64,000 nucleotides of DNA from a virus: positions 1 to 64,000 of IMG/VR virus record IMGVR_UViG_3300044946_000048; one strand, written 5' to 3'. The translations under genes and the position numbers were made by a program. Under the pieces are notes generated by a model that worked only from the letters and a program-made list of their open reading frames with translations, was not told the DNA's origin and did no database searches. The first letter of the stretch is position 1, and every line of letters begins with the position of its first letter. Positions 1 to 64,000 of this stretch are shown one piece after another.

Positions 1-126
1 CGCCCCCACTCTAATCCCAACAACTAAAAGGTGACCTGAGGTTGAAGAAAAATTACCAGAGGTTACCGGATTAGAAGAAATAGAGACGGCAAATCCAAGC
101 AAGCTTTGAACTACGGAAAGAGCCAT
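1..126 (-). CDS. Fibre/adhesin paralogue, N-terminal part only
   Basis: The ATG at 124-126 is preceded on the minus strand by AAGGTGA, a good ribosome site, and the frame stays open to the window edge (42 codons). The start (MALSVVQSLLGF) and the later TSGHLLVVGI resemble the repeated VQE...GNLL(V/I)AW module of the neighbouring 840-residue protein. It is probably another tail-surface protein in the same late operon. The C-terminus lies outside the window, so length and fold are unknown. Confidence 0.6.
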   Translation of the reverse strand, partial: MALSVVQSLLGFAVSISSNPVTSGNFSSTSGHLLVVGIRVGA

Positions 127-141
127 ACTAAAATCACCTTA

Positions 142-2664
142 TTAAGAGGGAGTAACTGCGTTGCCTTGATAATCCACAAAAAAGACTACCTTACCACTGT
201 TTTGAATAATTTTAATTACGTTTAATAAAGTCGGGTTAGGGAGCGCCTGGGCAAAGGTCGAACCAAAAAACCTCGCTAACAAAGCCTTGGAAGTCGGGGC
301 CAGAGGGTTATTATTCGAGTTTCCTAAACTATCTAAATTCCAAATAACTGAACCACCCTCGTCTACTACTTGAAGCAAATCTAAGTTACTTGGATTATAG
401 AAAGCTGTTACGATGCTTGTTCCCTGATATGACCCTATGAGCGACTGCAATGTCGCAACATTAGGACTGGGAGGAACGAATGAGCTTTTAAAAGCCGCAA
501 CTAAGATTCCCCAACCACCACTGGGTGCCTGCGTAAAAGCGGGAGTCACGGGATTTGTCGAGTTCTCGAAATTATAAATAGCTGAGTAGTTTGTTCCTAT
601 GCCCGCCGCATTTCCCCAACCATAATTTCCATAAATCTTTGCGCTGGCTGCGCTGATTCCGAAACCTATAACTAGTTCATTAGAGGTAGACGGAATTATA
701 GCTTGAGAAAGAGATGTTCCGGTTCCCGTAGTTTGAGATGAACTGTCAAACGGTGTTGCTGAGTTGCCGGAGAACTCTAAAACTTCTATATTGGCGAAAG
801 AGCGGCTGCCGAAATTAACCGTTGTATTTCCTGATGCGTTTGCTACGGCCCAATACGCAGCTAAACTTCCGTAACCTCCTACTACAGTACTACCTATTTG
901 AGTCCAGGTATTGTTGAGGGTGTCTGTCGGAGCCTGAATAGTGTTTGAAGTAATCCACGCTATTAAGAGATTACCCTTCGTAACCGGATAACCATAAACA
1001 ACATCATTTGGATTAGTGCTAATAAAAGTCAAACCATTATTTGCTTCTTGAACCAATGTCCAAATAGGAGCCGAGGAACTAGCGACGTTTCCCGCCTGGA
1101 AGTGCGATATTTGCGTATCTGATTGAGCTAGCCCGGATATCGTCAACCCCGGAGCACCAACTAGAGTAGGCGCTACGTAATTTCCGATCAGGGTGCCATT
1201 GTGCAGAACATAAAATACACTGTTCAAACAAGCCAATCGAAATACGTCCCCGGTAGAAAATGAAACATTATTAGCACGCCACAGATTTTGTAAAGACACC
1301 GAACCAACACTGATACCTTCCATGTTGATGGTGCCGTCGCCATTATTTATGACATGTATAAAATTTTTGAAATCGTCGATTACGCCACTGCCGATAGATG
1401 TTTGCACATGTAACCAGAGATGCGCAAAATTGGTGGAGTTTAACGAGTCTAAGCGTATCTCTCCCCACTGGTTGAAACCGAAAGTTACTCCAGTATATAC
1501 TTCAACTCCTTGGGCATAAAAAGGTCCTGCAAAATCGTTGTAGATGGTTCCTGAATCTATGACACCTTCATTGCTTACAATCGCTATGCCAGGATCGAAC
1601 GGCGGAACTGGCAAACCGTCTATCGACCACACGGTTGGATTCAGTGGATACTCGTTAGTTCTTTGAAGCGTGTCAGCAGCTGTGGTAGTAAAAATTAAAG
1701 ACGTGCTAACAGATAATGGAGTAAAATTATTTCCGCTAGAATTACCCCCATTTATCGTCACGACTTGAGTTCGTGGAGACGCAAAAATTACTCCAACCAA
1801 TTGCGGTTGAATAGTATACGAGTCATTTTCTAGACCCGGAGAAACATAATTTCCAGAACCATCAGCGGTTGTGGAATAAACGACTCCGGTCGTATTTGAA
1901 TAAAATAAAACTGTAGCTCCAGCAGCCGCACTCCCGAGACTACCTGAGATAGTATAAAGCGTTCCAGGAGCTTTAAATCCTACTGCTATAACCCCCCAAG
2001 TCTCCGACGGAGTAGATAAAAAAGTAGGAGTAAAAGTTCCGGGCGCAGATTCAATTGCATATATAGCTGAAAAACTTATTGACGGTGCTGCCGCATTTGT
2101 CCAACCCGCAGTCTCAACACAAGTATTTGACAAAGCAGTAATCGGAATCCCGATAATCAAATCAGTGGAGCCGCTTACTGTTACAGACTCGGCAGGGGCT
2201 GTACTACTTCCTGTAGTCTGAGAGACCGCGTCAAACGGATTCATGGAGTTGCCGCTAAACTCCATAACCTGACAGGCTGGACTCGTCAAATTTTCTGGCA
2301 CTCCGCCGTTACCAGCTGGAAGATTACGACTCTGCGTATCAAAAAATGTAACAGATAAGTTTCTGGTATTTCTGACTATACAGTACCAAGCTGTAACCGT
2401 TCCGTAACCGCCATTTAAGACGTTTCCCAGAACTCCATTCACAGAGTTAGTAAAATATGCTCCCTGGGCGAACGATGCTGTACCCATTGCTAATGGAACC
2501 CACGCATTGGCTCCGCCATCTACTATAGTCGGCAGTATGGGGCTTGATGCAGATACCCACGCAACGAGAAGATTTCCAGCTGTTACTTTAGACCCTAATG
2601 TTATAGACGGCTGTCCATTTACAAATGATAAATTATGAACCTCTTGAACGAGTGTCAACCCCAT
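142..2664 (-). CDS. Tail adhesin / fibre-like protein with duplicated modules
   Basis: An 840-residue protein with no signal peptide. A roughly 220-residue module starts near residue 4 (TLVQEVHNLSF) and recurs near residue 535 (TLVQEANNGLTF). Shared blocks are GNLL(V/I)AW, EFSGNS...PFD, SQTTG and WG(V/I)(I/L)(V/A)A(V/A)FK. Between them are a carboxypeptidase-regulatory-like Ig segment (about 235-315) and a concanavalin-like segment (about 320-525). The C-terminus carries two short NP-L-LLQ...GG-V repeats, also found in the protein at 22982-23368. The layout suits a receptor- or glycan-binding tail protein. It starts directly before the nozzle-like gene's stop, in the late operon. The role is inferred from architecture only. 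Confidence 0.6.
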   Translation of the reverse strand: MGLTLVQEVHNLSFVNGQPSITLGSKVTAGNLLVAWVSASSPILPTIVDGGANAWVPLAMGTASFAQGAYFTNSVNGVLGNVLNGGYGTVTAWYCIVRNTRNLSVTFFDTQSRNLPAGNGGVPENLTSPACQVMEFSGNSMNPFDAVSQTTGSSTAPAESVTVSGSTDLIIGIPITALSNTCVETAGWTNAAAPSISFSAIYAIESAPGTFTPTFLSTPSETWGVIAVGFKAPGTLYTISGSLGSAAAGATVLFYSNTTGVVYSTTADGSGNYVSPGLENDSYTIQPQLVGVIFASPRTQVVTINGGNSSGNNFTPLSVSTSLIFTTTAADTLQRTNEYPLNPTVWSIDGLPVPPFDPGIAIVSNEGVIDSGTIYNDFAGPFYAQGVEVYTGVTFGFNQWGEIRLDSLNSTNFAHLWLHVQTSIGSGVIDDFKNFIHVINNGDGTINMEGISVGSVSLQNLWRANNVSFSTGDVFRLACLNSVFYVLHNGTLIGNYVAPTLVGAPGLTISGLAQSDTQISHFQAGNVASSSAPIWTLVQEANNGLTFISTNPNDVVYGYPVTKGNLLIAWITSNTIQAPTDTLNNTWTQIGSTVVGGYGSLAAYWAVANASGNTTVNFGSRSFANIEVLEFSGNSATPFDSSSQTTGTGTSLSQAIIPSTSNELVIGFGISAASAKIYGNYGWGNAAGIGTNYSAIYNFENSTNPVTPAFTQAPSGGWGILVAAFKSSFVPPSPNVATLQSLIGSYQGTSIVTAFYNPSNLDLLQVVDEGGSVIWNLDSLGNSNNNPLAPTSKALLARFFGSTFAQALPNPTLLNVIKIIQNSGKVVFFVDYQGNAVTPS

Positions 2665-5600
2665 TTATTCCTCTGGAGGCTGCTCAATAACGCCGAACAA
2701 AGTCAAAGACAGGACTTCATTCGGGAAATTCTCAGCCGGGAAACTTACCTTGATCTGAAGATGCTCTGCCAACGCAGGCACGCCAGTGTCGCGGAAGTAG
2801 TATGCGTTTGAATACAATGATGTCGGCTGACCTGTAGCACCATAAATCTGCCACGGATACGCCTGTGAATCCGGGAACGTAGTAAACGATCCTGAAATTT
2901 CGTTCAACAAGAACGCACACGTAGGAGATGTTCCGACACGCTTTGCACGAAGATTGGTGAACGTCAATCCGGCAATCTGTCCTGGGTTGGCGACATTCAT
3001 GCTGCCCATCGTGAAATAGCATGTATACGGCAGCAAATTGTCCGTGTACACTGTTCCGGTCTCGTCTCGATAAAGAATGACCTGATTGCCGCTCGGAGTG
3101 TTTCCTGGGTTGGCTACAAGAAGTTGATGAACGCCTCTCGTAGTTTCAATTGACAGTACAGCACCTGCTCCATCAACAATCTCAGCAAACGGACTCCAAA
3201 CCTGGGTTCCGTTCGGAAACTGATACGGGTTCAACCTATACCATCCGTTCGCGCCATCCGCAACATATACAGCATTATCATTTCCAGATTCGTGCACCGT
3301 GACAAATGCTTTTGTCGGATCAAACGTCGCTAGCTTATCTGCAAGTGGTCCGCCCATCCTATTCACACCACCGCTCGGGTCCAGGCTCAAGAACTGTCTG
3401 TCTGCCGAGAACAAATAAATATTAGCTCCGTGCACATCCAAAGCGTTGTAGTGCAACAAGCCTACGCCTGGGATAGCCGGAGTCGGGAAGAACGTATCGA
3501 ACACAGGTCCGCCAAGAATTGCATAAACAGCGTTTGTTAAGAACACGTAGATGCCTGTCGCGGTCGGAACTATCTTCGTTACCGGGCTCGGGAATTCAAA
3601 GAAATCATTCGGATCAAATGACTCGTTTCCGACACCAACTACCGTATCTGGGCCGCCAGAAGCGTAAACGAAATTTCCTACCGCACCCCAGATACGCTCG
3701 AAGTGATATGCCATCGGAAGGAATCCTGCTGGCGGAGGATTATTAGCCTCTGCGATTGGAGCTTCGATAAACTGGTTTATCGCTGTGTCCGGTTGAATGT
3801 CAACAACCGTCTGATACGGAAGCTTGTTAGGAACTTCTGTCAAGAAGAACAACGTGCTTCCGCCGTCAAGGCTTCTCCAAATTACAATCGTATCCACTTG
3901 CGGATCGGTTGAACCCGGAATGTTAAGCGTTACAGCCGCGCCCGGGTTTGCACCCGTAATCGTGTATATCTGTGACGCAGTTGAAATCTGCCCTGACTGC
4001 GATCCTGTAGGTGCACCCAATGCCGACGGCCAATCAGGAGGAGGTGCGTTCCACACCTGCGATGGAAACGCCGGAATTACAGTTCCCGGAAGATAGTTAT
4101 ACTGATCGTTCCCTAGACGAGACTCATAAGAGAAAGCGTATATACGTCCCTTTGTCCAAGACGCTCCAGCCGCACCAGAAGGCCCGACCAAGGCCCACGT
4201 GATCGTTCCCGATCCGCCTTCCACACTGGTCGCTCCAATCGGAGTCGTAGCCCATGTCGGAGGCGTAGATGAATTTGAAATACCAGAGATAATTACAGCC
4301 TGAAGATTGCCATTGCTATCTACGATTATTGAGCCACCGTACGGAACAGCCCCGCTCGGTGGGAACCATCCGGTTGATGGCATGTACCAAGGTGTGTTCG
4401 CAGTCCAAGAAGAAACCGGACCCACACATGTCCAAATTAGCGTTGACCCTGACGTATACAAACTTTCATTAGTTACCGCTCCGTATGTCGTTCCCCATAC
4501 GATACCGGATGAAGCTGTGCCGCTGGATGTTCCACCTGTCGTGCAGACTTGAACGTTTCCGTTCGGGTCTACGAACGCAGAGAACGGCGAACCGTTTGCC
4601 GTCCACGCAGTGTACGCCGTGTTAATCGCACGAGTTGCTACACCTAAACAAACCCACTGACACTGATTATCGTTCGTCAGAGTACCCGGCACGAATGACC
4701 ACGGCGGCTGCGTTGGCGATGATCCTGATGTCTGATTCGATCCCGTGTCGTTTATCTGCCAATAAATGTACGGCAGCGTAGGTGTCGCGGTTCCGCCTTT
4801 GGTTGCATATCCAGCCGGAAAGCCGTTAGCAAATCCCGCAGGTTCTACGATACCAGCCTGACTCTGACTACCACCCTGAAATTTCAAGTACGTGTGAGAC
4901 TGCTGATATTGCTGCGGAGTTTTCAGTGCGCCTATATTGAACCACTTGGCGTTATCTGACCCCGTGTTTGTATCATTAACCTGAGATAGGGGCGCAGATG
5001 TCCAATGCGGAGGAGTGCTTCCGCTCGTACCTGTCCTGTCACTTGCGTTTCCGATGATGAAGCAGCATCCGGTTCCCGGATCATAGATGATGCAAGGATT
5101 TATATCTGTTCCGCCTGCACCGTTTCCAGCATTGTTATAAACCGTGTTCGGAGACCATTCAACAATCGGTCCCCAATTGGTCCAGTTCCATCCACCACTA
5201 TCCGCTGTAACCCCGCCCGGAGTTTGATTCCAAGCTGGCTGACCGTTTCCGGTTGTTCCAATCTGCGTAGTGTTCGGACTTAAGACTGGCTCGGCATTGA
5301 CGCTTACCAACTGAAAAAGATAATTTATTGAAGTCGCGGTATCCAGAACTTCAATTATGCCCATCGTTGAGAATTCGGTGCTAGGAACCCACTGTTGCGC
5401 AGCGGACCCGGTTTCTGTAATGACAACCGGAGGAACACCCGGCGAACCTATTATCTGATACGTCTGCGCAGGATTTGTCAAGTTCTGAGTTGGGGTATAC
5501 CAAGTTGCTGGCTCTGCGATTCCCCAATTGAACGCCTGTCCCTCAGCCGGAGTATCCGGCGGAGCATTAATAACATACTTCAAAAGCTGAACGCCATCTC

Positions 5601-6027
5601 CGTAATAGAGAGTATCCCCCACGCCCTGGTAATATCCGTAGGTTGCTCCACCCTCTTTCGTAAAGATTTGTGTCTGGGTGTTCGGAGTCTGAAGATATGA
5701 TGCAAGCGTGCTGTCCACAACAACCAACGGTCCTTGGTCGAGCGTGTTCCAATCATAAAACCAATTGATTGAGCCTGGAATAGGTATAGCAGACCACTCT
5801 ATCAATCCTGGACGACGGATCAATGTCAATTGATTTGACACTTCCATGTTCTGGCCGTCGAACAACGCATCTGGATATCCACCATACTTTGAATACAACC
5901 AGCTTGCAGTATCGTGAAGCGGACTTCTATTCGTGAACAACCCGGTTTCCATACGAGCTATGTGAATCGGTTTCCCACGGCTCTTATTCCTAGGTTGCGC
6001 TCCGGCTGATTCAAGCAAACCTGCCAT
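2665..6027 (-). CDS. Large tail protein, nozzle-like (tail tubular B type)
   Basis: A 1120-residue protein. The C-terminal third is rich in beta-propeller-like blades (YHFERIWGAVGNFVYASGG, LNPYQFPNGTQVWSPF), as in short-tail nozzle proteins. The middle contains about four copies of a 50-60-residue unit ending in a (T/C)-W-x2-(V/I/L)-G motif, two of them with a clear D-x-NGN-Q start; a related unit occurs in the protein at 7194-8597. It abuts an adaptor-like gene (6027-6758, overlapping stop/start), the usual order in podovirus-like tails. Nozzle is my inference; a general tail hub remains possible. Confidence 0.55.
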   Translation of the reverse strand: MAGLLESAGAQPRNKSRGKPIHIARMETGLFTNRSPLHDTASWLYSKYGGYPDALFDGQNMEVSNQLTLIRRPGLIEWSAIPIPGSINWFYDWNTLDQGPLVVVDSTLASYLQTPNTQTQIFTKEGGATYGYYQGVGDTLYYGDGVQLLKYVINAPPDTPAEGQAFNWGIAEPATWYTPTQNLTNPAQTYQIIGSPGVPPVVITETGSAAQQWVPSTEFSTMGIIEVLDTATSINYLFQLVSVNAEPVLSPNTTQIGTTGNGQPAWNQTPGGVTADSGGWNWTNWGPIVEWSPNTVYNNAGNGAGGTDINPCIIYDPGTGCCFIIGNASDRTGTSGSTPPHWTSAPLSQVNDTNTGSDNAKWFNIGALKTPQQYQQSHTYLKFQGGSQSQAGIVEPAGFANGFPAGYATKGGTATPTLPYIYWQINDTGSNQTSGSSPTQPPWSFVPGTLTNDNQCQWVCLGVATRAINTAYTAWTANGSPFSAFVDPNGNVQVCTTGGTSSGTASSGIVWGTTYGAVTNESLYTSGSTLIWTCVGPVSSWTANTPWYMPSTGWFPPSGAVPYGGSIIVDSNGNLQAVIISGISNSSTPPTWATTPIGATSVEGGSGTITWALVGPSGAAGASWTKGRIYAFSYESRLGNDQYNYLPGTVIPAFPSQVWNAPPPDWPSALGAPTGSQSGQISTASQIYTITGANPGAAVTLNIPGSTDPQVDTIVIWRSLDGGSTLFFLTEVPNKLPYQTVVDIQPDTAINQFIEAPIAEANNPPPAGFLPMAYHFERIWGAVGNFVYASGGPDTVVGVGNESFDPNDFFEFPSPVTKIVPTATGIYVFLTNAVYAILGGPVFDTFFPTPAIPGVGLLHYNALDVHGANIYLFSADRQFLSLDPSGGVNRMGGPLADKLATFDPTKAFVTVHESGNDNAVYVADGANGWYRLNPYQFPNGTQVWSPFAEIVDGAGAVLSIETTRGVHQLLVANPGNTPSGNQVILYRDETGTVYTDNLLPYTCYFTMGSMNVANPGQIAGLTFTNLRAKRVGTSPTCAFLLNEISGSFTTFPDSQAYPWQIYGATGQPTSLYSNAYYFRDTGVPALAEHLQIKVSFPAENFPNEVLSLTLFGVIEQPPEE

Positions 6028-6758
6028 TATCTACTTCCTTGGGCCTGTTGCCCTTGTTGTGTTCTCAACTTGCTCAGCATCTGTTGCATATCAAACTGTA
6101 AATAACTCTGAGCGAATAAAGCTTTGTCCATCTCGCTCAAACCTTGCGCACGAGCCAATAATCCCGCGACTCCACGAGCGATGTACTGCTGCGCTCTGCC
6201 GTCTTGGCAAGAGTCCATGTAGTATCCCATGACCATGTTGTTGTACACGTCTGAGAACGAATCCGGAATAGGAGACCATGGGCTGTTGAGTGCTAGAAAA
6301 TTACTCGGTGCCTCTTGATAGATCAGGTTCACTTGGTAGATTGCATCCGGCACGGCTGAGAACCTGAGCGTCAAGAATGATGAAGGCTCGTCTGTTCCAC
6401 TGTTGTTAATCTGAACAGCTAGAGACTGCGGACGAGCCTGCTGCGTAGACTTTGCCAAAGGTTCATTGTTCTTAATGTCCTTGATTTCCCATATCTGCCC
6501 TGCGGCGTTTTGAACGGAAGCCTTCTCTAGATACCCGAAATTATATAAATCCGGTTGATAGTCCTGCTGTCCTGCAACGGTTACAACTTGGTCGTCATAG
6601 ATTCGATTCCAAGACCACTGAAACGGGGCTGCCAACATCGTGTTTCGGACGATAGATGCGATACCTATAATCGGCATAAGACTAGCGCCAATTGCCGGGT
6701 TCATGTACCTACAGAAAGGCGAAATGTAGTTGATAGTGTCCTGAAGGGCGTTGCTCAT
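6027..6758 (-). CDS. Head-tail adaptor-like protein (tail tubular A type)
   Basis: A 243-residue protein with the feel of gp11-like adaptors: early PFQWSWNRIYDD, then a DY motif, and late P-D-x-F/Y...Y with a helical C-terminus rich in Gln. It is a paralogue of the 467-residue protein at 7194-8597, which has PFPYKWNEIQV and PFPDKYEP at matching places. Its ATG overlaps the stop of an HNH gene (ATGA), so that gene was inserted between the two adaptor paralogues. Expected to sit between portal and nozzle. Confidence 0.55.
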   Translation of the reverse strand: MSNALQDTINYISPFCRYMNPAIGASLMPIIGIASIVRNTMLAAPFQWSWNRIYDDQVVTVAGQQDYQPDLYNFGYLEKASVQNAAGQIWEIKDIKNNEPLAKSTQQARPQSLAVQINNSGTDEPSSFLTLRFSAVPDAIYQVNLIYQEAPSNFLALNSPWSPIPDSFSDVYNNMVMGYYMDSCQDGRAQQYIARGVAGLLARAQGLSEMDKALFAQSYLQFDMQQMLSKLRTQQGQQAQGSR

Positions 6759-7183
6759 CTTTTGATCCAGTTATTGAAGACTTTCAAAATCCACTCTTTA
6801 AACTGGTCCTCCGTCTTATCACTCTTAGCCCTATTGCATTGAGTGCAACAGGGTCTACAATTACCTTGTACATAGCCAATGTTAGAATTTACTCTATCTA
6901 TACCGCTTCCTGTTTCAGGAAGGGATTCCTGACAGTAATAACACTTAGAAGAAATTAACTTTTTAAAATCTTCGAATGTTAATGTGACTTCTAACTCCCT
7001 AACTTTAGCTCCCGCTAAGAAAACCCGATAACGAGAATCAGGAGTGCGACGACGTGCCCTATCTCTGATACTGTGCTTTCTCCAACCATTTCGGATATTT
7101 CGACAAGCCTTACACCTTCCAGAATTATCTTTATTTTCCAGGATAAGGACGTGTCCTCGAATGCAAACATCTTTTTTATTCAT
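6755..7183 (-). CDS. HNH homing endonuclease
   Basis: A 142-residue protein starting at MNKKDVCIRGH (an upstream in-frame ATG overlaps the adaptor paralogue and is less likely). Zinc-binding pairs are C-x2-GH/C-x2-C at the N-terminus and CYYC near residue 80. The nuclease core reads GIDRVNSNIGYVQGNC followed by CxQCNRAKSD. It sits between two adaptor paralogues and shares four bases with the downstream gene. Acts on DNA to spread its own gene; the target site is unknown. It lacks the kissing-loop leader seen on other HNH genes here. Confidence 0.85.
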   Translation of the reverse strand: MNKKDVCIRGHVLILENKDNSGRCKACRNIRNGWRKHSIRDRARRRTPDSRYRVFLAGAKVRELEVTLTFEDFKKLISSKCYYCQESLPETGSGIDRVNSNIGYVQGNCRPCCTQCNRAKSDKTEDQFKEWILKVFNNWIKR

Positions 7184-7193
7184 GTTTTGCCTT

Positions 7194-8597
7194 TTAGTAC
7201 GGATAATTGTAGGGCCAGGCGGCACCCACGTACTTGTTACGTGCAGTTCCGGCGTTGAACACGTTTCGCTCAAGCGTGAACTGATTCTCTTCGAGTTCGC
7301 GGTCTTGCTTTGCTCGAAGATGAGTCAATGATTCCTTCCATAGAGCCCAATTCTTTTCGAACTTGGCTTGCACGGATGCTAGCGTACTATATCGATAGCA
7401 TTGCGCGATAACTCCGGCTCGGAATTGCGGTTCGTACTTGTCCGGGAACGGAGCTAATGTCTGTGACAACGGATTGTTCGCGAATGCCGCAGGCGGGTTG
7501 CTAAAGTTTGGCGCAGGCTTCTGTCCAACCAGGTTGAACTGCCACACGACTCCAGTCTGTGAAGGAACTGCACCTGGCCCAATACGCATTCCTATTGCGT
7601 TTGGATCGACGCACGTCCAGACAACTGTTCCATCTAATGTCAACGTACCGAATGGAGCATTAGCTGCGGGCCATGTCGGCATAACGAGCCCGCACGTACC
7701 GTAGACTGTTACAACCTGATAATTTCCATTCGGATCGATAATCTGCGTAATCGGGTTTGCAGGCTGTCCTTCAACCGTTGGCTGTGCGACAACGTTGTTA
7801 GAACCACCGATTAATCCACCGTAGACGTATGACCCTGGATTCGTTGTCATTGTTACAGTTACAGTTGGCTGTGAATACGTCGGTGTTATAGTTGGTCCTG
7901 TTGTGCTCACAACCACCCATGATCCATTATATCCGGTTGGATAAACATTGGATACCGTGAAGATACTTCCATTTGTTATTCCAAATGGAAGATAATTCAA
8001 TGTGAACACAGCCTGTCCGCCAGAGGCAGAAGACCATGTTACATTCGTCACCAAGCATCCCAACGGGTTCGTGTAAATTGCTCCTGGTGTCGGATTGTTT
8101 CCCTGTGTAGGTCCGCCAACATTACCCTGACCCCATGTTCCGTAATACAGCATATAGTTCGGGAAAGAGTTTACTTCGAACAAAGGATTCAAGAACCACG
8201 GATTAATATAGGCTCCAGTTGCCTGGCCTAACTGTCTCGCAGTCTCGACATATGTCCACTGCTTTGGAACTGTTGAACTGCTCAAGTTGATAGCGATACC
8301 GCGCTCCAACCATTCTAGTCCATAGAAAGATTGGTTCTGGCCGATGGCAATGCTAGGGTCAACAATCGCATAATCCTGTTGCCATGAGTTTGTATAGAAG
8401 TATGGAACTTGAATTTCGTTCCACTTGTAGGGGAAGGGCTGACCATAAATCTCATTCATCACGTCAGTGAGAATTGTGATGAACGGCTCAAGCTGATAGC
8501 CTGAAACGTTAGACAAAACAGGGCGCACATCTCCTAGGGGCAGCACTTTATCGAGAAGCATTTGTAAGGTTATCGTGGACTGAGAAGAGGTAGCCAT
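7194..8597 (-). CDS. Adaptor-like virion protein with inserted domain
   Basis: A 467-residue protein. N- and C-terminal parts match the 243-residue adaptor-like protein (PFPYKWNEI, WQQDYAI, FPDKYEPQFRAGVI). The middle (about 150-370) is an insertion rich in Gly, Thr and Val that carries one D-x-NGNYQ...TVVWTCVDP unit like those in the nozzle-like protein. The C-terminal tail is helical and charged. Likely part of the neck or tail. Functional split between the two adaptor paralogues cannot be told from sequence. Confidence 0.5.
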   Translation of the reverse strand: MATSSQSTITLQMLLDKVLPLGDVRPVLSNVSGYQLEPFITILTDVMNEIYGQPFPYKWNEIQVPYFYTNSWQQDYAIVDPSIAIGQNQSFYGLEWLERGIAINLSSSTVPKQWTYVETARQLGQATGAYINPWFLNPLFEVNSFPNYMLYYGTWGQGNVGGPTQGNNPTPGAIYTNPLGCLVTNVTWSSASGGQAVFTLNYLPFGITNGSIFTVSNVYPTGYNGSWVVVSTTGPTITPTYSQPTVTVTMTTNPGSYVYGGLIGGSNNVVAQPTVEGQPANPITQIIDPNGNYQVVTVYGTCGLVMPTWPAANAPFGTLTLDGTVVWTCVDPNAIGMRIGPGAVPSQTGVVWQFNLVGQKPAPNFSNPPAAFANNPLSQTLAPFPDKYEPQFRAGVIAQCYRYSTLASVQAKFEKNWALWKESLTHLRAKQDRELEENQFTLERNVFNAGTARNKYVGAAWPYNYPY

Positions 8598-8610
8598 AGT
8601 TGAACTCTGG

Positions 8611-8736
8611 CTACGGAATAGGCGGGGCCAATAGACCTCGCATGTTGCCGTAGTCTACTGGAGATAAGATGTGCTGTTCAGAGTTTACTCCTGTAAAAGA
8701 TGACTCGGAGTTGCATAGAATCCGAGTGTTTACTAT
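8611..8736 (-). CDS. Possible short gene without a standard start
   Basis: Between the genes ending at 8764 and starting at 8597, one frame ends at TAG 8611-8613 and reads protein-like text (NSESSFTGVNSEQ, then LSPVDYGNMRGLLAP). The open frame begins after a TAG, and the earliest candidates are ATA (8734-8736) or ATT, with no clear ribosome site. It may be a small virion protein with a non-standard start or a remnant. A hairpin ACTCGG/CCGAGT lies within it. Weak support. Confidence 0.25.
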   Translation of the reverse strand: MVNTRILCNSESSFTGVNSEQHILSPVDYGNMRGLLAPPIP

Positions 8737-8763
8737 CTGCTATGCCAGAGAGCCCTTGCGGGC

Positions 8764-9393
8764 TTAGATTTCTACAGCATGAGGGTTGCTTGCGATTTCT
8801 GGAGGAGTATACTCACGAGCCATCACCACTTCGGATGAAGTTGGCGAATTAGATGACTGCGTTGCCATTCTCTGGGCATCCTTCCATCCGAGACCCGTCC
8901 AGTTCGGGATTTTCTCGCCCCGGCGGATAAAGAATTCAGGAGTATCACTCGGCTTCCATTTTGCGCCGCAAATCAAGCACCTAATATAGGATTCGTTGTT
9001 CACAAACGTGTGGAACGAAACCGCGTAGTCTACTAGATTTACGACCCTTACCTTGCTCTTCTGCCCCTTGAGGTGTGTGCAAATAGACTGTCGCCTACGT
9101 GCGCTCTCTTCGTCATGAGCGGCGTTTCTACGACGCTGCATGTCTCGGGCTTCCAACTGCTTTTTCTTTAGGTCTCTATCCACCATAGCGTCTTGACGCT
9201 CTGCTAGTAATAGTGCGACCAAAGATGTCAACATCTGTGGATCGAACCCTAATGAGTTCGCCACAGGTGCCGTTGCTACGGATGCTGGTGTTGCCAACAC
9301 CTTTTCTGCGATTACGTCCGGTTCTGATACTACTGCTGATGCGACGGGGCCTTTGCCCGCGTGCGCACCAGATAGAGTCTGGTTATCTGCCAT
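8764..9393 (-). CDS. Virion-region protein with C-x-H/C-x2-C zinc domain
   Basis: A 209-residue protein. Ala/Val-rich N-terminus, a basic coiled region about 75-105 (many Arg/Lys/Asp), then a zinc-type domain: C-x-HLKG near residue 107, CLICGAKWKP near 140, and QSSNSPTSSEV near 180. The same domain appears in the early protein at 63094-63651 (CKHLKGG, CAICGEKW, QSTNTRCSSEV). Function unknown. The stop codon runs into a GCCC/GGGC hairpin that may end or slow transcription. Confidence 0.6.
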   Translation of the reverse strand: MADNQTLSGAHAGKGPVASAVVSEPDVIAEKVLATPASVATAPVANSLGFDPQMLTSLVALLLAERQDAMVDRDLKKKQLEARDMQRRRNAAHDEESARRRQSICTHLKGQKSKVRVVNLVDYAVSFHTFVNNESYIRCLICGAKWKPSDTPEFFIRRGEKIPNWTGLGWKDAQRMATQSSNSPTSSEVVMAREYTPPEIASNPHAVEI

Positions 9394-9434
9394 GTTCGTT
9401 CCTCTTGCGCTCGGGCACAGCCCTGCGCTATCGG

Positions 9435-10097
9435 CTATGATGCCGTTTGTTGGTCTAACCTATCTTGTTTTCGTTTGTTACGAAACCAATATAAGTCTTG
9501 GCGGAATCTCCAGCTAACGTAACCGTCAACTGGACGACCAACAATCTGATTATCTCTCGCCTCAGAAATTATTCCTTTCTTTATTAGCTCAGCTTCAACT
9601 GTTCGCCAGCCCCTGAACGCTTCACCGTTCGGAAGTCCTCGCTGATCCAGTCGCAGGATAGACCACTCGTACATCGCTGGCGCTTGAAGATAGCACACAG
9701 GAATAACTCGATCTGATCCTGGTTTGAATGCCCACAATCCAACTGTTTGGGGTGGAAATCCCAAATCAATCGAATAACATTTTACTCCGGCGTTTCGTAG
9801 TTTTCGTATGAACTCTCGTGTACTGATAGGATTAACTTTCCGAGCTACTTCATTTAATAGCTCATCCTGTTTCACCATCTTATACCGAGATGCCATAGTC
9901 TCAGAAACTTCTTTATCTGCCAAATACGATTCCGTAGCAAACTGCTTGTAGTCCTTCGGCCAACGAACCCAATTGGGAGTTCCGTCCTTCAGAATTTGTT
10001 TAATTGTATTCTGAGTGACTGCTAAATCGTGTCGCTCTTTCCAGGGATTCGACAGATTTTGCAATGGCATATTCGATGGGTTGTTAATCATTACCAT
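9435..10097 (-). CDS. Conserved-looking protein of unknown function, beside capsid gene
   Basis: A 220-residue protein. I prefer the ATG at 10095-10097, because GAGG lies six bases upstream; a GTG at 10107-10109 and a later ATG are alternatives. No signal peptide, membrane segment or known motif. The C-terminus is basic and ends RLDQQTAS. It follows the capsid gene in the late operon. No function can be assigned. Confidence 0.6.
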   Translation of the reverse strand: MVMINNPSNMPLQNLSNPWKERHDLAVTQNTIKQILKDGTPNWVRWPKDYKQFATESYLADKEVSETMASRYKMVKQDELLNEVARKVNPISTREFIRKLRNAGVKCYSIDLGFPPQTVGLWAFKPGSDRVIPVCYLQAPAMYEWSILRLDQRGLPNGEAFRGWRTVEAELIKKGIISEARDNQIVGRPVDGYVSWRFRQDLYWFRNKRKQDRLDQQTAS

Positions 10098-10170
10098 CAC
10101 GGGCCTCACTAATCTCGATTTCTCTTCGATGTTTCTGCGCTAAAGAAAGATTCCGTCTATGTTCTAGGGT
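10084..10170 (-). pseudogene. Remnant of a homing endonuclease gene
   Basis: After a ribosome site at about 10182-10190 a frame reads LEHRRNLSLAQKHRREI...EARDG and stops at 10084-10086. It has no ATG, GTG or TTG start at the right distance. The text resembles the NUMOD3-like motif common in homing nucleases. The kissing-loop leader that precedes other HNH genes here is intact upstream (10183-10226). I read this as the decayed end of a lost endonuclease cassette next to the intron-rich capsid gene. Confidence 0.4.
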
Positions 10171-10182
10171 AAATACTAAACC

Positions 10183-10226
10183 CTCTCCTTGAAAGAGTAA
10201 TCTGGGGTGTGTTCAAGGCACACCCC
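10183..10226 (-). promoter_or_regulatory. Kissing-loop leader, copy 1 (no intact gene)
   Basis: On the minus strand, hairpin 1 (10204-10226, 8 bp stem) has loop CCTTGAA. Hairpin 2 (10183-10197, 4 bp stem CTCT/AGAG) has loop TTCAAGG, the exact complement, containing the AAGG of the ribosome site. See the finding on this element. Confidence 0.7.
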
Positions 10227-10274
10227 TGATTAGTATACCATAGTTCATGAGGCTATGGGAATAGTTATGCCACC

Positions 10275-12162
10275 CTACTGGATAGCCGGGACCGAGTCGA
10301 TGTAACGAATACGCTGAGTATTCGCACCACGAGCCGGAGGAAGTGTTACTGTTTGATGGCCAAATGTTACTCGTTCTTTCGAACGGGATCGGTCATTTCT
10401 GCCGATCTCTTACAGTTTCGTTTCCTGTAAGAGCAGACTATCGCATCGCCCCGTAGGGCGTTCTCTCGCTTAGTCGTTCACGGTGCCTTTCGGCTTCCGC
10501 CTTGTTTCCATTTCAGGGTTCAAGTCAATCAGAGAGAATTTTCTAACACTAGATTACGCTAGTGCGAGTCCACGGTTGCTGTCGCAACCCTTAAACTTAT
10601 ATGAGCACCATCCGCCGATTGTTCCCGTCGGATCATATGAAGATTCTGGGGCCTTGTCTACGACCTTGCAATCTATAGTTCTCCAATTACCGTCTCCTAG
10701 TTCCGTATCACCTGCAACGCCTAGCCATACGCCGATCATTGCGTAATTACCAAATACATAGGTACGATAAGCTGTCTTACCGCTTCCCTGGTAATTCGTT
10801 GTGGTCGTCACGAATGGTGTCTGACGGAAGGTGATGTTTGTGCCAGGAAGTTCGATATCCATGGTTTGGTCACTGCCAGCCATCTTGTCGAACTTGTCCA
10901 TCATTGCGTACTTCCACAAGTCAACGATTGAGTTGTTCACTGTCGTTGAGTTATAGATGTCACCCAATGTGTTCGGGCTAACTGCGCCGTAGAACCTGCC
11001 CCTCTTGCAAGGTAGCACGTTCTTGCTTACCAACTGTTGCTTCAACTCACGAACTGTTGCCAAATCGAGAGTGTAAGGTGAAGTTAGCAAGCTGCTCTGG
11101 TTAACCTGAGAGTCAACGCTTGACAAACCTGCGCTGTCGGCAACGGCTGAATATAGTTCAGAGATGCTCTGACCAGCCTGGTATCCTAGTTCAACTCCAC
11201 TGTTTCCGCTCAAGTCGTCGATGGCTGACGCCAAAACGAATGAACTGAAGTTCGTGTAGTTGTTCCCAAAATGTGTTTAGGTATCCTGTATCACCACAGG
11301 AACGCTCTCGTAGTCGCCTACGAGTTCAGACTCTCTCTTCACGCCTTGCGACGTGCCTGACATATTAGTCGTTACGGATGCGGGCTTGTTGAGGGACTTC
11401 ATTAGAAGATGCAGCTTCATACGCTCTTCAGGGGCTACCCGAGGTAGTCTAATATAACGTAATGCCGTCTTCGCTTGTTCCTTCTTAATTACGAGATAGG
11501 GAAGAACCGCTAAAATCAAGAGTTCTTGATTTTCTCTTCTCTCCATTTTCCACTGATAACAAACCTTCTTTGCGAAAGTGTTGCTACGTTGGGATAACGG
11601 TCGGTAAGACTGACCGAAATTGGATACCAGCCACTTCATCAGTTTCACTGAAGTGTTGGAAACTCCTATCTGTAAATCGAACGCGGGATATGGATTATTA
11701 TTCCTATCGTATATCATAGTCCGGCTAATGGAAAAGTATCCTTCTCCATCTAGCATAGCGGCTAGATAAGCTAATTTCGATTTATCTTTTGTAATCATTT
11801 CAAGCTTGCCTTTCCTCGGTATTGTCTGTTATTATACAGAGTTTCACCGATATAGTCAAGTTTAATGTGAGCAGAATTGTTTACTCACCAATCTGAGCAG
11901 GAGCACTCAACTGACCTACGAATTCAGGTGCGCCGATCACGCCGTCTGCTGACTGCGTTGTGTCTCCGGTCAATGTGTCGTATTGGAAGAACTGACGGTT
12001 GATACCGCTGTTCATAGCCTGTGTACGACGTTCTGCGCATTCCACGAATGCGTCAGTCTGACCCTTAAGGTTCGGAATCAATTCCTTATCGAAAATGATT
12101 GCCTGAGCCGTAAGGATATTTCCTACGTTTGCTGCTGAGGGATTGCTCCCGCCGCCTGCCAT
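10275..12162 (-). CDS. Major capsid protein, three exons split by two group I introns
   Basis: Proposed exons are 11887-12162, 10561-11264 and 10275-10371. Joined they give an in-frame 358-residue protein with junctions PAQIG/NNYTNF and GLAL/VTFGHQ. It looks like an N4 gp56-type or related HK97-fold capsid protein: helical FVLASAIDDLSG, LATVRELKQQLV, and FYGAVSP region. Exon 1 would stop at GAG-TAA in unspliced RNA. The protein forms the head shell, and the gene lies directly downstream of a scaffold-like gene. Exact splice points are inferred from frame and from U-before / G-at-end rules, and need RNA evidence. Confidence 0.75.
10372..10560 (-). other. Group I intron 2 in capsid gene (ORF-less, about 189 nt)
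   Basis: The minus-strand RNA shows a compact group I core: P7 strands ACGACTA and GATAGTC, a P8 hairpin CGCCC-TACG-GGGCG between them, then P9-type hairpins CTCTTACAG/CTGTAAGAG, GATCGG/CCGATC and CGTTC/GAACG up to the 3' end. The 5' end forms CACTAG/CTAGTG near the splice site. Removal restores the capsid frame. No ORF inside; it may depend on a nuclease elsewhere. Confidence 0.75.
11277..11798 (-). CDS. LAGLIDADG homing endonuclease inside capsid intron 1
   Basis: A 173-residue single-motif protein. LAYLAAMLDGEGYF at residues 9-22 is the LAGLIDADG helix with the catalytic acidic residue, followed by beta-rich VSNTSVKLMKWLVSNF. Such proteins dimerise and cut intron-less alleles to spread the intron. 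The start has GGAAAGG upstream and a consensus promoter about 45 bases further up. The stop lies about 10 bases before the proposed 3' splice site. Confidence 0.85.
   Translation of the reverse strand: MITKDKSKLAYLAAMLDGEGYFSISRTMIYDRNNNPYPAFDLQIGVSNTSVKLMKWLVSNFGQSYRPLSQRSNTFAKKVCYQWKMERRENQELLILAVLPYLVIKKEQAKTALRYIRLPRVAPEERMKLHLLMKSLNKPASVTTNMSGTSQGVKRESELVGDYESVPVVIQDT
11831..11859 (-). promoter_or_regulatory. Sigma70-like promoter inside capsid intron 1
   Basis: On the minus strand TTGACT (11854-11859), a 17 base spacer and TATAAT (11831-11836). It lies just upstream of the LAGLIDADG start at 11798 and would express the endonuclease independently of the late operon. Confidence 0.6.
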
Positions 12163-12205
12163 AGTAGTTTACCTCTAGCGTGAGCCTCTAGAAAAGCTTC
12201 TAGGG

Positions 12206-13345
12206 TTATGACTTGCCAAACTTGCGGGAGTTATAATCAGCAATCGCTCTTTCAATTTGCGGACGAGTAGATGGATTTGCCATCTTTTCCCGCAACGTCT
12301 TGCCGTCCCACTTGTTTATCTCAGCCATCGTGATCGTTAGCGGCTCGCTCTGTGTTCCCGGACGAGAACCTGAGTTCTGTCCAGGGACAATGCCGCCATT
12401 GACCCCCGGTCTCGGAGTTTCTGGAACCGGATTAACCGGAACCACAACTTGTGCCGGAACAGTTGGCACAACCGTCGCTACAGGCTGTGCTGCTGCTGGT
12501 GGTACTACTACTGGTGTTGGCTCCGGATTAACCGTAGGTGCAACAGCCACGACTGGTCCCTCCACCGGGGCCAGTTCTGTGTCCTTCAAAACCAAAAACG
12601 CTCTCTCCAAATTGTCGAGAGTCCAATCCAATTGATTGGCCTTAAAATAGTCCGTGAAAGCAATCTGATTAGCTTGACACGGTTTGTAGTCTTTTGCATG
12701 CCTCTGTAAGAACTGATACGATACCAATTCTTCCTTGGCCTTCTGTTCTGCTATAGCCGCCTTACGACGGTCTTCCTGTAGCAACGCTGTCTGAGCAGCA
12801 AACGCCTTTGCCGGATCGGTGTTCTTTGAATCCTCGATAGCCGCTGCTATCTGAGCATCTGTCAAAGGAGCAATCTGAGCCGCTGCGTTCTGCTGTGGCG
12901 TCTTGTACGTAATCTTTTGGTTCTTGATTCGATGGAACGCACGGGTTGCCTGAGTGTGCGCCTCGATCATCTTCTCTCGAAGCTTCTCTTCGGACTCGGC
13001 TTCCAAGTGAGTAGGTCGGCCCAGAGGCTTACCATCTTCATCTGTGATCTGATAGTCCGCAACATATCGCTTCGGAACAACCGGAACCACGGGTGCTACG
13101 ACGGCTGGCACGACTGGTGTTTCCACAACAGGTGCAGGTGCTGGCGCAACCACTGCTGGCTGCGGAACTAGCTGTTGTGATACGTGTGCCGCTGCATCCA
13201 CCTCAGCCCGGGTTCTGCCTTGCAAGAGAGCTATCACAGCCTCACGCATACCGGGTTGAGTCATCTGCTGTCGCATCTCTAAGCCTTTCCAGGCTGCGAT
13301 ATCTGCGAGTGTTAAGTTCTCAGGTGTTACTATTCTGTCTGTCAT
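12206..13345 (-). CDS. Scaffold-like protein
   Basis: A 379-residue protein of low complexity: long Pro/Ala/Val stretches at about 60-95 and 255-320, and a charged helical middle with many Ala, Glu and Lys. It lies immediately upstream of the capsid gene, the usual place for a scaffold. The first 40 and last 40 residues are related (ADIAAWKGLEMRQQM against AEINKWDGKTLREKM), so each end may carry the same binding helix. Its ATG overlaps the upstream stop (TAATG). Scaffold is inferred from position and composition. Confidence 0.55.
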   Translation of the reverse strand: MTDRIVTPENLTLADIAAWKGLEMRQQMTQPGMREAVIALLQGRTRAEVDAAAHVSQQLVPQPAVVAPAPAPVVETPVVPAVVAPVVPVVPKRYVADYQITDEDGKPLGRPTHLEAESEEKLREKMIEAHTQATRAFHRIKNQKITYKTPQQNAAAQIAPLTDAQIAAAIEDSKNTDPAKAFAAQTALLQEDRRKAAIAEQKAKEELVSYQFLQRHAKDYKPCQANQIAFTDYFKANQLDWTLDNLERAFLVLKDTELAPVEGPVVAVAPTVNPEPTPVVVPPAAAQPVATVVPTVPAQVVVPVNPVPETPRPGVNGGIVPGQNSGSRPGTQSEPLTITMAEINKWDGKTLREKMANPSTRPQIERAIADYNSRKFGKS

Positions 13346-13662
13346 TATCTATTGCCCTTCGGAGCGTTAAGCCCCACACTATTCTGTACCTGTTCTTGCT
13401 TACCTGTCTCGATTTGCCAGGTAATAGAATTCAGGATCAGTGTACGAAATTCATTGAAATCCCGAGCCCGAGTGTGAAGAAATTTAATCTTGCGATCATA
13501 TCCTTCATCACCCGGATTCAGGTTGATAGCTTCTGCGGTAGCCCGTTTACAAGCGGCTTCCATGATCTCAACCAAAACTGCGTAGCCCGGCTGAGATGCC
13601 AAAGCTGCAAGTGAAATTTTCTCGATCTGTTGCAACTCATCACTAAGTAGTGGTACGGCCAT
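13345..13662 (-). CDS. Small helical protein between portal and scaffold
   Basis: A 105-residue protein starting MAVPLLSDELQQ, with AAAGGA upstream. An earlier in-frame ATG would overlap the portal gene. Mainly helical, no cysteine motif beyond one Cys, C-terminus Gln/Asn-rich. Position suggests a role in head assembly. Not recognised. Confidence 0.55.
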   Translation of the reverse strand: MAVPLLSDELQQIEKISLAALASQPGYAVLVEIMEAACKRATAEAINLNPGDEGYDRKIKFLHTRARDFNEFRTLILNSITWQIETGKQEQVQNSVGLNAPKGNR

Positions 13663-13675
13663 TGTATTCCTTTCT

Positions 13676-15787
13676 TTAAAGCGTCGTGGTGCTACCAAAG
13701 CCTACGTTGCCTGGTTCTCCACTGATTTCGCTGTCCATAGCATGCTCGGTTGCTGAACGGAGAACTTCCGCTCCAGCCTTTCCAAGCTGCTTCTGGTCTT
13801 CCAAAGTCTGATCCTGTAAGAACTTCTGTTGCTGCTGTTGCTGCTGCGCCTTCAACTGGCTCGCCTGCATTGCTGCTGGTGAATTTGCATCATAACGTTG
13901 CTGCTGTTCCGGTGTCATCTTCACCAAAAAGTCCTGACTGAATTTCCATCCAGCGGCATCTGTAAAGGCTTTGAAAATAGCAACAGCGTCAAATGTCCAA
14001 TGAGCATCGTTCACGCTCTTAACGAACGTGGGATTGTTGAGCAATTGGATTATTATAGGCAGCGCCTGGGCCATTTCTTTCTTAGCACCAAGCTTTGCTC
14101 CTGCTAGAACTTCATACTCGTACTTAGCCTTACGGAAGTCGATATGATCGACCATGTAGTCCGCTCCAACTTCCTCGCCTAGAACACGACGAAGAACTGA
14201 TGTTGGAAGCAGTCTGTTATTCAACTCATCCATCGTATACAACCAAGGCTCGTAAACCTGACGAACGAATCTCATCGTCGGTCCATCTAGTCTTGATGCA
14301 TTTGCCTGGATAACCGCTGCGGCTCCCGTGCCCGAACGCATACCAGTGCCGCGACTACTACTAGTCGTAGCTCCCTGCATGACTTGTTCGTTTGCACCAG
14401 AAGATGATGCAGCGTCTGACTTCGCCTGCTGTATGAACTGCCAGGCTTCGGCTGGCACCGGAGGCATCTGCAAGAATGCAAATGCTGCTCGAACGTCATC
14501 ATCTACGTCGATGATGCCGCCCTGCTTCCAACGTGTCTGTTGCGTTGGAACGTTCATGCCCTTCTTGCGAACGGCTGTAGGCTGTAATCCATAAGCGAGC
14601 AACCCGAGTGCAAGGTTCGTTACGCCTTGCTCAACGATTTGTTCACTTCCGATTAATAGCCCAAGGCCCTGTCCGTAAAACGTGTCCGGAAGATTTCTCC
14701 AGTTTGCACTGAAGAACGGCTTCTTTCTATACGGGTTCGCTTCGTTGCGAATAAGAATGTTCTTGGCGTTGAACGTAAGAACCACGATAACCTTCTCGTT
14801 GTCCCAACGCTCCAACAATTCCATGTTGGCCTGCAAAGGATCAGCAGACGTTTTGAAGTTCCTCGGGAGAGCGTGCTGTAAATAGCCACGCATTCCTTCC
14901 GGAATCGTCATGGTAATGTTGTCCGGTCCTGTCTGAGGATCGGTTAAGAAAAATTGCTTTAGTACATTCTCTGGTGGAATGTCATAGCCAGGAATATCAC
15001 GTAGACGGTTCAAGTCTTCATAGGTGACATAGTCACGATAGATAACCCATTTAGCCTCTCGGATATCTCCGACGCGGCATCCCGGGTCAACTAGAACTGT
15101 ACGAATGTCGCAGGCTTTAATCCAAGGATGAGAAATAAGAACATCATCCATGTAGATTTCATAGTCATCTGAATCCACCGTATCAATCAGGGGAGTCTTA
15201 ACGGTCAGATTCAAATCTACTGGCTCAGCCTTGCGACGAAAATTTTCAACGTGATCGGTATATTGAAGATAGCCCCACTTGAATATCGTGGTGCCGAACA
15301 GAGCCATCTGATCCAGTCCGCGCTCTGTATTCTCTTCGAACTTCATGTCCCACAACTGCGCTGAGAACAACGCAGTCTTAGCACGAGTTACCGCTGGCTT
15401 TGTACCCGGCCTCGGTCGAAGCAAGAATGGCGGGTCTTCATAGAAGAGCCCTTCAAGCATCTTCGGAACGATGGTCGCAATGTGATTCGATAGCGTATAC
15501 TTCGGAACGCCGGAGGATGCTCCTACTCCGCCGTCAAAGATTCCGCTCGTCATCGGACTCTGCAACAATGTGTCCGCTGTCGTCCACCATGAAGCCCACT
15601 GATTGATGTTGGCGTAGTTATCCGCCATTGACGCATCATCCAATACCAGCTTCAGAGCAGCCTTATCGCTGTACTTGTAAACACCCGTCTTCGGATCACG
15701 TGTGATATCCTCGGACGTTATCTCGCCTACAGGAGTCACGGCCAATGCTTCGAGTGCTGCGGCAGCCTGCTTGTCTAGTGGTTCCAT
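13676..15787 (-). CDS. Portal protein
   Basis: A 703-residue protein, in the length range of podovirus-type portals. Features are a WASWWTTADTLL start region, LDQMALFGTTIFKWGYLQY, the segment RKKPFFSANWRNLPDTFYGQ, and a long Gln-rich helical C-terminus after residue 640 (a run of Gln in the barrel-like end). It starts one base from the terminase stop. It forms the dodecameric DNA channel at the head vertex and docks terminase and adaptors. Confidence 0.85.
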   Translation of the reverse strand: MEPLDKQAAAALEALAVTPVGEITSEDITRDPKTGVYKYSDKAALKLVLDDASMADNYANINQWASWWTTADTLLQSPMTSGIFDGGVGASSGVPKYTLSNHIATIVPKMLEGLFYEDPPFLLRPRPGTKPAVTRAKTALFSAQLWDMKFEENTERGLDQMALFGTTIFKWGYLQYTDHVENFRRKAEPVDLNLTVKTPLIDTVDSDDYEIYMDDVLISHPWIKACDIRTVLVDPGCRVGDIREAKWVIYRDYVTYEDLNRLRDIPGYDIPPENVLKQFFLTDPQTGPDNITMTIPEGMRGYLQHALPRNFKTSADPLQANMELLERWDNEKVIVVLTFNAKNILIRNEANPYRKKPFFSANWRNLPDTFYGQGLGLLIGSEQIVEQGVTNLALGLLAYGLQPTAVRKKGMNVPTQQTRWKQGGIIDVDDDVRAAFAFLQMPPVPAEAWQFIQQAKSDAASSSGANEQVMQGATTSSSRGTGMRSGTGAAAVIQANASRLDGPTMRFVRQVYEPWLYTMDELNNRLLPTSVLRRVLGEEVGADYMVDHIDFRKAKYEYEVLAGAKLGAKKEMAQALPIIIQLLNNPTFVKSVNDAHWTFDAVAIFKAFTDAAGWKFSQDFLVKMTPEQQQRYDANSPAAMQASQLKAQQQQQQQKFLQDQTLEDQKQLGKAGAEVLRSATEHAMDSEISGEPGNVGFGSTTTL

Positions 15788-18097
15788 TTATTTATTCTTC
15801 CACATGTTGAATTTCTTCAATAGCCCGTCAAGCGGCCCTTCCTCGATAACTTCCTCTTCCTGCTTACCCCAATAACGCGGACTGTATCTTTCTTCCATCG
15901 GCATTCCAAAGGTTCTTTGGTAATTACCTGCTAGAACAGAACGAACCTTCTGTTCATGGGATATTTCCATTTCTCGAAGACGAGCCTCTTCTGCTTCCTT
16001 TATTTCCCGAGGTGTCATCTTGAATGTGCGGCACGGAACATATCGGCACAAGTAAGATAGGGCGTCTGGGATATCATCCTTCCTTCCCATGTTCCCCTTA
16101 ACTCCGGTAAATCGGACAAACTGAGTTATTGCCTCGTCGTTCCAGGAATGATTCCTATCCTCCGAGAAGAACAATTGTTTATTCAACAACAGAAGATACA
16201 AACCACGAATGCGATTCTTCTTTGCATCTGGTTCATTAGAAGGTGTCTCTAGGTAAAAGTTAAGTATGTGTCTTCCGTTTGTTCTCATTGAAATCATCTG
16301 GATATCATCGAACATTCGTTCGAGACCGCCAGTGTTTTCCATGATGGTGCAGTACGGACGCCACAAGGTGTCCATTTCGACTACCTTTTCTGCCGTCTGT
16401 CTTTGAGTCAGCTTCTCACAAATTACGTCCATAACGATGAGGGCTTTCGTCCCCTCGTTATCAATTTCGATTACCTTCCCGACTACTCCGACGGTGTAAT
16501 CTGAATTCCTGTTCGCCGTCTTTGCCGTGTCCCAGGCTGCAACCATGTAGCCCGGCTTATCAAACGCCTCGGCGTAATTGATGATAGCCGCACGAAGCTT
16601 GTCTGCGTCGAATCCCCAACCTGCTTTATCCAACGCAGGCTGATTAAGCTGCTGACAACGAAATACATCCTCTCCACCATCTTCGTCGTCGCTAAAGATA
16701 ATTGCTTGACACTTAGAGAAAGGAAAATACTCAGGAAAAAGCATAGTAACCATGTCTTCGGTTACTCGCTTCAAATCCTCTTTCTCTATGTCCTTATACT
16801 CCGGCTTAATCTCCCAAGTACCTTTGGTGAAAAACTTGAGATTAAACTTCTCTGGATTTCTAGTGTGCGCTGCAAGAGTTCTTCCGTAGTAATCATCTAC
16901 GAAATATCTAGTACCTATAAAATCTATCCAGCCCCAGGTATGCGGAATATTCTTCGCTATTCCGATATCCTTAAATAGCGCTGTACGAGTCGCATCCGTA
17001 TTACAATTCGTATTGCTAACAACGTCATCACACTTGAATATGTCGCAGTGACGACCGGAACCCGTAGACGCAATCGCTAGCGCGGCCACGCTCGGATAAA
17101 TCGAACTGTGGCGACGCTGATGATGAAACAATGGAGAACTAGACAGTCCATCATCTTCATTCCTGATAACGTACTCGGGAAATAGAAGATGAAACGGCTC
17201 CGCTACTTCTGCATCAACAGGTAAATAGAAATACTTCTTGACTCCCATCATGAAGTCTATGGCGTGGCTTTCCTTCGCCGTCATAATCAGGATGGAGACA
17301 TCCGGGCAGTTCAACAACCACTGCACGCAGTCAGACATATTAGTTATAGACTTAAAGAAGAATCTAGGGAACAATAAAATCATTTCCCTAGCTTTATTCT
17401 CTGGTTTTATAACCTCGTCCAGAATTGGAAGATACAATCTACGCTTTGCACTCCAATATCTCGGGACACGATCTTGGCTATTTATCGCAGCCTGGTAATC
17501 TTCTTTGGCATAGCCTTCAAAGTATACGTGGTCAAAATCTTTCTGCACGAACAAATCACAAATCTGTTTATGCACCGAGTGTTTGAAGAGATTATTCTTC
17601 AGTACGTGCTTGGTAAGAAAGAATAAATCCTTACGCGCCTGGTCACGGGCTCGAAGCCAATCGTGAAAGTCTAGGTATCCCTCGTCATGGAAGTTGGCAT
17701 GGTGCTCGAACTTTCCCTCTTCGAAGTTACCTATTGTCTTGCTCAATAGCCGACGTGCCTTGTAAGGCTTTAGGCGAAGGGGTTCTTTTTTCTTTTCAGT
17801 CTTCCCTTTCTTTTCCTTCTTATCGCCTTTTGTTTGTGGCTCGTCTTCGTCTTTCTTCTTGGCGTCTTCGGGTCTTTCTGCCTTAATGATCTCTTCGGTT
17901 ATGCCACTGTATCCGTAGAAATAATCGAAGTACAATCTAAAAAGGTCAACATAGGACAAGACTTCAGACTTGTATCTGTAGCCGTGATGAATCTTGTCTG
18001 CTCGCTTACATACTCTATACCAACGTTGAATTATGTCTTTCGATGAGCGATATGTAACGAAACTATTGTCCTTCTTCGCTTGTCCTTCTAATGGCAT
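15788..18097 (-). CDS. terL: Terminase large subunit
   Basis: A 769-residue protein, longer than most. ATPase: degenerate Walker A LLFPRFFFKS near residue 243, Walker B-like IFKCDDV near 355. Nuclease: VAAWDTAKT near 540 and RKDDIPDALSYL near 690, giving the expected acidic residues. A Lys/Glu-rich insertion at about 80-110 is unusual. It pumps and cuts DNA during packaging. No small terminase gene was recognised nearby. It ends one base before the portal start. Confidence 0.9.
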   Translation of the reverse strand: MPLEGQAKKDNSFVTYRSSKDIIQRWYRVCKRADKIHHGYRYKSEVLSYVDLFRLYFDYFYGYSGITEEIIKAERPEDAKKKDEDEPQTKGDKKEKKGKTEKKKEPLRLKPYKARRLLSKTIGNFEEGKFEHHANFHDEGYLDFHDWLRARDQARKDLFFLTKHVLKNNLFKHSVHKQICDLFVQKDFDHVYFEGYAKEDYQAAINSQDRVPRYWSAKRRLYLPILDEVIKPENKAREMILLFPRFFFKSITNMSDCVQWLLNCPDVSILIMTAKESHAIDFMMGVKKYFYLPVDAEVAEPFHLLFPEYVIRNEDDGLSSSPLFHHQRRHSSIYPSVAALAIASTGSGRHCDIFKCDDVVSNTNCNTDATRTALFKDIGIAKNIPHTWGWIDFIGTRYFVDDYYGRTLAAHTRNPEKFNLKFFTKGTWEIKPEYKDIEKEDLKRVTEDMVTMLFPEYFPFSKCQAIIFSDDEDGGEDVFRCQQLNQPALDKAGWGFDADKLRAAIINYAEAFDKPGYMVAAWDTAKTANRNSDYTVGVVGKVIEIDNEGTKALIVMDVICEKLTQRQTAEKVVEMDTLWRPYCTIMENTGGLERMFDDIQMISMRTNGRHILNFYLETPSNEPDAKKNRIRGLYLLLLNKQLFFSEDRNHSWNDEAITQFVRFTGVKGNMGRKDDIPDALSYLCRYVPCRTFKMTPREIKEAEEARLREMEISHEQKVRSVLAGNYQRTFGMPMEERYSPRYWGKQEEEVIEEGPLDGLLKKFNMWKNK

Positions 18098-18129
18098 TAT
18101 TGTTCACCCTTCGCAGGGCGATTGACGCC

Positions 18130-18399
18130 CTATTGATCGCTCAAGCCTGCGGCCTTCGCGTTGTCGATCTTACTCTTGATTGAAGTTGCTTCCTCGGTCG
18201 GCACTGGACTTCCGGTCGTTCCGACTCCGCCTGTCTTCATGACTGGAGCGCCGTGCGATAATCCTCCGCCTCGCGCCTGGTGCGCTTGCGTGTACGACGG
18301 TTGCGCTGAAGCATGACCTGGACCTGACCAATCCGTAGCCTTTTTCAAGGCTGCCTTGGCGTTCTCTAGCATTCCTGGTACTGGACTTCCTGCTGACAT
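18130..18399 (-). CDS. Small Gly/Ala/Ser-rich protein
   Basis: An 89-residue protein with GSPVP near both ends (residues 4-8 and about 63-67), a Gly/His-rich middle and the segment SYTQAHQARGGG, similar to SYVQAHKARKES of the 61-residue protein at 20628-20813. Such small disordered proteins are common near terminase genes. Function not known. Confidence 0.5.
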   Translation of the reverse strand: MSAGSPVPGMLENAKAALKKATDWSGPGHASAQPSYTQAHQARGGGLSHGAPVMKTGGVGTTGSPVPTEEATSIKSKIDNAKAAGLSDQ

Positions 18400-18408
18400 A
18401 ATAGTCTC

Positions 18409-18684
18409 CTACTTCTGTACCGTAATGTCGTTATTGATTACGGTTTGCTGTACTGGCATATTGCGAGTGTGATAGTCGTCCAACCCTTCGTGAGCGACTA
18501 GAATACCAGTTATAGCGGTAATCGCCGCTGCAAAATCTGCGGTCAAATGACCTGTAAAAGCTAATGCAATTGTTGACGCACCAAAAACAATTGCCCAAAA
18601 TTCACTCAACCCACCTGTAAATTCATAAATAGGTCTAAGCGAACTATTGTGAAGAACCGAATTGACTTTGTCTTTCCAACTCAT
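18409..18684 (-). CDS. Holin-like membrane protein
   Basis: A 91-residue protein with two hydrophobic helices, about residues 27-45 (FWAIVFGASTIALAF) and 48-66, then a polar tail. GAGGAAGT precedes the ATG and lies inside the 3' end of the upstream HNH gene, which overlaps it by 41 bases. Size and topology fit a class II holin, but no lysin was recognised in the window, so other membrane roles are possible. Confidence 0.5.
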   Translation of the reverse strand: MSWKDKVNSVLHNSSLRPIYEFTGGLSEFWAIVFGASTIALAFTGHLTADFAAAITAITGILVAHEGLDDYHTRNMPVQQTVINNDITVQK

Positions 18685-19201
18685 ACTTCCTCAAATATTC
18701 TCGTACATCCGTTTCTATTCCTGGGAAACTTTCCAAATACCCAATAATCACATTACAGGTGTGATGAACGAGGCTTCTCAAATTTCCTGTTTTGTGGTCG
18801 TGATCCCAACAAGCCGCACCAACTTTCTCAGGGAGTGGCTTATGGCAAACATCGCACAATCCTTCCTGCTTTAAATACTGTTCCTGTTTAGCTTGCTGCA
18901 TTGCCGGAACATATGTCGCCGGAGCACCGTTCTTACGACGATAAGTCGCAACAGTGTTGTCTCCGCGTTTTCCTTTGCGGCGAGCCGAAACGTTCCTTGC
19001 TTCGCAAACTTTGCAAGCTATCTGTCGCCCGTATCTTAGACTTCTTCTAAGATTATTACCTGAGCGTTCTTCTTGGTTGCCACATTCGCATTGACAAATC
19101 CAATGATAGTCACGCCCTGCGCCGTTGTTTCCGACTCTCTCACCTAATTTGAGAACCCGCAGTTTCCCGAACCTTCTGCCTACCAAATCCTCGCATCTCA
19201 T
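18644..19201 (-). CDS. Endonuclease VII-like HNH protein
   Basis: A 185-residue protein. N-terminal GRRFGKLRVL-type segment with zinc pairs (CQCECG, CKVC), then the endonuclease VII core: CDVCHKPLP, WDHDHKTGNLRSLVHHTCN, and IIGYLE. Enzymes of this fold resolve branched DNA or act as free-standing homing nucleases; many dispersed copies here favour homing. It overlaps the holin-like gene and is preceded by the kissing-loop leader. Confidence 0.85.
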   Translation of the reverse strand: MRCEDLVGRRFGKLRVLKLGERVGNNGAGRDYHWICQCECGNQEERSGNNLRRSLRYGRQIACKVCEARNVSARRKGKRGDNTVATYRRKNGAPATYVPAMQQAKQEQYLKQEGLCDVCHKPLPEKVGAACWDHDHKTGNLRSLVHHTCNVIIGYLESFPGIETDVREYLRKYELERQSQFGSSQ

Positions 19202-19204
19202 GTT

Positions 19205-19249
19205 ATTCTCCTTAACAGAATCGACAAGGGGCGTGGTTAAGGCACGCCC
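19205..19249 (-). promoter_or_regulatory. Kissing-loop leader, copy 2
   Basis: Minus strand: hairpin 1 (19229-19249) loop CCTTAAC. Hairpin 2 (19205-19221, stem ATTCT/AGAAT) loop GTTAAGG, the exact complement and start of the ribosome site of the HNH gene whose ATG is at 19199-19201. Confidence 0.8.
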
Positions 19250-19283
19250 TCAAGTCTGCGCTTCGGTAGCTAACCGAAGAATC

Positions 19284-19463
19284 TTAATGCTTGAAACCCT
19301 TCATCGTAGCAGCGAAGTTCGCCATATGCTGGATGTGAGAGTTACCTGAATTCTTTGCGTGCTCCAACTTCTCAGCCGGAATCGGTTTATCTTCGGAAAC
19401 ACCTAGAGCACGATGCAAACCACCTTTCCTAAAGGTGGTGGAGGGCGCGATATAAAGATACAT
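19284..19463 (-). CDS. Small protein, virion-associated type
   Basis: A 59-residue protein starting MYLYIAPSTTF, its ATG overlapping the stop of the upstream HNH gene (TAATG). Contains KGGLHRALGV and MANFAATMKGF, a pattern I associate with small unannotated phage proteins. Charged, soluble. Function unknown. Confidence 0.55.
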   Translation of the reverse strand: MYLYIAPSTTFRKGGLHRALGVSEDKPIPAEKLEHAKNSGNSHIQHMANFAATMKGFKH

Positions 19464-20077
19464 TATGCTTCGCCATGTCCACTTCTCCTTGATAAATAAA
19501 TTTTGTTCAACCACAAATCAAATTCTTCTATAGTCATATCTAGGCGACTTTGGTTACAGCGACGATGCGCTGGCAACACGTTATCCACGGTATTACTTCC
19601 GCCTCGTGCCATAGGCACAACATGATCCAAGCTCAATCTCCAAGGCGACCTCAAGTCTAACAACGTCTTCTCGCCACAAAGATGACAATTAAAATCACAA
19701 CGTTCGACAACCGATTTCCATTCTTCTACAGTTAAAGTAGAAACAACGCCTAACTCCGCTGCTCTAAGACGAGCTTTTACTACCGCAATAGAAAAAGGAT
19801 TAGAAGATTCTCGCCAACGACGATTTTCTTCCCGCGCCTTCTCAGGGTTCTTAGCTCTTCGTGCTCTAGTCGCCGCGTTAACTTGTAATCTATTTTCTTC
19901 CCGACGAGCCCACGGATTAATCTTCTCAAGCCAAAGATGTCCTCTTTTCGCACGACACTCATTGCTGGCTTTTCGAGTGCAATCCTTGCAACGATATTGC
20001 AATCCATCTGACGCAGTTTGATTCTTTTGAAAAGAATCTAACGGCAGTTCTCGCTTACAGTGACAACAAATCTTCAT
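19463..20077 (-). CDS. HNH homing endonuclease
   Basis: A 204-residue protein. N-terminal zinc knuckle CCHCKRELP...CKDC, Arg-rich middle, and an HNH core CHLCGEK...LSLDHVVPMARGG...NVLPAHRRCNQSR (about residues 125-180). Preceded by a kissing-loop leader and ending in TAATG with the next small gene. Confidence 0.88.
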   Translation of the reverse strand: MKICCHCKRELPLDSFQKNQTASDGLQYRCKDCTRKASNECRAKRGHLWLEKINPWARREENRLQVNAATRARRAKNPEKAREENRRWRESSNPFSIAVVKARLRAAELGVVSTLTVEEWKSVVERCDFNCHLCGEKTLLDLRSPWRLSLDHVVPMARGGSNTVDNVLPAHRRCNQSRLDMTIEEFDLWLNKIYLSRRSGHGEA

Positions 20078-20081
20078 ATCA

Positions 20082-20127
20082 ATCTCCCTAAAAGATGCGG
20101 TCTAGGAGCGTATTTAGGGTACGCTCC
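20082..20127 (-). promoter_or_regulatory. Kissing-loop leader, copy 3
   Basis: Minus strand: hairpin 1 (20105-20127, stem GGAGCGTA/TACGCTCC) loop CCCTAAA. Hairpin 2 (20082-20096, stem ATCT/AGAT) loop TTTAGGG, exact complement, holding the ribosome site of the HNH gene at 19463-20077. Confidence 0.8.
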
Positions 20128-20167
20128 CGACCTACGCCTCGGTAATGAGCCGAGGAATATTTAAATT

Positions 20168-20473
20168 TTACATCCCCGGCGATGCGTTTCCGCCTGCTGG
20201 AGGAACCCCGCCTGCTGGTGCTGCTCCACCCATCGGAGGTGCTGCTGCGCCCTCGCCTGGATTTGGGTGAGAAGTGTTGTCCATAATGTGGTCAATCATC
20301 CCGTCGTGATCGCCTGCTGCGCCCTTCACGTCGTGCTCTCCGACTTCCGAAGGCATGCCGTGCTTGTGAGCGGTCTTCTCGTGCACGTGGTGAATCGTGT
20401 GGCTGCCGTCAGCGTGATGCTCGATATGAGTGTGTGTAAACCCGTGTCCGGCGTGTTTCTTTTCGTCTGCCAT
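20168..20473 (-). CDS. Histidine-rich small protein
   Basis: A 101-residue protein. The first half has about 15 His (GHGFTHTHIEHHADGSHTI, then HHVHEKTAHKH), suggesting metal binding. The second half is Gly/Pro/Ala-rich and disordered. It lies among small late proteins. The role of the His cluster is unknown; nickel, zinc or iron binding in the virion is a guess. Confidence 0.6.
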   Translation of the reverse strand: MADEKKHAGHGFTHTHIEHHADGSHTIHHVHEKTAHKHGMPSEVGEHDVKGAAGDHDGMIDHIMDNTSHPNPGEGAAAPPMGGAAPAGGVPPAGGNASPGM

Positions 20474-20627
20474 TTCAAACTCCTAAAATTATACAGTCCA
20501 TCTAATCCGCATGCTCTTCTGGGCCTTTCGGCTTAGGTAAGACTCATTTTACTGAGTGAGGTATCTTTCCCTCGTGCGCTGACCTGGACTGACGGCGGTC
20601 AGTTCTTCTACGGAATTAGACCCGAAC

Positions 20628-20813
20628 TTATGATTCTTTTCTTGCCTTATGCGCTTGCACATAAGATGGGAGATGCTTGCGTGGTGTTGAAGCAAAGTCA
20701 TGCAATTGCTTGTGAGTCATATCCAACATGCCTTTATTCTCGGCATGGAGTTTTTCTGGGTTATGCTCGGCGATTGCCATGGCCTGCTGCTGCGCCTTTG
20801 ATTCTGCTGGCAT
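20628..20813 (-). CDS. DUF3008-like small protein
   Basis: A 61-residue protein: PAESKAQQQAMAIAEHNPEK, then LDMTHKQLHDFAST. This matches my memory of the DUF3008 family found in phages and bacteria (PAKSKAQQ start and a LHDFA segment). No known function. Its start lies one base from the stop of the neighbouring membrane protein gene. Confidence 0.75.
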   Translation of the reverse strand: MPAESKAQQQAMAIAEHNPEKLHAENKGMLDMTHKQLHDFASTPRKHLPSYVQAHKARKES

Positions 20814-20814
20814 A

Positions 20815-21135
20815 TTATGCCTCTATTATCGAAGACAGGCCATCATGAACTGCATGGCCTTCTGAGAATTCAACAACGTCTCCGGAATAGTTAGTCTTTC
20901 GTCCCGATAACACTTTCAAATCTTGTTCGATGTGATGTAAGTGATTCTTTACGGCCACTTGTGCAAATTGCTCCATTGTGTCCATGTGCTTCATGACACG
21001 AGCGAAGAAATCCTGTACAGTCTCGTAAACTCCCCTTGCTTTCCACACAACTGTGATAACAACTCCGACGATTGAAAGGTCTCGAAAGGATGAAATGACT
21101 TCACCGATACTTAGCTGCTGAAGTCCGTAAAACAT
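20815..21135 (-). CDS. Small membrane-anchored protein
   Basis: A 106-residue protein with one hydrophobic segment near residues 18-32 (LSIVGVVITVVWKAR) and a long amphipathic helix with several His (VKNHLHHIEQDLKV). Single-pass membrane topology with a cytoplasmic or periplasmic coil; it could take part in lysis, but nothing specific is seen. Confidence 0.5.
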   Translation of the reverse strand: MFYGLQQLSIGEVISSFRDLSIVGVVITVVWKARGVYETVQDFFARVMKHMDTMEQFAQVAVKNHLHHIEQDLKVLSGRKTNYSGDVVEFSEGHAVHDGLSSIIEA

Positions 21136-21144
21136 TTGGTCATC

Positions 21145-21501
21145 TCAATGGATAGAATGCTTGTTTATGTAGTCAATAGCACTCTGTAAAATTATCACAT
21201 CTTCGAAAAACAACCCTAAAGCAGTGTTACAATTCGAGCAAAGTAAATCTCGATTCTCGCCTGTTTTGTGGTTGTGGTCAACATGTGGACTACTCATTGG
21301 TTTGAAGCAAATAGCACAGCAGTTGTTTTGCTTTTGAACTTTTGACTCGAACTCTTCTAAAGTCATGTTATGTCGCTTCAACAAGTGGTTGATACGACTT
21401 CTACGACGACCTTTCTCAACATATTCAGGATGAGTTCGCCTATATTCTTTTATATACGCGAGAAGTCTTTCTTTGTTGTTCTTGTGCCAGCTATCGCTCA
21501 T
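21145..21501 (-). CDS. Endonuclease VII-like HNH protein
   Basis: A 118-residue protein starting MSDSWHKNNKER, AGAGGAAA upstream. Core CCAICFKPM, PHVDHNHKTGENRDLLCSNCN, ALGLFFED. Basic N-terminal helix region. A kissing-loop leader precedes it. Homing-type gene in the late operon. Confidence 0.88.
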   Translation of the reverse strand: MSDSWHKNNKERLLAYIKEYRRTHPEYVEKGRRRSRINHLLKRHNMTLEEFESKVQKQNNCCAICFKPMSSPHVDHNHKTGENRDLLCSNCNTALGLFFEDVIILQSAIDYINKHSIH

Positions 21502-21504
21502 GGT

Positions 21505-21550
21505 TTCCTCTGCAAAGGAATGCTTGGGGAGCGTTGCAGCGCCCCCAAGC
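21505..21550 (-). promoter_or_regulatory. Kissing-loop leader, copy 4
   Basis: Minus strand: hairpin 1 (21522-21550, long G/C stem) loop CTGCAA. Hairpin 2 (21505-21520, stem TTCCT/AGGAA) loop TTGCAG, exact complement next to the AGAGGAA ribosome site of the endonuclease VII-like gene. Confidence 0.75.
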
Positions 21551-21613
21551 AAAATTTAATTCCGACTATAACGGACTAAAGGTCCTGGGTTCCACAGGTC
21601 TCGGAGCAGTGGA

Positions 21614-21638
21614 GGGGAGCAATCTATAGCTGCTCCCC
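21614..21638 (-). terminator. Strong hairpin after the 21659-22300 gene
   Basis: GGGGAGCA / TGCTCCCC inverted repeat with a 9 base loop just downstream of the minus-strand stop. No clear T-run, so a terminator or RNA-stabilising hairpin. Confidence 0.4.
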
Positions 21639-21658
21639 GTCACGCTCTACCGAATTGA

Positions 21659-22300
21659 TTAGAAGTTTGCGATCTGGAATTGGTACAAGTTAGCAGTGTT
21701 TCCTGCGTTGCTTGCGCCGAACTGAACGCCGATGACAAACCCAAATGCTGGTTCAGCATTGAAGTTGATGCCTGTTACTGAAGTGAACGCAGCAGATGCT
21801 ACAAGGCTGCCGTTTAGCAACGCACTGTAAGTTCCCTGCACGATACCTGACAAGCTGTCACCTTCAACCGTCAAAGATACAGTCCACGGGTAATAGACGT
21901 TGTCTAATGCCACGTTGCTGAATTCGACGTTTGTTCCTAGCAAGTCGTGATAGGTCGGTGTTGCGAAACCAGCATAACCCTGTGCAGAGTTCAAATAAAT
22001 CTTGATTGCGCCAGTGGTTGATGCTTCACCTGCGCCGAACAAGATGTTACCTGAAGCTTGCAAATCAAATCTCTGGCCGTTCAAAACTGCACGACCTGGC
22101 ACTGACAACTGCCCGGTTGCGTTTGTTCCTGAAACGGTTCCACCAATCTGATTACTTGTCGCCGAAGCGTTAACGCCCGGTGCGCCTACGTTCCACAAGT
22201 TCTGTGACGGAGGCGGCTGGAAGTAAAGAACTCCAGTGCCTGTTCCGCCAACAGTACTCGGACTTGAACCATTGATTAAATAAGAATACGGTACACCCAT
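21659..22300 (-). CDS. Probable virion surface protein, beta-rich
   Basis: A 213-residue protein starting MGVPYSYLING with AAGGAGA upstream. Rich in Gly, Ser, Thr, Ala and Asn with alternating hydrophobics, no membrane segment, ending in aromatic-rich YQFQIANF. Composition fits a head decoration or fibre protein. No family recognised. Confidence 0.5.
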   Translation of the reverse strand: MGVPYSYLINGSSPSTVGGTGTGVLYFQPPPSQNLWNVGAPGVNASATSNQIGGTVSGTNATGQLSVPGRAVLNGQRFDLQASGNILFGAGEASTTGAIKIYLNSAQGYAGFATPTYHDLLGTNVEFSNVALDNVYYPWTVSLTVEGDSLSGIVQGTYSALLNGSLVASAAFTSVTGINFNAEPAFGFVIGVQFGASNAGNTANLYQFQIANF

Positions 22301-22394
22301 TTTGTTTCTCCTTTTGTGCCCGCCCATGTCACCGTTGACTACCCGATTCATGAACGGTTTATATAAGAGACGTTTGAGCGTCCCTTAAACTCTT

Positions 22395-22553
22395 TTAATT
22401 CCAAATCCAGCCGCAATTTGGGCATCTCACCTGTTCGCCGTGCTCGTGTTGAACTAATAGATATCCGCAAACAGGACAATGACGCTGCGCAATAAACTCA
22501 ATTTCGAACCAACGCAGGGTCAACAAAGCCTGCATAATACTGTGGAGAAGCAT
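22395..22553 (-). CDS. Small zinc-ribbon protein
   Basis: A 52-residue protein. The C-terminal half has CPVCGYLLV...RCPNCGW, a clean four-cysteine zinc ribbon. The start MLLHSIMQ has AGGAAGAG upstream, inside the 3' end of the HNH gene it overlaps by 56 bases. Function unknown. Confidence 0.55.
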   Translation of the reverse strand: MLLHSIMQALLTLRWFEIEFIAQRHCPVCGYLLVQHEHGEQVRCPNCGWIWN

Positions 22554-22815
22554 CGAACTCTTCCTCCAACTCTCTATGACAGTTGGCACAAACAAGTAAA
22601 CACTTGCTGAGTTCCGCTTTCAACTTATCCCAACTCTGCATCATATTAAGCCCGCCGCGAGCGTAACACGATAAATCTTTTTCGAATCGGCGGTCGTGGT
22701 GAAACTCAAGTGCTCGTTGGCACTTGTCGTATCCGCAACGCTGGCATTTCCCGCCCTTGTGCTCGATACACTGCAACTTCCTGCGACGCCGAAATTCCGT
22801 TCCTTTGCAAATCAT
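22498..22815 (-). CDS. HNH endonuclease
   Basis: A 105-residue protein starting MICKGTEFRRRRKLQ. Zinc pair CQRCGYDKC, then the core LEFHHDRRFEKD...KCLLVCANCHRELEEE, a compact HNH of the type with HH in the first strand. Preceded by a kissing-loop leader. Confidence 0.85.
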   Translation of the reverse strand: MICKGTEFRRRRKLQCIEHKGGKCQRCGYDKCQRALEFHHDRRFEKDLSCYARGGLNMMQSWDKLKAELSKCLLVCANCHRELEEEFDASPQYYAGFVDPALVRN

Positions 22816-22818
22816 GAT

Positions 22819-22862
22819 ACTCTCCAGTAAAGAGTAAACGAGGCGTGTTACTGGCACGCCTC
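22819..22862 (-). promoter_or_regulatory. Kissing-loop leader, copy 5
   Basis: Minus strand: hairpin 1 (22840-22862, stem GAGGCGTG/CACGCCTC) loop CCAGTAA. Hairpin 2 (22819-22835, stem ACTCT/AGAGT) loop TTACTGG. Both 7-base loops are full complements; the ribosome site TGGAGAG overlaps loop 2. A palindrome TGTAGCTACA lies upstream at 22870-22879. Confidence 0.85.
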
Positions 22863-22981
22863 ATCTAAATGTAGCTACAAACCTTGGCCATGTTAATTAT
22901 TTTGGCCATGTGAAACCTCTTAGAAAAACGAAAACACGTTAGTTCGGATTACCGATACTACACGCACAAAGTGCGCACTTC

Positions 22982-23368
22982 TTAAGAACCTGTCGCAACG
23001 CCAGCGTAGTTCAAATAGTAGGAAATGTTTCCGCCGATGTTTATGACTTGAATAATATCAAGCTGAGATGGATTAGTGAACGCGTCTGCGAAGATTTGTG
23101 CGAGAGATGCAGTAGGTGCTAGGCGGGAATAAAAAACTCCAATACGAGTGCCGTCCGTGGGGTTGGACGCTGGATAATGAACTGCTCCGGTATAATCTAC
23201 GTTCACGAGAGGAGCGACAGGAACGCCGGGTTGCAATGTTACTCCGTCACCTGCGTTTATAATCTGAAGCAAATCGAGGTTCGAATTGACGTTGCCTACT
23301 TGGGGCCACGCAGTTAAAACTGATGAGGCTTGCTTACGAAGAAGAACTGCGTACTGTGTCGCTGGCAT
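22982..23368 (-). CDS. Fibre-like protein with LLQ..GG repeats
   Basis: A 128-residue protein starting MPATQYAVLLRKQ with AGGAG upstream. Two copies of NxxLDLLQIIN-type repeat (about residues 28 and 97) each followed by a short beta stretch and D/N-Y-x-G. The same unit closes the 840-residue adhesin at 142-2664. Likely a virion surface or fibre-tip protein. It ends the protein-coding operon downstream of the tRNA array. Confidence 0.5.
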   Translation of the reverse strand: MPATQYAVLLRKQASSVLTAWPQVGNVNSNLDLLQIINAGDGVTLQPGVPVAPLVNVDYTGAVHYPASNPTDGTRIGVFYSRLAPTASLAQIFADAFTNPSQLDIIQVINIGGNISYYLNYAGVATGS

Positions 23369-23388
23369 AATTACTCCTGAAATACAAA

Positions 23389-23407
23389 AGCCGCCAAAGA
23401 GGCGGCT
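23389..23407 (-). terminator. Rho-independent terminator downstream of tRNA array
   Basis: On the minus strand AGCCGCC-TCTTT-GGCGGCT followed by TTTGTATTT. It lies between the last tRNA-like RNA and the gene starting at 23368, so it can end tRNA-operon transcripts. Confidence 0.75.
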
Positions 23408-23420
23408 GAAGATTAAGGGT

Positions 23421-23490
23421 ATGGTGTGGGTGCTATCTCTTCCCACCGTAAGCGGAGTCCATTCTAACCCTGAGATTCCCGGACTACCAT
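23421..23490 (-). ncRNA. Folded RNA of unknown type in tRNA array
   Basis: Minus strand: closing stem ATGGT/ACCAT (23421-23425 with 23486-23490), inner hairpins AGTCC/GGACT and GTGGG/CCCAC. Length like a tRNA but no T-loop or anticodon arm. Confidence 0.35.
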
Positions 23491-23500
23491 GCATGCAAAT

Positions 23501-23574
23501 TGGTCAGGAAAGAAGAAATCGAATCTTCGCCTCTCCCTTCCGACGGGAGTAGACTACCACTATCAGATTTCCTG
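23501..23574 (-). tRNA. tRNA-Pro(CGG)
   Basis: Encoded CCA at 23501-23503, perfect 7 bp acceptor stem, T-loop TTCGATT, anticodon loop GTCGGAA on a CTCCC/GGGAG stem. Reads CCG. Confidence 0.85.
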
Positions 23575-23582
23575 ATGTAAAC

Positions 23583-23673
23583 TGGTCGGGGCGAGAGGAA
23601 TTGAACCTCCAAGGGAGTTTGTCCACCCGCTTCCAAAGCGGGACCGCTGCCAGATTACGGACCTACACCCCGA
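23583..23673 (-). tRNA. tRNA-Pro(TGG)
   Basis: Encoded CCA, T-loop TTCAATT, anticodon loop TTTGGAA on CCCGC/GCGGG. The D-arm and variable region are longer than normal. Reads CCA. Confidence 0.75.
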
Positions 23674-23680
23674 TTAAAAT

Positions 23681-23755
23681 TGGTTCCCGCGTGTGGACTC
23701 GAACCACAATGAACGCTTTCAGAGAGCGTCATCCTGCCAATTGAATGACATGGGA
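23681..23755 (-). tRNA. tRNA-Gln(CTG)
   Basis: Encoded CCA, T-arm GTGG-TTCGAGT-CCAC, anticodon loop CTCTGAA on ACGCT/AGCGT. Reads CAG. Confidence 0.9.
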
Positions 23756-23762
23756 ATAAAAT

Positions 23763-23837
23763 TGGTTCCGGCGGATCGATTCGAACGATCATGACAAGTT
23801 TCAAAGACTTGCAGCCTGCCCGTTGGCTGACATCGGA
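23763..23837 (-). tRNA. tRNA-Gln(TTG)
   Basis: Encoded CCA, T-loop TTCGAAT, anticodon loop CTTTGAA on CAAGT/ACTTG. Reads CAA. Confidence 0.9.
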
Positions 23838-23872
23838 ATAGAAACATATATGTCACTTTCAGCAACTAAGAT

Positions 23873-23947
23873 TGGAGCACAAGGTTGGAATCGAACCAAC
23901 GAGTATTCGTTTTGCAGACGAACGCCTTTCCACTTGGCTACTCATGC
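23873..23947 (-). tRNA. tRNA-Cys(GCA)
   Basis: Encoded CCA, discriminator T as expected for Cys, anticodon loop CTGCAAA on TTCGT/ACGAA, T-loop TTCGATT. Confidence 0.9.
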
Positions 23948-23953
23948 TTAAAC

Positions 23954-24050
23954 TGGAGGATAATGTAGGATTCGAACCCACGGTGCCGGAATGTTTACCG
24001 GACACTTCTGTTTTCAGGACAGACGGCATAATCCGCTCGCCCAATTATCC
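23954..24050 (-). tRNA. tRNA-Ser(TGA), unusual C33
   Basis: Long variable arm (CCGG/CCGG type stem), T-loop TTCGAAT, encoded CCA. Anticodon stem TCTGT/ACAGA closes the loop CCTGAAA, which puts C rather than the near-universal U at position 33. Confidence 0.8.
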
Positions 24051-24059
24051 TTAAAATTT

Positions 24060-24150
24060 TGGCGGAAGGTTTGTGATTTGAACACAAACAACCTTGCGGT
24101 TGACTTAGGTTTAGCAAACCTATACGTTAGCCTGGTTCCGTCAACCTTCC
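24060..24150 (-). tRNA. tRNA-Ser(GCT)
   Basis: Long variable arm CAACC/GGTTG, T-loop TTCAAAT, anticodon loop TTGCTAA on TAGGT/ACCTA, encoded CCA. Its first 10 bases overlap the stop end of the HNH gene at 24141-24509. Confidence 0.9.
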
Positions 24151-24509
24151 GTATTCTTAGGTATCATAGCCGGATGAGGCTTTTGAAATTTCTTAACCCA
24201 TCCCGCTTTTGCCTCTTCACTCCACTCAGTAGGCTTTCTTCCAGCCTTACGATTGCAATTGAGATGTGAATAAGCAATATTCTGTAAATCCCAAAACAAG
24301 TTAGGAGAGTTGTCAAGCCACGGTATCTTGTGCTCTATACTAAACTCTTCAACCGTTTCTATTTTCTTAAGGCAGCGAAAACAACTATCTTTTCCGCACT
24401 CTCGTGCTAACGAAAATAAAAGAATTCGATGAAGTCTTGTCGCTGCCGTTGTATAAGGCATGCCTAACTGCGCAAGCTCCTTATCTTTATTCCTATAAAT
24501 TCTAGGCAT
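24141..24509 (-). CDS. HNH homing endonuclease in tRNA array
   Basis: A 122-residue protein starting MPRIYRNKDKEL with GAGGAGGG upstream. Core: GMPYTTAATRLHRILLF, CFRCLKKI, SIEHKIPWL, and IAYSHLNCNRKAGRKP. It is related to the HNH protein at 26402-26890. Its stop codon lies inside the 5' end of tRNA-Ser(GCT). A kissing-loop leader precedes it, and RNase P RNA lies just upstream of that. Confidence 0.87.
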   Translation of the reverse strand: MPRIYRNKDKELAQLGMPYTTAATRLHRILLFSLARECGKDSCFRCLKKIETVEEFSIEHKIPWLDNSPNLFWDLQNIAYSHLNCNRKAGRKPTEWSEEAKAGWVKKFQKPHPAMIPKNTEG

Positions 24510-24510
24510 C

Positions 24511-24555
24511 TTGCCCTCCTCTAAAAGGCAAGTCGGGGATGTTAGAGGCATCCCC
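24511..24555 (-). promoter_or_regulatory. Kissing-loop leader, copy 6
   Basis: Minus strand: hairpin 1 (24535-24555, stem GGGGATG/CATCCCC) loop CCTCTAA. Hairpin 2 (24511-24531, stem TTGCC/GGCAA) contains TTAGAGG, its exact complement, within the GAGGAGG ribosome site. Palindrome TGTACGTACA at 24564-24573 upstream. Confidence 0.85.
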
Positions 24556-24578
24556 AACCTTAATGTACGTACAAACTT

Positions 24579-24873
24579 ATTGGCAAACAATAGCCAGGAT
24601 TCTGTTCGGCTTGCGCCGCGACTATCATCCGTCTTTGCCCTTAACCCGGCTATCGTCGCGCTAGACGCGCTCCAGCCCTATTTAAGGTTGCTCCAAGAGT
24701 GGAGTGCCCAGACTTGAATGACAATGCTATGAGAACAGAGGCCCGAAGGCTTGTATGAGAAGCATTGTACCTGGCCTTACCCGTCCGCTTACGCGGCCCG
24801 CAACTTCCACGGCTCTTTGTCTAGTGGAGTCCTGAACTTACCTCGGTTTCCCGCGATAGTCTAGTTTACCATT
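24579..24873 (-). ncRNA. rnpB: RNase P RNA
   Basis: Minus-strand RNA of about 290 nt with bacterial type A landmarks in order: P1 TGGTAAAC with GTTTGCCA; P2 GACTATC with GATAGTC; CGAGGTAAGTTCAGGACTCC matching the P4/CR-I consensus; CACTCCAC...TTGGAGCAACC then AAATAGGG, as in the E. coli CR-IV region; and ACAGAATCCTGGCTA near the 3' end as the other P4 strand. It would be the catalytic RNA that removes tRNA 5' leaders, placed inside the tRNA array. Shorter than the E. coli RNA (377 nt), so some outer helices are missing. The 5' end overlaps the stop of the secreted-protein gene by about two bases. Confidence 0.85.
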
Positions 24874-25417
24874 AAGACTTATCTAAACCGCCCAATCCTG
24901 TTGAGCCGCCAGTAAGAAAATTCATCAATGTGTCTACTACTGCTTCCGAATCCGAAACATCCATCTGCTGGCATGTTTGAAATCTATCGTCTGCCCCAAC
25001 CGTGATGTCGCTCTCCGGTCCAATGAAACCATAATACACGTGGCCTAACTTCTCGTCAACAGTTAAAATTCCAATGATGCGATTACCTAGCCGAGCGCCA
25101 TTTATTACTAGGTTATGCTTTTCATAAACCGTCGCGGCGCTGAACGGGATTATGCCGTCTTTTGTTTTCGGCTCTTCCTTGTAACTGAACACTACCGGGT
25201 TATCTTCCTTCTTAACCGTGGTCGCATCCGTCAAGAAATCTCCGAATGTAGCAGTCGTTCGCTCTGCATTCAACACCATGTGAATGACAGTAAAATCCCG
25301 CGAACCACAACTTGCGATATTATACTCAACAACAGGCTTCGGCTCGGGTTGCTGTGGCATAACTGGTGTTGCCAGCGCCAACATAACTCCGAGGATTATG
25401 GCACGGATCGCTTTCAT
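24872..25417 (-). CDS. Secreted protein of unknown function
   Basis: A 181-residue protein starting MKAIRAIILGVMLALATPVM, a clear signal peptide likely cut after Gln-22 or so. The rest is soluble with three Cys and beta-like segments. It sits inside the tRNA array between RNase P RNA and tRNA-Arg(CCT), behind a hairpin leader. Probably periplasmic; not recognised. Confidence 0.6.
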   Translation of the reverse strand: MKAIRAIILGVMLALATPVMPQQPEPKPVVEYNIASCGSRDFTVIHMVLNAERTTATFGDFLTDATTVKKEDNPVVFSYKEEPKTKDGIIPFSAATVYEKHNLVINGARLGNRIIGILTVDEKLGHVYYGFIGPESDITVGADDRFQTCQQMDVSDSEAVVDTLMNFLTGGSTGLGGLDKS

Positions 25418-25512
25418 GTTGCATCCTAAGAGCACCTGATATACAAGGCATTAGTGCTCTGCCGCCTACAAACGCCTAGTAAACTAGGCACGTAGTCCCC
25501 TGCTCGGTAAAC

Positions 25513-25588
25513 TGGAAGGCACACTCGGAATCGAACCGAGAATCTACTCTTTAGGAAAGAGTCGCATTGTCCCTTGTGCTATGCGCCC
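25513..25588 (-). tRNA. tRNA-Arg(CCT)
   Basis: Encoded CCA, anticodon loop TTCCTAA on ACTCT/AGAGT, T-loop TTCGATT. Reads AGG. Confidence 0.9.
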
Positions 25589-25596
25589 ATAAAACT

Positions 25597-25671
25597 TGGA
25601 GGGCCGTCCCGGAATTGAACCGAGGTCTCTTCGTTAGAAGCGAAGCGCACTGTCCGTTGTACGAACAGCCC
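25597..25671 (-). tRNA. tRNA-Arg(TCT)
   Basis: Encoded CCA, anticodon loop CTTCTAA on CTTCG/CGAAG, T-loop TTCAATT. Reads AGA. Confidence 0.9.
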
Positions 25672-25677
25672 TTAAAC

Positions 25678-25751
25678 TGGCAGACCGTGGATGAATCGAA
25701 CACCCGCTTCTTGATTTGGAGGCAAGAAGACTACCACTATCTTAACAGCCT
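25678..25751 (-). tRNA. tRNA-Trp(CCA)
   Basis: Encoded CCA end, discriminator G, anticodon loop CTCCAAA with a C-T mismatch closing the stem, T-loop TTCGATT. A Gly(TCC) reading would misplace U33, so Trp is preferred. Confidence 0.75.
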
Positions 25752-25758
25752 GCGAAAC

Positions 25759-26109
25759 TTATTTGATTCCTAATTTCTTCAGCAACAAGTAATTCTTGAT
25801 TGCGTAATATGCTTCCCCGGCTGCAACGACTCCGGAATAAATCATACCAGCTAACCAGACCTTGCTGCCTATAAGCAATCCGATGAATAGATACGCCGCG
25901 CCGCTCAACCAGGTTGCGAACGACTGTCCAACCTTACTAAACAGCCAACGCATTATCGGATTGCCTTCAACAAAACCCTTATTAGCCCCGAGGCCAATCA
26001 TCGTAGTAATACCGTCACCGATGATTGCTAGCAAGCCGAGAACTAAAACACCGAACAGCGCTAACCACGGACCCGCTGGCACAGACATACCGATTGGTGT
26101 AATCATCAT
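25759..26109 (-). CDS. Small polytopic membrane protein
   Basis: A 116-residue protein with about three hydrophobic helices (residues 14-35, 60-82, 84-100). GLGANKGFVEGNPIM followed by RWLF is typical of small DUF5658-like membrane proteins. Two adjacent ATGs overlap the upstream stop. Lies between tRNA-Trp and tRNA-Gly. Function unknown. Confidence 0.6.
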   Translation of the reverse strand: MMITPIGMSVPAGPWLALFGVLVLGLLAIIGDGITTMIGLGANKGFVEGNPIMRWLFSKVGQSFATWLSGAAYLFIGLLIGSKVWLAGMIYSGVVAAGEAYYAIKNYLLLKKLGIK

Positions 26110-26282
26110 GCCTCGCTCAGAAATTGTTCACATATTGCCCATGCGGACTTCATCATCCAAGCACGAGCATTGTTGATTCGAACTCGCTCTCCGGTTCTTG
26201 CATCGAACACGGTCAACGTAATCTTCGGTGGAAGATTGAGCCGATAACCAGAAAACGTTCGTTCAACTATTCTATCTCTCAT
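26106..26282 (-). CDS. Small protein between tRNAs
   Basis: A 58-residue protein starting MRDRIVERTFSGYRL. The ATG lies six bases after the CCA of tRNA-Gly(TCC), with no ribosome site, so RNase processing of the tRNA would leave a nearly leaderless message. It ends in a four-base overlap with the membrane protein gene. Basic start, helical end. Unknown. Confidence 0.5.
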   Translation of the reverse strand: MRDRIVERTFSGYRLNLPPKITLTVFDARTGERVRINNARAWMMKSAWAICEQFLSEA

Positions 26283-26287
26283 AAAAT

Positions 26288-26362
26288 TGGAGCGGGACAT
26301 CGGATTCGAACCGACCCTCTCAGTTTGGAAGACTAATGTGCTACCACTAACACTAGTCCCGC
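26288..26362 (-). tRNA. tRNA-Gly(TCC)
   Basis: Encoded CCA, anticodon loop CTTCCAA, T-loop TTCGAAT, 7 bp acceptor GCGGGAC. Reads GGA. Confidence 0.9.
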
Positions 26363-26371
26363 TTTGAAACT

Positions 26372-26445
26372 TGGAGCGACGTGCGGTAATCGAAACCGCG
26401 CCTAGTGCTTGGCAAGCACTCGTTCTACCACTATACCAACATCGC
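26372..26445 (-). tRNA. tRNA-Gly(GCC)
   Basis: Encoded CCA, anticodon loop TTGCCAA on AGTGC/GCACT. T-loop is TTTCGATT-like. Its 5' 44 bases are also the 3' end of the HNH gene at 26402-26890. Confidence 0.88.
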
Positions 26446-26890
26446 TCGGAACTTTTTCTCTCGTATAGTGCTGGCACTCTTTACATAGAGTATGATATCC
26501 AGACCAGTGAGAAGAATTTTTACTAAACTGCACCGTTGGGAGAAACTTCTTATGTCTATTGCACCAACTCATTCCTGACGGGCATTTAATTCTCAATTTC
26601 GAGAACTGCCCGTCTGGACCTGCTGGACGATCAGGCCTGTTACACCAAGTATGAGAAAATGCAATATTCTCCAAATCCCAAAATAATTTTGTGTCTACGT
26701 GCAGCCAAGGTTTCTTATGTTCTATTGTAAGGTCTTCGACCTTCACTATCTTAGACGTACACTTAAAACAAACATCTTCGTTTAACTTTTGAAGACACCT
26801 AAACAAAAGTATCTTTTTAAGTCTCCCCGAGGCTGTACCCCAAGGCATTCCTAGCTGTGATGCCTTCACAGCATTTGAAGTTCCTGACAT
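26402..26890 (-). CDS. HNH homing endonuclease in tRNA array
   Basis: A 162-residue protein starting MSGTSNAVKASQLG with GGAAGG upstream. GMPWGTASGRLKKILLF, CFKCTSKI, TIEHKKPWL, IAFSHTWCNRP form the HNH part, as in the protein at 24141-24509. A second zinc domain follows (CPSGMSWCNRHK...CKECQ). Its 3' end reads 44 bases into tRNA-Gly(GCC), and its start is 22 bases after a tRNA-Met that lacks CCA. It looks inserted between tRNAs. No kissing-loop leader. Confidence 0.87.
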   Translation of the reverse strand: MSGTSNAVKASQLGMPWGTASGRLKKILLFRCLQKLNEDVCFKCTSKIVKVEDLTIEHKKPWLHVDTKLFWDLENIAFSHTWCNRPDRPAGPDGQFSKLRIKCPSGMSWCNRHKKFLPTVQFSKNSSHWSGYHTLCKECQHYTREKVPSDVGIVVERVLAKH

Positions 26891-26911
26891 GGATACCTTC
26901 CTGTCTTTAAC

Positions 26912-26986
26912 TTGCGCCAAATGGGAGTCGAACCCAATATCACTAGTTTATGAGGCTAGTATGATTATCCGTTTCACTCTGCCGCA
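26912..26986 (-). tRNA. tRNA-Met(CAT), no encoded CCA
   Basis: Anticodon loop CTCATAA with mismatch below, T-loop TTCGACT, acceptor TGCGGCA/TGGCGCA with one mismatch. Unlike its neighbours the 3' end reads AAGT rather than CCA, directly before an HNH gene. Confidence 0.75.
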
Positions 26987-26990
26987 AACT

Positions 26991-27066
26991 TGGTCGCTCT
27001 GGTTGGAATCGAACCAACTATGCACGGTTTATGAGACCGCTGCCTCATCCGGCTAGCTTCAAAGCG
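26991..27066 (-). tRNA. tRNA-Met(CAT)
   Basis: Encoded CCA, anticodon loop CTCATAA on GCGGT/ACCGT, T-loop TTCGATT. Could be elongator Met or, after lysidine modification, Ile. Confidence 0.88.
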
Positions 27067-27072
27067 AAAACT

Positions 27073-27156
27073 TGGTACCCCGCGAGAGATTTGAACTCCC
27101 ATGACCGAAGTCGCCGCGTTCTAAGCGCGGTGTGTCTGCCGTTCCACCAGCAGGGC
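27073..27156 (-). tRNA. tRNA-Leu(TAG)
   Basis: Encoded CCA, long variable arm, anticodon loop CTTAGAA on CCGCG/CGCGG, T-loop TTCAAAT. Reads CTA. Confidence 0.9.
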
Positions 27157-27162
27157 ATAAAA

Positions 27163-27264
27163 TCAATTCCAGAACAAACTAATTTGAAACTTTAAATCTT
27201 TTACAAACCAGGCGACAAGTATTGTGATGAATACTACGCCACCGATGACTTCAAATATGTTCAT
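27163..27264 (-). CDS. Tiny membrane protein (33 residues)
   Basis: ATG at 27262-27264, stop at 27163-27165, reading MNIFEVIGGVVFITILVAWF then a short polar tail. A single transmembrane helix. It fills the gap between tRNA-Leu(TAG) and tRNA-Glu(TTC). No clear ribosome site, so support is moderate. Confidence 0.45.
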   Translation of the reverse strand: MNIFEVIGGVVFITILVAWFVKDLKFQISLFWN

Positions 27265-27268
27265 AAAC

Positions 27269-27342
27269 TGGTACTCGGTGGGAGACTCGAACTCCCTTTG
27301 CTGGATTGAAAGTCCAACGTATTACCCATATACGAACTGAGC
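27269..27342 (-). tRNA. tRNA-Glu(TTC)
   Basis: Encoded CCA, anticodon loop CTTTCAA on TTGGA/TCCAG, T-loop TTCGAGT. Reads GAA. Confidence 0.9.
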
Positions 27343-27348
27343 AAAATC

Positions 27349-27430
27349 TTGAGCCCTTGCTTTCCTTACAGTCCGGCAAGTTAGCATTCAGCCGCAATCG
27401 TGTAAGCGACGTGCTGAAGCCTCGGCTCAA
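27349..27430 (-). ncRNA. Folded RNA of unknown type in tRNA array
   Basis: Minus strand: perfect closing stem TTGAGCC/GGCTCAA, inner hairpins TTCAGC/GCTGAA and CTTGC/GCAAG. tRNA-sized (82 nt) but no T-arm and no CCA. Confidence 0.4.
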
Positions 27431-27443
27431 ACTCAAATAAACT

Positions 27444-27517
27444 TGGTACCCGGAAGCGGAATCGAACCGCTGCTACATCCGTGAGAGGGATGCGTCCTAC
27501 CGTTAAACGATCTGGGC
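27444..27517 (-). tRNA. tRNA-Glu(CTC)
   Basis: Encoded CCA, anticodon loop CTCTCAC on CATCC/GGATG, T-loop TTCGATT. Reads GAG. Confidence 0.9.
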
Positions 27518-27554
27518 ACTGGCGGGCTCCGCCTTTCGACTCGGCCCGTGAAAC

Positions 27555-27632
27555 TGGCGGAATGGATGGGATTCGAACCCACGATAATCTGTCGTGACAG
27601 GACAGTGCCATTGGCCGCTAGGCGACCACTCC
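27555..27632 (-). tRNA. tRNA-Asp(GTC)
   Basis: Encoded CCA, discriminator G, anticodon loop CTGTCAC on CTGTC/GACAG, T-loop TTCGAAT. Confidence 0.9.
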
Positions 27633-27641
27633 GTATAAAAT

Positions 27642-27716
27642 TGGAGCTAAGTGATGGAAATCGAACCATCGTTTCAGCTTTACCAAAGCTGCGTCTTACC
27701 ATTAGACGAACCAAGC
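27642..27716 (-). tRNA. tRNA-Thr(GGT)
   Basis: Encoded CCA, anticodon loop TTGGTAA on CAGCT/AGCTG, T-loop TTCGATT. Reads ACC/ACT. Confidence 0.9.
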
Positions 27717-27720
27717 AAAC

Positions 27721-27794
27721 TGGAGCCAAGTAAAGGAATTGAACCTTTCTTTGTGGTTTACGAAACCACCGTATTACCGCTATACGAACAAGGC
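27721..27794 (-). tRNA. tRNA-Thr(CGT)
   Basis: Encoded CCA, anticodon loop TTCGTAA on GTGGT/ACCAC, T-loop TTCAATT. Reads ACG. Confidence 0.9.
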
Positions 27795-27802
27795 ATAAAC
27801 TC

Positions 27803-27878
27803 TGGAGCACCGCATTCGATTCGAACGAATGTGACGAAGGTACAAGCTTCGTATACTAGACCGCTATATGAGCAGTGC
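27803..27878 (-). tRNA. tRNA-Thr(TGT)
   Basis: Encoded CCA, anticodon loop CTTGTAC on CGAAG/CTTCG, T-loop TTCGAAT. Reads ACA. Confidence 0.88.
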
Positions 27879-27888
27879 TCGAAACTAA

Positions 27889-28024
27889 TTCCAGGCAACA
27901 ATCGCGTCGAGAGTCTCTTGAAGAGGGAGTCGAACCCTGCGCCCGATTTTACTCGGGCACCCAGACCATCCTGGCTATCCCCACGTGGCGGGGATAGAAG
28001 TATCTCAAAACTACGGCACTGGAA
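27889..28024 (-). ncRNA. tRNA-like RNA, unit B of the TTACTTCT family
   Basis: Minus strand: closing stem TTCCAG/CTGGAA, then TGCCGTAG...GATACTTCT, an 8 bp hairpin CTATCCCC/GGGGATAG, a hairpin GCCCGA/TCGGGC, and a canonical T-arm AGGG-TTCGACT-CCCT. No CCA and no fitting anticodon loop. Shares the D-arm-like motif with unit A and with three RNAs before the TROVE gene. Confidence 0.5.
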
Positions 28025-28031
28025 AATTGTA

Positions 28032-28127
28032 AGTCGCAGGGCAACAGGCGCATCAGGATAGTGTGGGGATTTCACCCACGTTCCTTTTAGGCAAAGAAGT
28101 AACCCGACACTAACGGCACCTACGACT
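28032..28127 (-). ncRNA. tRNA-like RNA, unit A of the TTACTTCT family
   Basis: Minus strand: 9 bp closing stem AGTCGTAGG/CCTGCGACT, motif TGCCGTTAG...GGTTACTTCT, and a T-arm-like hairpin GTGGG-TGAAATC-CCCAC. 96 nt. Not a standard tRNA: no anticodon arm identified and no CCA. Confidence 0.5.
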
Positions 28128-28132
28128 AAAAT

Positions 28133-28208
28133 TGGCTGTGTCCCTCGGATTCGAACCGAGACCCTAGGCATTAACAGTGCCCTATCATACCAGTTAGACC
28201 AGAACACA
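28133..28208 (-). tRNA. tRNA-Asn(GTT)
   Basis: Encoded CCA, discriminator G, anticodon loop CTGTTAA, T-arm CTCGG-TTCGAAT-CCGAG. Confidence 0.9.
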
Positions 28209-28218
28209 ACGTAAACTT

Positions 28219-28293
28219 TGGAGGCCCCACTCGGATTCAAACCGAGGTTAACGGTTTCGAAGACCGTAGTCCTATTCGCTGAACGATAGAGCC
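28219..28293 (-). tRNA. tRNA-Arg(TCG)
   Basis: Encoded CCA, anticodon loop CTTCGAA on ACGGT/ACCGT, T-loop TTTGAAT. Reads CGA. Confidence 0.88.
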
Positions 28294-28298
28294 AAACT

Positions 28299-28373
28299 TG
28301 GAGGACCGTCGGGGAGTCGAACCCCGCTCCTGGCGTTCGTAGCGCCATGCATTGTCCGATATACGAACAGTCC
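28299..28373 (-). tRNA. tRNA-Arg(ACG)
   Basis: Encoded CCA, anticodon loop CTACGAA on TGGCG/CGCCA, T-loop TTCGACT. Reads CGT and, if deaminated, CGC/CGA. Confidence 0.9.
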
Positions 28374-28384
28374 GCAAAAATTAA

Positions 28385-28457
28385 TTGAACGCATTCTCCG
28401 TCGTAACACAGAGACACAGGCACGAAGGTTACGATGTTCGTGTCGCCTTACGTTCAA
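28385..28457 (-). ncRNA. Folded RNA of unknown type in tRNA array
   Basis: Minus strand: perfect 7 bp closing stem TTGAACG/CGTTCAA and an inner hairpin CACGAA/TTCGTG. 73 nt, no T-arm consensus, no CCA. Confidence 0.4.
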
Positions 28458-28460
28458 AAT

Positions 28461-28536
28461 TGGTAGCCCGTAAGAGAATCGAACTCTTCCGGTCTGGGTG
28501 TAAACCAGATGCATACGACCAGTTTGCTAACAGGCT
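28461..28536 (-). tRNA. tRNA-Val(TAC)
   Basis: Encoded CCA, anticodon loop TTTACAC on TCTGG/CCAGA, T-loop TTCGATT. Reads GTA. Confidence 0.9.
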
Positions 28537-28546
28537 ACAGAAAATA

Positions 28547-28595
28547 GCGGCGTACTGCGATACAGGGCTTTCAACCTGCATACGAATTTTGCCGC
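28547..28595 (-). ncRNA. Short armless tRNA-like RNA
   Basis: Minus strand: closing stem GCGGC/GCCGC around one hairpin ATGCAGG/CCTGTAT whose loop reads TTGAAAGC. About 49 nt, lacking D and T arms. Could be a decayed tRNA or a separate small RNA. Confidence 0.3.
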
Positions 28596-28601
28596 GAAAT
28601 T

Positions 28602-28675
28602 TGGTGGACCGTGGGGGAGTCGGACCCCCAACGCTTCGGTGCAAGCGAAGCAGTATCCCATTTACCTAACAGCCC
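28602..28675 (-). tRNA. tRNA-Ala(TGC)
   Basis: Encoded CCA, anticodon loop CTTGCAC on CTTCG/CGAAG. T-loop TCCGACT replaces the usual TTC start, an oddity. Reads GCA. Confidence 0.85.
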
Positions 28676-28682
28676 ATAAAAT

Positions 28683-28756
28683 TGGTTCCCAGGGATGGAG
28701 TCGAACCATCGGCCTCTTCTTTATCAGAGAAGCATTCTGCCGCTGAACTACCCGGA
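28683..28756 (-). tRNA. tRNA-Ile(GAT)
   Basis: Encoded CCA, anticodon loop CTGATAA on CTTCT/AGAAG, T-loop TTCGACT. Acceptor pairing is imperfect, so the 5' end is approximate. Reads ATC. Confidence 0.85.
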
Positions 28757-28764
28757 AACGAAAC

Positions 28765-28854
28765 TGGTGGAAGCGAAAGGATTCGAACCTTTTAGTGCCG
28801 CAAGGGCATTCTGTTTTACAGACAGACACGACCCGCCGTCTTCGCCGCACTTCC
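28765..28854 (-). tRNA. tRNA-Tyr(GTA)
   Basis: Encoded CCA, long variable arm, anticodon loop CTGTAAA on TCTGT/ACAGA, T-loop TTCGAAT. Confidence 0.9.
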
Positions 28855-28867
28855 ACTGAAACTTGTC

Positions 28868-28956
28868 TGGGAACCGACGGGGGATTCTCCCGTCCCATCC
28901 TACGGGCCGCTAGCAGGTATCCGTAAGCATTCAATCTATCTCGAACTGCGTTCCCA
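28868..28956 (-). ncRNA. Cloverleaf-like RNA without tRNA identity
   Basis: Minus strand: perfect closing stem TGGGAAC/GTTCCCA, a D-like arm GC..TTC/GAA..GC, a hairpin TACGG/CCGTA, and a T-position hairpin GACGGG/CCCGTC with loop AGAATCC instead of TTCRANT. No CCA. Confidence 0.4.
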
Positions 28957-28963
28957 CGAAACT

Positions 28964-29038
28964 TGGTACCCCGACCGAGACTCGAACTCGGACATTCTCC
29001 TTAAAAGGGAGTATTGCTGCCACTCGCATCCTCAGGGT
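28964..29038 (-). tRNA. tRNA-Lys(TTT)
   Basis: Encoded CCA, anticodon loop CTTTTAA, T-loop TTCGAGT, 7 bp acceptor ACCCTGA. Overlaps the 3' end of the small ORF at 29001-29156. Confidence 0.88.
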
Positions 29039-29156
29039 GTAAAATCTGTTCTAAAGATATCTTCCCTCTATCGAATTCCAATGTCCTTTGTCTTACAATG
29101 GTGTGGGCCTTAACTGCGTTCCTACGTGCTGCTTCACTATGTTTAACCGATCTCAT
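29001..29156 (-). CDS. Short ORF behind a kissing-loop leader
   Basis: A 51-residue basic protein, MRSVKHSEAARRNAVKAHTI at its start, with GGGAGGG before the ATG. The frame ends inside the anticodon loop of tRNA-Lys(TTT), as HNH genes in this array run into tRNAs. No nuclease motif remains, so it may be a shortened homing-gene remnant that kept its leader, or a small regulator. Confidence 0.5.
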   Translation of the reverse strand: MRSVKHSEAARRNAVKAHTIVRQRTLEFDRGKISLEQILHPEDASGSNTPF

Positions 29157-29157
29157 A

Positions 29158-29197
29158 TACCCTCCCTAAAGGGTAGTCCGGGGTGTTAGGGCACCCC
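29158..29197 (-). promoter_or_regulatory. Kissing-loop leader, copy 7
   Basis: Minus strand: hairpin 1 (29180-29197, stem GGGGTG/CACCCC) loop CCCTAA. Hairpin 2 (29158-29175, stem TACCC/GGGTA) loop TTTAGGGA, complementary and overlapping the ribosome site. Palindrome TGTAGCTACA at 29206-29215 upstream, as in copy 5. Confidence 0.8.
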
Positions 29198-29220
29198 GAA
29201 CCCGATGTAGCTACAAACTT

Positions 29221-29296
29221 TGGTGCGCCTACTCGGACTTGAACCGAGACCTTACCGGGTAAGAACCGGAGATTCTGCCACTCGAAATCCAGGCAC
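29221..29296 (-). tRNA. tRNA-Lys(CTT)
   Basis: Encoded CCA, anticodon loop TTCTTAC on CCGG/CCGG, T-loop TTCAAGT. Reads AAG. Confidence 0.88.
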
Positions 29297-29306
29297 ACTG
29301 AAAACT

Positions 29307-29392
29307 TGGTGCGGCTGGCAGGATTCGGACCTGCACGCTCGTTGGAGCACGGGGGTTTAAGTCCCGCTTGTCTTCCATTCCATCACAACCGC
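29307..29392 (-). tRNA. tRNA-Leu(TAA)
   Basis: Encoded CCA, long variable arm, anticodon loop CTTAAAC, T-loop TCCGAAT, acceptor GCGGTTG. Reads TTA. Confidence 0.85.
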
Positions 29393-29396
29393 AAAT

Positions 29397-29470
29397 TGGT
29401 CGTCGGTGAGTGAATCGAACACTCGTCAAGCCCTTATAAGGAGGCCATTCTGCCATTGAACTAACCGACA
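29397..29470 (-). tRNA. tRNA-Ile(TAT)
   Basis: Encoded CCA, anticodon loop CTTATAA on an imperfect stem, T-loop TTCGATT, acceptor TGTCGGT. Reads ATA. Confidence 0.8.
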
Positions 29471-29479
29471 AAAATCAAT

Positions 29480-29560
29480 GGGGCCTAGGCCGAGCTTTAA
29501 AAGGCTGGACCATGGAGCAGAAAGGTTCTCACGCCAGTGTGCTCTTAGTGAGAAGACCCC
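29480..29560 (-). ncRNA. Folded RNA of unknown type in tRNA array
   Basis: Minus strand: ends GGGG/CCCC pair, and a perfect 7 bp stem TTCTCAC/GTGAGAA lies next to the 5' side. 81 nt, no tRNA arms recognised. Confidence 0.4.
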
Positions 29561-29565
29561 AAACT

Positions 29566-29637
29566 TGGTGCGGCCTCATCGAAACCGAACATTCGAATCG
29601 TTAAACCGACAATACTATCTGGCGATTGTCAGCCGCA
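29566..29637 (-). tRNA. Degenerate tRNA-like gene
   Basis: Acceptor TGCGGCT/GGCCGCA with encoded CCA, D-arm AAT/ATT. The anticodon region reads GGTTTAA (possibly TTT, but with G33) and the T-arm CGG-TTTCGAT-GAG pairs poorly. Likely decayed or strongly diverged. Confidence 0.35.
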
Positions 29638-29657
29638 AATCTTTTAGTCATTTTAGT

Positions 29658-29724
29658 CGGGCGGCTGGTTCACCGTGTCGGTAGCTAACCTAATTTCCCG
29701 ATTCGTACGTACTTTCCAGCCCGC
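29658..29724 (-). ncRNA. Folded RNA of unknown type in tRNA array
   Basis: Minus strand: closing stem CGGG-GGCTGG / CCAGCC-CCCG with one bulge, inner stem TCGG/CCGA. 67 nt, no CCA or T-loop. Confidence 0.4.
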
Positions 29725-29734
29725 ACTCTAAACT

Positions 29735-29818
29735 TGGTCCGCCGCAAAGGATTTGAACCTTTACACCCGAAGGCGCTCGCTCTTGAGGCGAGTGCGTCTG
29801 CCGTTCCGCCAGCAGCGG
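29735..29818 (-). tRNA. tRNA-Leu(CAA)
   Basis: Encoded CCA, long variable arm, anticodon loop CTCAAGA on CTCGC/GCGAG, T-loop TTCAAAT. Reads TTG. Confidence 0.9.
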
Positions 29819-29830
29819 ATAATATTTTAT

Positions 29831-29876
29831 GGAGCTTGTCGATGCTCCTGAACGAGGGCAGTTTTTATTCGTGCCC
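29831..29876 (-). ncRNA. Two hairpins between tRNAs
   Basis: GGAGC/GCTCC (29831-29848) and GGGCA/TGCCC (29856-29876). Could be processing signals or a small RNA. Confidence 0.3.
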
Positions 29877-29886
29877 AGAGGAAACT

Positions 29887-29961
29887 TGGTCCTGAACCAG
29901 AGAGTCGAACTCCGTACGCCACCCTCTTCAGGGGTGCGCTCTACCGATGAGCTAGATCAGG
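29887..29961 (-). tRNA. tRNA-Phe(GAA)
   Basis: Encoded CCA, anticodon loop CTGAAGA on CACCC/GGGTG, T-loop TTCGACT. Confidence 0.9.
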
Positions 29962-29973
29962 ATAAACTTTTCA

Positions 29974-30014
29974 AACAAGAGCGTAGTGCCTTAACCCGTT
30001 TGCTACGCCTTGTT
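29974..30014 (-). ncRNA. 12 bp hairpin between tRNA-Phe and tRNA-His
   Basis: AACAAG-GCGTAG pairs with CTACGC-CTTGTT with one bulged base. A second hairpin TTCGGAG/CTCCGAA lies at about 30055-30074. Together they fill the 115 base gap. Confidence 0.35.
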
Positions 30015-30075
30015 CGCGCTGCATATAAGTTACTGCTCTGACTACTCACTGCATTCGGAGGGTTCCTCCGAAACT

Positions 30076-30151
30076 TGGGGTTGACGCTCGGACTCGAACC
30101 GAGACAGATTCCTTCACAGGGAGCCGTGCTAACCATTACACTACATCGACC
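30076..30151 (-). tRNA. tRNA-His(GTG)
   Basis: Encoded CCA, discriminator C opposite an encoded extra 5' G as in bacterial His tRNA, anticodon loop CTGTGAA. First gene of the array. Confidence 0.88.
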
Positions 30152-30169
30152 ATTGAGCCCGACTTAATG

Positions 30170-30198
30170 ATTCTCTCACAACTTCGAAAACTTGTCAA
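30170..30198 (-). promoter_or_regulatory. Promoter of the tRNA operon
   Basis: Minus strand TTGACA (30193-30198), 17 base spacer, GAGAAT (30170-30175). Start of RNA expected about 12 bases before tRNA-His. An A-rich tract precedes the -35 box; the upstream half is duplicated at 30512-30548. Confidence 0.65.
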
Positions 30199-30279
30199 GC
30201 ACTATTTTTAACTTTCTTTAGTCGGTTGTATAGATGCTTGGGCGACTCGTCGTTACTGTTACGATAACGATGCCCTTCA

Positions 30280-30498
30280 TTAGAGTTTCGCCAAAACTAC
30301 CTTAACTCGGGTTGCTACTGCTGTGTATGCGGCCTTTGCATCGGCTGACAACTTACTGCCTACTGCACTGGCTTCAGCTTCGACGGCTGCTACTTCTGCC
30401 GCGACGGCTGTCTTAACCGTGCTTCCTGCCGTGTAGTGCTTGTAGACACCGTACCCGAAACCACCGACTGCTACTGCGGCTGCTAATTCTAAAATCAT
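30280..30498 (-). CDS. Small membrane-anchored helical protein
   Basis: A 72-residue protein starting MILELAAAVAVGGFGYGVYK with AAGGAAGG upstream. One N-terminal membrane helix, then an Ala/Val/Glu-rich helix. It lies upstream of the tRNA promoter. Unknown function. Confidence 0.55.
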   Translation of the reverse strand: MILELAAAVAVGGFGYGVYKHYTAGSTVKTAVAAEVAAVEAEASAVGSKLSADAKAAYTAVATRVKVVLAKL

Positions 30499-30511
30499 GA
30501 TAACCTTCCTT

Positions 30512-30548
30512 TGGAAACTTGTCAAGTACTATTTTCAACTTTCTTAAG
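30512..30548 (-). repeat. Duplicate of the tRNA-promoter upstream region
   Basis: About 33 bases (AAGAAAGTT-AAAATAGT-CTTGACAAGTTT) match the region around 30181-30217. The copy has TTGACA-17-TATCAT, but that -10 overlaps the start codon of the gene at 30280-30498. Confidence 0.5.
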
Positions 30549-30735
30549 CCGGGCAGTCCGTCTTAGGAATCGTTAGCGGATGCTCCAAAACTTTACTTGA
30601 GTCCACTAGATGATCCCAATTCGAACCAGCCTGGTCTTTCGCTGACTTCCGTACCGTTCCCTCGACGCACTCTGCTTCCTTTACTGTCTGCTTCGGAATA
30701 GGTGCTCGTCCTGGGTATCCTTCGTAATCACTCAT
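30544..30735 (-). CDS. Small polar protein
   Basis: A 63-residue protein starting MSDYEGYPGRAPIPK, rich in Lys, Pro, Ser and Asp, two Cys. Overlaps the upstream gene by 8 bases. Not recognised. Confidence 0.5.
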   Translation of the reverse strand: MSDYEGYPGRAPIPKQTVKEAECVEGTVRKSAKDQAGSNWDHLVDSSKVLEHPLTIPKTDCPA

Positions 30736-31249
30736 GGAACCATTTCCTTGTGTCAAAGCCTATCTGCTTAAAGGCTTCGATCACAGACTGCTTAAACTCT
30801 TCGAACTCTTCTCTAGAAACAGGTCCTGCTCTCAATCCCTGCCGCTCTTCCTGTTCTGCTCTCAAGGTCTCGTAAAGTTCGTTAAGCTGCTCTTGAGGGC
30901 TCGTCTCAGGCTGTTTCAAATCTGCTGGCATGTCCTCGAAGCAACAATGCGCCTGGGACAAAAGAATCTTCGCGACGTTTGCCGCGCTCGGAACCGCTAC
31001 CACTGGCATTCCCGTCTTCTCGTTATACCCGAACATCGGATTCGTGACAACTGGTAAAGGATTGTTCATCACATCCGGATCGACCATCAACCCCTTCTCA
31101 GCAAGAGCCTTGGTTACTTCGGGATTCTGAGCAACTTCCTGAATTAGGGACAAACTCTTATCCAATACTTCCTCGGCGGCAACTTCGGCCTGCGTCTGAG
31201 CGAACGCCGGGGTTGGTGCTACCCGGTTGACAATCTTATACTCTGACAT
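30728..31249 (-). CDS. Coiled-coil protein of unknown function
   Basis: A 173-residue protein, Glu/Gln-rich with a coiled coil at about 118-165 (QEQLNELYETLRAEQEERQ). One CC pair near residue 103. It is the first gene of the minus arm after the control region. Start has a weak GGATTGAG upstream. Unknown. Confidence 0.55.
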   Translation of the reverse strand: MSEYKIVNRVAPTPAFAQTQAEVAAEEVLDKSLSLIQEVAQNPEVTKALAEKGLMVDPDVMNNPLPVVTNPMFGYNEKTGMPVVAVPSAANVAKILLSQAHCCFEDMPADLKQPETSPQEQLNELYETLRAEQEERQGLRAGPVSREEFEEFKQSVIEAFKQIGFDTRKWFHE

Positions 31250-31496
31250 GTCTCAATCCGATACGTCTCACTGAGAATCCAGCGGGAGGCGTGAGACGGC
31301 CTCATGAGACAAAATGCTGGTCTCAGACCCGATAATCTGCTAAGTCCTTTGTTTTCAACAACATAATATCAGAGTACCTGATACGTGTATGCTTCGCAAT
31401 CGAAAGCCCGGTCGCGGACCCGCCTGGGGGCGACCTGCCCCCGCCAAGTTACTGAAAAGAATGCTTTTAGCGTTAGCATCCCCGTAACTTCAACTT

Positions 31497-31623
31497 TTTC
31501 AATCACTTAACTTAAACTCTTTCGTTTCAATCACTTGGGTTTTCAAGAGCAATTCGCTGGCCATTTCAGCCTTGTTGCAAACTCGTTGCAAAGATTGCCT
31601 AACTTGTTTGCTTTCAATCACTT
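31497..31623 (+). repeat. TTTCAATCACTT repeats
   Basis: Exact copies at 31497-31508, 31525-31536 and 31612-31623. Looser relatives (CTTTGTTTTCAAC) lie near 31346 and 31702. Iteron-like but unevenly spaced. Confidence 0.5.
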
Positions 31624-31632
31624 AGGATTTCT

Positions 31633-31655
31633 GCGTATAGTAAGTAACTATACGC
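31633..31655. other. Perfect 9 bp hairpin
   Basis: GCGTATAGT-AAGTA-ACTATACGC. The left arm with flanks (TGCGTATAGTAA) recurs at 32879-32890. Confidence 0.5.
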
Positions 31656-31731
31656 GGTTCAGGCGCACGAACCACTATTTCAGGCTGCAAATCGTCTAAA
31701 CCCTTTGTTTTCAACGAAAATCGTTGTTTTT

Positions 31732-31769
31732 ATTTCTGTTTTGACAGAAATGACTGAAATTTCTGTAAT
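31732..31769 (+). promoter_or_regulatory. Promoter-like sequence with three inverted half-sites
   Basis: ATTTCTGT (31732-31739), ACAGAAAT (31744-31751) and ATTTCTGT (31759-31766) flank and overlap TTGACA (31741-31746), a 17 base spacer and TGTAAT (31764-31769). Looks like an operator-controlled promoter. Confidence 0.5.
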
Positions 31770-31935
31770 AATTGTTGGCACGCTGATTGCCGGACGCCCC
31801 GATGAGACGACCTCTGTCTCACCATTTTGTAAGTCGTTGAAACCATTAGTCTCAATCGCTAATCTCAATCTGAGACAATCTCATGCGAATTCGACCTCGG
31901 TCAAAAATGACATTCGGGCGCTATACACTAGCCTG

Positions 31936-31964
31936 TCATAAGATGCGTGTATACCCTCGCCATT
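31936..31964 (-). promoter_or_regulatory. GCGAGGGTATAC motif, copy 1
   Basis: Minus strand: about 30 bases shared with 37892-37925 with very few changes (AATGGCGAGGGTATACACG and CATCTTATGACA). Other copies at 38433 and 61835. Promoter-like but without a clear -35. Confidence 0.5.
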
Positions 31965-31986
31965 TATCAATCCAAAGCGTTCGAGG

Positions 31987-32002
31987 TGTTGCCATGGCAA
32001 CA
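31987..32002. other. Perfect 16-base palindrome
   Basis: TGTTGCCATGGCAACA. The half GGCAACA recurs at about 32053 and 32118. Likely a dimeric protein site. Confidence 0.5.
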
Positions 32003-32066
32003 TCAGGTCCCTTATATAATGTACTAAGTGATGTAACATGACTCCGAGCCACGGCAACATCGAAGC

Positions 32067-32281
32067 GTTGACGTTGCGTTGACGCGGGATTATCACCAAA
32101 ACTCCGTGTACGTACACGGCAACACGAGTGACATTAGACGTGTACGTACTACCTATATCCATCGATATAAAGGAATTAAAACCTCATGTCAACACAACGT
32201 CAACTATCACGTCAACAGCCTAGTTTTCTAAATCGCTGCTCATACGTTATAAGCAGAAATGTGTTGACACGGAGCGTTGAC
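32067..32281. promoter_or_regulatory. Seven GTTGAC operator-like sites
   Basis: GTTGAC at 32067, 32078, 32263 and 32276; GTCAAC at 32188, 32199 and 32211. Spacings of 11, 11, 12 and 13 bases are about one helical turn. The last two overlap the early promoter. Confidence 0.6.
32104..32119. other. Perfect 16-base palindrome
   Basis: CCGTGTACGTACACGG. A partial copy GTGTACGTAC follows near 32140. Confidence 0.5.
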
Positions 32282-32291
32282 GCGATATAAT
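32264..32291 (+). promoter_or_regulatory. Leading early promoter
   Basis: TTGACA (32264-32269), 16 base spacer, TATAAT (32286-32291), 21 bases before the GIY-YIG-like start codon. The -35 box and spacer contain GTTGAC sites, so binding there should block it. Confidence 0.75.
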
Positions 32292-32312
32292 ACCTCAGGT
32301 CAGAGGAGACTT

Positions 32313-32648
32313 ATGAATACATTCGAACTAACTAGAGAACAGCTTGAGCGACCAGGAGCATACATATTTTGGCTTGGAACAGTCTGCCAATATGTAGGTC
32401 AGGGAAAGAACTGCATTTCTCGGGCAACAGGATCAGGGCATCATGTGAAGCAAGTTCCAGGCTTCACATATGATAGAATCGAGTTTCGTTTTACCGAGAC
32501 AAGGGAGAAAGCATTGGAGTTAGAAACAGAGCTAATTCAAATGCTAAGTCCTGTGTTTAATAAGACTTATCACCCACCTGGATTCGCAACGCCATTGTGG
32601 AGCAGGCAACATGGTGTGAAAGTACCAAAATACATTGAGAAGCAGTAG
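32313..32648 (+). CDS. GIY-YIG-like nuclease domain protein
   Basis: A 111-residue protein starting MNTFELTREQ with GAGGAGA upstream. GAYIFWLGTVCQYVGQGKNC is a diverged GIY...YIG pair, followed by ISRATGSGHH (catalytic Arg) and later LELETELIQMLSPVFN (metal-binding Glu). First gene from the early promoter. It may be a homing nuclease or attack host DNA. Confidence 0.7.
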   Translation: MNTFELTREQLERPGAYIFWLGTVCQYVGQGKNCISRATGSGHHVKQVPGFTYDRIEFRFTETREKALELETELIQMLSPVFNKTYHPPGFATPLWSRQHGVKVPKYIEKQ

Positions 32649-32673
32649 TACCAAAGTTTAGCCTGAAGTACTA

Positions 32674-32702
32674 TTGCACTCAAACTCGACTTCAGGTATT
32701 AT
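32674..32702 (+). promoter_or_regulatory. Early promoter with AAGTACTATTG box
   Basis: TTGCAC (32674-32679), 17 base spacer, TATTAT (32697-32702). About 40 bases match the promoter at 33788-33816, including AAACTCGACTTCAGG. Confidence 0.7.
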
Positions 32703-32711
32703 GTTCATATC

Positions 32712-32888
32712 ATGAAAGACCAAACAAACACCGAGCGCATCATCACCCCGATTCGCATCCTAACCCAGGCTGAAGTTGATGCCTTGCTCCTCGACGCCAA
32801 GGCTAATGACTTTGACAGCGACGAAGACCGATATTCCACATCCGACCTAGCACGCTACCGGGCAATCGAAGCCAGAAAGTGCGTATAG
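32712..32888 (+). CDS. Small acidic protein, probably from a leaderless message
   Basis: A 58-residue protein starting MKDQTNTERIITPIR. The ATG is 10 bases after the -10 box, so the RNA would have only a few leader bases, and no ribosome site is present. Helical and acidic (KANDFDSDEDRY). Unknown early protein. Confidence 0.55.
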   Translation: MKDQTNTERIITPIRILTQAEVDALLLDAKANDFDSDEDRYSTSDLARYRAIEARKCV

Positions 32889-32905
32889 TAATTATACTCG
32901 ATTAT

Positions 32906-32938
32906 ACGTTAAGGATACGTTAAGGATACGTTAAGGAT
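32906..32938 (+). repeat. Three tandem 11-base repeats
   Basis: ACGTTAAGGAT three times in a row. The last copy supplies the AAGGAT ribosome site of the next small gene. Confidence 0.7.
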
Positions 32939-32944
32939 ACTCTA

Positions 32945-33040
32945 ATGGACACTAGACACGGTCTCAGGAATCTGATAATCTTAGTTGCGTTCAAGCTTCT
33001 AATGACTGCATGCCTGCTCAGGCAGAAAGGTTGGCTATAA
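32945..33040 (+). CDS. Tiny protein (31 residues)
   Basis: MDTRHGLRNLIILVAFKLLM at the start, with one hydrophobic helix. AAGGA lies before the ATG, and its stop overlaps the next ATG (TAATG). Possible small membrane peptide. Confidence 0.45.
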   Translation: MDTRHGLRNLIILVAFKLLMTACLLRQKGWL

Positions 33041-33177
33041 TGGACATCTTGATGCACTTCGTTGCTTGGTTCACGGTCCTCGCTGGACTTGTGAGGTACA
33101 CAGAGCGTAAGATGCGAGTAATCCTAGTCGTGCTATACCTCATAGGGTCATTCATTGCCTACAGCGGTGGACTTTGA
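33040..33177 (+). CDS. Small membrane protein (45 residues)
   Basis: MDILMHFVAWFTVLAGLVRY, then a short basic loop and a second hydrophobic helix VILVVLYLIGSFIAY. Start and stop overlap both neighbours, indicating translational coupling. Unknown role. Confidence 0.5.
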   Translation: MDILMHFVAWFTVLAGLVRYTERKMRVILVVLYLIGSFIAYSGGL

Positions 33178-33398
33178 GACTTTGGACCATTCGTGCTTGG
33201 ATACGAGACGTAAAGCGAGACTGCGTGTATGCAGCCGAATGTAAGTTCATATCAGACGCTGAGACCGTCGAAGAGGCATATCAGGCAGCCTATAGCTATG
33301 GATTCGCCTGTCTGCGTAAGCTCCACGACAAGGATATCGTCGCGAATGCTCAATTAAGTGTCAGACTGTCATCCGTATTGATTCAAAAGGGAGAATAA
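33174..33398 (+). CDS. Small protein with TTG start
   Basis: A 74-residue protein. The TTG at 33174 overlaps the previous stop (TTGA). Reads LRLWTIRAWIRDVKRDCVYA then EEAYQAAYSYGF. Soluble, mixed fold. Unknown. Confidence 0.5.
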   Translation: MRLWTIRAWIRDVKRDCVYAAECKFISDAETVEEAYQAAYSYGFACLRKLHDKDIVANAQLSVRLSSVLIQKGE

Positions 33399-33399
33399 A

Positions 33400-33600
33400 A
33401 TGAACATTCTACGTATATCGATTATCGCACTCTTCATCATCGCATTCTATTTCGTTGTGATTGCAGTTCCGAGCGGCGTGTCACGCAAGCCAGAGCCCGT
33501 ATATTCCAAGGGCAAATGGTATTGTCCGGCAGGCTATCAGGTGACAGCAGGCGAGAACGATTTAGTCCAAGGCAAGGACTTTACGCAATGTTCAAAGTAA
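33400..33600 (+). CDS. Small exported or membrane-anchored protein
   Basis: A 66-residue protein with AGGGAGA before ATG. Hydrophobic helix at residues 5-25 followed by a polar domain with two Cys (WYCPAGYQ...FTQCSK). Could be periplasmic. Unknown. Confidence 0.5.
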   Translation: MNILRISIIALFIIAFYFVVIAVPSGVSRKPEPVYSKGKWYCPAGYQVTAGENDLVQGKDFTQCSK

Positions 33601-33758
33601 AAGCGCCGTTTACTATCAAATGGGAATACGGACCTCATAGGCCGTGCAAAGCATTGAGGCCTTATAAGCTATTCAATTGGTGCGTGCTAGGCTTTCTGTT
33701 CGATGCTGCGGGCAATGTGATTAAGAGCTATATTTGGTGGAAAGGTGAAGTACATTAG
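33588..33758 (+). CDS. Small basic aromatic-rich protein
   Basis: A 56-residue protein starting MFKVKAPFTIKWEYG, overlapping the upstream gene by 13 bases. Ends SYIWWKGEVH. Unknown. Confidence 0.45.
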   Translation: MFKVKAPFTIKWEYGPHRPCKALRPYKLFNWCVLGFLFDAAGNVIKSYIWWKGEVH

Positions 33759-33787
33759 TACTAGTCAAAAATGAACCGGAAGTACTA

Positions 33788-33816
33788 TTGGTTTTAAACT
33801 CGACTTCAGGTATTAT
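33788..33816 (+). promoter_or_regulatory. Early promoter, second copy of the AAGTACTATTG type
   Basis: TTGGTT (33788-33793), 17 base spacer, TATTAT (33811-33816). Near-identical spacer and flank to 32674-32702. Drives the DUF932-like gene. Confidence 0.65.
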
Positions 33817-33863
33817 GAGTACATCAAATCAAGAGCCCCTAAGGGGCAGAAAAGAGAAACAAA

Positions 33864-34232
33864 ATGAATCGCAAGCACGAACCCATGAGCAACGAAGCAA
33901 TTCAACAGATTGCCCCATCGGCGTTCGCTGGACAGGCGCACGATACCCGTTCAGAGCGTTATTCCTTCGTGCCAACGTCCGTGATTATCGATGGCATGCG
34001 GGAACACGGTTTCGTCCCCGTATATGCCTCGCAGTCTATTTCCCGCGTCCCTGGCAAGCAGTATTTCACCAAGCATCAAATCCGCTTCCAGGCTATCAAT
34101 AACCCTGTGATGAACCTAGGCGACGTTACAGCCGAAGTCATCCTGACGAATTCCATGGATGGCACGAGTCGCTATGAATTGTCCTGCGAATCGCGTACAA
34201 GAGAACACCCTGCAAGGCGGCTTCCGCTATAA
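33864..34232 (+). CDS. DUF932-like protein, N-terminal part
   Basis: A 122-residue protein. RSERYSFVPTSVIIDGM, SRVPGKQYFTKHQIRF and LGDVTAEVILTNS match my memory of DUF932 (phage/plasmid-like) proteins, which are normally about 250-350 residues. Here the frame ends early at ESRTREHPARRLPL, and another frame continues (34159-34368). It may be truncated, frameshifted or naturally short. Confidence 0.6.
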   Translation: MNRKHEPMSNEAIQQIAPSAFAGQAHDTRSERYSFVPTSVIIDGMREHGFVPVYASQSISRVPGKQYFTKHQIRFQAINNPVMNLGDVTAEVILTNSMDGTSRYELSCESRTREHPARRLPL

Positions 34233-34368
34233 GACGGAGACTGTCCCAGGCGATGCGAGCACGACACGCCGTGCACGTACTCGTGAAGTCAAGGGCATCG
34301 ATCAATCCACGAAACTCAACCGTGCGCTGTTCTCTCTCGCACAGAAAATGGCGGAACTGAAGAGGTAA
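34159..34368 (+). CDS. ORF overlapping the DUF932-like gene, possible frameshifted end
   Basis: A 69-residue basic ORF overlapping the previous gene by 74 bases. The C-terminal part (STKLNRALFSLAQKMAELKR) looks like the helical end of a larger protein. It may be the C-terminus reached by frameshifting or left by a deletion. Confidence 0.4.
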   Translation: MARVAMNCPANRVQENTLQGGFRYKTETVPGDASTTRRARTREVKGIDQSTKLNRALFSLAQKMAELKR

Positions 34369-34438
34369 CTGCCAGAGGCTCTATCAAGGGCTCGTGCTAG
34401 CACAGACGAGCCCTTCAATAGACTCTCAGGAGAAAACG

Positions 34439-34690
34439 ATGTACATTATATTCCATAACTCGACACGCGGCGGGCTGTACACAATCAGGCTTCAAATGAC
34501 AGGTGACAGCGACCCGTTTCCGGGCTCGTTCTCGATTGTCGAGACGAAGTACGGACGGGAAACGAGTTATGCAAACCTCGGACAGAAGCCCGCATGCGAT
34601 GCCGTGAACGAATACAATAAGCGCATCGATGATTATGCCAAGTACGACGGTATTTTCTTCGTCAAGAAATTAATAACGAATACAATCTAA
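34439..34690 (+). CDS. Small early protein
   Basis: An 83-residue protein starting MYIIFHNSTRGGLYTIRL with AGGAG upstream. Alternating beta pattern then a helix (CDAVNEYNKRIDDYAKYDG). Unknown. Confidence 0.5.
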   Translation: MYIIFHNSTRGGLYTIRLQMTGDSDPFPGSFSIVETKYGRETSYANLGQKPACDAVNEYNKRIDDYAKYDGIFFVKKLITNTI

Positions 34691-34702
34691 GCGGAGGATA
34701 TG

Positions 34703-34894
34703 ATGGCAAAGCCACACGGCAAGGTATTACTAGGCAAGGAAGGCGGACGAGACACGCAGCACTGGTACAATTTTATTGAGAGCAAGCGTGCCATCCTTCG
34801 CAGCAAGCGATGGGACGGCGGATGCCCGCAATCTAGGCCAGGCGTTAGCTACACGATAGCGAAGTCTACTCTACTAGAGGAGAAAAAGCCATGA
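34703..34894 (+). CDS. Small basic early protein
   Basis: A 63-residue protein starting MAKPHGKVLLGKEG; the second of two adjacent ATGs is better spaced from GGAGG. Rich in Lys/Arg/Ser. Unknown. Overlaps the next ATG by four bases. Confidence 0.5.
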   Translation: MAKPHGKVLLGKEGGRDTQHWYNFIESKRAILRSKRWDGGCPQSRPGVSYTIAKSTLLEEKKP

Positions 34895-34989
34895 GCGATA
34901 CTCAGGTATTGCTCGCCGTCATCGCCGGGCTCTTATCAATAATTATCTGGAAGCTGTCTCAAATCCACGAGACCTTGAGGACGCCATGA
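34891..34989 (+). CDS. Tiny membrane protein (32 residues)
   Basis: MSDTQVLLAVIAGLLSIIIW then KLSQIHETLRTP. GGAG lies before the ATG, with four-base overlaps at both ends. A single transmembrane helix with a short tail. Confidence 0.5.
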   Translation: MSDTQVLLAVIAGLLSIIIWKLSQIHETLRTP

Positions 34990-35162
34990 CAGGCGCACAG
35001 ATTAAGGCTCTAGCCTTTACTCGTGAGAAGCGAGTCAATCAGACGAGTCCTGCAACACGCCTCAAGGTCGCTCGAAAGAATGCCAGGCTCAAGCTACGTG
35101 CGATTGAAAAGCGATTCGTGCTCAGGCAGAAGAGCCGCACGTATACAGCGAGGGTACAGTGA
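34986..35162 (+). CDS. Small very basic protein
   Basis: A 58-residue protein starting MTGAQIKALAFTREKRV. About one third Lys or Arg in its second half (VARKNARLKLRAIEKRF). May bind nucleic acid. ATGA overlap upstream, GTGA overlap downstream. Confidence 0.5.
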   Translation: MTGAQIKALAFTREKRVNQTSPATRLKVARKNARLKLRAIEKRFVLRQKSRTYTARVQ

Positions 35163-35320
35163 AGAGATTCGACAAGGCAATAGAAGCACGTAGACGGGCT
35201 CGCAACGAAGCACAGAAGCCCAATGCCGTGCGAGTTATCCCGGATAAGCGTATGAGGCCACCTAAGCATAGAAAGCCTCTACACGAGCCCATTCCGGATG
35301 CCACAGGGTACCCGTACTAA
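35159..35320 (+). CDS. Small basic Pro-rich protein (GTG start)
   Basis: A 53-residue protein, MKRFDKAIEARRRARNEAQK then a Pro/Lys tail ending ATGYPY. GTG start overlapping the previous stop. Unknown. Confidence 0.5.
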   Translation: MKRFDKAIEARRRARNEAQKPNAVRVIPDKRMRPPKHRKPLHEPIPDATGYPY

Positions 35321-35537
35321 AGTACCATTGCGTTTCTTTGGGCTATATGAGAGCATGAGTTTGCAACTGAAGAGGCATGATTCTCGACAAATGCAACCGC
35401 TGACCCACGGGATACAAAATGCCGCAGACACGGCAGAGGGTCACCTTAGTTAGATGTTCTCAGGGCGTACCGGACCAGAGCCGTAAACAGTCGGTCAAAT
35501 GTCGCAGGCGCGGGAAGAACATCTAACGGAGGTTATT
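35321..35537 (+). ncRNA. Structured leader RNA
   Basis: A 217 base gap before the gene at 35538. Domain 1: TGACCC/GGGTCA (35401-35406 with 35438-35443) enclosing TGCCG/CGGCA. Domain 2: a perfect 12 bp stem GTTAGATGTTCT/AGAACATCTAAC (35449-35460 with 35516-35527) ending at the GGAGG ribosome site. May regulate the downstream gene or be an independent RNA. Confidence 0.45.
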
Positions 35538-35702
35538 ATGTACCACATTGTATGGCGGGAAACAAACGGTCGCATCATACACGTCGGGCTCACGGAATAC
35601 ACCAAGGCATCCGATGCCGACGAAGCGGCCCGCACCTTGTACGCTTGTCGCAATGTGAATTGCCTTATCACGGTGGAATTATTCCTATGGGAAATGACAT
35701 GA
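35538..35702 (+). CDS. Small early protein
   Basis: A 54-residue protein starting MYHIVWRETNGRIIHVG with GGAGG upstream. Compact alpha/beta pattern (DADEAARTLYACRN). It follows a folded leader. Unknown. Confidence 0.5.
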   Translation: MYHIVWRETNGRIIHVGLTEYTKASDADEAARTLYACRNVNCLITVELFLWEMT

Positions 35703-35944
35703 CACTAGAGCAGGCATTAGCCGAGCATTTGAGTGTAACGTTCTTCAGCATCACCACGCAAGAGCCTCTCAGGCTCCAACATATAGCACTGGCACAAGCG
35801 AACGGCTGCACCGTGCATGAGTTTACAGAGACCTTTGCGTGTGAATGCGCATTGAACGTCTTAGCTATCGGGCCACGCAAGAATGAAGGCCGTATTGCTA
35901 ATGCCATGAAGGAACTGAAGGGACTGAAGGGACTGAAAGGGTAA
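35699..35944 (+). CDS. Small early protein with LKG repeats
   Basis: An 81-residue protein, MTLEQALAEHLSVTFFS start, overlapping the previous stop (ATGA). Ends in three LKG repeats made by a 9-base tandem repeat in the DNA. Unknown. Confidence 0.5.
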   Translation: MTLEQALAEHLSVTFFSITTQEPLRLQHIALAQANGCTVHEFTETFACECALNVLAIGPRKNEGRIANAMKELKGLKGLKG

Positions 35945-35947
35945 ACC

Positions 35948-36070
35948 TTGATCCTTATCATCCTAGTGCCTGTTATCCTAGGCACACTGTGCATACTTGA
36001 TTTTATCTTTCATCCATACGCGCCACGGAGGAATGATGCCGAAAGACAAAAGCCTCAAACCAGAGACTGA
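35948..36070 (+). CDS. Tiny membrane protein, TTG start
   Basis: A 40-residue frame from TTG (AAGGG six bases upstream): LILIILVPVILGTLCILDFI then a charged tail. One membrane helix. Its end overlaps the next gene. Confidence 0.4.
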   Translation: MILIILVPVILGTLCILDFIFHPYAPRRNDAERQKPQTRD

Positions 36071-36245
36071 TCACGACGGGAATCTGATTGACCCATGTCA
36101 CTTCTTTGGTATGAAAGGATTCGAGGATTGCCTAGAAGGGCTCGCATGGTATGCCCGTCGAGAGAACAGTGGCACTAAACAATATTTTGATGCGTGTTAC
36201 AACTGTGCGAGGAAACCGTACCCTGAGAAAAATCTCGAAAACTAA
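36036..36245 (+). CDS. Small Cys-containing protein
   Basis: A 69-residue protein, MPKDKSLKPETDHDG start, with CHFFGMKGFEDC and CYNCARKP suggesting a zinc site. GGAGG upstream. Unknown. Confidence 0.5.
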   Translation: MPKDKSLKPETDHDGNLIDPCHFFGMKGFEDCLEGLAWYARRENSGTKQYFDACYNCARKPYPEKNLEN

Positions 36246-36390
36246 AATCAGATTTCGCATAATACCTTATAGTTTTCGGGGTAAAATTTTATCGGATCGA
36301 TTTCTCCCAGGCCAGCTTCCCGAAGTATTCGATTTTTCTCCTCCGGGAAAGGACAAAAGTTTTCGTTAGCGGATAGTTAACGAAAGGATA
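36240..36390 (+). promoter_or_regulatory. Hairpin-rich leader
   Basis: Inverted repeats CGAAAACTA/TAGTTTTCG, TTCCCG/CGGGAA and TTTCGTTA/TAACGAAA before the gene at 36400. The first may terminate the preceding cluster, and the last sits over the ribosome site. Confidence 0.4.
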
Positions 36391-36399
36391 GGTGAAAAG

Positions 36400-36672
36400 A
36401 TGAAAGAGAAGAAAGCAATTGAGATTAAATTGGTCTTGATTGAGGATGCAAAAATATTACAAAAAATCTACACGCATGAGTGTGACCGTCCGGCTCAGGA
36501 TATCATTGTCGAGCCTAGCGGTCTCGTGCCAGAGATTTACACCCCGGGCCGCAAGTGCGGGCACGGCGTATACATCCCTGCAAACTCCCAGGACCCGGGT
36601 CGTGCGGAATTCTGTACGCTCTGCAATCCTTACCTCATCCTGGCTAAAAAGAATGCTGCATTCGTGGCCTAA
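36400..36672 (+). CDS. Small Cys/His protein
   Basis: A 90-residue protein, MKEKKAIEIKLVLIED start. CGHGVYIPA and CTLCNP suggest a zinc site. AAAGGATAGG upstream. Unknown. Confidence 0.5.
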   Translation: MKEKKAIEIKLVLIEDAKILQKIYTHECDRPAQDIIVEPSGLVPEIYTPGRKCGHGVYIPANSQDPGRAEFCTLCNPYLILAKKNAAFVA

Positions 36673-36673
36673 C

Positions 36674-36970
36674 ATGATTGCCTCCGAGTGTTTCTATTGC
36701 GGACGCACCATCTTTCGAAGGGAGTATCTAGAACCAAAGTTAAAAGGTGTCTCTAAATCGAGGATGGCTACCAGGGATCATGTGATACCGAAATCCCGAG
36801 GCGGAGGGCAACTGCACAACAATACGGTGGACGCATGCAATAAGTGTAACATGGAGAAAGGCTGTCTGACAGGCGAGGAATTTATGGCAGTCCTCGCCTA
36901 CAGAGCAGGCCACAAAGAATTGTTCAAGTTGTGGTATGCTAAATTCAGAGAGGAGAAGAACAGTGTCTAA
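36674..36970 (+). CDS. HNH endonuclease
   Basis: A 98-residue protein starting MIASECFYCGRTIF. Core: TRDHVIPKSRGGGQ, NNTVDACNKCNMEKG. Compact HNH without extra domains. Overlaps the next gene by 8 bases. Confidence 0.85.
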   Translation: MIASECFYCGRTIFRREYLEPKLKGVSKSRMATRDHVIPKSRGGGQLHNNTVDACNKCNMEKGCLTGEEFMAVLAYRAGHKELFKLWYAKFREEKNSV

Positions 36971-37133
36971 GACAGTCAGGAATTATTGCACGCAAGGAAA
37001 GCGTGCGCACGAGAAAAACAAGTTGTTCAAGATTCGCATTGAGGATCGTAGGAACCGAGCGACCGAGCGACACATTCAGTATATCGTTAGGCACTTCGAT
37101 TCTTCGATGTTTTCAAAACGGGAGGAAACATGA
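36963..37133 (+). CDS. Small basic protein (GTG start)
   Basis: A 56-residue protein, VSKTVRNYCTQGKRAHEKNK start, GGAG upstream. Arg/Lys-rich helices (RIEDRRNRATERHIQYIV). Possibly nucleic-acid binding. Confidence 0.5.
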   Translation: MSKTVRNYCTQGKRAHEKNKLFKIRIEDRRNRATERHIQYIVRHFDSSMFSKREET

Positions 37134-37396
37134 TTATAAATCTATTCGGTGGACACGTTGTACACGCAGCAGAAATTTTGATAAATGGCGATTGGGCGCG
37201 ACTCGACCCCGAAAAATTGGGGCAGCCAGGCTTTCTAGACTTTCTAATGGATCGTATGGAAGCATACCGAATCCTAGATGAGCACGGAACTGTAATGAAG
37301 CATTCAGCCGAACCGTGCAAACTGTGCCACGGCGAAATCAGAGGTTGCCCGCAAGGCGAGTACTGCACTAACCCCTTGTGCAATTACGCTTACTAG
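37130..37396 (+). CDS. Small zinc-type protein
   Basis: An 88-residue protein, MIINLFGGHVVHAAEILI start with GGAGG upstream, ATGA overlap. C-terminal CKLCHGEIRGC...YCTNPLC is a Cys cluster. Unknown. Confidence 0.5.
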   Translation: MIINLFGGHVVHAAEILINGDWARLDPEKLGQPGFLDFLMDRMEAYRILDEHGTVMKHSAEPCKLCHGEIRGCPQGEYCTNPLCNYAY

Positions 37397-37405
37397 GACA
37401 CGGCC

Positions 37406-37651
37406 ATGCTTATAATCTTGGATTGGCTCTTTCGAAACGTAGTCGAGAAAGGATGGCACTACGAGAGTCTGCGATATTTAGAGCGGGATCGTCATGCACG
37501 TTCGATTGACCCGAGTTATCACGAAGTTGACAGAAGCGAGGCGAAAAATGTTAAACACCAAGACCCGCATCACCCGCATTATGGTGCTAGGCATCTTGAC
37601 ATGTACATTACAGAGCCCCGTAAACGCAGGGCCAGGGCAATCCCAACCTGA
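37406..37651 (+). CDS. Possible small protein overlapping the next gene
   Basis: An 81-residue ORF, MLIILDWLFRNVVEKGW start, His/Arg-rich end. AGGA is 9 bases upstream. It overlaps the exported-protein gene by 104 bases, so only the first half may matter. Confidence 0.35.
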   Translation: MLIILDWLFRNVVEKGWHYESLRYLERDRHARSIDPSYHEVDRSEAKNVKHQDPHHPHYGARHLDMYITEPRKRRARAIPT

Positions 37652-37898
37652 CGCTAAGAGGCAGGCAGCGATACGTCAAGCGCTTGTGGCACACGGTTTC
37701 GAAGCGGGTAAGACTTGGGCTCAAACCCAGGATATCATGCGGGAAATCGCACGCAAACACGGTTGGCAGACGCATTACAGCCCGGATGCCCGCGTGCTAG
37801 GTTGCGAACTGCATTTGGGCAACCCAAAGTTCGATCCTGAGGTATGCACGGCAGGACACAATCACCTCGACGGAGCACAGCGCAAAGCCTCAAAATAG
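37548..37898 (+). CDS. Exported protein of unknown function
   Basis: A 116-residue protein, MLNTKTRITRIMVLGILTCT start, a signal peptide likely cut near VNA-GPG. Mature part helical with two Cys. Might act in the periplasm during lysis or exclusion. GAGG upstream. Confidence 0.5.
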   Translation: MLNTKTRITRIMVLGILTCTLQSPVNAGPGQSQPDAKRQAAIRQALVAHGFEAGKTWAQTQDIMREIARKHGWQTHYSPDARVLGCELHLGNPKFDPEVCTAGHNHLDGAQRKASK

Positions 37899-37925
37899 CG
37901 AGGGTATACAGGCATCTTATGACAC
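37892..37925 (+). promoter_or_regulatory. GCGAGGGTATAC motif, copy 2
   Basis: AAAATAGCGAGGGTATACAG then GCATCTTATGACA, just before the endonuclease VII-like gene at 37930. Confidence 0.55.
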
Positions 37926-37929
37926 CACA

Positions 37930-38340
37930 ATGCAGACAGAAAAGCAGCGGGAGCGGATGTATAGGATTCCGTTCAACATAGGCGTTAAGGAGTGGGAAAT
38001 TATAGCTGCGTATCAAGGGAACGTTTGCGCATGTTGTGGACAACGTTCAGTAGGACGTAGACTTAGTACGGACCATAGTCATGAGGACGGATTACTCCGA
38101 GGACTGCTTTGTCAACGCTGCAATGCCCTTCTAGGCAAAATTGAAAACGCATTCAAGAGATACGGTTTGCATAAGGTACCAGGCTTCACCGTAGTCCTTC
38201 TTTTAAAAGCACTGCATTTCTATCTCAAGACACCTCCAGCCGTCGCGGCTCTAGGTAAAGAAGTGTACGGCTACCCTGGTCGAATCGGCACAGAAGCCTA
38301 TCGTAAATGGGTAAGGAAGAAATTAGAAGACAGAACATGA
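37930..38340 (+). CDS. Endonuclease VII-like protein
   Basis: A 136-residue protein. CACCGQRSV, LSTDHSHEDGLLRGLLCQRC and NALLGKIENAF make the core, followed by a roughly 60-residue C-terminal extension. Follows the GCGAGGGTATAC motif. Homing or recombination nuclease. Confidence 0.85.
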   Translation: MQTEKQRERMYRIPFNIGVKEWEIIAAYQGNVCACCGQRSVGRRLSTDHSHEDGLLRGLLCQRCNALLGKIENAFKRYGLHKVPGFTVVLLLKALHFYLKTPPAVAALGKEVYGYPGRIGTEAYRKWVRKKLEDRT

Positions 38341-38432
38341 CGACTCTCGAAACCATCTGTTTCAGATTTTATACGCAAATTGTAATTTTCTGAAAAGATT
38401 ACTTACGCCATCTGAAAATGGACGACAGGAAG

Positions 38433-38462
38433 AAAATAGCGAGGGTATAGACGCCCTCTGAT
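38433..38462 (+). promoter_or_regulatory. GCGAGGGTATAC motif, copy 3
   Basis: AAAATAGCGAGGGTATAG with a diverged downstream half, 14 bases before the spanin-like gene's start. Confidence 0.5.
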
Positions 38463-38475
38463 GTAAGGTAAACAC

Positions 38476-39207
38476 ATGACAACCCTCGAAAAATATCTCG
38501 CCTGGTTTAAAGCGCACGAACGCCTGCTCCTGTTCCTCGCCGCCAGTCTTCTCGTGGTTATGCTCTACCATATGAAGAACAATTCTGACTTCAAACACGA
38601 TCAGGTACAGGCGCAGATAGCAACGACAGAGGCCGCAGCCGCGTCACAGAAGTTCACCAGCGACCAGGCTACGAATGCAGCACTAGTCCAGCAGTTGGCA
38701 ACGATGCAGACAACGTTCGCCACACAGGTTGCGTCCCTACAGGCGCAGATAGCAGCAACGAACAAGCAGACACAGCAACAGAAGACCGTTGACGCAAGCA
38801 TGACAGATGTACAGCTTGCGCAACGATGGGCTGCGCTCATTCAGGTTAAGCCCGAGGAAGTTACGATAGCTAATGTCCCATTGACTCTACAAATTTCGGA
38901 CAATGCGTCACACATTACCGTCGCCAAGTTGGAGGACGGAGCAGCATGCAGTACGAATCTAATGGTAACACAATCTGAACTAGCAGCGGCTAATACGCTG
39001 AATTCAAAACAGAATGCAGTTATTACCAGTAATGCGGCGACAATCGTTGACGGAGCCGCAGCATTACAGACAGAAAAGAAAAGCCATGCTGATGACGTTG
39101 TATTGCTTAAGAAGCAGAACAGGAAAAGCTTCTGGCACGGCGTTAAGGTCGGCGTAGGCGTAGTTGTAGGGGTTATAGGCGGTATTGCATTGGCATCGCA
39201 CGTTTAA
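38476..39207 (+). CDS. Coiled-coil protein with two membrane helices
   Basis: A 243-residue protein. Membrane helix at about 18-35 (LLLFLAASLLVVMLY), long Ala/Gln/Thr coiled coil at 40-105, a small central domain, a second coil, and a C-terminal helix VGVGVVVGVIGGIALA. N-terminal anchor plus coil resembles inner-membrane spanins, but the C-terminal helix and the early position are atypical. A membrane exclusion protein is an alternative. Confidence 0.45.
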   Translation: MTTLEKYLAWFKAHERLLLFLAASLLVVMLYHMKNNSDFKHDQVQAQIATTEAAAASQKFTSDQATNAALVQQLATMQTTFATQVASLQAQIAATNKQTQQQKTVDASMTDVQLAQRWAALIQVKPEEVTIANVPLTLQISDNASHITVAKLEDGAACSTNLMVTQSELAAANTLNSKQNAVITSNAATIVDGAAALQTEKKSHADDVVLLKKQNRKSFWHGVKVGVGVVVGVIGGIALASHV

Positions 39208-39223
39208 TCTCACAAGGATCACT

Positions 39224-39970
39224 ATGAGTGATACAGCAAGAACGATTCTGTTAGACATTGAGACCGCGCCGAACTTAGGTTGGGTCTGGGGAAAATGGGA
39301 GCAAAACGTAATTGAGTTTGAGAAGAATTGGTATGTCCTCAGCTTCGCGTATAAAGTATTAGGTGAGAAGGATGTTCACGTTCACGCGCTTCCGGATTAT
39401 CCGAGATATAAGAAAGACCGAGAGGACGATAGTCAGTTAGTGAAAAGCCTTTGGCACGTAATGGACAATGCAGACGTGATAGTGGCGCATAACGGGGATA
39501 ATTTTGATATTAAGAAAACTAATACGCGCTTTCTTACTCATCAGCTTCCTCCGCCGAGTCCTTACAAGACCGTCGATACGTTGAAGATTGCAAGGAAAGT
39601 ATTTGCGTTCGATAGCAACAAGCTAGATGAATTGTGCAAGTACCTGAGTATCGGTCGCAAGCTTCCGCATACAGGTTTCAAGCTATGGCACGATTGCATG
39701 CTAGGAGACCCTGAAGCTTGGGAGACCATGAAAGAGTACAATGCCCACGATATCGATTTACTTGAGGCCGTCTACGAGCGCATGAAGCCTTGGCATAATT
39801 TGCATCCTAATGTGAATGTAGGGGTAGCGATAACAGATGCATGCCCAAAGTGCGGATCACACAGCATTCAGAAGCGCGGTTTCAGCTACACGATGTTGAG
39901 CGCAAAACAGCGGTATCAATGCCAGTCTTGTGAGGGCTGGTATGAAGGGTCAGCGCACAAAATCAGGTGA
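39224..39970 (+). CDS. RNase H-fold 3'-5' exonuclease with zinc ribbon
   Basis: A 248-residue protein. ILLDIETAPN (first DxE), VIVAHNGDNFDIKK (second Asp) and AHDIDLLEAVY (last Asp) form a DEDD exonuclease. The C-terminus has CPKCGSHS...YQCQSC, a zinc ribbon. Probably a DNA exonuclease for recombination or host DNA degradation. AAGGA upstream. Confidence 0.8.
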   Translation: MSDTARTILLDIETAPNLGWVWGKWEQNVIEFEKNWYVLSFAYKVLGEKDVHVHALPDYPRYKKDREDDSQLVKSLWHVMDNADVIVAHNGDNFDIKKTNTRFLTHQLPPPSPYKTVDTLKIARKVFAFDSNKLDELCKYLSIGRKLPHTGFKLWHDCMLGDPEAWETMKEYNAHDIDLLEAVYERMKPWHNLHPNVNVGVAITDACPKCGSHSIQKRGFSYTMLSAKQRYQCQSCEGWYEGSAHKIR

Positions 39971-39974
39971 CGAT

Positions 39975-40652
39975 ATGCTATTACTCGGCCTGGGCCATCG
40001 AGCCCGACAGGGAAAAGACCTGGCAGCAGAATCCATCAAGCACTACTACGACGCGAAGAACGCAGCCAGTTTGATGCACGTGCCCACGTGGAAGGGCTCA
40101 GTCCGAGTAGGTATATTCAAGTATGCGACAGCGCTGTACGCTGAAGTGAATGAAGCTATTAAGAATGGTATTTGGGAAACGCGAGCGGCGGTAGACCCAA
40201 AACTTGCAATCATACTTCCGGATTGGGTTCAACCAGAGCCAAACGCTGAGAAGAGCGAACTAGCACCGTATGGTAAGCATCCAAAGTTACTGCAATGGTG
40301 GGGCACGGAATATCGCAGGACACACTTCGGCCAAGACTACTGGATTAAGAAACTATATGCAAGCATGCCGACAAACTTGCATATTGCAATCATTACGGAC
40401 ATGAGATTCCTGGATGAGGCCGCAGCAATCAAAGAACGAGGCGGCTACACGGTGAACGTGCAGAGGCTCAATCAGGACGGCACACAATGGTATTCAAGTG
40501 ACCGCCCAAAGGATCACAGAAGTGAAACCGAGTTGGATGGATTCAACTACGATTTCTACATAAAAACTAAAGATCATCATGCGGCATTGACAGGCGAGCA
40601 AGCAGTCACGTTGGCCGAGTATCTTAAAGGACTCCATGAGCGCAAACAATAA
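39975..40652 (+). CDS. Deoxynucleoside monophosphate kinase
   Basis: A 225-residue protein. P-loop-like GLGHRARQGKD at the N-terminus, LQWWGTEYRR, ITDMRFLDEAAAIKE and HRSETELDGF...YDFYIKT match phage dNMP kinases. It phosphorylates dNMPs in the cytoplasm, alongside ThyX and ribonucleotide reductase encoded further on. Confidence 0.75.
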   Translation: MLLLGLGHRARQGKDLAAESIKHYYDAKNAASLMHVPTWKGSVRVGIFKYATALYAEVNEAIKNGIWETRAAVDPKLAIILPDWVQPEPNAEKSELAPYGKHPKLLQWWGTEYRRTHFGQDYWIKKLYASMPTNLHIAIITDMRFLDEAAAIKERGGYTVNVQRLNQDGTQWYSSDRPKDHRSETELDGFNYDFYIKTKDHHAALTGEQAVTLAEYLKGLHERKQ

Positions 40653-41202
40653 CGGCAAGGCATATATCATCACGTATACAGGCAAGCAATTCTTTCTGCT
40701 TCAAGCCCGCCCCGAGGATATTGATGTTGTGGACATTGCACACGCTCTAGCGATGCAATGCAGATGGACAGGACATAGTAGATTTCATTACAGCATTGCG
40801 CAGCATGCTTATTATTGCAGCTACATCGGACCAGAGAACGAAGCATTCGAGAGATTGAACCACGACGATTCAGAAGCCTACATGGGCGACATGAACCGTC
40901 CGTTGAAGCACTACACTGAGGCAGGCGTAGCATATAGGCACCAAGAAGCGAAGCTAGAGCGCACGATCAAGGAAGCGTTTGGAATTCAGCCTATCGAATC
41001 TAAATCCGTAAAAGAAGCAGATGAGATTATGCTGTATACGGAGAAGGCACAACTACTTCCGGCGGTGGAATTCGAGGGCAGCAATATCTACCCGCCGACG
41101 GAGCCTTCGCAGACGTTGGTGATAGAGAAGTGGACGCCCGAGCAAGCCGAAGGAAATTTTCTAAGAAGGTGGTACGAACTGTACCGAAAGAGGATAAACT
41201 AA
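40636..41202 (+). CDS. HD-domain phosphohydrolase
   Basis: A 188-residue protein. RWTGHSRFHYSIAQHAYYCS followed by NHDDSEAYMGDM gives the H...HD...D pattern of YfbR-like 5'-nucleotidases. Probably trims dNMPs, for example dUMP supply. Overlaps the kinase gene. Confidence 0.75.
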   Translation: MSANNNGKAYIITYTGKQFFLLQARPEDIDVVDIAHALAMQCRWTGHSRFHYSIAQHAYYCSYIGPENEAFERLNHDDSEAYMGDMNRPLKHYTEAGVAYRHQEAKLERTIKEAFGIQPIESKSVKEADEIMLYTEKAQLLPAVEFEGSNIYPPTEPSQTLVIEKWTPEQAEGNFLRRWYELYRKRIN

Positions 41203-41565
41203 ATGCCAATCATACAATCAGGATTTGTCACGATCTCATGTGATGGTCCCGAGGCAGAGTGTGGTAAGTCAGTAACGTTCGCAGCAACAGAGAACGACAA
41301 GAACGAAGCAGAGCGTAACAACCCATGGTTGATGACGCTACGCAATGTCAACACAGCGGATAAGCGTAGCCTATGCTACTGTTCCGATGAATGTGAGATA
41401 AAGGCCGCTGGCCTGGGTGCGCACAACGCACGCACGATCCTCACAGCCACAGGACAGAGCCAGGTGAACCTAGCAGCATTAGCCGCAGCTAAGGCTAAGG
41501 CAGCGACAGCAGCACTCAAGGCTGGCGCAACGCCGGGACAAGTTGGCTTCCAGCCGATGAGCTAA
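41203..41565 (+). CDS. Cys-containing protein with Ala-rich tail
   Basis: A 120-residue protein. Four to five Cys (ISCDGPEAECGK, LCYCSDECE) suggest a zinc fold; the tail is Ala/Lys-rich. Unknown. TAATG overlap with the next gene. Confidence 0.5.
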   Translation: MPIIQSGFVTISCDGPEAECGKSVTFAATENDKNEAERNNPWLMTLRNVNTADKRSLCYCSDECEIKAAGLGAHNARTILTATGQSQVNLAALAAAKAKAATAALKAGATPGQVGFQPMS

Positions 41566-41873
41566 TGCTGTACAAGGGTCCATTCGGTGACTCACTAACG
41601 AGCGAGGAGTTTACTCGTGCGTGCGTGGCAGCTAAGGTTGAAGTCACCATTCAAGCATACCCGAATCCTGGAGATATCTACCACGCCTCTAGGATTCTAA
41701 CGATCAAGAGTTTCAACAGCAAGACCATCCGCATCTATCAGAGGAACGCAAAGCACAGCGAGTATTTGCTGCCGCCTCGGATGGAACGAAAGATAATGCT
41801 ACTCGCAATGGAAGAATTTCCAATATTCAAGGAAGAGCCAGAACAATGCCAAACTACTTCGTCAGGTTCATAG
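41565..41873 (+). CDS. Small early protein
   Basis: A 102-residue alpha/beta protein, MLYKGPFGDSLTSEEFTRAC start. No known motif. Overlaps both neighbours. Confidence 0.5.
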   Translation: MLYKGPFGDSLTSEEFTRACVAAKVEVTIQAYPNPGDIYHASRILTIKSFNSKTIRIYQRNAKHSEYLLPPRMERKIMLLAMEEFPIFKEEPEQCQTTSSGS

Positions 41874-42211
41874 CCCACATAGACGAGCGCAAGCGTCCTG
41901 AAGGTTTCCCACGCGAAATATATGTGGATGAGACTTACGAGAACGTTGAGGGCGCACAGCAGGTACGCCAGATGGCTAACCAAAGGTTCCTACAGTTAGC
42001 GATGTCGAACGGTCTCGTGTCATTGAAGAAACAAGAGACCATGGAGCAAGAACTAGTCACCTTCGACAAGCGTGTCTATGTGCCCTGGCACATGATAACG
42101 CACATGCACATGAAGGTGACACAGCTTGTAGAAGTGTCGGATGTAAAGGCACCGGACCCGATAGCACCAGAGGATACTCCACCAGATAAGCCAACGGCAC
42201 AGGTGAACTAG
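41846..42211 (+). CDS. Small early protein
   Basis: A 121-residue protein, MPNYFVRFIAHIDERKRPEG start; His/Met-rich WHMITHMHMKV near 80, Pro-rich end. Unknown. Confidence 0.5.
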   Translation: MPNYFVRFIAHIDERKRPEGFPREIYVDETYENVEGAQQVRQMANQRFLQLAMSNGLVSLKKQETMEQELVTFDKRVYVPWHMITHMHMKVTQLVEVSDVKAPDPIAPEDTPPDKPTAQVN

Positions 42212-42628
42212 GTGAAATGCAGAATCTGTAAAGGTAAACACAGACTAGCGCCTAACAGGAAAATCTGCGTTAAATGTTTAGCAGACAGATCAAGACGGTG
42301 GAGATACGAGAACCCAGAAAGACACAAACAGAGATTAAGACGGTGGAAGCTTAAAAATCCTTTAAAACTTCTGGAGTACGCAGTTAGGCACAATTATGAT
42401 TTTTCGGAGAAAGAGATTCAAGAAATTCTTAAATGGAAATCAGGCAATTGTGCTGTCTGTGGTAAGTTTCTCAAAAGATTCGGTCAAGGATGGGATGATG
42501 CATGCATAGAGCACGATCATTTAACAGGCAAATTTAGAGGAATATCGTGCGGTCGTTGTAACAGGGTTTTAGGAATGATTGAAGACAGTAAAAGACTTCT
42601 TAAAAAATTAATAAAATATTTAAGTTGA
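42212..42628 (+). CDS. Endonuclease VII-like protein (GTG start)
   Basis: A 138-residue protein. CRICKGKHR...CVKCLADR, Arg-rich helix, then CAVCGKFLKRF, CIEHDHLTGKFRGISCGRCN, VLGMIED. Very basic. GTG start with AGGTGA upstream. A/T-rich relative to neighbours, consistent with transfer as a homing gene. Confidence 0.87.
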   Translation: MKCRICKGKHRLAPNRKICVKCLADRSRRWRYENPERHKQRLRRWKLKNPLKLLEYAVRHNYDFSEKEIQEILKWKSGNCAVCGKFLKRFGQGWDDACIEHDHLTGKFRGISCGRCNRVLGMIEDSKRLLKKLIKYLS

Positions 42629-42641
42629 AGGGAGAACTCAC

Positions 42642-43367
42642 ATTATACTTTTATCGTTAGATTTTGAGACGACAGGAACGGATAAGGCAAATGACCGTGT
42701 CATCGAATTCGGTGCGGTTCTTTATTCCACAGGACAGAACAAGTGCTTGGACAACCAGGGCTCGCTCGTACAAACGGACAAGCCTATCTCAGCGGAGATA
42801 ACGGAAATAACCGGGATCACTCAAAAGGCCGTGGATAGCTTCGGGTACGACGCCGACGACAGCTTGAACACAGTCATCCAATTGATGGATACCGCTGACC
42901 ATATCATCGGCTACAACGTTCGACGCTTCGACAAGCCCGTGCTAGAGAATTGGGCAAAGCGTGCAGGCAGAGAACTTCCTAATAAGATTTGGATTGATTT
43001 GTTCGCAGACCTGCCGTGGCGTGTTACTCGTGGCAAGCTATCCCACGTTGCAGCCGATCATGGCATCATCAATTTGTTTCCACACTCGGCACTCGCAGAC
43101 GCACAAACAGTGCTCGCCATCTTGGGGAAGTACAGCCCTGAGTTAATCCTAGAACGTGCCAAGTCACCCGAGGTTGTGCTGCGTTCGCACCAAGAACGAG
43201 GCAACAACGACATAGTGAAGCAGGCACCATGGAAGTTCAGGTGGAATCCGCCTCGCAGTCTATGGTGGAAGCCAGTTAAGGCAGCAGATGTGGATGAAGT
43301 TGTAAAGAAGGCCCCGTTCCGAATCAGTATCGAAAAGGAACTAACGCCAGAGGAGCTAGATAACTAA
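42642..43367 (+). CDS. DnaQ-like 3'-5' exonuclease, apparent AUU start
   Basis: A 241-residue protein. LLSLDFETTG (catalytic D and E), DHIIGYNVRRFD and HSALADAQTVL complete the DEDDh set. The frame has no ATG, GTG or TTG that keeps the first motif; the first TTG is at codon 36. ATT at 42642 lies 6 bases after AAGGGAGA, so I take it as start. Proofreading or recombination exonuclease. Confidence 0.7.
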   Translation: MILLSLDFETTGTDKANDRVIEFGAVLYSTGQNKCLDNQGSLVQTDKPISAEITEITGITQKAVDSFGYDADDSLNTVIQLMDTADHIIGYNVRRFDKPVLENWAKRAGRELPNKIWIDLFADLPWRVTRGKLSHVAADHGIINLFPHSALADAQTVLAILGKYSPELILERAKSPEVVLRSHQERGNNDIVKQAPWKFRWNPPRSLWWKPVKAADVDEVVKKAPFRISIEKELTPEELDN

Positions 43368-43768
43368 TGGGAGTCGGATTCAGAGCGGTACAAGACAGAG
43401 TTGTTGTCAAGCGTGTAGATGATGAATACATGACAGACGGCGGTCTTTACATACCTGACTTGGCGAAGGAACGCCCGGCACAGGGGGTCGTGGTAGCCAC
43501 GGGTCCAGGCAAGTATGAATACGGCGTATTCCAGCCTGTAAACATTCAGCCCGGGGATCACGTGCTATTCGGAAAGTTCTCCGGCCAAGAAGTCAAGGTC
43601 GGAGTGGACGAGTTTTTGATTCTGCGTGAGGAAGATGTGTTCTTGGTTCTCACGCCGAAGCAAATGAGTGAAGCAGCGCAAGCAGCATTAAAGCAACTAG
43701 ATCAAGAAAAGGAAGAGGGGCCGCTAGTCATAGCATTTGCGACAGAGGAACCTACACAGGAGAGTTAA
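43367..43768 (+). CDS. groES: GroES-like cochaperonin
   Basis: A 133-residue protein. FRAVQDRVVVKRVDDEYMTD, then GGLYIPDLAKE (mobile loop), RPAQGVVVATGPG, VNIQPGDHVLFGKFSGQEV and DEFLILREEDVFLVL follow GroES from end to end, with a 35-residue C-terminal extension. It would cap the host GroEL ring, probably to fold the capsid protein as T4 gp31 does. Starts in a TAATG overlap. Confidence 0.85.
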   Translation: MGVGFRAVQDRVVVKRVDDEYMTDGGLYIPDLAKERPAQGVVVATGPGKYEYGVFQPVNIQPGDHVLFGKFSGQEVKVGVDEFLILREEDVFLVLTPKQMSEAAQAALKQLDQEKEEGPLVIAFATEEPTQES

Positions 43769-43770
43769 AA

Positions 43771-44334
43771 ATGGCAATGATGGTCACAAACACCGCAAAA
43801 GTATTTGAGAAGCCGGAGTCAGGTATATTTCATGGCATACTCGCAGATATCGTAGAACTGAAAGACGTAAAAACCGTTTACAAGGGCGTCGAGAAGATTC
43901 AAGACTGCGTTAGGTTCATTTGGGTCTTGGATAAGAACGGCAAGGATGGGAAGGCTCTCAGCGTAGCACAGCGTTACACGAAGGTGCTCCACGAGAATTC
44001 CAATCTATACAAGGCAGTCAAGCAGATTAAGGATTCCGCACCTCCGATTCCTTATGATATCGAACTGTTGCTCGGGACAGTTAAGAAGCTTGTCATCATT
44101 CGTGACACGAAAGAAGGCGGCAAGGATTACGCCAACATCAACGGCTATCTACCGCCGGACAAGGGCGTAGTTGTAACGATTCCAGCAGACTTTGTTCGCG
44201 CAAAGGATCGTCCAAAGCAGGGATCACAGGGAGTGCAACCAACGCAGCAAGCTGCCCCAGCGCAACAGCAAGCACAGCAAGCACAGCAGGCCGCACCGCA
44301 GCAAGAAATAGGGGACGAAGACATTCCGTTCTAA
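43771..44334 (+). CDS. Single-stranded DNA-binding protein (SSB-like)
   Basis: A 187-residue protein. N-terminal 120 residues beta-rich (FHGILADIVELKDVKT, IQDCVRFIWVL), then a Gln/Ala linker and the tip GDEDIPF, the hallmark acidic tail of SSB proteins. Expected to coat ssDNA and recruit replication proteins. Confidence 0.75.
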   Translation: MAMMVTNTAKVFEKPESGIFHGILADIVELKDVKTVYKGVEKIQDCVRFIWVLDKNGKDGKALSVAQRYTKVLHENSNLYKAVKQIKDSAPPIPYDIELLLGTVKKLVIIRDTKEGGKDYANINGYLPPDKGVVVTIPADFVRAKDRPKQGSQGVQPTQQAAPAQQQAQQAQQAAPQQEIGDEDIPF

Positions 44335-44344
44335 TGCATCGAAT

Positions 44345-44382
44345 TGCAGGCTTTAGAGTCCTAATCGGCTTTAAAGCCTGCA
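44345..44382 (+). terminator. 11 bp inverted repeat after SSB gene
   Basis: TGCAGGCTTTA/TAAAGCCTGCA with a 16 base loop, followed by TTTCTAGG. Terminator or attenuator between SSB and the next gene. Confidence 0.5.
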
Positions 44383-44406
44383 TTTCTAGGCTTTAATAGG
44401 AGACAT

Positions 44407-44754
44407 ATGGCACCGAAACCGAAGTCAGACAATCTACTTCCGAGTCAGCATAAATTTCGCCCGGGCTCGAAGTTGACAGCAGCCGATCAGAATTTTATCG
44501 CAAGACAGGAACAAGCGCAGAAAGAAGCGGTAGCTATTTCCATTTCTGTGAACAATAGAATCATCGAGCCGTATACGACCAACATACGCAACATCACTAA
44601 GTACTTGACAGAAGAGAATATGAAAGCGTATGGTATATCATATGATCCTCGTGACCTAAGCAAAGGCACGTGGACGCCTATGATGATAGATTGGATCGCT
44701 ACACTCGCAGCCCGCAAGGAAGCAGTTGAAGCAGTCAAGGCGTCGATCCATTAA
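44407..44754 (+). CDS. Helical early protein
   Basis: A 115-residue protein, MAPKPKSDNLLPSQHKF start, mostly helical. AGGAGA upstream. No motif recognised. Confidence 0.5.
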   Translation: MAPKPKSDNLLPSQHKFRPGSKLTAADQNFIARQEQAQKEAVAISISVNNRIIEPYTTNIRNITKYLTEENMKAYGISYDPRDLSKGTWTPMMIDWIATLAARKEAVEAVKASIH

Positions 44755-44765
44755 AGGATAGTCCA

Positions 44766-45545
44766 ATGGCAAGGAAAATTTTACATAAAAACAAAACAAG
44801 TACTCGTCGCGAAGCGGCGATTCGCAACTACTATAAAGGTCTGAGAAATTCTTCGGGAACGGTGGAATCAGCGGCAACTCAGCTATGTAGACGATACGAA
44901 GGCCTTTCACAGAAACCCACGCCGAAGCGCTCCAATGGATATAGTCGGGTAGTGAACGAAGCTTTTGCAGTTGTTAAGGCTTTAGAAAGCAGGAATCCAC
45001 TACCAACGGTTTCAAGTCCACGAAACACGGAAGCAAAAGAATTCCTTCGCGTTCGTGAAGCAATACGTTCTGCGACAGCGGACGCCATTGACAACTTGCC
45101 AACTATACTTGAGGACGAGCCCGAAGAGGTGGTTGATTCGTTTGACGACTCCGATGAGAGAATAAAAGAAATCTCCGAACACGTAGTTTCCGGGATCGCT
45201 CGCAACAATGTTTCAAGTGAAACAAGAAAACCACCGACTTTGCGGGAAGTGAAATTTCTCCACGAACCGGGTGACAAGTATGCTAGAAGTAAAGGGGCAT
45301 GGGTAGAACCTGTAGACAGAGATGGTTTTCCAGACAGGCTATATTGGTTTAAGAAAACTCCACTAGGACATGTTGAATACAAGTACGGAAATAATAAACC
45401 GGACCCGCACCAGGCTGTGAAAATTCAAGAACTTCGTAATACCTTCGGTTATGACATGGCTCGTGTTTTCAACAACTTGAACGATTTCGAATCGTGGATT
45501 GATCGCCGCATTAAAGAAGTGCTTGACAATGTGTCTCAGAATTGA
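44766..45545 (+). CDS. Charged early protein of unknown function
   Basis: A 259-residue protein with a very basic N-terminus (ARKILHKNKTSTRREAAI), an acidic stretch near 120-135 and a helical C-terminus. May bind DNA. No family recognised. Confidence 0.5.
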   Translation: MARKILHKNKTSTRREAAIRNYYKGLRNSSGTVESAATQLCRRYEGLSQKPTPKRSNGYSRVVNEAFAVVKALESRNPLPTVSSPRNTEAKEFLRVREAIRSATADAIDNLPTILEDEPEEVVDSFDDSDERIKEISEHVVSGIARNNVSSETRKPPTLREVKFLHEPGDKYARSKGAWVEPVDRDGFPDRLYWFKKTPLGHVEYKYGNNKPDPHQAVKIQELRNTFGYDMARVFNNLNDFESWIDRRIKEVLDNVSQN

Positions 45546-45551
45546 TATAAC
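45523..45551 (+). promoter_or_regulatory. Sigma70-like promoter
   Basis: TTGACA (45523-45528), 17 base spacer, TATAAC (45546-45551), at the end of the preceding gene and 21 bases before the gene at 45572. Confidence 0.7.
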
Positions 45552-45571
45552 TGTAGCTAGGAGGAAACACC

Positions 45572-45967
45572 ATGCTTACAGATGTATCACTTGGGATGAG
45601 AGTCTCGCACCCAGATTTACAAATCGGTAAAGTTGTGGAACTGAATGATTCGAAGATGGTAGTCCAATTCGGACGCCATGACGTTCAGTTCTCTAAGGAC
45701 GAGCCGTCGCTATCGGTTGTAGAGAAGGGGCACTGCCACGCAGTTGCGGCATACGGCCTCGGCAGCAAAGGCGAAACAGTTCTCTCGGTTATGAAAGACG
45801 GTTTGTTTCGCTCGTTACAAGAAATATCTGAATTGTCCGAATACGAAAGCCTGACGGGATTGTCAGCTTGCATCCGGGCATTTAGAAAATCAGAAAACGG
45901 CGGGCACACCATTGACAAAAGAAAGAGAGAAGGATCAAACGAGTACGAGTACCGTCTCGTTGCCTAG
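45572..45967 (+). CDS. Early protein, possible winged-helix end
   Basis: A 131-residue protein. N-terminal beta-rich part, then LFRSLQEISELSEYESLTGL and a basic end resembling a winged-helix. AGGAGG upstream and its own promoter. Could regulate the downstream methyltransferase locus; speculative. Confidence 0.5.
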   Translation: MLTDVSLGMRVSHPDLQIGKVVELNDSKMVVQFGRHDVQFSKDEPSLSVVEKGHCHAVAAYGLGSKGETVLSVMKDGLFRSLQEISELSEYESLTGLSACIRAFRKSENGGHTIDKRKREGSNEYEYRLVA

Positions 45968-45981
45968 CAGAGGAGAAATAC

Positions 45982-46989
45982 ATGAGTTGGCACTTTTCGC
46001 GGGCGCTGGCGGAGGAATACTTGCGAGTGAACTCCTCGGGTGGAGAACTGTCTGCGCAGTTGAAATTGAGCCCTATCCAGTCGCTATTCTTGCACAAAGA
46101 CAGAATGAAACAATTCTCTCGCCTTTCCCGATATGGGATGACATTCGGGATTTTAGAGGAGAGCCTTGGAGAGGAATTGTTAACTTGGTATCGGGGGGAT
46201 TTCCTTGCCAAGCCTTCTCAACAGCAACGCACGGGAGATCAACAGCAGACGACCTCTGGCCTGAAATGTACCGCGTCGTGGAGCAAGTTAGACCCCAACT
46301 CGTTTTCGCCGAGAACGTATCAATCAAAGCAATCTCAAAAGCAGCAGCAGACTGCCGTAAAAGCGGATATAGAACTATTACACTCGCCCTTTCTGCGGCG
46401 GACTTGGGCGCAGACCATAACCGATCCCGATATTGGCTTCTTGCATACGCCGACGACAGCGGCGAATTACTTAGCTCCATCAATGTACAAACATCAGGGA
46501 TGCAAGAATTATATCCGTGTGTTTGGTCAAAAAAGCCCCAGGGCTGGACAGCAGAATCTGTCAACGAAAGGCACGGACTCAACAGCACAAGACAGCGACA
46601 AACAAAACGAGGGTGCGAAGCGCTGGCCTTACGAAGCGAACGAGAGCCCGCGTCCGAATCCGATAGATCAAGAGTGGTTAATGGGGTGGCCTCCTGGATG
46701 GACAGATATAAAGCCATTGGAAATGGACAGGTACCAGCAGTGGCGACAGCAGCATTTCTCGCCTTGTGTCACTTCGCAGCAAAAGAACTTAAAAAAGGAG
46801 AATAACATGACAGAGAGAACTTGCGAAAAATGTGGTGTGCCCTATAAAAGAGATAAAGGATATAAGCACAGGGACGGAAAGTGCATTTCTCAAACCAGTG
46901 AGCCGCGAAAGAAAAATAAAGTAGATGAAGTGGTAAATCTTTTAACTACAGAACAATTGAGAGAATTGGTTAAGAAATCTTTGCAATAG
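45982..46989 (+). CDS. Alternative-frame ORF covering the methyltransferase
   Basis: A 335-residue frame whose ATG (45982) has an ideal AGAGGAG six bases upstream. It stays open through the entire methyltransferase and into the next small gene. Text such as SRLSRYGMTFGILEESLGE and EWLMGWPPGWTDIKPLEMDR resembles hypothetical proteins I have seen near cytosine methyltransferases. Either a true overlapping gene or a conserved shadow frame; unresolved. Confidence 0.4.
   Translation: MSWHFSRALAEEYLRVNSSGGELSAQLKLSPIQSLFLHKDRMKQFSRLSRYGMTFGILEESLGEELLTWYRGDFLAKPSQQQRTGDQQQTTSGLKCTASWSKLDPNSFSPRTYQSKQSQKQQQTAVKADIELLHSPFLRRTWAQTITDPDIGFLHTPTTAANYLAPSMYKHQGCKNYIRVFGQKSPRAGQQNLSTKGTDSTAQDSDKQNEGAKRWPYEANESPRPNPIDQEWLMGWPPGWTDIKPLEMDRYQQWRQQHFSPCVTSQQKNLKKENNMTERTCEKCGVPYKRDKGYKHRDGKCISQTSEPRKKNKVDEVVNLLTTEQLRELVKKSLQ
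45987..46805 (+). CDS. DNA cytosine-5 methyltransferase
   Basis: The conserved protein begins at about 45987 (TTG), ALFAGAGGGILASELLG (SAM site), then GGFPCQAFS (catalytic Cys), FAENV, RSRYWLLAY and YKAIGNGQVP. About 272 residues. No ATG exists in this frame near the start; a TTG at 45912 would add 25 residues without a ribosome site. It methylates cytosine, probably against host restriction. Overlapped end to end by another frame. Confidence 0.85.
   Translation: MALFAGAGGGILASELLGWRTVCAVEIEPYPVAILAQRQNETILSPFPIWDDIRDFRGEPWRGIVNLVSGGFPCQAFSTATHGRSTADDLWPEMYRVVEQVRPQLVFAENVSIKAISKAAADCRKSGYRTITLALSAADLGADHNRSRYWLLAYADDSGELLSSINVQTSGMQELYPCVWSKKPQGWTAESVNERHGLNSTRQRQTKRGCEALALRSEREPASESDRSRVVNGVASWMDRYKAIGNGQVPAVATAAFLALCHFAAKELKKGE
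46807..46989 (+). CDS. Small zinc-finger protein
   Basis: A 60-residue protein starting MTERTCEKCGVPYKRDKGYK with AAGGAG upstream. CxxC...H...C, then a helical LTTEQLRELVKKSLQ tail. In the same frame as the alternative ORF above, whose reading runs into it. Confidence 0.55.
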   Translation: MTERTCEKCGVPYKRDKGYKHRDGKCISQTSEPRKKNKVDEVVNLLTTEQLRELVKKSLQ

Positions 46990-47005
46990 TTTTGCCGGAG
47001 TATCA

Positions 47006-49141
47006 ATGGGATTTTTCAAAGACATTGCAATGCCTTTGGTTAGTCGAGGTGTATCTGTAATCCCTCTCAGTCCGAAGACTAAGATTGCGTTCCTGAAGAA
47101 TTGGCAGGAGCTAGCATCCACGGACCTGACAGCCGTCGAGAGATGGGATAAGGAATACCCGGACGCTAATTGTGCGTGCGTGGCCTTTGCAAAGCCTGAG
47201 GGTGTGTGGTTCTTAGAACTGGATCGAGAGAACTATCACCAAGAGATTGCAAAGCAGACGGGCATGAAGATGCCTGTCACGTTCATGGTTCGCAGTTCGC
47301 CAGGACGAGGGCACTACTATTTCAAGCAGACGGCTGCCAGCATCGCCATGGGTAACCGCCAGGCCGAGGATGCGCAGGGAGAACTGTGGAGCGCACGAGT
47401 CGATAAGCGTTACGTGGTCTCTCCTGGTAGCATACACCCTAAGACGGGGATGCCATATGAAGTAGTGCGTAACACGCCGATTATAGAAGCGCCCGATTGG
47501 TTGGTTCAGTGGTGCTCAGGGCAGATTGTGTCTGCACCTAAGATAACGGATGCCCTCGAAGAGTCTCCGATCATCGAGGGTTCACGCAACAATACCATCA
47601 CGAGCCTGCTAGGCAAGGCAAGACAGAACCTAGGCATGGACCGAGACCAGTTGCTGGAATTCGGTTTGAGCCTGAACCAAAAGCGTTGTCATCCTCCGCT
47701 GCCTGACAGCGAAATAAAGACCATTGCAAACTCTGTGGCTCGTTACAATGTTGTGCCCACGGGACCGTCAACGGTTATCATGGGCCAGACGGATGCAGAT
47801 AAGAAGGTGCAAGCGGAGAAAAAGTCTACGCTTGAGAGCACGATTCGTGCTGCCAATCCGAAGTTGAGCGATGCGACAGTTGCTCGCATGGTTCATCAGA
47901 TACAGGCAGGATGCGAAGAGGAATATAATTCAGCCAACGGAAGCAAGCCAGACTTCATACATTCTGATGCGTTTGCCAGCACACGATTGAGCGATATCTA
48001 TCAGGAAGTGTTCGAGCCGAACGACTGGCCGCTTGTGATGGCTCTGCCTGCATTAGTTACGGCGGCGTCTGTAGTGGTGCCGCCACAGCCTAGGCCAGAG
48101 TCTGGGATGATGATAGGCGACGATCCTATGGTCAGTCTGTATACTGCGCTGATTGCAGAAGTGAACGCAGGCAAGTCACAGATGATGAAATGGGCCGCAC
48201 GAGCAATCGGCATCATGCCCGAGGACGAAACCTTAGGCACGCACTATTACGAAGGCAAGTGGGGCTCCGGCGAGCAGATGCTGAGAGCGATACAAAAGAA
48301 GCAGAGCAATTTCGTAAACAGGACCGTGTTGATAACTTCAGACGAATTGTCGCACTTGTTCGCGAAGGCAACCATCGAGAAGGCGTCTCTGCCGATGGTT
48401 TTGGATACCGCCTTCTACAAGAGGCATCACAATTTTACGCTCGGCGGGCACAACGGCGGCACGGAATATAATTTGAATGTCGCTATGAGTCTCATCGGGG
48501 GTATTGTGGAATCCGAATTCGATACCGTATTCGGTGCGGGCACATTGGGCGGACTATATGACAGGTTTTTATTCGGACGTGCACCAACAAATTTCAAGTG
48601 GGATTATAGGCCATGCCCGATTCTAGAAACGAGGCAATGGTCAACCTGGGACATGAAGCCTGTGCGCCAGGATGCCTCTGTCTGGGAAGTTACCAAGGGA
48701 TGGAAGAGAAAGAATCCAGAGATGGGACGTATATCAGAACTGTGCGTCCGCATCGCTACCATCTTCGCATCCGTAGACGGTAGGTCGGAAATTACGGGCA
48801 AGGATATCGAGCCGTTGGAATCCCTAGCCGCTAACCAGCTTAACATCCGTGGCGTCTATCAACCGAACGCAGGCTTGAATTATGAAGCCGTGTTCGCTAA
48901 CAAGGCTTTGGCTTGGATTGACGACAAAGCCACAGAATGGAAGTCAATCCGAGATTTGAAGCGTGATTTGAAGCGTGTCGAAGCAAAGGTCGGGCCTGTC
49001 ATAGCATTGCGCACGTTGAGAAGCCTAGCCTACAGCGGCAGTATCGATATGTGGGAGTCCAAGGACGAAACCAAGAACCCGAGACCGACGGATTATGTTG
49101 GTGGAGACATTAAAATTGGGCTCGTGAGAAAGGCAAGATAA
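47006..49141 (+). CDS. Primase-polymerase / helicase
   Basis: A 711-residue protein. N-terminal bifunctional primase-polymerase domain: VIPLSPKTKIAFLKNW, FLELDREN, RSSPGRGHYYFK. C-terminal DUF3987-like ATPase: AEVNAGKSQMMKWAARA (Walker A) and TVLITSDELS (Walker B). Makes primers and unwinds DNA at the phage fork. Starts 17 bases after the zinc protein stop. Confidence 0.8.
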   Translation: MGFFKDIAMPLVSRGVSVIPLSPKTKIAFLKNWQELASTDLTAVERWDKEYPDANCACVAFAKPEGVWFLELDRENYHQEIAKQTGMKMPVTFMVRSSPGRGHYYFKQTAASIAMGNRQAEDAQGELWSARVDKRYVVSPGSIHPKTGMPYEVVRNTPIIEAPDWLVQWCSGQIVSAPKITDALEESPIIEGSRNNTITSLLGKARQNLGMDRDQLLEFGLSLNQKRCHPPLPDSEIKTIANSVARYNVVPTGPSTVIMGQTDADKKVQAEKKSTLESTIRAANPKLSDATVARMVHQIQAGCEEEYNSANGSKPDFIHSDAFASTRLSDIYQEVFEPNDWPLVMALPALVTAASVVVPPQPRPESGMMIGDDPMVSLYTALIAEVNAGKSQMMKWAARAIGIMPEDETLGTHYYEGKWGSGEQMLRAIQKKQSNFVNRTVLITSDELSHLFAKATIEKASLPMVLDTAFYKRHHNFTLGGHNGGTEYNLNVAMSLIGGIVESEFDTVFGAGTLGGLYDRFLFGRAPTNFKWDYRPCPILETRQWSTWDMKPVRQDASVWEVTKGWKRKNPEMGRISELCVRIATIFASVDGRSEITGKDIEPLESLAANQLNIRGVYQPNAGLNYEAVFANKALAWIDDKATEWKSIRDLKRDLKRVEAKVGPVIALRTLRSLAYSGSIDMWESKDETKNPRPTDYVGGDIKIGLVRKAR

Positions 49142-49728
49142 TGCATAAATTACCGGAGCCAAACAGTATGAGTAAATCAGAACTGGATGCAGAAGTAGCC
49201 AAACTCGAATTAGAGAAGTTACTTAGCGACGATTTTTACGAAAGATGGCGCAGAAGAGATGAAGATCACAAGGATATTTCTGAGTGCGTTAATTGTAAAA
49301 AGTCATATCATAATTCTATATGGGAAGACGCTGGAAAAGACCCGCGTAGATGGCAACTACAAATCTGTCGAGTGTGTTTCTATGATTTGAACAAGAATCT
49401 AACTCCAGAACTGGAACTGCTTTTTAAATTAGTAGATAAGCAAAAAGAACTCAATGCTGTTGAAGACGGGTTACGTGAAGCATATGATACTCTAATAAAG
49501 GAACAACGCACTCCAGCCAGAATAGAGCTAGACGCATATCAAAAAGAACAAGGCGTCTGTTGGTTTGGTCCTCAGCCAAGACCAGAAGGTTTCGTGGGCG
49601 GCCCAGAGAAAAGCCGAATCAAGGCTGTCTTCGGACTTGATATGGGCGGAGAAAAGGGTGTATCTAAATCAAAAGAAATGATTTTTATGCCACCCACTAT
49701 AATTTTAGACGAAGGAGGTTTCGAATGA
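49141..49728 (+). CDS. Protein with CxxC pairs, near primase
   Basis: A 195-residue protein. ECVNCKKSYH...ICRVCFYDL forms a zinc pair set; coil at about 100-130. Shares its cysteine spacing and coil with the next gene, so both may come from one duplication. TAATG start. Unknown. Confidence 0.5.
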   Translation: MHKLPEPNSMSKSELDAEVAKLELEKLLSDDFYERWRRRDEDHKDISECVNCKKSYHNSIWEDAGKDPRRWQLQICRVCFYDLNKNLTPELELLFKLVDKQKELNAVEDGLREAYDTLIKEQRTPARIELDAYQKEQGVCWFGPQPRPEGFVGGPEKSRIKAVFGLDMGGEKGVSKSKEMIFMPPTIILDEGGFE

Positions 49729-50054
49729 TTCATTATTGGGAATGTAAAATCTGCACAAGCCAATGGAGAACTTGCTGCTTCGGAGAAATGTTCGAGTCTC
49801 CTGAACAACGAGAATTAAATCGTCGAAAACCATATCATTTTTGCGATCATTGTTTTCTAGAATTAGAAAAGACTGACAAGCCTCTACTGCACGTTTTGCA
49901 CTTGAAACAGAGACTTGAAAAGAAGAGCGAAGAGTTACGAAAGGTCGTTGACGATTTAACTGCTATATTGGGTTTCGGATATGAGCATCATCTTAAAGAC
50001 CTTCTAAGGGAATTAGGAGCGAAGAAAATTAAGAGCGGAGAAATTCCGTGCTAG
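49725..50054 (+). CDS. Zinc/coiled-coil protein
   Basis: A 109-residue protein, MIHYWECKICTSQWRTCC start, FCDHCFLELEK, then a coiled coil KQRLEKKSEELRKVVDDL. Related in layout to the previous gene. ATGA overlap. Confidence 0.5.
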   Translation: MIHYWECKICTSQWRTCCFGEMFESPEQRELNRRKPYHFCDHCFLELEKTDKPLLHVLHLKQRLEKKSEELRKVVDDLTAILGFGYEHHLKDLLRELGAKKIKSGEIPC

Positions 50055-50260
50055 TCAATTTATCAATAAACTTACAGAGAGGCGAATCCCCAACGTGTGC
50101 AGCTTGCGGGCACAAGATGTCCTCACACGTCGTAAATGCACAAGGTGATGCAATTTGTTTCGGATGTACAAATACGTGCAATGCAATGGTAAAGGCAAAT
50201 GAAGATAATAAAGCCAAGCTTCAAATTCAGCAACCCGTACCAGGACAGACTAACTCCTGA
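50048..50260 (+). CDS. Small zinc-finger protein (GTG start)
   Basis: A 70-residue protein, CAACGHKMSSHV and CFGCTNTC giving a four-Cys/His site. GTG overlaps the previous gene; its end overlaps thyX by 62 bases. Confidence 0.5.
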   Translation: MLVNLSINLQRGESPTCAACGHKMSSHVVNAQGDAICFGCTNTCNAMVKANEDNKAKLQIQQPVPGQTNS

Positions 50261-50888
50261 AGACGGGCTCAAGATGCTCAGGTTCATCGAACTTCAGGCG
50301 AGGATATCCCATCGCTCCGAAGACAAGCAGACGGGAGACACCTGGAAGAAATTTATCGAAGCCGTCGTGATTAAGCATGGGGACTGGTCGGTTACAGAGC
50401 ATTGCTCCATCACAGCGACGATTCGCACAGACCGAGGCGTGACGCATGAGTTGGTTCGCCACAGGCTGTTTAGTTTCACCCAGGAGAGCACGAGGTTTGT
50501 AAGGTACAAGGCGGCAGACGCACCGATGGACCTTAACGCTGGAATGGAATTCATATATCCTGAAGAGGCACCCGAGGGCTGCTTTGCGAATTGGGATTTA
50601 GCAATGAGCGTATGTGAGGATGCTTATAGAGACCTTCTGAAGGCAGGATGGCGTCCGCAGGAAGCACGCAGCGTGTTACCGAATGCACTGGCGGCAACGA
50701 TAGCAGTCACAGGCAATCTCCGTAATTGGAGACACTTTTTCTTGATGCGTACTTCGAAAGAAACGCATCCAGACTTCAAGCGAATCACGATTCCGATGCT
50801 TGCGGAGTTTCAAAGAATAGTACCGTTGTTGTATGACGACATTGTTCCTGAGAACAGGCAAGTCGATAACTTGAGGTTAGTGCGATGA
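50199..50888 (+). CDS. thyX: Flavin-dependent thymidylate synthase
   Basis: A 229-residue protein with the ThyX signature RHRLFSFTQESTR at about 87-99, HGDWSVTEHCSI before it and EARSVLPNALAA near 155. Converts dUMP to dTMP with FAD and folate. Works with the ribonucleotide reductase and kinase encoded here. Confidence 0.92.
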   Translation: MKIIKPSFKFSNPYQDRLTPEDGLKMLRFIELQARISHRSEDKQTGDTWKKFIEAVVIKHGDWSVTEHCSITATIRTDRGVTHELVRHRLFSFTQESTRFVRYKAADAPMDLNAGMEFIYPEEAPEGCFANWDLAMSVCEDAYRDLLKAGWRPQEARSVLPNALAATIAVTGNLRNWRHFFLMRTSKETHPDFKRITIPMLAEFQRIVPLLYDDIVPENRQVDNLRLVR

Positions 50889-51229
50889 ATAGAGCGTATC
50901 AAAGGATATGGAGGCGTAATCGAAGGTTAGCGGGGTTATGCGCTCGTTGTTCTAGAAAACGAAAGAAGAACTCGAATGTTTGCGAGGCTTGCACCGCGTC
51001 TTCATCTATATTTAAAATCAGAAAGACGGATAGAACAAAAGCCAAGGAAGCAAAGAATAAGAAGTGTATCATATGTAATCGTCGCGTACCTTTAGAAATA
51101 GATCACTGTCACAAGACGGGCAAGTTTCGGGGCAGAATATGCCATCGTTGTAATATGGGCCTCGGTCAATTCAGGGATAGCATAAGGCTGTTGATAAGAG
51201 TAATTCTGTATCTCCGAGGAGAGTTATGA
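50885..51229 (+). CDS. Endonuclease VII-like protein
   Basis: A 114-residue basic protein. Zinc pairs CARCSRKRK/CEACT, then CIICNRRVPLEIDHCHKTGK, ICHRCNMGLGQFRDS. Inserted between thyX and nrdJ with ATGA overlaps on both sides. Confidence 0.88.
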   Translation: MNRAYQRIWRRNRRLAGLCARCSRKRKKNSNVCEACTASSSIFKIRKTDRTKAKEAKNKKCIICNRRVPLEIDHCHKTGKFRGRICHRCNMGLGQFRDSIRLLIRVILYLRGEL

Positions 51230-52866
51230 CGAAGATGAGCAAGTTTGCGCAAGATATTATGTGCCAGAAGTACAGCCACTTAAACAAGGAAGGCGAGAAA
51301 GAAACATGGGACAACATAGCATATCGAGTGAGCAAGAAGGTGCTGCAAGCCGTGCATGCTTCAACGAGCCAGATCGAGCAAACCAAGAATCTGATACAAC
51401 AGCGCAAATTTATACCGGGTGGGAGATATCTTGCAGCGACTGGACGCTTATATCATCAGGTGAACAATTGCTTTTTGTTCCGTGCAGAGGATTCGAGGGA
51501 AGGTTGGGCAGACCTGATGCACAAGGCTACGCTTTCACTGATGACTGGAGGCGGTATTGGGTGCGATTATTCAGACGTGCGGGAGAAAGGCAGACTAATC
51601 CGAAAGACTGGTGGAGAAGCCACGGGTCCGATTGCTTTGATGCAGATGGTCAACGAATCGGGACGCTATATTATGCAGGGCGGCTCACGGCGTTCAGCGA
51701 TATGGGCAGGCTTAAACTGGTCGCATCCTGACATTCAGGAGTTTATCCGATTGAAGGATTGGAGCGAAGTAGTATGCCAGGAAAAGCTGAAGAATTTCAA
51801 TTTCCCGGCGACAATGGACATGACCAACATTTCCGTGCTACTAGATGATGAATTCTTTGAGGCATACAACGATGACAAACACGAACAGCATACATTGGCA
51901 CAATCGATCTACTGGAGCACCGTGCGCCATATGTTGGAGACAGGCGAACCCGGATTTTCCATTGACACTGGAAGGAATAGTCGAGAGACACTTCGAAACG
52001 CTTGCACGGAAGTTACCTCAGCGGACGATTCCGATGTCTGCAACTTGGGCTCTATTAACATGGCTCGAATCGAATCCTTGGAAGAAATGGCACACGCGGT
52101 GGAATACGGAATTGCTTTCCTTCTTGCTGGAACCGTCTATTCCGACATTCCGTTTGCCGGAGTGGACAAGATTAGAAATAAGAACCGCCGTCTGGGACTT
52201 GGCCTTATGGGACTTCACGAATGGCTGCTCAGACACGGAAAGAAGTACGGACCAGACGAAGAACTAGGAAAGTATCTGGAGATTTATGCAAGAGCAGACG
52301 AATTCGTTAAGCCTTACGCAAAGAAGTGGGAACTCTCTCAGCCAATTAAGACACGAGCAATCGCTCCTAACGGTACTATCGGAATCGTCGCTGAAACAAC
52401 GACTGGCGTTGAGCCGATATTTTGTGCCGCTTATAAACGACGCTATCTCAAAGGTGATGTCTGGAACTTCCAGTACGTGGTTGACCCTACTGCAAAAACA
52501 TTACTGGATGCAGGAGTGCCTCTGGAATTAATCGAGGATGCATATGATTTGGCGAATGATGTTGAAAGACGAGTATCCTTTCAGACTTGGGTCCAACAGT
52601 ACGTGGACCATTCCATCTCCAGCACTATTAATCTGCCAAGATGGGGAAGCGAACTCAATAATGAAAACAAAGTACGGAATTTCGGAAACATGCTCATCAA
52701 GTATCTTCCGAATCTTCGGGGGATCACAGTTTATCCTGACGGAGCAAGAGCAGGACAGCCACTGAACCCTGTGCCGCTGGCTGAAGCATTAAAGAATGAG
52801 GGGCATGTGTACGAAGAATCCGGAACAACTGTGTGCGACGTGACTCGTGGAGGTGTCTGTGGATAA
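51226..52866 (+). CDS. nrdJ: Ribonucleotide reductase, class II (B12-dependent)
   Basis: A 546-residue protein. NNCFLFRAEDSREGW, MTGGGIGCDYSDVRE, IMQGGSRRSAIWAGLNW, NACTEVTSADDSDVCNLGS (active-site N-x-C-x-E) and IAPNGTIGIVAETTTGVEP are typical of short phage class II enzymes; CDVTRGGVCG gives the redox cysteine pair at the end. Reduces ribonucleotides using adenosylcobalamin and needs no NrdB partner; none is seen. Confidence 0.88.
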   Translation: MTKMSKFAQDIMCQKYSHLNKEGEKETWDNIAYRVSKKVLQAVHASTSQIEQTKNLIQQRKFIPGGRYLAATGRLYHQVNNCFLFRAEDSREGWADLMHKATLSLMTGGGIGCDYSDVREKGRLIRKTGGEATGPIALMQMVNESGRYIMQGGSRRSAIWAGLNWSHPDIQEFIRLKDWSEVVCQEKLKNFNFPATMDMTNISVLLDDEFFEAYNDDKHEQHTLAQSIYWSTVRHMLETGEPGFSIDTGRNSRETLRNACTEVTSADDSDVCNLGSINMARIESLEEMAHAVEYGIAFLLAGTVYSDIPFAGVDKIRNKNRRLGLGLMGLHEWLLRHGKKYGPDEELGKYLEIYARADEFVKPYAKKWELSQPIKTRAIAPNGTIGIVAETTTGVEPIFCAAYKRRYLKGDVWNFQYVVDPTAKTLLDAGVPLELIEDAYDLANDVERRVSFQTWVQQYVDHSISSTINLPRWGSELNNENKVRNFGNMLIKYLPNLRGITVYPDGARAGQPLNPVPLAEALKNEGHVYEESGTTVCDVTRGGVCG

Positions 52867-53875
52867 CAAGTCTAAAGTGCTATTTATTTTGAAGCGTCAC
52901 TCTTATTGCTATCCTCACCACTATTTTCCACGGTACGGGGGCATGTCCAGCGGGCTGCACAATTCGGCGCAGTTCGTTAGTCAGATGCTGACGAAGAATG
53001 GTGTGGACTCTAAGGTGGTAGTAGTCATAGACAACAATGATATAGACAGAGAAGTTTACAATTATAAGCCTACTCATGTCGTAATTGAAGCCCTCTGGGT
53101 CGTTCCTGAGAAATTTGAAATACTCAAGAAGCTTCACCCAAACGTTCGATGGATTGTGCGCACGCACAGTGAGATTCCGTTTCTTGCGTTGGAGGGGATA
53201 GCGATAGATTGGATTAAGCGATATCGAGGTGACGGGATAGCGGTAGCGGTTAATTCACTGCGCACGCAAAGAGATTTAGAAAATTCAATCGGGGTTGACA
53301 TTGAGTATTTGCCAAACTACTATCCAACAGACTTCAGGCATTTCTATTCTAGCGACGACGGAATTCTGAACGTGGGCTGTTTCGGCGCAATCCGTCCTAT
53401 GAAGAACCAGCTTCTACAGGCGATGGCAGCTATCTCATATGCTAATTCCACGGGTCTCTCACTAGCTTTTCACATAAACGCAGGGAGGGTAGAGCAGGGC
53501 GAATCCGTTCTAAAAAATCTTGAAGCGTTGTTTGCGGGAACCTCGTATGCGCTAGTCAAGCATGGATGGGAAGATTCGGAATCATTTCTGTCCATCGTCC
53601 AGGGAATGGATTTAGTTATGTCCGTATCTCTTACAGAAACCTTTTCATTGGTTACAGCAGACGCCGTCTCTCAGGGAATTCCAATTGTTACGTCTCCTGA
53701 GGTTAGTTGGGCTTGGAAAGCCGCTCAAGCTGATCCTACGAACGCAGCGGACATTGAGAGAAAAATGCATTATGCTCTCTGTTGCCCGGCTCTGACATCG
53801 TGGATTAATCAAACTAAGTTGAAGAGATACTCAGAAAAGTCTCAAAGCATTTGGCTAGATTATTTAAATCGATAG
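52859..53875 (+). CDS. Glycosyltransferase, GT4-like
   Basis: A 338-residue protein, best start GTG at 52859 (GGAGG five bases upstream). Two-domain GT-B pattern: N-terminal GLHNSAQFVSQML, central PNYYPTDF, ILNVGCFGAIRPMKNQ, and late MSVSLTETFSLVTADAVSQG (donor-site E-x7-E type). Could glycosylate phage DNA or a host surface sugar; target unknown. Confidence 0.75.
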   Translation: MDNKSKVLFILKRHSYCYPHHYFPRYGGMSSGLHNSAQFVSQMLTKNGVDSKVVVVIDNNDIDREVYNYKPTHVVIEALWVVPEKFEILKKLHPNVRWIVRTHSEIPFLALEGIAIDWIKRYRGDGIAVAVNSLRTQRDLENSIGVDIEYLPNYYPTDFRHFYSSDDGILNVGCFGAIRPMKNQLLQAMAAISYANSTGLSLAFHINAGRVEQGESVLKNLEALFAGTSYALVKHGWEDSESFLSIVQGMDLVMSVSLTETFSLVTADAVSQGIPIVTSPEVSWAWKAAQADPTNAADIERKMHYALCCPALTSWINQTKLKRYSEKSQSIWLDYLNR

Positions 53876-53884
53876 GAGAATACA

Positions 53885-54256
53885 GTGGAATTAAACGAAT
53901 ATCAACGAGCGGTACTGAAGACAGCGGTTTATCCTGGCATGGGCATCAAAGAGGGATTCGAGTACACTCTCTTCGGCATGTTGGGAGAAGGTGGAGAACT
54001 CGCTAATAAATATAAGAAGATTCTCCGCAATCGGGAGCAGTACGCAGCCCACCGAGCACTATTAATGGATGAGTTAGGTGACGTACTCTGGTACGCACTT
54101 GCAGTTGCTTCCGAACTAGGATATACTCTAGAGGAAGTCGCCGCTTTCAATCTCGCCAAACTTGCCGCAAGACAAGCCACGGGAACGCTCAAGCAGCACG
54201 GAGAATATAGCTTACACGAAGTGTCTGAATGTAAGCCTGGAGTTTGTGTAAAATAG
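53885..54256 (+). CDS. MazG-like nucleotide pyrophosphohydrolase
   Basis: A 123-residue protein with GTG start (TAGGAGA upstream). GMLGEGGELANKYKKILR and LMDELGDVLWYALAVASELG give the ExxE...ExxD metal site of MazG. Hydrolyses NTPs or ppGpp-type nucleotides, likely keeping host stress signals low. Confidence 0.85.
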   Translation: MELNEYQRAVLKTAVYPGMGIKEGFEYTLFGMLGEGGELANKYKKILRNREQYAAHRALLMDELGDVLWYALAVASELGYTLEEVAAFNLAKLAARQATGTLKQHGEYSLHEVSECKPGVCVK

Positions 54257-54268
54257 GATTGGGGTTGT

Positions 54269-54487
54269 ATGCAGCGCAAGTTGAAAGAAATAATAGAGTG
54301 TGCATTATGCAAAGAACATATCAGATTAGCCTTCTGCTTGCGTTTCTTTGAGCATCTATTCGAGCATCACAAGTTTGACAATCACGTGGAAGTCGGAACG
54401 CATGTTCTGAATCATGTGCTTACGGAGAAGCAAAAGAATGCGTCAGGAATACCTATACCTAGACTTCGAAACTCGATCAGAGGCTGA
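54269..54487 (+). CDS. Small Cys/His protein
   Basis: A 72-residue protein, MQRKLKEIIECALCKEHIRL start; CALC plus several His (HLFEHHKFDNHVE). Overlaps the polymerase start by 50 bases. Weak ribosome site, moderate support. Confidence 0.4.
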   Translation: MQRKLKEIIECALCKEHIRLAFCLRFFEHLFEHHKFDNHVEVGTHVLNHVLTEKQKNASGIPIPRLRNSIRG

Positions 54488-56675
54488 CTTACCAGAAGTC
54501 GGATTGCATAATTATTTCTTGCATCCGTCAGCTAAAGTTTTGATGCTCGCCTGGGCGTTCGACGATGAGGAGCCAGAACTGTGGTTCCCTAGTACGTCTA
54601 TGCCCGAACGTCTGCTAAACGGACTCCGCAATTCAAATATAAAGAAGGTCGCGTTTAATAGCGCGTTCGAACGTAATTGTCTTGATATCTTGTGTGGTAT
54701 CAAGATACCTGCCTCAGAATTTGAAGACCCACAAGCCAGTGCTCGATATCTAAGTCTGCCTGCTCACTTAAGTGAGGTGGGCGAGGCTCTCGGGCTCCCG
54801 TTAGAATTAACAAAAGACAAACAGGGTAAAGAATTGATGAAAATCTTTTCTTTCCCTCATACCCGCACCAAGAAAGACGGCGGAGGAACGTATTTCTACG
54901 AGCCTGCTGACCTACCTGAAGAATTCAAAGCCTACGGAGAATACTGCAAGCAGGATGTGCGCACAGAGCGTGAAGTTGTGCGCCGTCTCACTGCGTTCAA
55001 AGTGTTCCCATTACCTGAGCGAGAGCGAGCTATTTGGTTGTTTGACCAGAAGGTAAACGATAGAGGCATTCCCGTAGATAGGAAGTTTGTCGAAAACCTA
55101 TTTAGGATATCGGACAAAAACAAGGGTGAAAAGAAAGAAGAGCAGAATGCAGCCACGGGATTGGAGAACGCAAACTCTACAGACCAGTTGCTACCGTGGG
55201 TTCGTGAGCGAGGATATCCACTGAATAATCTCCGCAAGCAAAATATTGAGCTAGTTCTAAAAGACCCGGAAGTCAAATTAACACAGGAGTGCCGTGATGT
55301 TCTCGAAGCAAGAATGGAAGCAGGATCAATTTCTTACAAGAAGCTATCAGCTATTCTTAGGAACCTTTCTCCTGATGACCGCTTGCGTAACCAATTCATC
55401 TATATGGGTAGCAGTCGATGCGGAAGGTGGTCTGGGGATGCTGTTCAATTACACAATTTTGCGCGTCCAGACGGTACTTTTGAAGATTTGGATAATGTTA
55501 TCAAGGCTCGCAACTTCGTTTATCTCAATGATTACGAGAGCCTGACAAAGATATTCTATAATGAAAAGAAGAAGCGCAATTACAGTCCGCTAGAGATTTC
55601 GAGGAACATCATACGCACGGTGTTCGTTGCGCCCCCAGGCAAAAGGTATAACGTATGTGACCTGAACGCGATAGAAACGAGAGTAGGCGCATGGGTTGCA
55701 GAATGTCCTGCATTGCTCCAGGTCTTCCTGGATGGTAAGGACCCTTACGTAGAATTCGCCACGAAGATGACAGGCATTCTCTATGACGTAATCAAAGCGA
55801 ATCTGAAATCTCCGGACCCGGCAGTACGTGCTGCGGCAAAGAGGATGCGTCAGATTGCAAAGCCTGCCGTGCTCGGAGCCATCTATCGCTTGAGTGCTGG
55901 CGGTTGGGGATTCGATAAGAATCGAGACAGGATTAAGACGGGCATGTGGGGCTATGCCGAGAACATGGGCATTGACATGACCTTGGAGCAGTGCACGGAC
56001 GTTGTAAAAGTCTTCCGTGAATCCTATCCGGAGATATGTGCTCCACCTAGCAAGGAATTCCCTGACCGTCCAGTTGGAATTTGGTTCCGGTTGGAAGAGG
56101 CTGTCTTTGATGTACTCAAGGGCGGCAAACGGATGAAGAGATTCATCGGCCCGAACGGCTGCATCAAAATCGACAAACTTACACGTACAGAGCCGAACCT
56201 ACCGATTCTGCGTATTCAGCTTCCATCCGGAAGATACTTGCACTACATGGATGCAGGCATCCAGAACACGGCAAAGCCGTGGATGGTTAACAAGAAAGAC
56301 GAGTACGGACAGTACGTCAAAGACGAGCACGGTGAGAACGTGATGGAGCAGGCGCACGGTCCTAGCTTCACGTACTTTGGAAAGGATCAGCACACAGGCA
56401 TATGGACACTTATCGTAAGCCACGGGGGCAAAATATTCGAAAACATCGTGCAGGGCATCGCACGAGACGTGCTAGCGGACAAGCTGTTAGAATTCGAGTC
56501 CATTGGCCTGGAAGTAGTTGGACACGTTCACGACGAAGGGATTACGCTAAGCGACGACGATCCCTTTGCTCCAGGGTTGCTGGAGATGAAAGCAACCATG
56601 GATAGACCAGTAACCTGGGCATTGACTTTACCCTTGGGTAGTGACGGTTTTGAGGATACGTTCTATCACAAGTAG
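54438..56675 (+). CDS. DNA polymerase, family A
   Basis: A 745-residue protein. 3'-5' exonuclease: YLYLDFETRSEADL, FNSAFERNCLD, YCKQDVRTE. Polymerase: motif A CDLNAIETRVGAWVA, motif B RMRQIAKPAVLGAIYRLS, motif C VVGHVHDEGITL. The replicative enzyme of the phage. Start MRQEYLYLDF has GGAG upstream. Confidence 0.93.
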   Translation: MRQEYLYLDFETRSEADLPEVGLHNYFLHPSAKVLMLAWAFDDEEPELWFPSTSMPERLLNGLRNSNIKKVAFNSAFERNCLDILCGIKIPASEFEDPQASARYLSLPAHLSEVGEALGLPLELTKDKQGKELMKIFSFPHTRTKKDGGGTYFYEPADLPEEFKAYGEYCKQDVRTEREVVRRLTAFKVFPLPERERAIWLFDQKVNDRGIPVDRKFVENLFRISDKNKGEKKEEQNAATGLENANSTDQLLPWVRERGYPLNNLRKQNIELVLKDPEVKLTQECRDVLEARMEAGSISYKKLSAILRNLSPDDRLRNQFIYMGSSRCGRWSGDAVQLHNFARPDGTFEDLDNVIKARNFVYLNDYESLTKIFYNEKKKRNYSPLEISRNIIRTVFVAPPGKRYNVCDLNAIETRVGAWVAECPALLQVFLDGKDPYVEFATKMTGILYDVIKANLKSPDPAVRAAAKRMRQIAKPAVLGAIYRLSAGGWGFDKNRDRIKTGMWGYAENMGIDMTLEQCTDVVKVFRESYPEICAPPSKEFPDRPVGIWFRLEEAVFDVLKGGKRMKRFIGPNGCIKIDKLTRTEPNLPILRIQLPSGRYLHYMDAGIQNTAKPWMVNKKDEYGQYVKDEHGENVMEQAHGPSFTYFGKDQHTGIWTLIVSHGGKIFENIVQGIARDVLADKLLEFESIGLEVVGHVHDEGITLSDDDPFAPGLLEMKATMDRPVTWALTLPLGSDGFEDTFYHK

Positions 56676-56692
56676 TAAAAAGGAGAAACAAA

Positions 56693-56959
56693 ATGAGTAA
56701 GCTCGTTGAAAGAGAAGTAAACGAAGCTACTTTTGAACTTATTCGAGAGGCTTACGATAAGTTTAAAGAAGCTTTGTTATTAACAGAACGCTGGTACGCA
56801 GGAAAAGATATGTCTGACGATGTTGTTAATCGGGAGGAATATCTTCAGTACTGGATGGAAGACATAAAGACTAGATGGTTGGATCGGCTTCAAAATACGC
56901 TAGCCAACCAAGGAAGTTTTTTGCCTTTTAAAATCGCTCCGGGAAGACGTAGAAATTAA
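56693..56959 (+). CDS. Small helical protein
   Basis: An 88-residue protein, MSKLVEREVNEATFELIREA start, AAGGAG upstream. Charged, all helical. Unknown. Confidence 0.5.
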   Translation: MSKLVEREVNEATFELIREAYDKFKEALLLTERWYAGKDMSDDVVNREEYLQYWMEDIKTRWLDRLQNTLANQGSFLPFKIAPGRRRN

Positions 56960-56969
56960 TACCAGCGGA

Positions 56970-56994
56970 GGGGCGGCGAAAGTCGCCCCTTAAA
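56970..56994 (+). terminator. Rho-independent-type terminator
   Basis: GGGGCG-GCGAAAGT-CGCCCC followed by TTAAAAT, directly after the stop at 56959. Confidence 0.65.
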
Positions 56995-57001
56995 ATAAGA
57001 C

Positions 57002-57029
57002 TTGACAATGGTTTCAGGTATGATAAAAT
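57002..57029 (+). promoter_or_regulatory. Sigma70-like promoter
   Basis: TTGACA (57002-57007), 16 base spacer, TGATAAAAT with -10 TAAAAT (57024-57029). Starts the recombination cluster. Confidence 0.7.
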
Positions 57030-57045
57030 CTAATTGGGGGATACA

Positions 57046-58212
57046 ATGAGTAAAAAGTTTGTTCCGATGTACGACCTTTCGTCTTTGACGGAAGAACAGA
57101 AGCAAAACTATGTGTTAGCACTGAATGAGCACCTGGGCTTACCGCCGGAATTAAGGCTCGTGCGACTAATCTGGGACGACGATGGAAGTACGTCCCGTAA
57201 GCAAGTTGCATATGTGTTGAAAGGGGGTACCGATATCATTCGAGACAATCGGAATATTAATACTGTGAGCCTGACAAACGTAGTAGTTAACGGCGCAATC
57301 GTTTTCACTGCCGCTGGTAAAGACGGCAATGGGCGGCATGAATATGCGGTAGGTGCAAAATCAATTGATGGGCTCGTAGGCAAGGCACTCGATGATAGTA
57401 TTATGACGGCGCAGACCAGAGCGACACGTAGAATGACGTTGCAGTTCGTCGGCGGAGGCGTGTTGGATGAGAGCGAAGTCAACCAGGCTACCACGAATCT
57501 GAATAGCCAGTCTACGCCGTTAGCAGAACTAGCCTTGGCCGCACCGCAACCAGTGGTAAAGGTGAACGATGCGCCAGGCGAAGATGTTACAGCCGCAGTC
57601 GAAATCGACAAGGCTGCTGTAGCGGCGAAAGAACAGATTGAATTCGAAGCGCAGCAAAAGAAGCGCCGTGACGAAGCCATCGCGTCCCTGAACGCAAAAC
57701 CAGCGGTAGAGCCGACAACGGAACCAAAGAAGCGTAGAACACGTGGCCCGAACAAACCGAAGCCAGCACTTACACCGAGCGATTTAGCAAATCAATTAGT
57801 GCTGACGATTCCACCTGCTGAACCCGTCGTAATGAGTCCCTCAGCAGCCGTGGCTCTAGGAACTGCACTACTGGAAAATGCCAAGCCCGATCCAACACAA
57901 GCAAATCCTGCTGTGCTAGCGCAAGTCATTCCTGCTAAAGGATTGACAACAGAGCAAGTTAAGCCTTACAGACAGCGTCTCTTCCGCTTGAACAATGACC
58001 ACTTCGAACAGAACGGTTTGATCCAGAAGGAAGGGCTCGGACGTTCTGAGCAGTTGAGGATGCTCGCAAGCATGATGTTCCCGGGCGTGGCCAATTTTAA
58101 TGAAATGACGGTCGAGCAGTGGGAGAAGTACCTCGGCAACCTTGAAGACCGCGTCAAGAAAGACGGCGCAGCCGAAACCGTGAAGTACATCCAAGAGTCT
58201 ATAGGAATATGA
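57046..58212 (+). CDS. Possible ssDNA-annealing protein
   Basis: A 388-residue protein. The N-terminal 150 residues (LALNEHLGLPPELRLVRLIW, RNINTVSLTNVVVNGAIVF, TAQTRATRRMTLQFVGGG) look like Sak/RecT-type annealing proteins, where a TRAxRR segment precedes a Gly-rich turn. A Pro/Ala/Lys linker and a helical C-terminal domain follow. Next to a helicase and a RecB-like nuclease, which supports recombination. Confidence 0.5.
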   Translation: MSKKFVPMYDLSSLTEEQKQNYVLALNEHLGLPPELRLVRLIWDDDGSTSRKQVAYVLKGGTDIIRDNRNINTVSLTNVVVNGAIVFTAAGKDGNGRHEYAVGAKSIDGLVGKALDDSIMTAQTRATRRMTLQFVGGGVLDESEVNQATTNLNSQSTPLAELALAAPQPVVKVNDAPGEDVTAAVEIDKAAVAAKEQIEFEAQQKKRRDEAIASLNAKPAVEPTTEPKKRRTRGPNKPKPALTPSDLANQLVLTIPPAEPVVMSPSAAVALGTALLENAKPDPTQANPAVLAQVIPAKGLTTEQVKPYRQRLFRLNNDHFEQNGLIQKEGLGRSEQLRMLASMMFPGVANFNEMTVEQWEKYLGNLEDRVKKDGAAETVKYIQESIGI

Positions 58213-58430
58213 AACACTATTCCTGGGACGAGGGTTTGGGGAAGACAGAAGTCTTCCCTGAACAAATGCGATATAACGCGGAGCACCAGATTCTGACCGT
58301 TATCTACACGGATGGTAGCTGCGTTCAGTATTCCGGTGTTCCGTCTACCGCGTCGTTTCTGGTTCCGAACAACCCTAGGCGCAATCGGGATTTCCTGCAA
58401 CTTCGAAGTCAATACACTGTGGTGGGATGA
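58209..58430 (+). CDS. KTSC-like domain protein
   Basis: A 73-residue protein. MRYNAEHQILTVIYTDGSCV followed by YSGVP is the KTSC pattern seen in small proteins and tRNA-synthetase or recombination-linked domains. ATGA overlaps on both sides tie it to the annealing protein and helicase. Confidence 0.65.
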   Translation: MKHYSWDEGLGKTEVFPEQMRYNAEHQILTVIYTDGSCVQYSGVPSTASFLVPNNPRRNRDFLQLRSQYTVVG

Positions 58431-60034
58431 TGGACTTAGACGTAAAACTGAACGAACAGCAGAAGGCTATCACAGAAGCGGTCGAGGGTGTCTACGTCGT
58501 AATCGCAGGTCCCGGTTCAGGGAAGACGAAGACACTGCTAGAACGTCATATCAGAATGCTAATGGCTGGCATCCAGCAGAAGGATATTCTAAACTTGACG
58601 TTTACGAGCGCAGCGGCGGCTGAGATGGTCAAGCGCGTGGGACTGATTCGGGCAGAGTCAGTCTTTAGAACCTTCCATAGCTTTGCATTGGAATTAATCA
58701 AGCGAGAGCGGGAATTTCTTCCGTTCAAGCTTAATGACCTTGTGATCCCCGTGAAAGGAGAAGACTATCAGTTGTTGTTCGACCTTACGAGGGAGTATGA
58801 ATTCGAAGATTTCAGATTGCTGAAAGAAAAGCTGTCTGAATGGAAGCGTAGTAATATAGAGCCTGAGCAGGCTATCAAGCGATTCGAATCCGTAGAAGGG
58901 GAATCACTTAGGCTGGCACAGGCATATCAAGAATACGAACAGCGGAGTCGCGAGCAGGGATGGTTAGACTTTGATTCCTTGATGCGAGAAGCTGTGAAAC
59001 TGATGGAGACAAACGACGATGTTAGAAAACGAAACCAAAAGAAATACATCGCAGTTGACGAATGCCAGGATACAGACATTACTCAATTCAGATTCTTGCA
59101 AGCCTTGTTTGCCGGAAACATCCTGGCTGTCGGAGACGAGAACCAGCTTATCTACGAGTGGCGGTCTGCCCAACCTGGAAATCTCTCGAACTTTAGCCGA
59201 TCATTTCTGGGTGCGAAGACCCTCTACCTGGGAAAGAATTACCGCAGCACGGGTGCACTTGTACGCTTTCTTAAAGAAATTCTACCAGTGGATAACGGGA
59301 TCGCATCGTATATGGTCACAGACAACCCCGAAGGCACCTCTCCTACCATTACCCGTTATACCGATCCGGACACCGAAGCCAGGAGGGTTCTCACCAAGGC
59401 AATCGTTGACGCGGATAACTCCGTTATCATTGCCAGAACCAACAGACAACTCTTCAACGTTCAACGAATCGCAGCGAGCCGAGGAATAAAATACAAAAAC
59501 CTAGGCAAGAAAGATTTCTGGGATCAGAACGAAGTGAAGTCTTTGATAGCGCACGCAAAAGAACATATTCATGAGCCAAACGCGGCTACGACATTAACTG
59601 GCCTAGCTACATCCTTGCATTACCGTTATCGTAACTCTGGAGACTTTGATTCTGACCCTATCGAGAATTTGAATCGTGTGGTTCAGTTGGCGCAGACGAA
59701 GGGCGGCTCGGTTGCGGAATTCTTAACGTATTTGAACAAGCTCACGCTCGCCAGGAAATCTCGCAAGGAAAAAGACCTCACGCTCGCCACGGTGCATCAG
59801 GCGAAGGGACAGGAGTGGAAGAACGTATTTGTTATCGGCGCAAAGGAAGGCATGATGCCGCATGCGGAAGGCGACGTAGCAGAAGAGAAGCGTATATTCT
59901 ATGTTGCATGCAGCCGGGCAGCAGAGAAGCTAGAAATAAGCTGGAGTGGACCGAGAAGCAGGTTCATCCCAGAAAAGTATGAAGCCGTATTGGAGAGAGG
60001 GGATGCCACACCTTTATGTCAACAGCAAGGGTAA
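58427..60034 (+). CDS. UvrD/Rep-type helicase
   Basis: A 535-residue SF1A helicase. AGPGSGKTKTLLERH (motif I), YIAVDECQDTDITQFRFLQA (II), AVGDENQLIYEWRSA (III), LGKNYRSTGALVRF (IV), TVHQAKGQEWKNVFVIG (V), RIFYVACSRAAEKL (VI). Shorter than UvrD (720), lacking much of domain 2B. DNA unwinding in replication or recombination. Confidence 0.92.
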   Translation: MMDLDVKLNEQQKAITEAVEGVYVVIAGPGSGKTKTLLERHIRMLMAGIQQKDILNLTFTSAAAAEMVKRVGLIRAESVFRTFHSFALELIKREREFLPFKLNDLVIPVKGEDYQLLFDLTREYEFEDFRLLKEKLSEWKRSNIEPEQAIKRFESVEGESLRLAQAYQEYEQRSREQGWLDFDSLMREAVKLMETNDDVRKRNQKKYIAVDECQDTDITQFRFLQALFAGNILAVGDENQLIYEWRSAQPGNLSNFSRSFLGAKTLYLGKNYRSTGALVRFLKEILPVDNGIASYMVTDNPEGTSPTITRYTDPDTEARRVLTKAIVDADNSVIIARTNRQLFNVQRIAASRGIKYKNLGKKDFWDQNEVKSLIAHAKEHIHEPNAATTLTGLATSLHYRYRNSGDFDSDPIENLNRVVQLAQTKGGSVAEFLTYLNKLTLARKSRKEKDLTLATVHQAKGQEWKNVFVIGAKEGMMPHAEGDVAEEKRIFYVACSRAAEKLEISWSGPRSRFIPEKYEAVLERGDATPLCQQQG

Positions 60035-61196
60035 ACCGTGGGTCAAGCACAGCTACTCAGCAGGAAATGATTTCGATCAGAGTCCGTATAAATACTATCT
60101 CCGTCGAATACTCGGATGGCGTGAGGCAGACAATAAGGCTCGATTTGCATTCGGCAAAGCACTTGAGGAGTCTGTTCAGTTTCATCATGAGCACAACGGA
60201 CAGGGAGCAGTGCAAGATTTCGTGTCTAGGTGGGAGCCGTGGAAAACTGCGTCTCTTAGCTACACGGCTGTAGAAAAGGATTGGGCTACCTGTTTACAAA
60301 TGGGTAAGGATATGATAAGGTTGTATCAAGCCATACAGCCGACGCTTCCAATACCTTTGGGCGGGAGCGCGATATTTCAAAGAGAGTACATGAAAGAGGT
60401 ATTTCCAAATGACCCGAGCTATGGCGGAATTAAAGATGCAGGCAAACTCGATATTGTTTGCTTTGTTGATCCTGCTCATCCTAGTCTTCCGAAGGTTGAG
60501 TGGAAGCCTGAATACGGCCTGGTGCGTCCTCTTATCGTGGATATCAAAACTTCGGCAATCGAATTTCCCGAGCAGCCCGGGATGGCAGCTTATGATGCGC
60601 AACTACGAAGATACTCATGGGTTTCGGGAATTCGAGATGTCTCCCTTTTATGGTTTAAAAAATCAGGATTGGGTTTCAAAAGAGGCTACGACGTTACCTT
60701 TATCGAACCCGCAGGCAGTTATGCTAGCGGTGAGCAAGCCGTCGTCGCTCAAGTCGATGGAGAGAATATCTGGGTATTCAAGTCCGAATTTATGCTATCC
60801 GAAATGGACAGGGCGCATGGCAAAAATGACAGCGGCGGAGTGGATCAGACAAAGGCAGGAAAAGAACGAGGGCAAGCCTTTCTTCATCAGCACGGGACAG
60901 CCGTGGCGATGGCGTCAGTAACAAGACAGAAGATACAGTTCAATGCAGGGCTCGTGACAAAGGCGTCCGCAGACGATGCGGGGCGACAAGCAGCCCGGCA
61001 GATTGTGGGGATTGTAAATGCCTGGAAGACAGGTGAGTGGCCGAACACTTTCGGCATTCGTTATCCCAAAGATGATCGTAATGATGCTTATTTCAGGGCG
61101 TTCGTTCAGGGCGATGAGGATTACCGTAAGCAAAACTTCACAAAAGCGGACGAGGAGTCATTTGACGACTTGTTCAGAGACGAGACAGAGCAATGA
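60003..61196 (+). CDS. PD-(D/E)XK nuclease, RecB/Cas4-like
   Basis: A 397-residue protein starting MPHLYVNSKGKPWVKHSYSA with GAGAGGGG upstream. KHSYSAGNDF...SPYKYYL start, then GKLDIVCFVD and LIVDIKTSA, which form the D...DxK site, followed by YDAQLRRYSW (Q-Y motif). Works with the overlapping helicase gene, like AddB/RecB pairs. Confidence 0.82.
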   Translation: MPHLYVNSKGKPWVKHSYSAGNDFDQSPYKYYLRRILGWREADNKARFAFGKALEESVQFHHEHNGQGAVQDFVSRWEPWKTASLSYTAVEKDWATCLQMGKDMIRLYQAIQPTLPIPLGGSAIFQREYMKEVFPNDPSYGGIKDAGKLDIVCFVDPAHPSLPKVEWKPEYGLVRPLIVDIKTSAIEFPEQPGMAAYDAQLRRYSWVSGIRDVSLLWFKKSGLGFKRGYDVTFIEPAGSYASGEQAVVAQVDGENIWVFKSEFMLSEMDRAHGKNDSGGVDQTKAGKERGQAFLHQHGTAVAMASVTRQKIQFNAGLVTKASADDAGRQAARQIVGIVNAWKTGEWPNTFGIRYPKDDRNDAYFRAFVQGDEDYRKQNFTKADEESFDDLFRDETEQ

Positions 61197-61465
61197 AAAT
61201 GAATGTATTTGTACCCACCTCAAGAGGCGGGAAATTCGGAACAGATCAACTCTATAGTTCCGTCACGGGGCAACAGATCAGCGGTCCTGAGAGTCCTGAG
61301 GATGAAATTATAACTGCGGTAGACGAGAGTAAGATGTCTCCGCAGAAGGTTCTGGCGCAACGGTTTCTCACATTCTTAGGAAACCATCGATTGAATATGA
61401 GGACGTTGAAAGAACTTCCGCCAGGAGAACAAGCAAGGCTTAAAAAAGAATTCTTAGGAGCGTAG
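61193..61465 (+). CDS. Small early protein
   Basis: A 90-residue protein, MKMNVFVPTSRGGKFGTDQL start; ends in helices with LPPGEQARLKKEFLG. ATGA overlap. Unknown. Confidence 0.5.
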   Translation: MKMNVFVPTSRGGKFGTDQLYSSVTGQQISGPESPEDEIITAVDESKMSPQKVLAQRFLTFLGNHRLNMRTLKELPPGEQARLKKEFLGA

Positions 61466-61867
61466 TTGAGCACACGGGATACACTTTCCAGGTTGCGAGG
61501 CTCACTCGACGGCAGTGACAATTTTGTAAGTGGCGGACACGGCGTCATAAAGACTGCCGGAGCTACACGTCATGCTGAGAGAATGAGAAAGGTCCCCGTG
61601 TGGGCGTTGAGCGATGAGGAGATTAAGAAACTGGTCAAGCGATGCTATCCAGGACCGGGGCAGAGAGCGCAGGCTGCTCGGATGGTTGTCATTGTTTGCA
61701 GGTACTACAGGCTCGGGGATACCGCAGGAAAGATCGCCGGGGACTTGCAGATGACGCTAAAGGCCGTCGAGATGGTGCTGAGGAGAATCAATCGAACTGC
61801 TAGTCGCCCAGAGAAGCCAAGGGGCAGGCCGGAGAAAAATAGCGAGGGTATACAGGCATCTATGTAA
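61466..61867 (+). CDS. HTH DNA-binding protein, sigma region 4-like
   Basis: A 133-residue protein, TTG start with AGGAG upstream. Basic; ARMVVIVCRYYRLGDTAGKI then AGDLQMTLKAVEMVLRRINR is a helix-turn-helix like sigma region 4 or small terminase. Its 3' end contains a GCGAGGGTATAC motif, so it might control that class of sites; inference only. Confidence 0.5.
   Translation: MSTRDTLSRLRGSLDGSDNFVSGGHGVIKTAGATRHAERMRKVPVWALSDEEIKKLVKRCYPGPGQRAQAARMVVIVCRYYRLGDTAGKIAGDLQMTLKAVEMVLRRINRTASRPEKPRGRPEKNSEGIQASM
61835..61864 (+). promoter_or_regulatory. GCGAGGGTATAC motif, copy 4
   Basis: AAAAATAGCGAGGGTATACA then GGCATCTATG, inside the end of the HTH gene and 75 bases before the gene at 61939. 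Confidence 0.55.
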
Positions 61868-61938
61868 GCAGATACATATCGGGTTTCAGGCACAGCCATC
61901 AATCCCATTAAGCTATGTTGTTGATTTCAGAGGGGATG

Positions 61939-62481
61939 ATGGCTACAGTTAAAGTTTTGGTACACAAGTGCCTCCAGAAGATCGAAGGTTATATCCCGCC
62001 GGGCACTAGATGCGGATGCCGAAAGTGGATATCAGTTCCGAAGGCAGCGGTAATGGTCGAAGAGGGCGACGCGGCTTATGTCATTACAGAAATGCGAATC
62101 AGTGAGGTAGACGAGCCTTGTCATTTGTGTGGCAATATAGACGGGTTCAAGAAGTATTGCGGCGCGTGCCTCTCCATGGGGACCATTAAGGTCAGAAAGC
62201 TGTTCACAGTGCAAGGCGAAAACATTTATCTCACGTCAGCTAAGAAGACTCCTAGGACACCGACAATCGAACGAACGCATATCGAGCGTGCTTTCGGAAA
62301 GCAAGCAGACGTAGATCGAATCGAATACTACGGGAGTTTAGGAATCTTGCTGTTAGGCGAATTCGGCGCAGAAATAAGGGACGGTAAGACAGGAGAGATT
62401 GTCAAACCTGGCAAACCAGAGCCCGAGAACGACGCCAGTACTGGCACGGGCAGAGATTACGACTACGGGAGAAGCGTGTAA
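61939..62481 (+). CDS. Zinc-type protein of unknown function
   Basis: A 180-residue protein, MATVKVLVHKCLQKIEG start. CGCRKW and CHLCGNIDGFKKYCGAC resemble a chaperone-type zinc hinge. Disordered acidic end. First gene after the fourth promoter-like motif. Confidence 0.5.
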   Translation: MATVKVLVHKCLQKIEGYIPPGTRCGCRKWISVPKAAVMVEEGDAAYVITEMRISEVDEPCHLCGNIDGFKKYCGACLSMGTIKVRKLFTVQGENIYLTSAKKTPRTPTIERTHIERAFGKQADVDRIEYYGSLGILLLGEFGAEIRDGKTGEIVKPGKPEPENDASTGTGRDYDYGRSV

Positions 62482-62795
62482 TGGATAAAGCACAGTATCT
62501 ACTAATGAAACTCGCTGAGGAGTGTGCGGAAGTCGCACAGCGGGCCATCAAGCAGATGCAATTCGGCAAGCTGGAAGTTCAGCCGGGCCAGCCGCTAACA
62601 AATGGTGAGCGTTTGATGCAGGAAGTTAACGATCTAGGCGTCATACTCGAACTTCTAATCGAAGCAAAAGAAATGCCGGACTACAACGAAAGGGAACTGG
62701 AATGGGACAAGCTAAGAGAAACAAAGATCGCAAAAATGCAGAAATACTTGCAGCTATCAGCGGACTTGGGACGAATCAGGGGATTTCAGATTTAA
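62481..62795 (+). CDS. Second MazG-like protein
   Basis: A 104-residue protein. LMKLAEECAEVAQRAIKQMQ with ExxE and LMQEVNDLGVILELL with ExxD. TAATG start. Nucleotide pyrophosphohydrolase of the short phage type. Confidence 0.75.
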   Translation: MDKAQYLLMKLAEECAEVAQRAIKQMQFGKLEVQPGQPLTNGERLMQEVNDLGVILELLIEAKEMPDYNERELEWDKLRETKIAKMQKYLQLSADLGRIRGFQI

Positions 62796-63097
62796 CTCCA
62801 GTCCAACAAGCTGTGGTTCGTGCGCTAACTCAGGTTGCGAAGCGCACTGTTTCCGGACGAATTGGCTTGAAGATGATTAAGTGCCCAGCTTGTAATACTC
62901 GGCACCGAGAGCCTCGTTGTGAACAGAGAGTTGTAGTACCAGCATTTCCGTCCAGGCATCCTAAGAAGGTTCGATTCAATCCGCACCTGAAGCACGGGAA
63001 GGTCGGACGGGCTCAAGCAATAATCGAACGAAACCGAATCGCGAATCGAGTGGCACGTCTTGCTAAGAAAGCGGCGGCGAAAGAAGTGGCACAATGA
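62702..63097 (+). CDS. Basic protein with CxxC
   Basis: A 131-residue protein, MGQAKRNKDRKNAEILAAIS start, AAAGGGA upstream, overlapping the MazG gene by 94 bases. CPACNTRH plus one Cys, then a strongly basic C-terminus. May bind nucleic acid. Confidence 0.5.
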   Translation: MGQAKRNKDRKNAEILAAISGLGTNQGISDLTPVQQAVVRALTQVAKRTVSGRIGLKMIKCPACNTRHREPRCEQRVVVPAFPSRHPKKVRFNPHLKHGKVGRAQAIIERNRIANRVARLAKKAAAKEVAQ

Positions 63098-63651
63098 GTG
63101 GATTTTACTTTTGGTTGTACAGTTTAATCGAGCCTCTTTACTTGTGGCTTGAGAGTCAGACAGAAGCAGCACAACGTGCAGCACAACGTGCAGCCGAGCG
63201 CAAGGCAGTACTCCTAGATGCAGAACAGCGACTGACCGCAGTTCGTATGCGCCGCCTGATGGGAACGCAGCCTTTAGGATCATGGCCGAACATATTTGAG
63301 AAACCCTGCAAACACTTAAAGGGTGGACGATACAGACTGCCGGGGCACAAAGATTATGCTACGTGGTGTTTTACTTTTGTTGATGGTTCGACGATAATTA
63401 AGTGTGCGATTTGTGGAGAGAAATGGACACCACAGAGTCCGGATTGGGCCGACGCAATAAAAATGATGGAGCAATCAACGAACACACGCTGTTCTTCAGA
63501 AGTGATTTACAGCAAACTATTATATTCGGATGGGAAGACTAGAACACCCGAAGAGGCAAAGGCCGAAGGACTCGCTACCTCCTATTCGGAGCAAGAAGAA
63601 AAGAACGCAAAAATAGTTGTTGACAAAGAAGCCGAGAAAGCGGTAGAATGA
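63094..63651 (+). CDS. C-x-H/C-x2-C zinc domain protein, paralogue of late gene
   Basis: A 185-residue protein. Hydrophobic start (FYFWLYSLIEPLYLWL), charged coil, then CKHLKGG, IKCAICGEKWTPQSPDW, QSTNTRCSSEV, matching the late protein at 8764-9393. The promoter of the downstream RNA genes lies in its last codons. Unknown. Confidence 0.6.
   Translation: MSGFYFWLYSLIEPLYLWLESQTEAAQRAAQRAAERKAVLLDAEQRLTAVRMRRLMGTQPLGSWPNIFEKPCKHLKGGRYRLPGHKDYATWCFTFVDGSTIIKCAICGEKWTPQSPDWADAIKMMEQSTNTRCSSEVIYSKLLYSDGKTRTPEEAKAEGLATSYSEQEEKNAKIVVDKEAEKAVE
63620..63649 (+). promoter_or_regulatory. Promoter of the tRNA-like RNA / TROVE operon
   Basis: TTGACA (63620-63625), 18 base spacer, TAGAAT (63644-63649). 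Predicted start at 63656-63657, exactly the first base of the folded RNA unit C. Confidence 0.7.
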
Positions 63652-63656
63652 TTTTA

Positions 63657-63727
63657 GTGCGGATGCCGTAGGCCAAGGTTACTTCTACGATAAAGGAAAA
63701 ACACCTTGTCCGTTTGTTGCCCCGCAC
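63657..63727 (+). ncRNA. tRNA-like RNA, unit C of the TTACTTCT family
   Basis: Closing stem GTGCGG/CCGCAC (63657-63662 with 63722-63727), D-arm-like TGCCGTAG...GGTTACTTCT, and hairpin AAGG-AAAAACA-CCTT. 71 nt, no T-loop consensus, no CCA. Candidate Y-type RNA because a TROVE gene follows. Confidence 0.55.
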
Positions 63728-63749
63728 ACAAGTTTAGATGTAAAAGTTT

Positions 63750-63822
63750 GACGAGTACCGTAGATTGGGGTTACTTCTGACTACGAATCAGATAGTGTAG
63801 GTTCGAATCCTGCGGCTCATCC
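63750..63822 (+). tRNA. tRNA-Arg(ACG)-like RNA, unit D
   Basis: Anticodon arm TCTGA-CTACGAA-TCAGA and T-arm GTAGG-TTCGAAT-CCTGC are those of a normal tRNA-Arg(ACG). The D-arm is replaced by CCGTAG...GGTTACTT, acceptor pairing has one C-A mismatch, and no CCA is encoded. It may be a tRNA mimic rather than a working tRNA. Confidence 0.5.
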
Positions 63823-63827
63823 TCATG

Positions 63828-63894
63828 ATGAGTCTAGTGTAATGGTAGCACATCCCGTTACTTCAATCGCTTGTCGTCTCGTCAATTAGCTCAT
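63828..63894 (+). ncRNA. tRNA-like RNA, unit E
   Basis: Closing stem ATGAGT/GCTCAT, D-arm like a true tRNA (AGTGTAATGGTAGCAC), then CCCGTTACTTC. No T-arm consensus. Ends directly at the GAGG ribosome site of the TROVE gene. Confidence 0.4.
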
Positions 63895-63904
63895 GAGGAT
63901 GAAC

Positions 63905-64000
63905 ATGAAGTTAAACAAAGCCACGCAGTTTGCACTAACGAAGTTTACTCACGAAGGCGCACCAGCCTATCGACACACGAATGCAGCCCAGGACCTGAGC
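63905..64000 (+). CDS. TROVE-domain (Ro60/Rsr-like) protein, N-terminus only
   Basis: 32 codons are visible. MKLNKATQFALTKFTHEGAP then AYRHTNAAQDLS. The (T/F)THEGAPA...L pattern is the start I recall for bacterial and phage TROVE proteins, ring proteins that bind Y RNAs and misfolded RNAs. GAGG lies six bases before the ATG. Tandem tRNA-like RNAs directly upstream support the call. The rest of the gene is outside the window. Confidence 0.6.
   Translation, partial: MKLNKATQFALTKFTHEGAPAYRHTNAAQDLS

What the first reader, a model, noticed from the sequence alone, without database searches (positions are those of the whole stretch)
10275..12162. Major capsid gene split by two group I introns
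Unspliced reading gives three fragments; removing 11265-11886 and 10372-10560 restores a continuous 358-codon frame. Intron 2 is only about 189 nt with a full P7/P8/P9 core, among the smallest plausible. Intron 1 overlaps its LAGLIDADG ORF with the catalytic core.
Basis: partly seen in the sequence, partly recalled or inferred. Interest (0 to 1): 0.68.

Follow-up and report, generated by a model that had tools for sequence, protein, structure and literature searches.

The report
Phage capsid gene with two introns
The shell-protein gene of this soil phage is interrupted by two self-splicing RNA introns whose true borders differ from those first proposed, and related phages carry similar tiny introns at about 17 or more places in this one gene, with signs that the introns move between places.

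Summary
About 25 intronless relatives read ...QIG-EW-NNY... and ...SYKF-HQTV... at the two sites. The introns are therefore 11267-11882 (616 nt) and 10360-10593 (234 nt, not 189), and the spliced protein has 345 aa, not 358. The corrected junctions have the group I marks: exon U, intron-terminal G, and a P1 with U.G at the 5' splice site.

The group I core of each intron is supported by strong compensatory changes in relatives. Intron 1 carries a LAGLIDADG endonuclease gene that overlaps the core. Intron 2 carries no gene and is invisible to Rfam's group I model, but a model trained only on introns from other sites finds it at 195 bits.

The larger result is a swarm. In 77 related capsid genes I find 75 introns at 22 positions (17 after merging positions 3 nt or less apart), up to four per gene. 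In 18 long records every detected small intron lies in this gene. Near-identical cores sit at different sites, while the guide segment stays with its site, which points to movement or core exchange between sites. Phage capsid introns are known already. Splicing is inferred, not shown.

The parts
11883..12162 (-). Major capsid gene, exon 1 (280 nt), ends ...GGTGAGT
   Evidence: Splice-aware alignment to intronless relatives
11267..11882 (-). Intron 1, group I, 616 nt: AAACAATTC...ACATTTTG; insertion site 93.1 (L077 numbering)
   Evidence: exon U / intron G; P1 GUGAGU/GCUCAC with U.G; possible P10 GGAA/UUCU; RF00028 22.1 bits, sub-threshold
11867..11888 (-). Intron 1 P1 (exon GUGAGU 11888-11883 with guide GCUCAC 11872-11867)
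   Evidence: RNAfold returns this hairpin; relative L062 has GUGAAU/GUUCAC, a compensatory change
11285..11373 (-). Intron 1 3' half of core: P7 11373-11367 with 11332-11327, P3' 11361-11356, P8 11355-11340, P9 11324-11307, P9.1 11300-11285
   Evidence: Helices scored on alignment A5 of 9 relatives, coordinates
11277..11798 (-). LAGLIDADG homing endonuclease ORF inside intron 1 (173 aa), last ~32 aa overlap the ribozyme core
   Evidence: Fold of residues 1-140 matches I-MsoI/I-CreI, E ~1e-7; 78-80% identical copies in L072, L076, L080 introns; Pfam LAGLIDADG_1 only 13.8 bits, below cut-off
10594..11266 (-). Major capsid gene, exon 2 (673 nt), GGAACAAC...TATAAGTT
10360..10593 (-). Intron 2, group I, 234 nt, no ORF: TAAGGGTTGC...ACATTTGG; insertion site 317.2
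10567..10597 (-). Intron 2 P1 (AGUUUA 10597-10592 with UGGACU 10572-10567, U.G at splice site) and its extension hairpin 10589-10574
   Evidence: RNAfold; hairpin sequence differs but stays paired in L018, L059, L079
10434..10538 (-). Intron 2 core after P2 (10565-10546): P3 10538-10532 with 10467-10461, P4 10524-10518 region with 10506-10501, P6 10500-10480, P7 10478-10471 with 10440-10434, P8 10460-10447
   Evidence: P3, P4, P6, P7 paired in 100% and P8 in 99.5% of cells over 44 introns; coordinates
10372..10433 (-). Intron 2 P9 (10433-10407), P9.1 (10406-10388), P9.2 (10385-10372)
10275..10359 (-). Major capsid gene, exon 3 (85 nt with stop)

Best explanation
The major capsid gene of an uncultured podovirus-like phage, probably infecting Acidobacteriota, carries two group I introns. 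Each folds its transcript into the P1-P9 ribozyme, uses guanosine to cut after the exon U in P1, and joins the exons after its terminal G, restoring a 345-aa capsid protein (inferred; not shown by RNA data). Intron 1 should home into intronless alleles through its LAGLIDADG enzyme, which matches the I-CreI/I-MsoI homodimer class (inferred from fold). Intron 2 is an ORF-less mini-intron from a family that has colonised this one gene at 17-22 positions across the phage clade. Its core sequences move or are exchanged between sites, while the guide segment stays matched to its site.
For: Intronless alleles define both empty sites. Of 75 introns, 66 allow exon U / intron G at the best junction, against about 8.9 expected. 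Mini-intron structure: 89.4% of cells paired (71.6% shuffled), 464 both-side-changed cells (149 shuffled). Intron 1 family: 277 of 304 cells paired (shuffled mean 240), 48 covarying cells (16). A model built from introns at other sites finds intron 2 at 195 bits, E 9e-49. Model R1 ranks the three Twort introns, which RF00028 also finds (63.6-100.9 bits), first among 160 kb of T4/Twort. Exon-guide compensation: site 312.1 GGUGGAU/GUCCAC, GGAGGAU/GUCCUC, GGUGGCU/GGCCAC. Capsid identity: PHROG 1357 major head protein, E 1.4e-6 for intronless L077; 34% identity to Tunturi_3 major head protein, E 3e-45, and matching gene order. Movement: window core 91% identical to an intron at site 340.2 whose host gene is only 68% identical and ranks 62nd in similarity; starred branches force at least 4 changes for site 317.2.
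Against: No RNA data exist, so splicing is inferred. RF00028 misses intron 2 and gives intron 1 only a sub-threshold score. The eight HEG introns 3-4 nt away (sites 94.1, 94.2) end their exon in A, and L062 (93.1) seems to lack a terminal G, so not every relative is canonical. P4 and P5 of intron 1 hold only in its four close relatives. The capsid structure model failed (pLDDT 29).
Confidence: 0.93

Rival explanations
1. The introns splice at the borders given by the first reader, giving a 358-aa protein.
For: That removal also gives an open frame, with exon U and intron-terminal G at both introns.
Against: The product lacks the invariant EW and has about 15 residues absent from all relatives. 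Both U's would pair with A, not G, and intron 2 would lose its P1 and the conserved GUAACA...G end.
Confidence: 0.02
2. The inserts are decayed introns or assembly errors; the capsid gene is broken and this contig is a non-functional phage.
For: No RNA evidence; single metagenome contig.
Against: All core helices are kept by compensatory change, junctions are exact, exons are intact, and introns of the same kind occur in dozens of independent contigs.
Confidence: 0.03
3. Same introns, different route of spread: movement between sites is by DNA recombination or gene conversion between introns already resident in one gene, or by homing enzymes acting in trans, not by RNA reverse splicing.
For: The four 317.2 introns keep similar site-specific 5' guide segments while their cores fall in different lineages, as core exchange would give. 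HNH-like genes sit in related introns at 22.2, 30.0, 31.2 and 206.2.
Against: Core exchange does not explain how the 17 or more sites were first occupied; no enzyme gene was found in any intron at sites 276-341.
Confidence: 0.5

Closest known systems
Staphylococcus phage Twort orf142 group I introns
   Same: Small phage group I introns, several in one gene; found by the model built from this family; same GUAACA 3' motif and P7/P9 pattern
   Different: Different gene and host phylum; RF00028 scores 64-101 bits there but nothing for intron 2 here
Mycobacteriophage LittleE major capsid intron (PMC3706429)
   Same: Group I-like intron with a LAGLIDADG ORF in a major capsid gene; splicing shown by RT-PCR and N-terminal sequence
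   Different: One intron, ORF on the opposite strand, 819 bp
crAss-like Zeta phages (PMC7886860)
   Same: Major capsid gene split into five fragments by group I introns
   Different: Introns and inteins spread over many genes; here only the capsid gene in all 18 records tested
Jug phages (PMC12363816)
   Same: Small group I introns of about 206 nt; splicing supported by metatranscriptomes for 37 of 76
   Different: About 18.5 introns per genome in many genes; huge gut phages
I-MsoI / I-CreI homing endonucleases
   Same: Predicted fold of the intron 1 ORF (E ~1e-7)
   Different: 15-20% identity; C-terminal 32 residues overlap the ribozyme core

Membership tests
Group I intron (intron 2) | P3-P8 core with P7 bulge and P4-P6 | tested here: met
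   P3, P4, P6, P7 100% and P8 99.5% paired over 44 introns, many compensatory changes; first P7 pair is G-C in 23 and A-U in 21
Group I intron (intron 2) | P1 with U.G at the 5' splice site and terminal G | tested here: met
   AGUU|UA with UGGACU; ends ...UUUGG
Group I intron (intron 2) | Match to Rfam RF00028 | tested here: not met
   No match at E <= 10. Not a defining feature but the usual test; I treat the failure as a limit of the model, since R1/R2 link the family to Twort introns that RF00028 does find
Group I intron (intron 1) | P3/P7/P8/P9 core, P1 with U.G, terminal G | tested here: met
   P3 53/54, P7 45/45, P9 62/63, P9.1 45/45 cells paired; P8 30/36; P4 and P5 only in the close relatives; GUGAGU/GCUCAC
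Group I intron (both) | Guanosine-dependent self-splicing | not testable with these tools
   Needs in vitro transcription with GTP and Mg2+
LAGLIDADG homing endonuclease | Fold and LAGLIDADG motif | tested here: met
   LAYLAAMLDGEGYFSI; I-MsoI/I-CreI fold; Pfam score below cut-off
LAGLIDADG homing endonuclease | Cleaves the intronless site | not testable with these tools
   Needs a cleavage assay
Major capsid protein | Homology to known major head proteins and gene position | tested here: met
   PHROG 1357 for intronless homologues, Tunturi_3, terminase-portal-two genes-capsid order
Major capsid protein | HK97 fold | tested here: inconclusive
   Model pLDDT 29

The most novel reading that the evidence does not exclude
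The mini-introns spread to new positions of the capsid gene through RNA: excised introns reverse-splice into the abundant late capsid mRNA at sites that match only 3-5 guide bases, followed by copying back into DNA. This would explain the many sites, the near-identical guide (GGACUCC-like) shared by introns at several sites, and the restriction to this one gene.
Probability: 0.2. Interest if true: 0.85.

Novelty: new member of a known kind. Interest (0 to 1): 0.52.

Why it matters
Phage group I introns, even in capsid genes, are known, so the two introns alone are a modest find. The clade-wide pattern is more unusual: one essential gene colonised at 17-22 positions by a single family of 164-247 nt ORF-less ribozymes that Rfam misses, with intronless alleles up to 95% identical as controls. 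It gives a natural series for asking how ORF-less group I introns reach new sites, a question argued mostly from fungal rDNA. It also warns that capsid genes of such phages are easily mis-annotated as fragments.

Tried and rejected
RF00028 at gathering and loose thresholds does not detect intron 2, and at gathering detects nothing in 15 relatives' loci. AlphaFold of the capsid protein from 17 close sequences failed (pLDDT 29) and was not used for a fold search. A profile search of solved structures with the capsid alignment gave only kinesin noise. A first automatic guide-sequence scan picked a wrong guide for intron 2 (GACUUG, part of P4); folding and the same-site relatives showed the guide to be UGGACU. 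One splice alignment (L078, truncated) was meaningless and left out. Text searches for an earlier report of this capsid hot spot found none in the held library, which is not proof of absence.

Full report
What is there. The window is part of an 88,619-base virus record. Its minus strand carries terminase, portal, two further genes and then a gene in three pieces. The same order is found in the cultured podovirus Tunturi_3 of an Acidobacteriota host, whose major head protein is a 34% identical relative (PMC11924767). An intronless close homologue, L077, matches PHROG 1357 major head protein at E 1.4e-6 and Tunturi_3 matches it at 1.2e-13. I take the gene as the major capsid gene; a structure model failed and adds nothing.

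Junctions. I built a profile of 21 intronless proteins and aligned every locus with introns allowed anywhere in any phase. For the window the result is intron 1 = 11882-11267 and intron 2 = 10593-10360, and a 345-aa protein that reads QIG-EW-NNY and SYKF-HQTV like its relatives. These borders put a U at the end of each upstream exon, a G at the end of each intron, and a U.G pair at each 5' splice site. RNAfold, given only the sequence, returns P1 of intron 1 and P1, its extension and P2 of intron 2. The aligner gave a small bonus for U and G, so I re-scored without it: 66 of 75 introns allow U/G among their equally good junctions, against 8.9 expected by chance.

Group I identity. On 44 mini-introns the named structure has 89.4% standard pairs (71.6% after shuffling) and 464 cells changed on both sides (149 after shuffling); sliding the partners destroys it. 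The first pair of P7 is G-C in 23 and A-U in 21 introns, never broken. RNAalifold found essentially the same P3-P9.1 helices unaided. A model from 22 introns at sites other than 317.2 finds the window intron at 195 bits; its next best hit in T4, Twort and the rest of this phage is a Twort intron at 21 bits. The model from all 44 also puts the three introns of Twort that RF00028 recognises at the top. RF00028 itself finds no intron at its cut-off in 15 relatives' loci. For intron 1, P3, P7, P9 and P9.1 are paired in 205 of 207 cells over nine relatives, with compensatory changes in all but the invariant P7; P4 and P5 hold only in the four closest.

The endonuclease. The ORF in intron 1 has a LAGLIDADG-like motif; residues 1-140 are modelled well and match I-MsoI and I-CreI at E about 1e-7, while residues 141-173, which overlap P7-P9.1, are modelled poorly. 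Copies 78-80% identical lie in introns of L072, L076 and L080, a few nucleotides away from the window's site; two of these stop at P8, so the overlap is not needed by the enzyme. Other capsid introns hold two-domain LAGLIDADG or HNH-like ORFs.

The swarm. In 77 capsid genes, 30 have no intron, 26 have one, 11 two, 9 three and 1 four (lower bounds, since some contigs are cut). The introns occupy 22 positions, or 17 if positions 3 nt or less apart are merged, as small alignment errors could split them. Most are 164-247 nt without ORF. Model R1 finds 69 copies in 83 loci, at the mapped capsid-gene introns. In 18 long records (17 virus contigs of 78-119 kb and one genome bin) all 25 hits are in the capsid gene. 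The window phage has only the one over 88.6 kb. Elsewhere in IMG/VR the family also sits in distant capsid, portal, terminase and nrdD genes, so the restriction is a property of this phage clade, not of the ribozyme.

Movement. The closest intron cores to the window's are at sites 340.2, 341.0 and 321.2 (90-91%). The host gene of the first, L074, is only 68% identical and ranks 62nd in similarity. The 5' guide segment instead is closest to the other 317.2 introns. On the core tree, well-supported branches force at least four changes for site 317.2, three for 290.2 and three for 315.1. Alleles 94-95% identical differ in having or lacking an intron. I read this as gain or loss plus exchange of cores between sites. 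Whether new sites are reached by reverse splicing, by homing enzymes in trans or by DNA recombination is open.

Known versus new. Introns in phage capsid genes are known with proven splicing (LittleE, PMC3706429), five-fragment capsid genes are known in crAss-like phages (PMC7886860), and small group I introns at about 18 per genome are known in Jug phages (PMC12363816). The two introns here are new members of that kind. What I did not find described is one gene serving as the only intron target of a phage clade at so many positions. The held paper library is incomplete, so that is a lead and not a proof.

Noticed in passing
L066, L067, L068, L072, L073, L076, L080, L082, sites 94.1/94.2: HEG-carrying introns 3-4 nt downstream of the window's intron 1 site seem to use an exon ending in A, paired A-U with the guide, instead of the usual U.G; L062 (93.1) seems to end in A rather than G.
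   Followed up: partly
L059:3837-4000, L058:4096-4260, L067:1355-1522: Complete-looking group I introns of only 164-168 nt, lacking P2 or P9.1/P9.2, among the smallest I know of.
   Followed up: partly
L030, L031, L039, L048, L054, L059, L082 (sites 22.2, 30.0, 31.2) and L080 (206.2): Same core family with an HNH-like ORF; at the first three sites it starts 13-33 nt after the 5' splice site. ORF-less versions sit at 22.2, 30.0 and 31.2 in other phages, so gene gain or loss can be followed.
   Followed up: partly
window 23501-30150: Cluster of 34 predicted tRNA genes covering most amino acids, on the minus strand.
   Followed up: no
window 6755-7273, 18644-19201, 19463-20077, 26402-26920, 36440-36970: Several ORFs that look like free-standing HNH / endonuclease VII-like genes, some overlapping or abutting structural genes (only 6755-7273 was tested against PHROGs).
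   Followed up: no
L154, L118, L168, L125, L157, L129: The same mini-intron family interrupts nrdD, other capsid, portal and terminase genes in other uncultured phages.
   Followed up: partly
L081, L082: Contigs of an 'uncultured archaeon LFW-28' genome bin carry capsid genes of this phage clade, so the bin is probably contaminated with phage.
   Followed up: no
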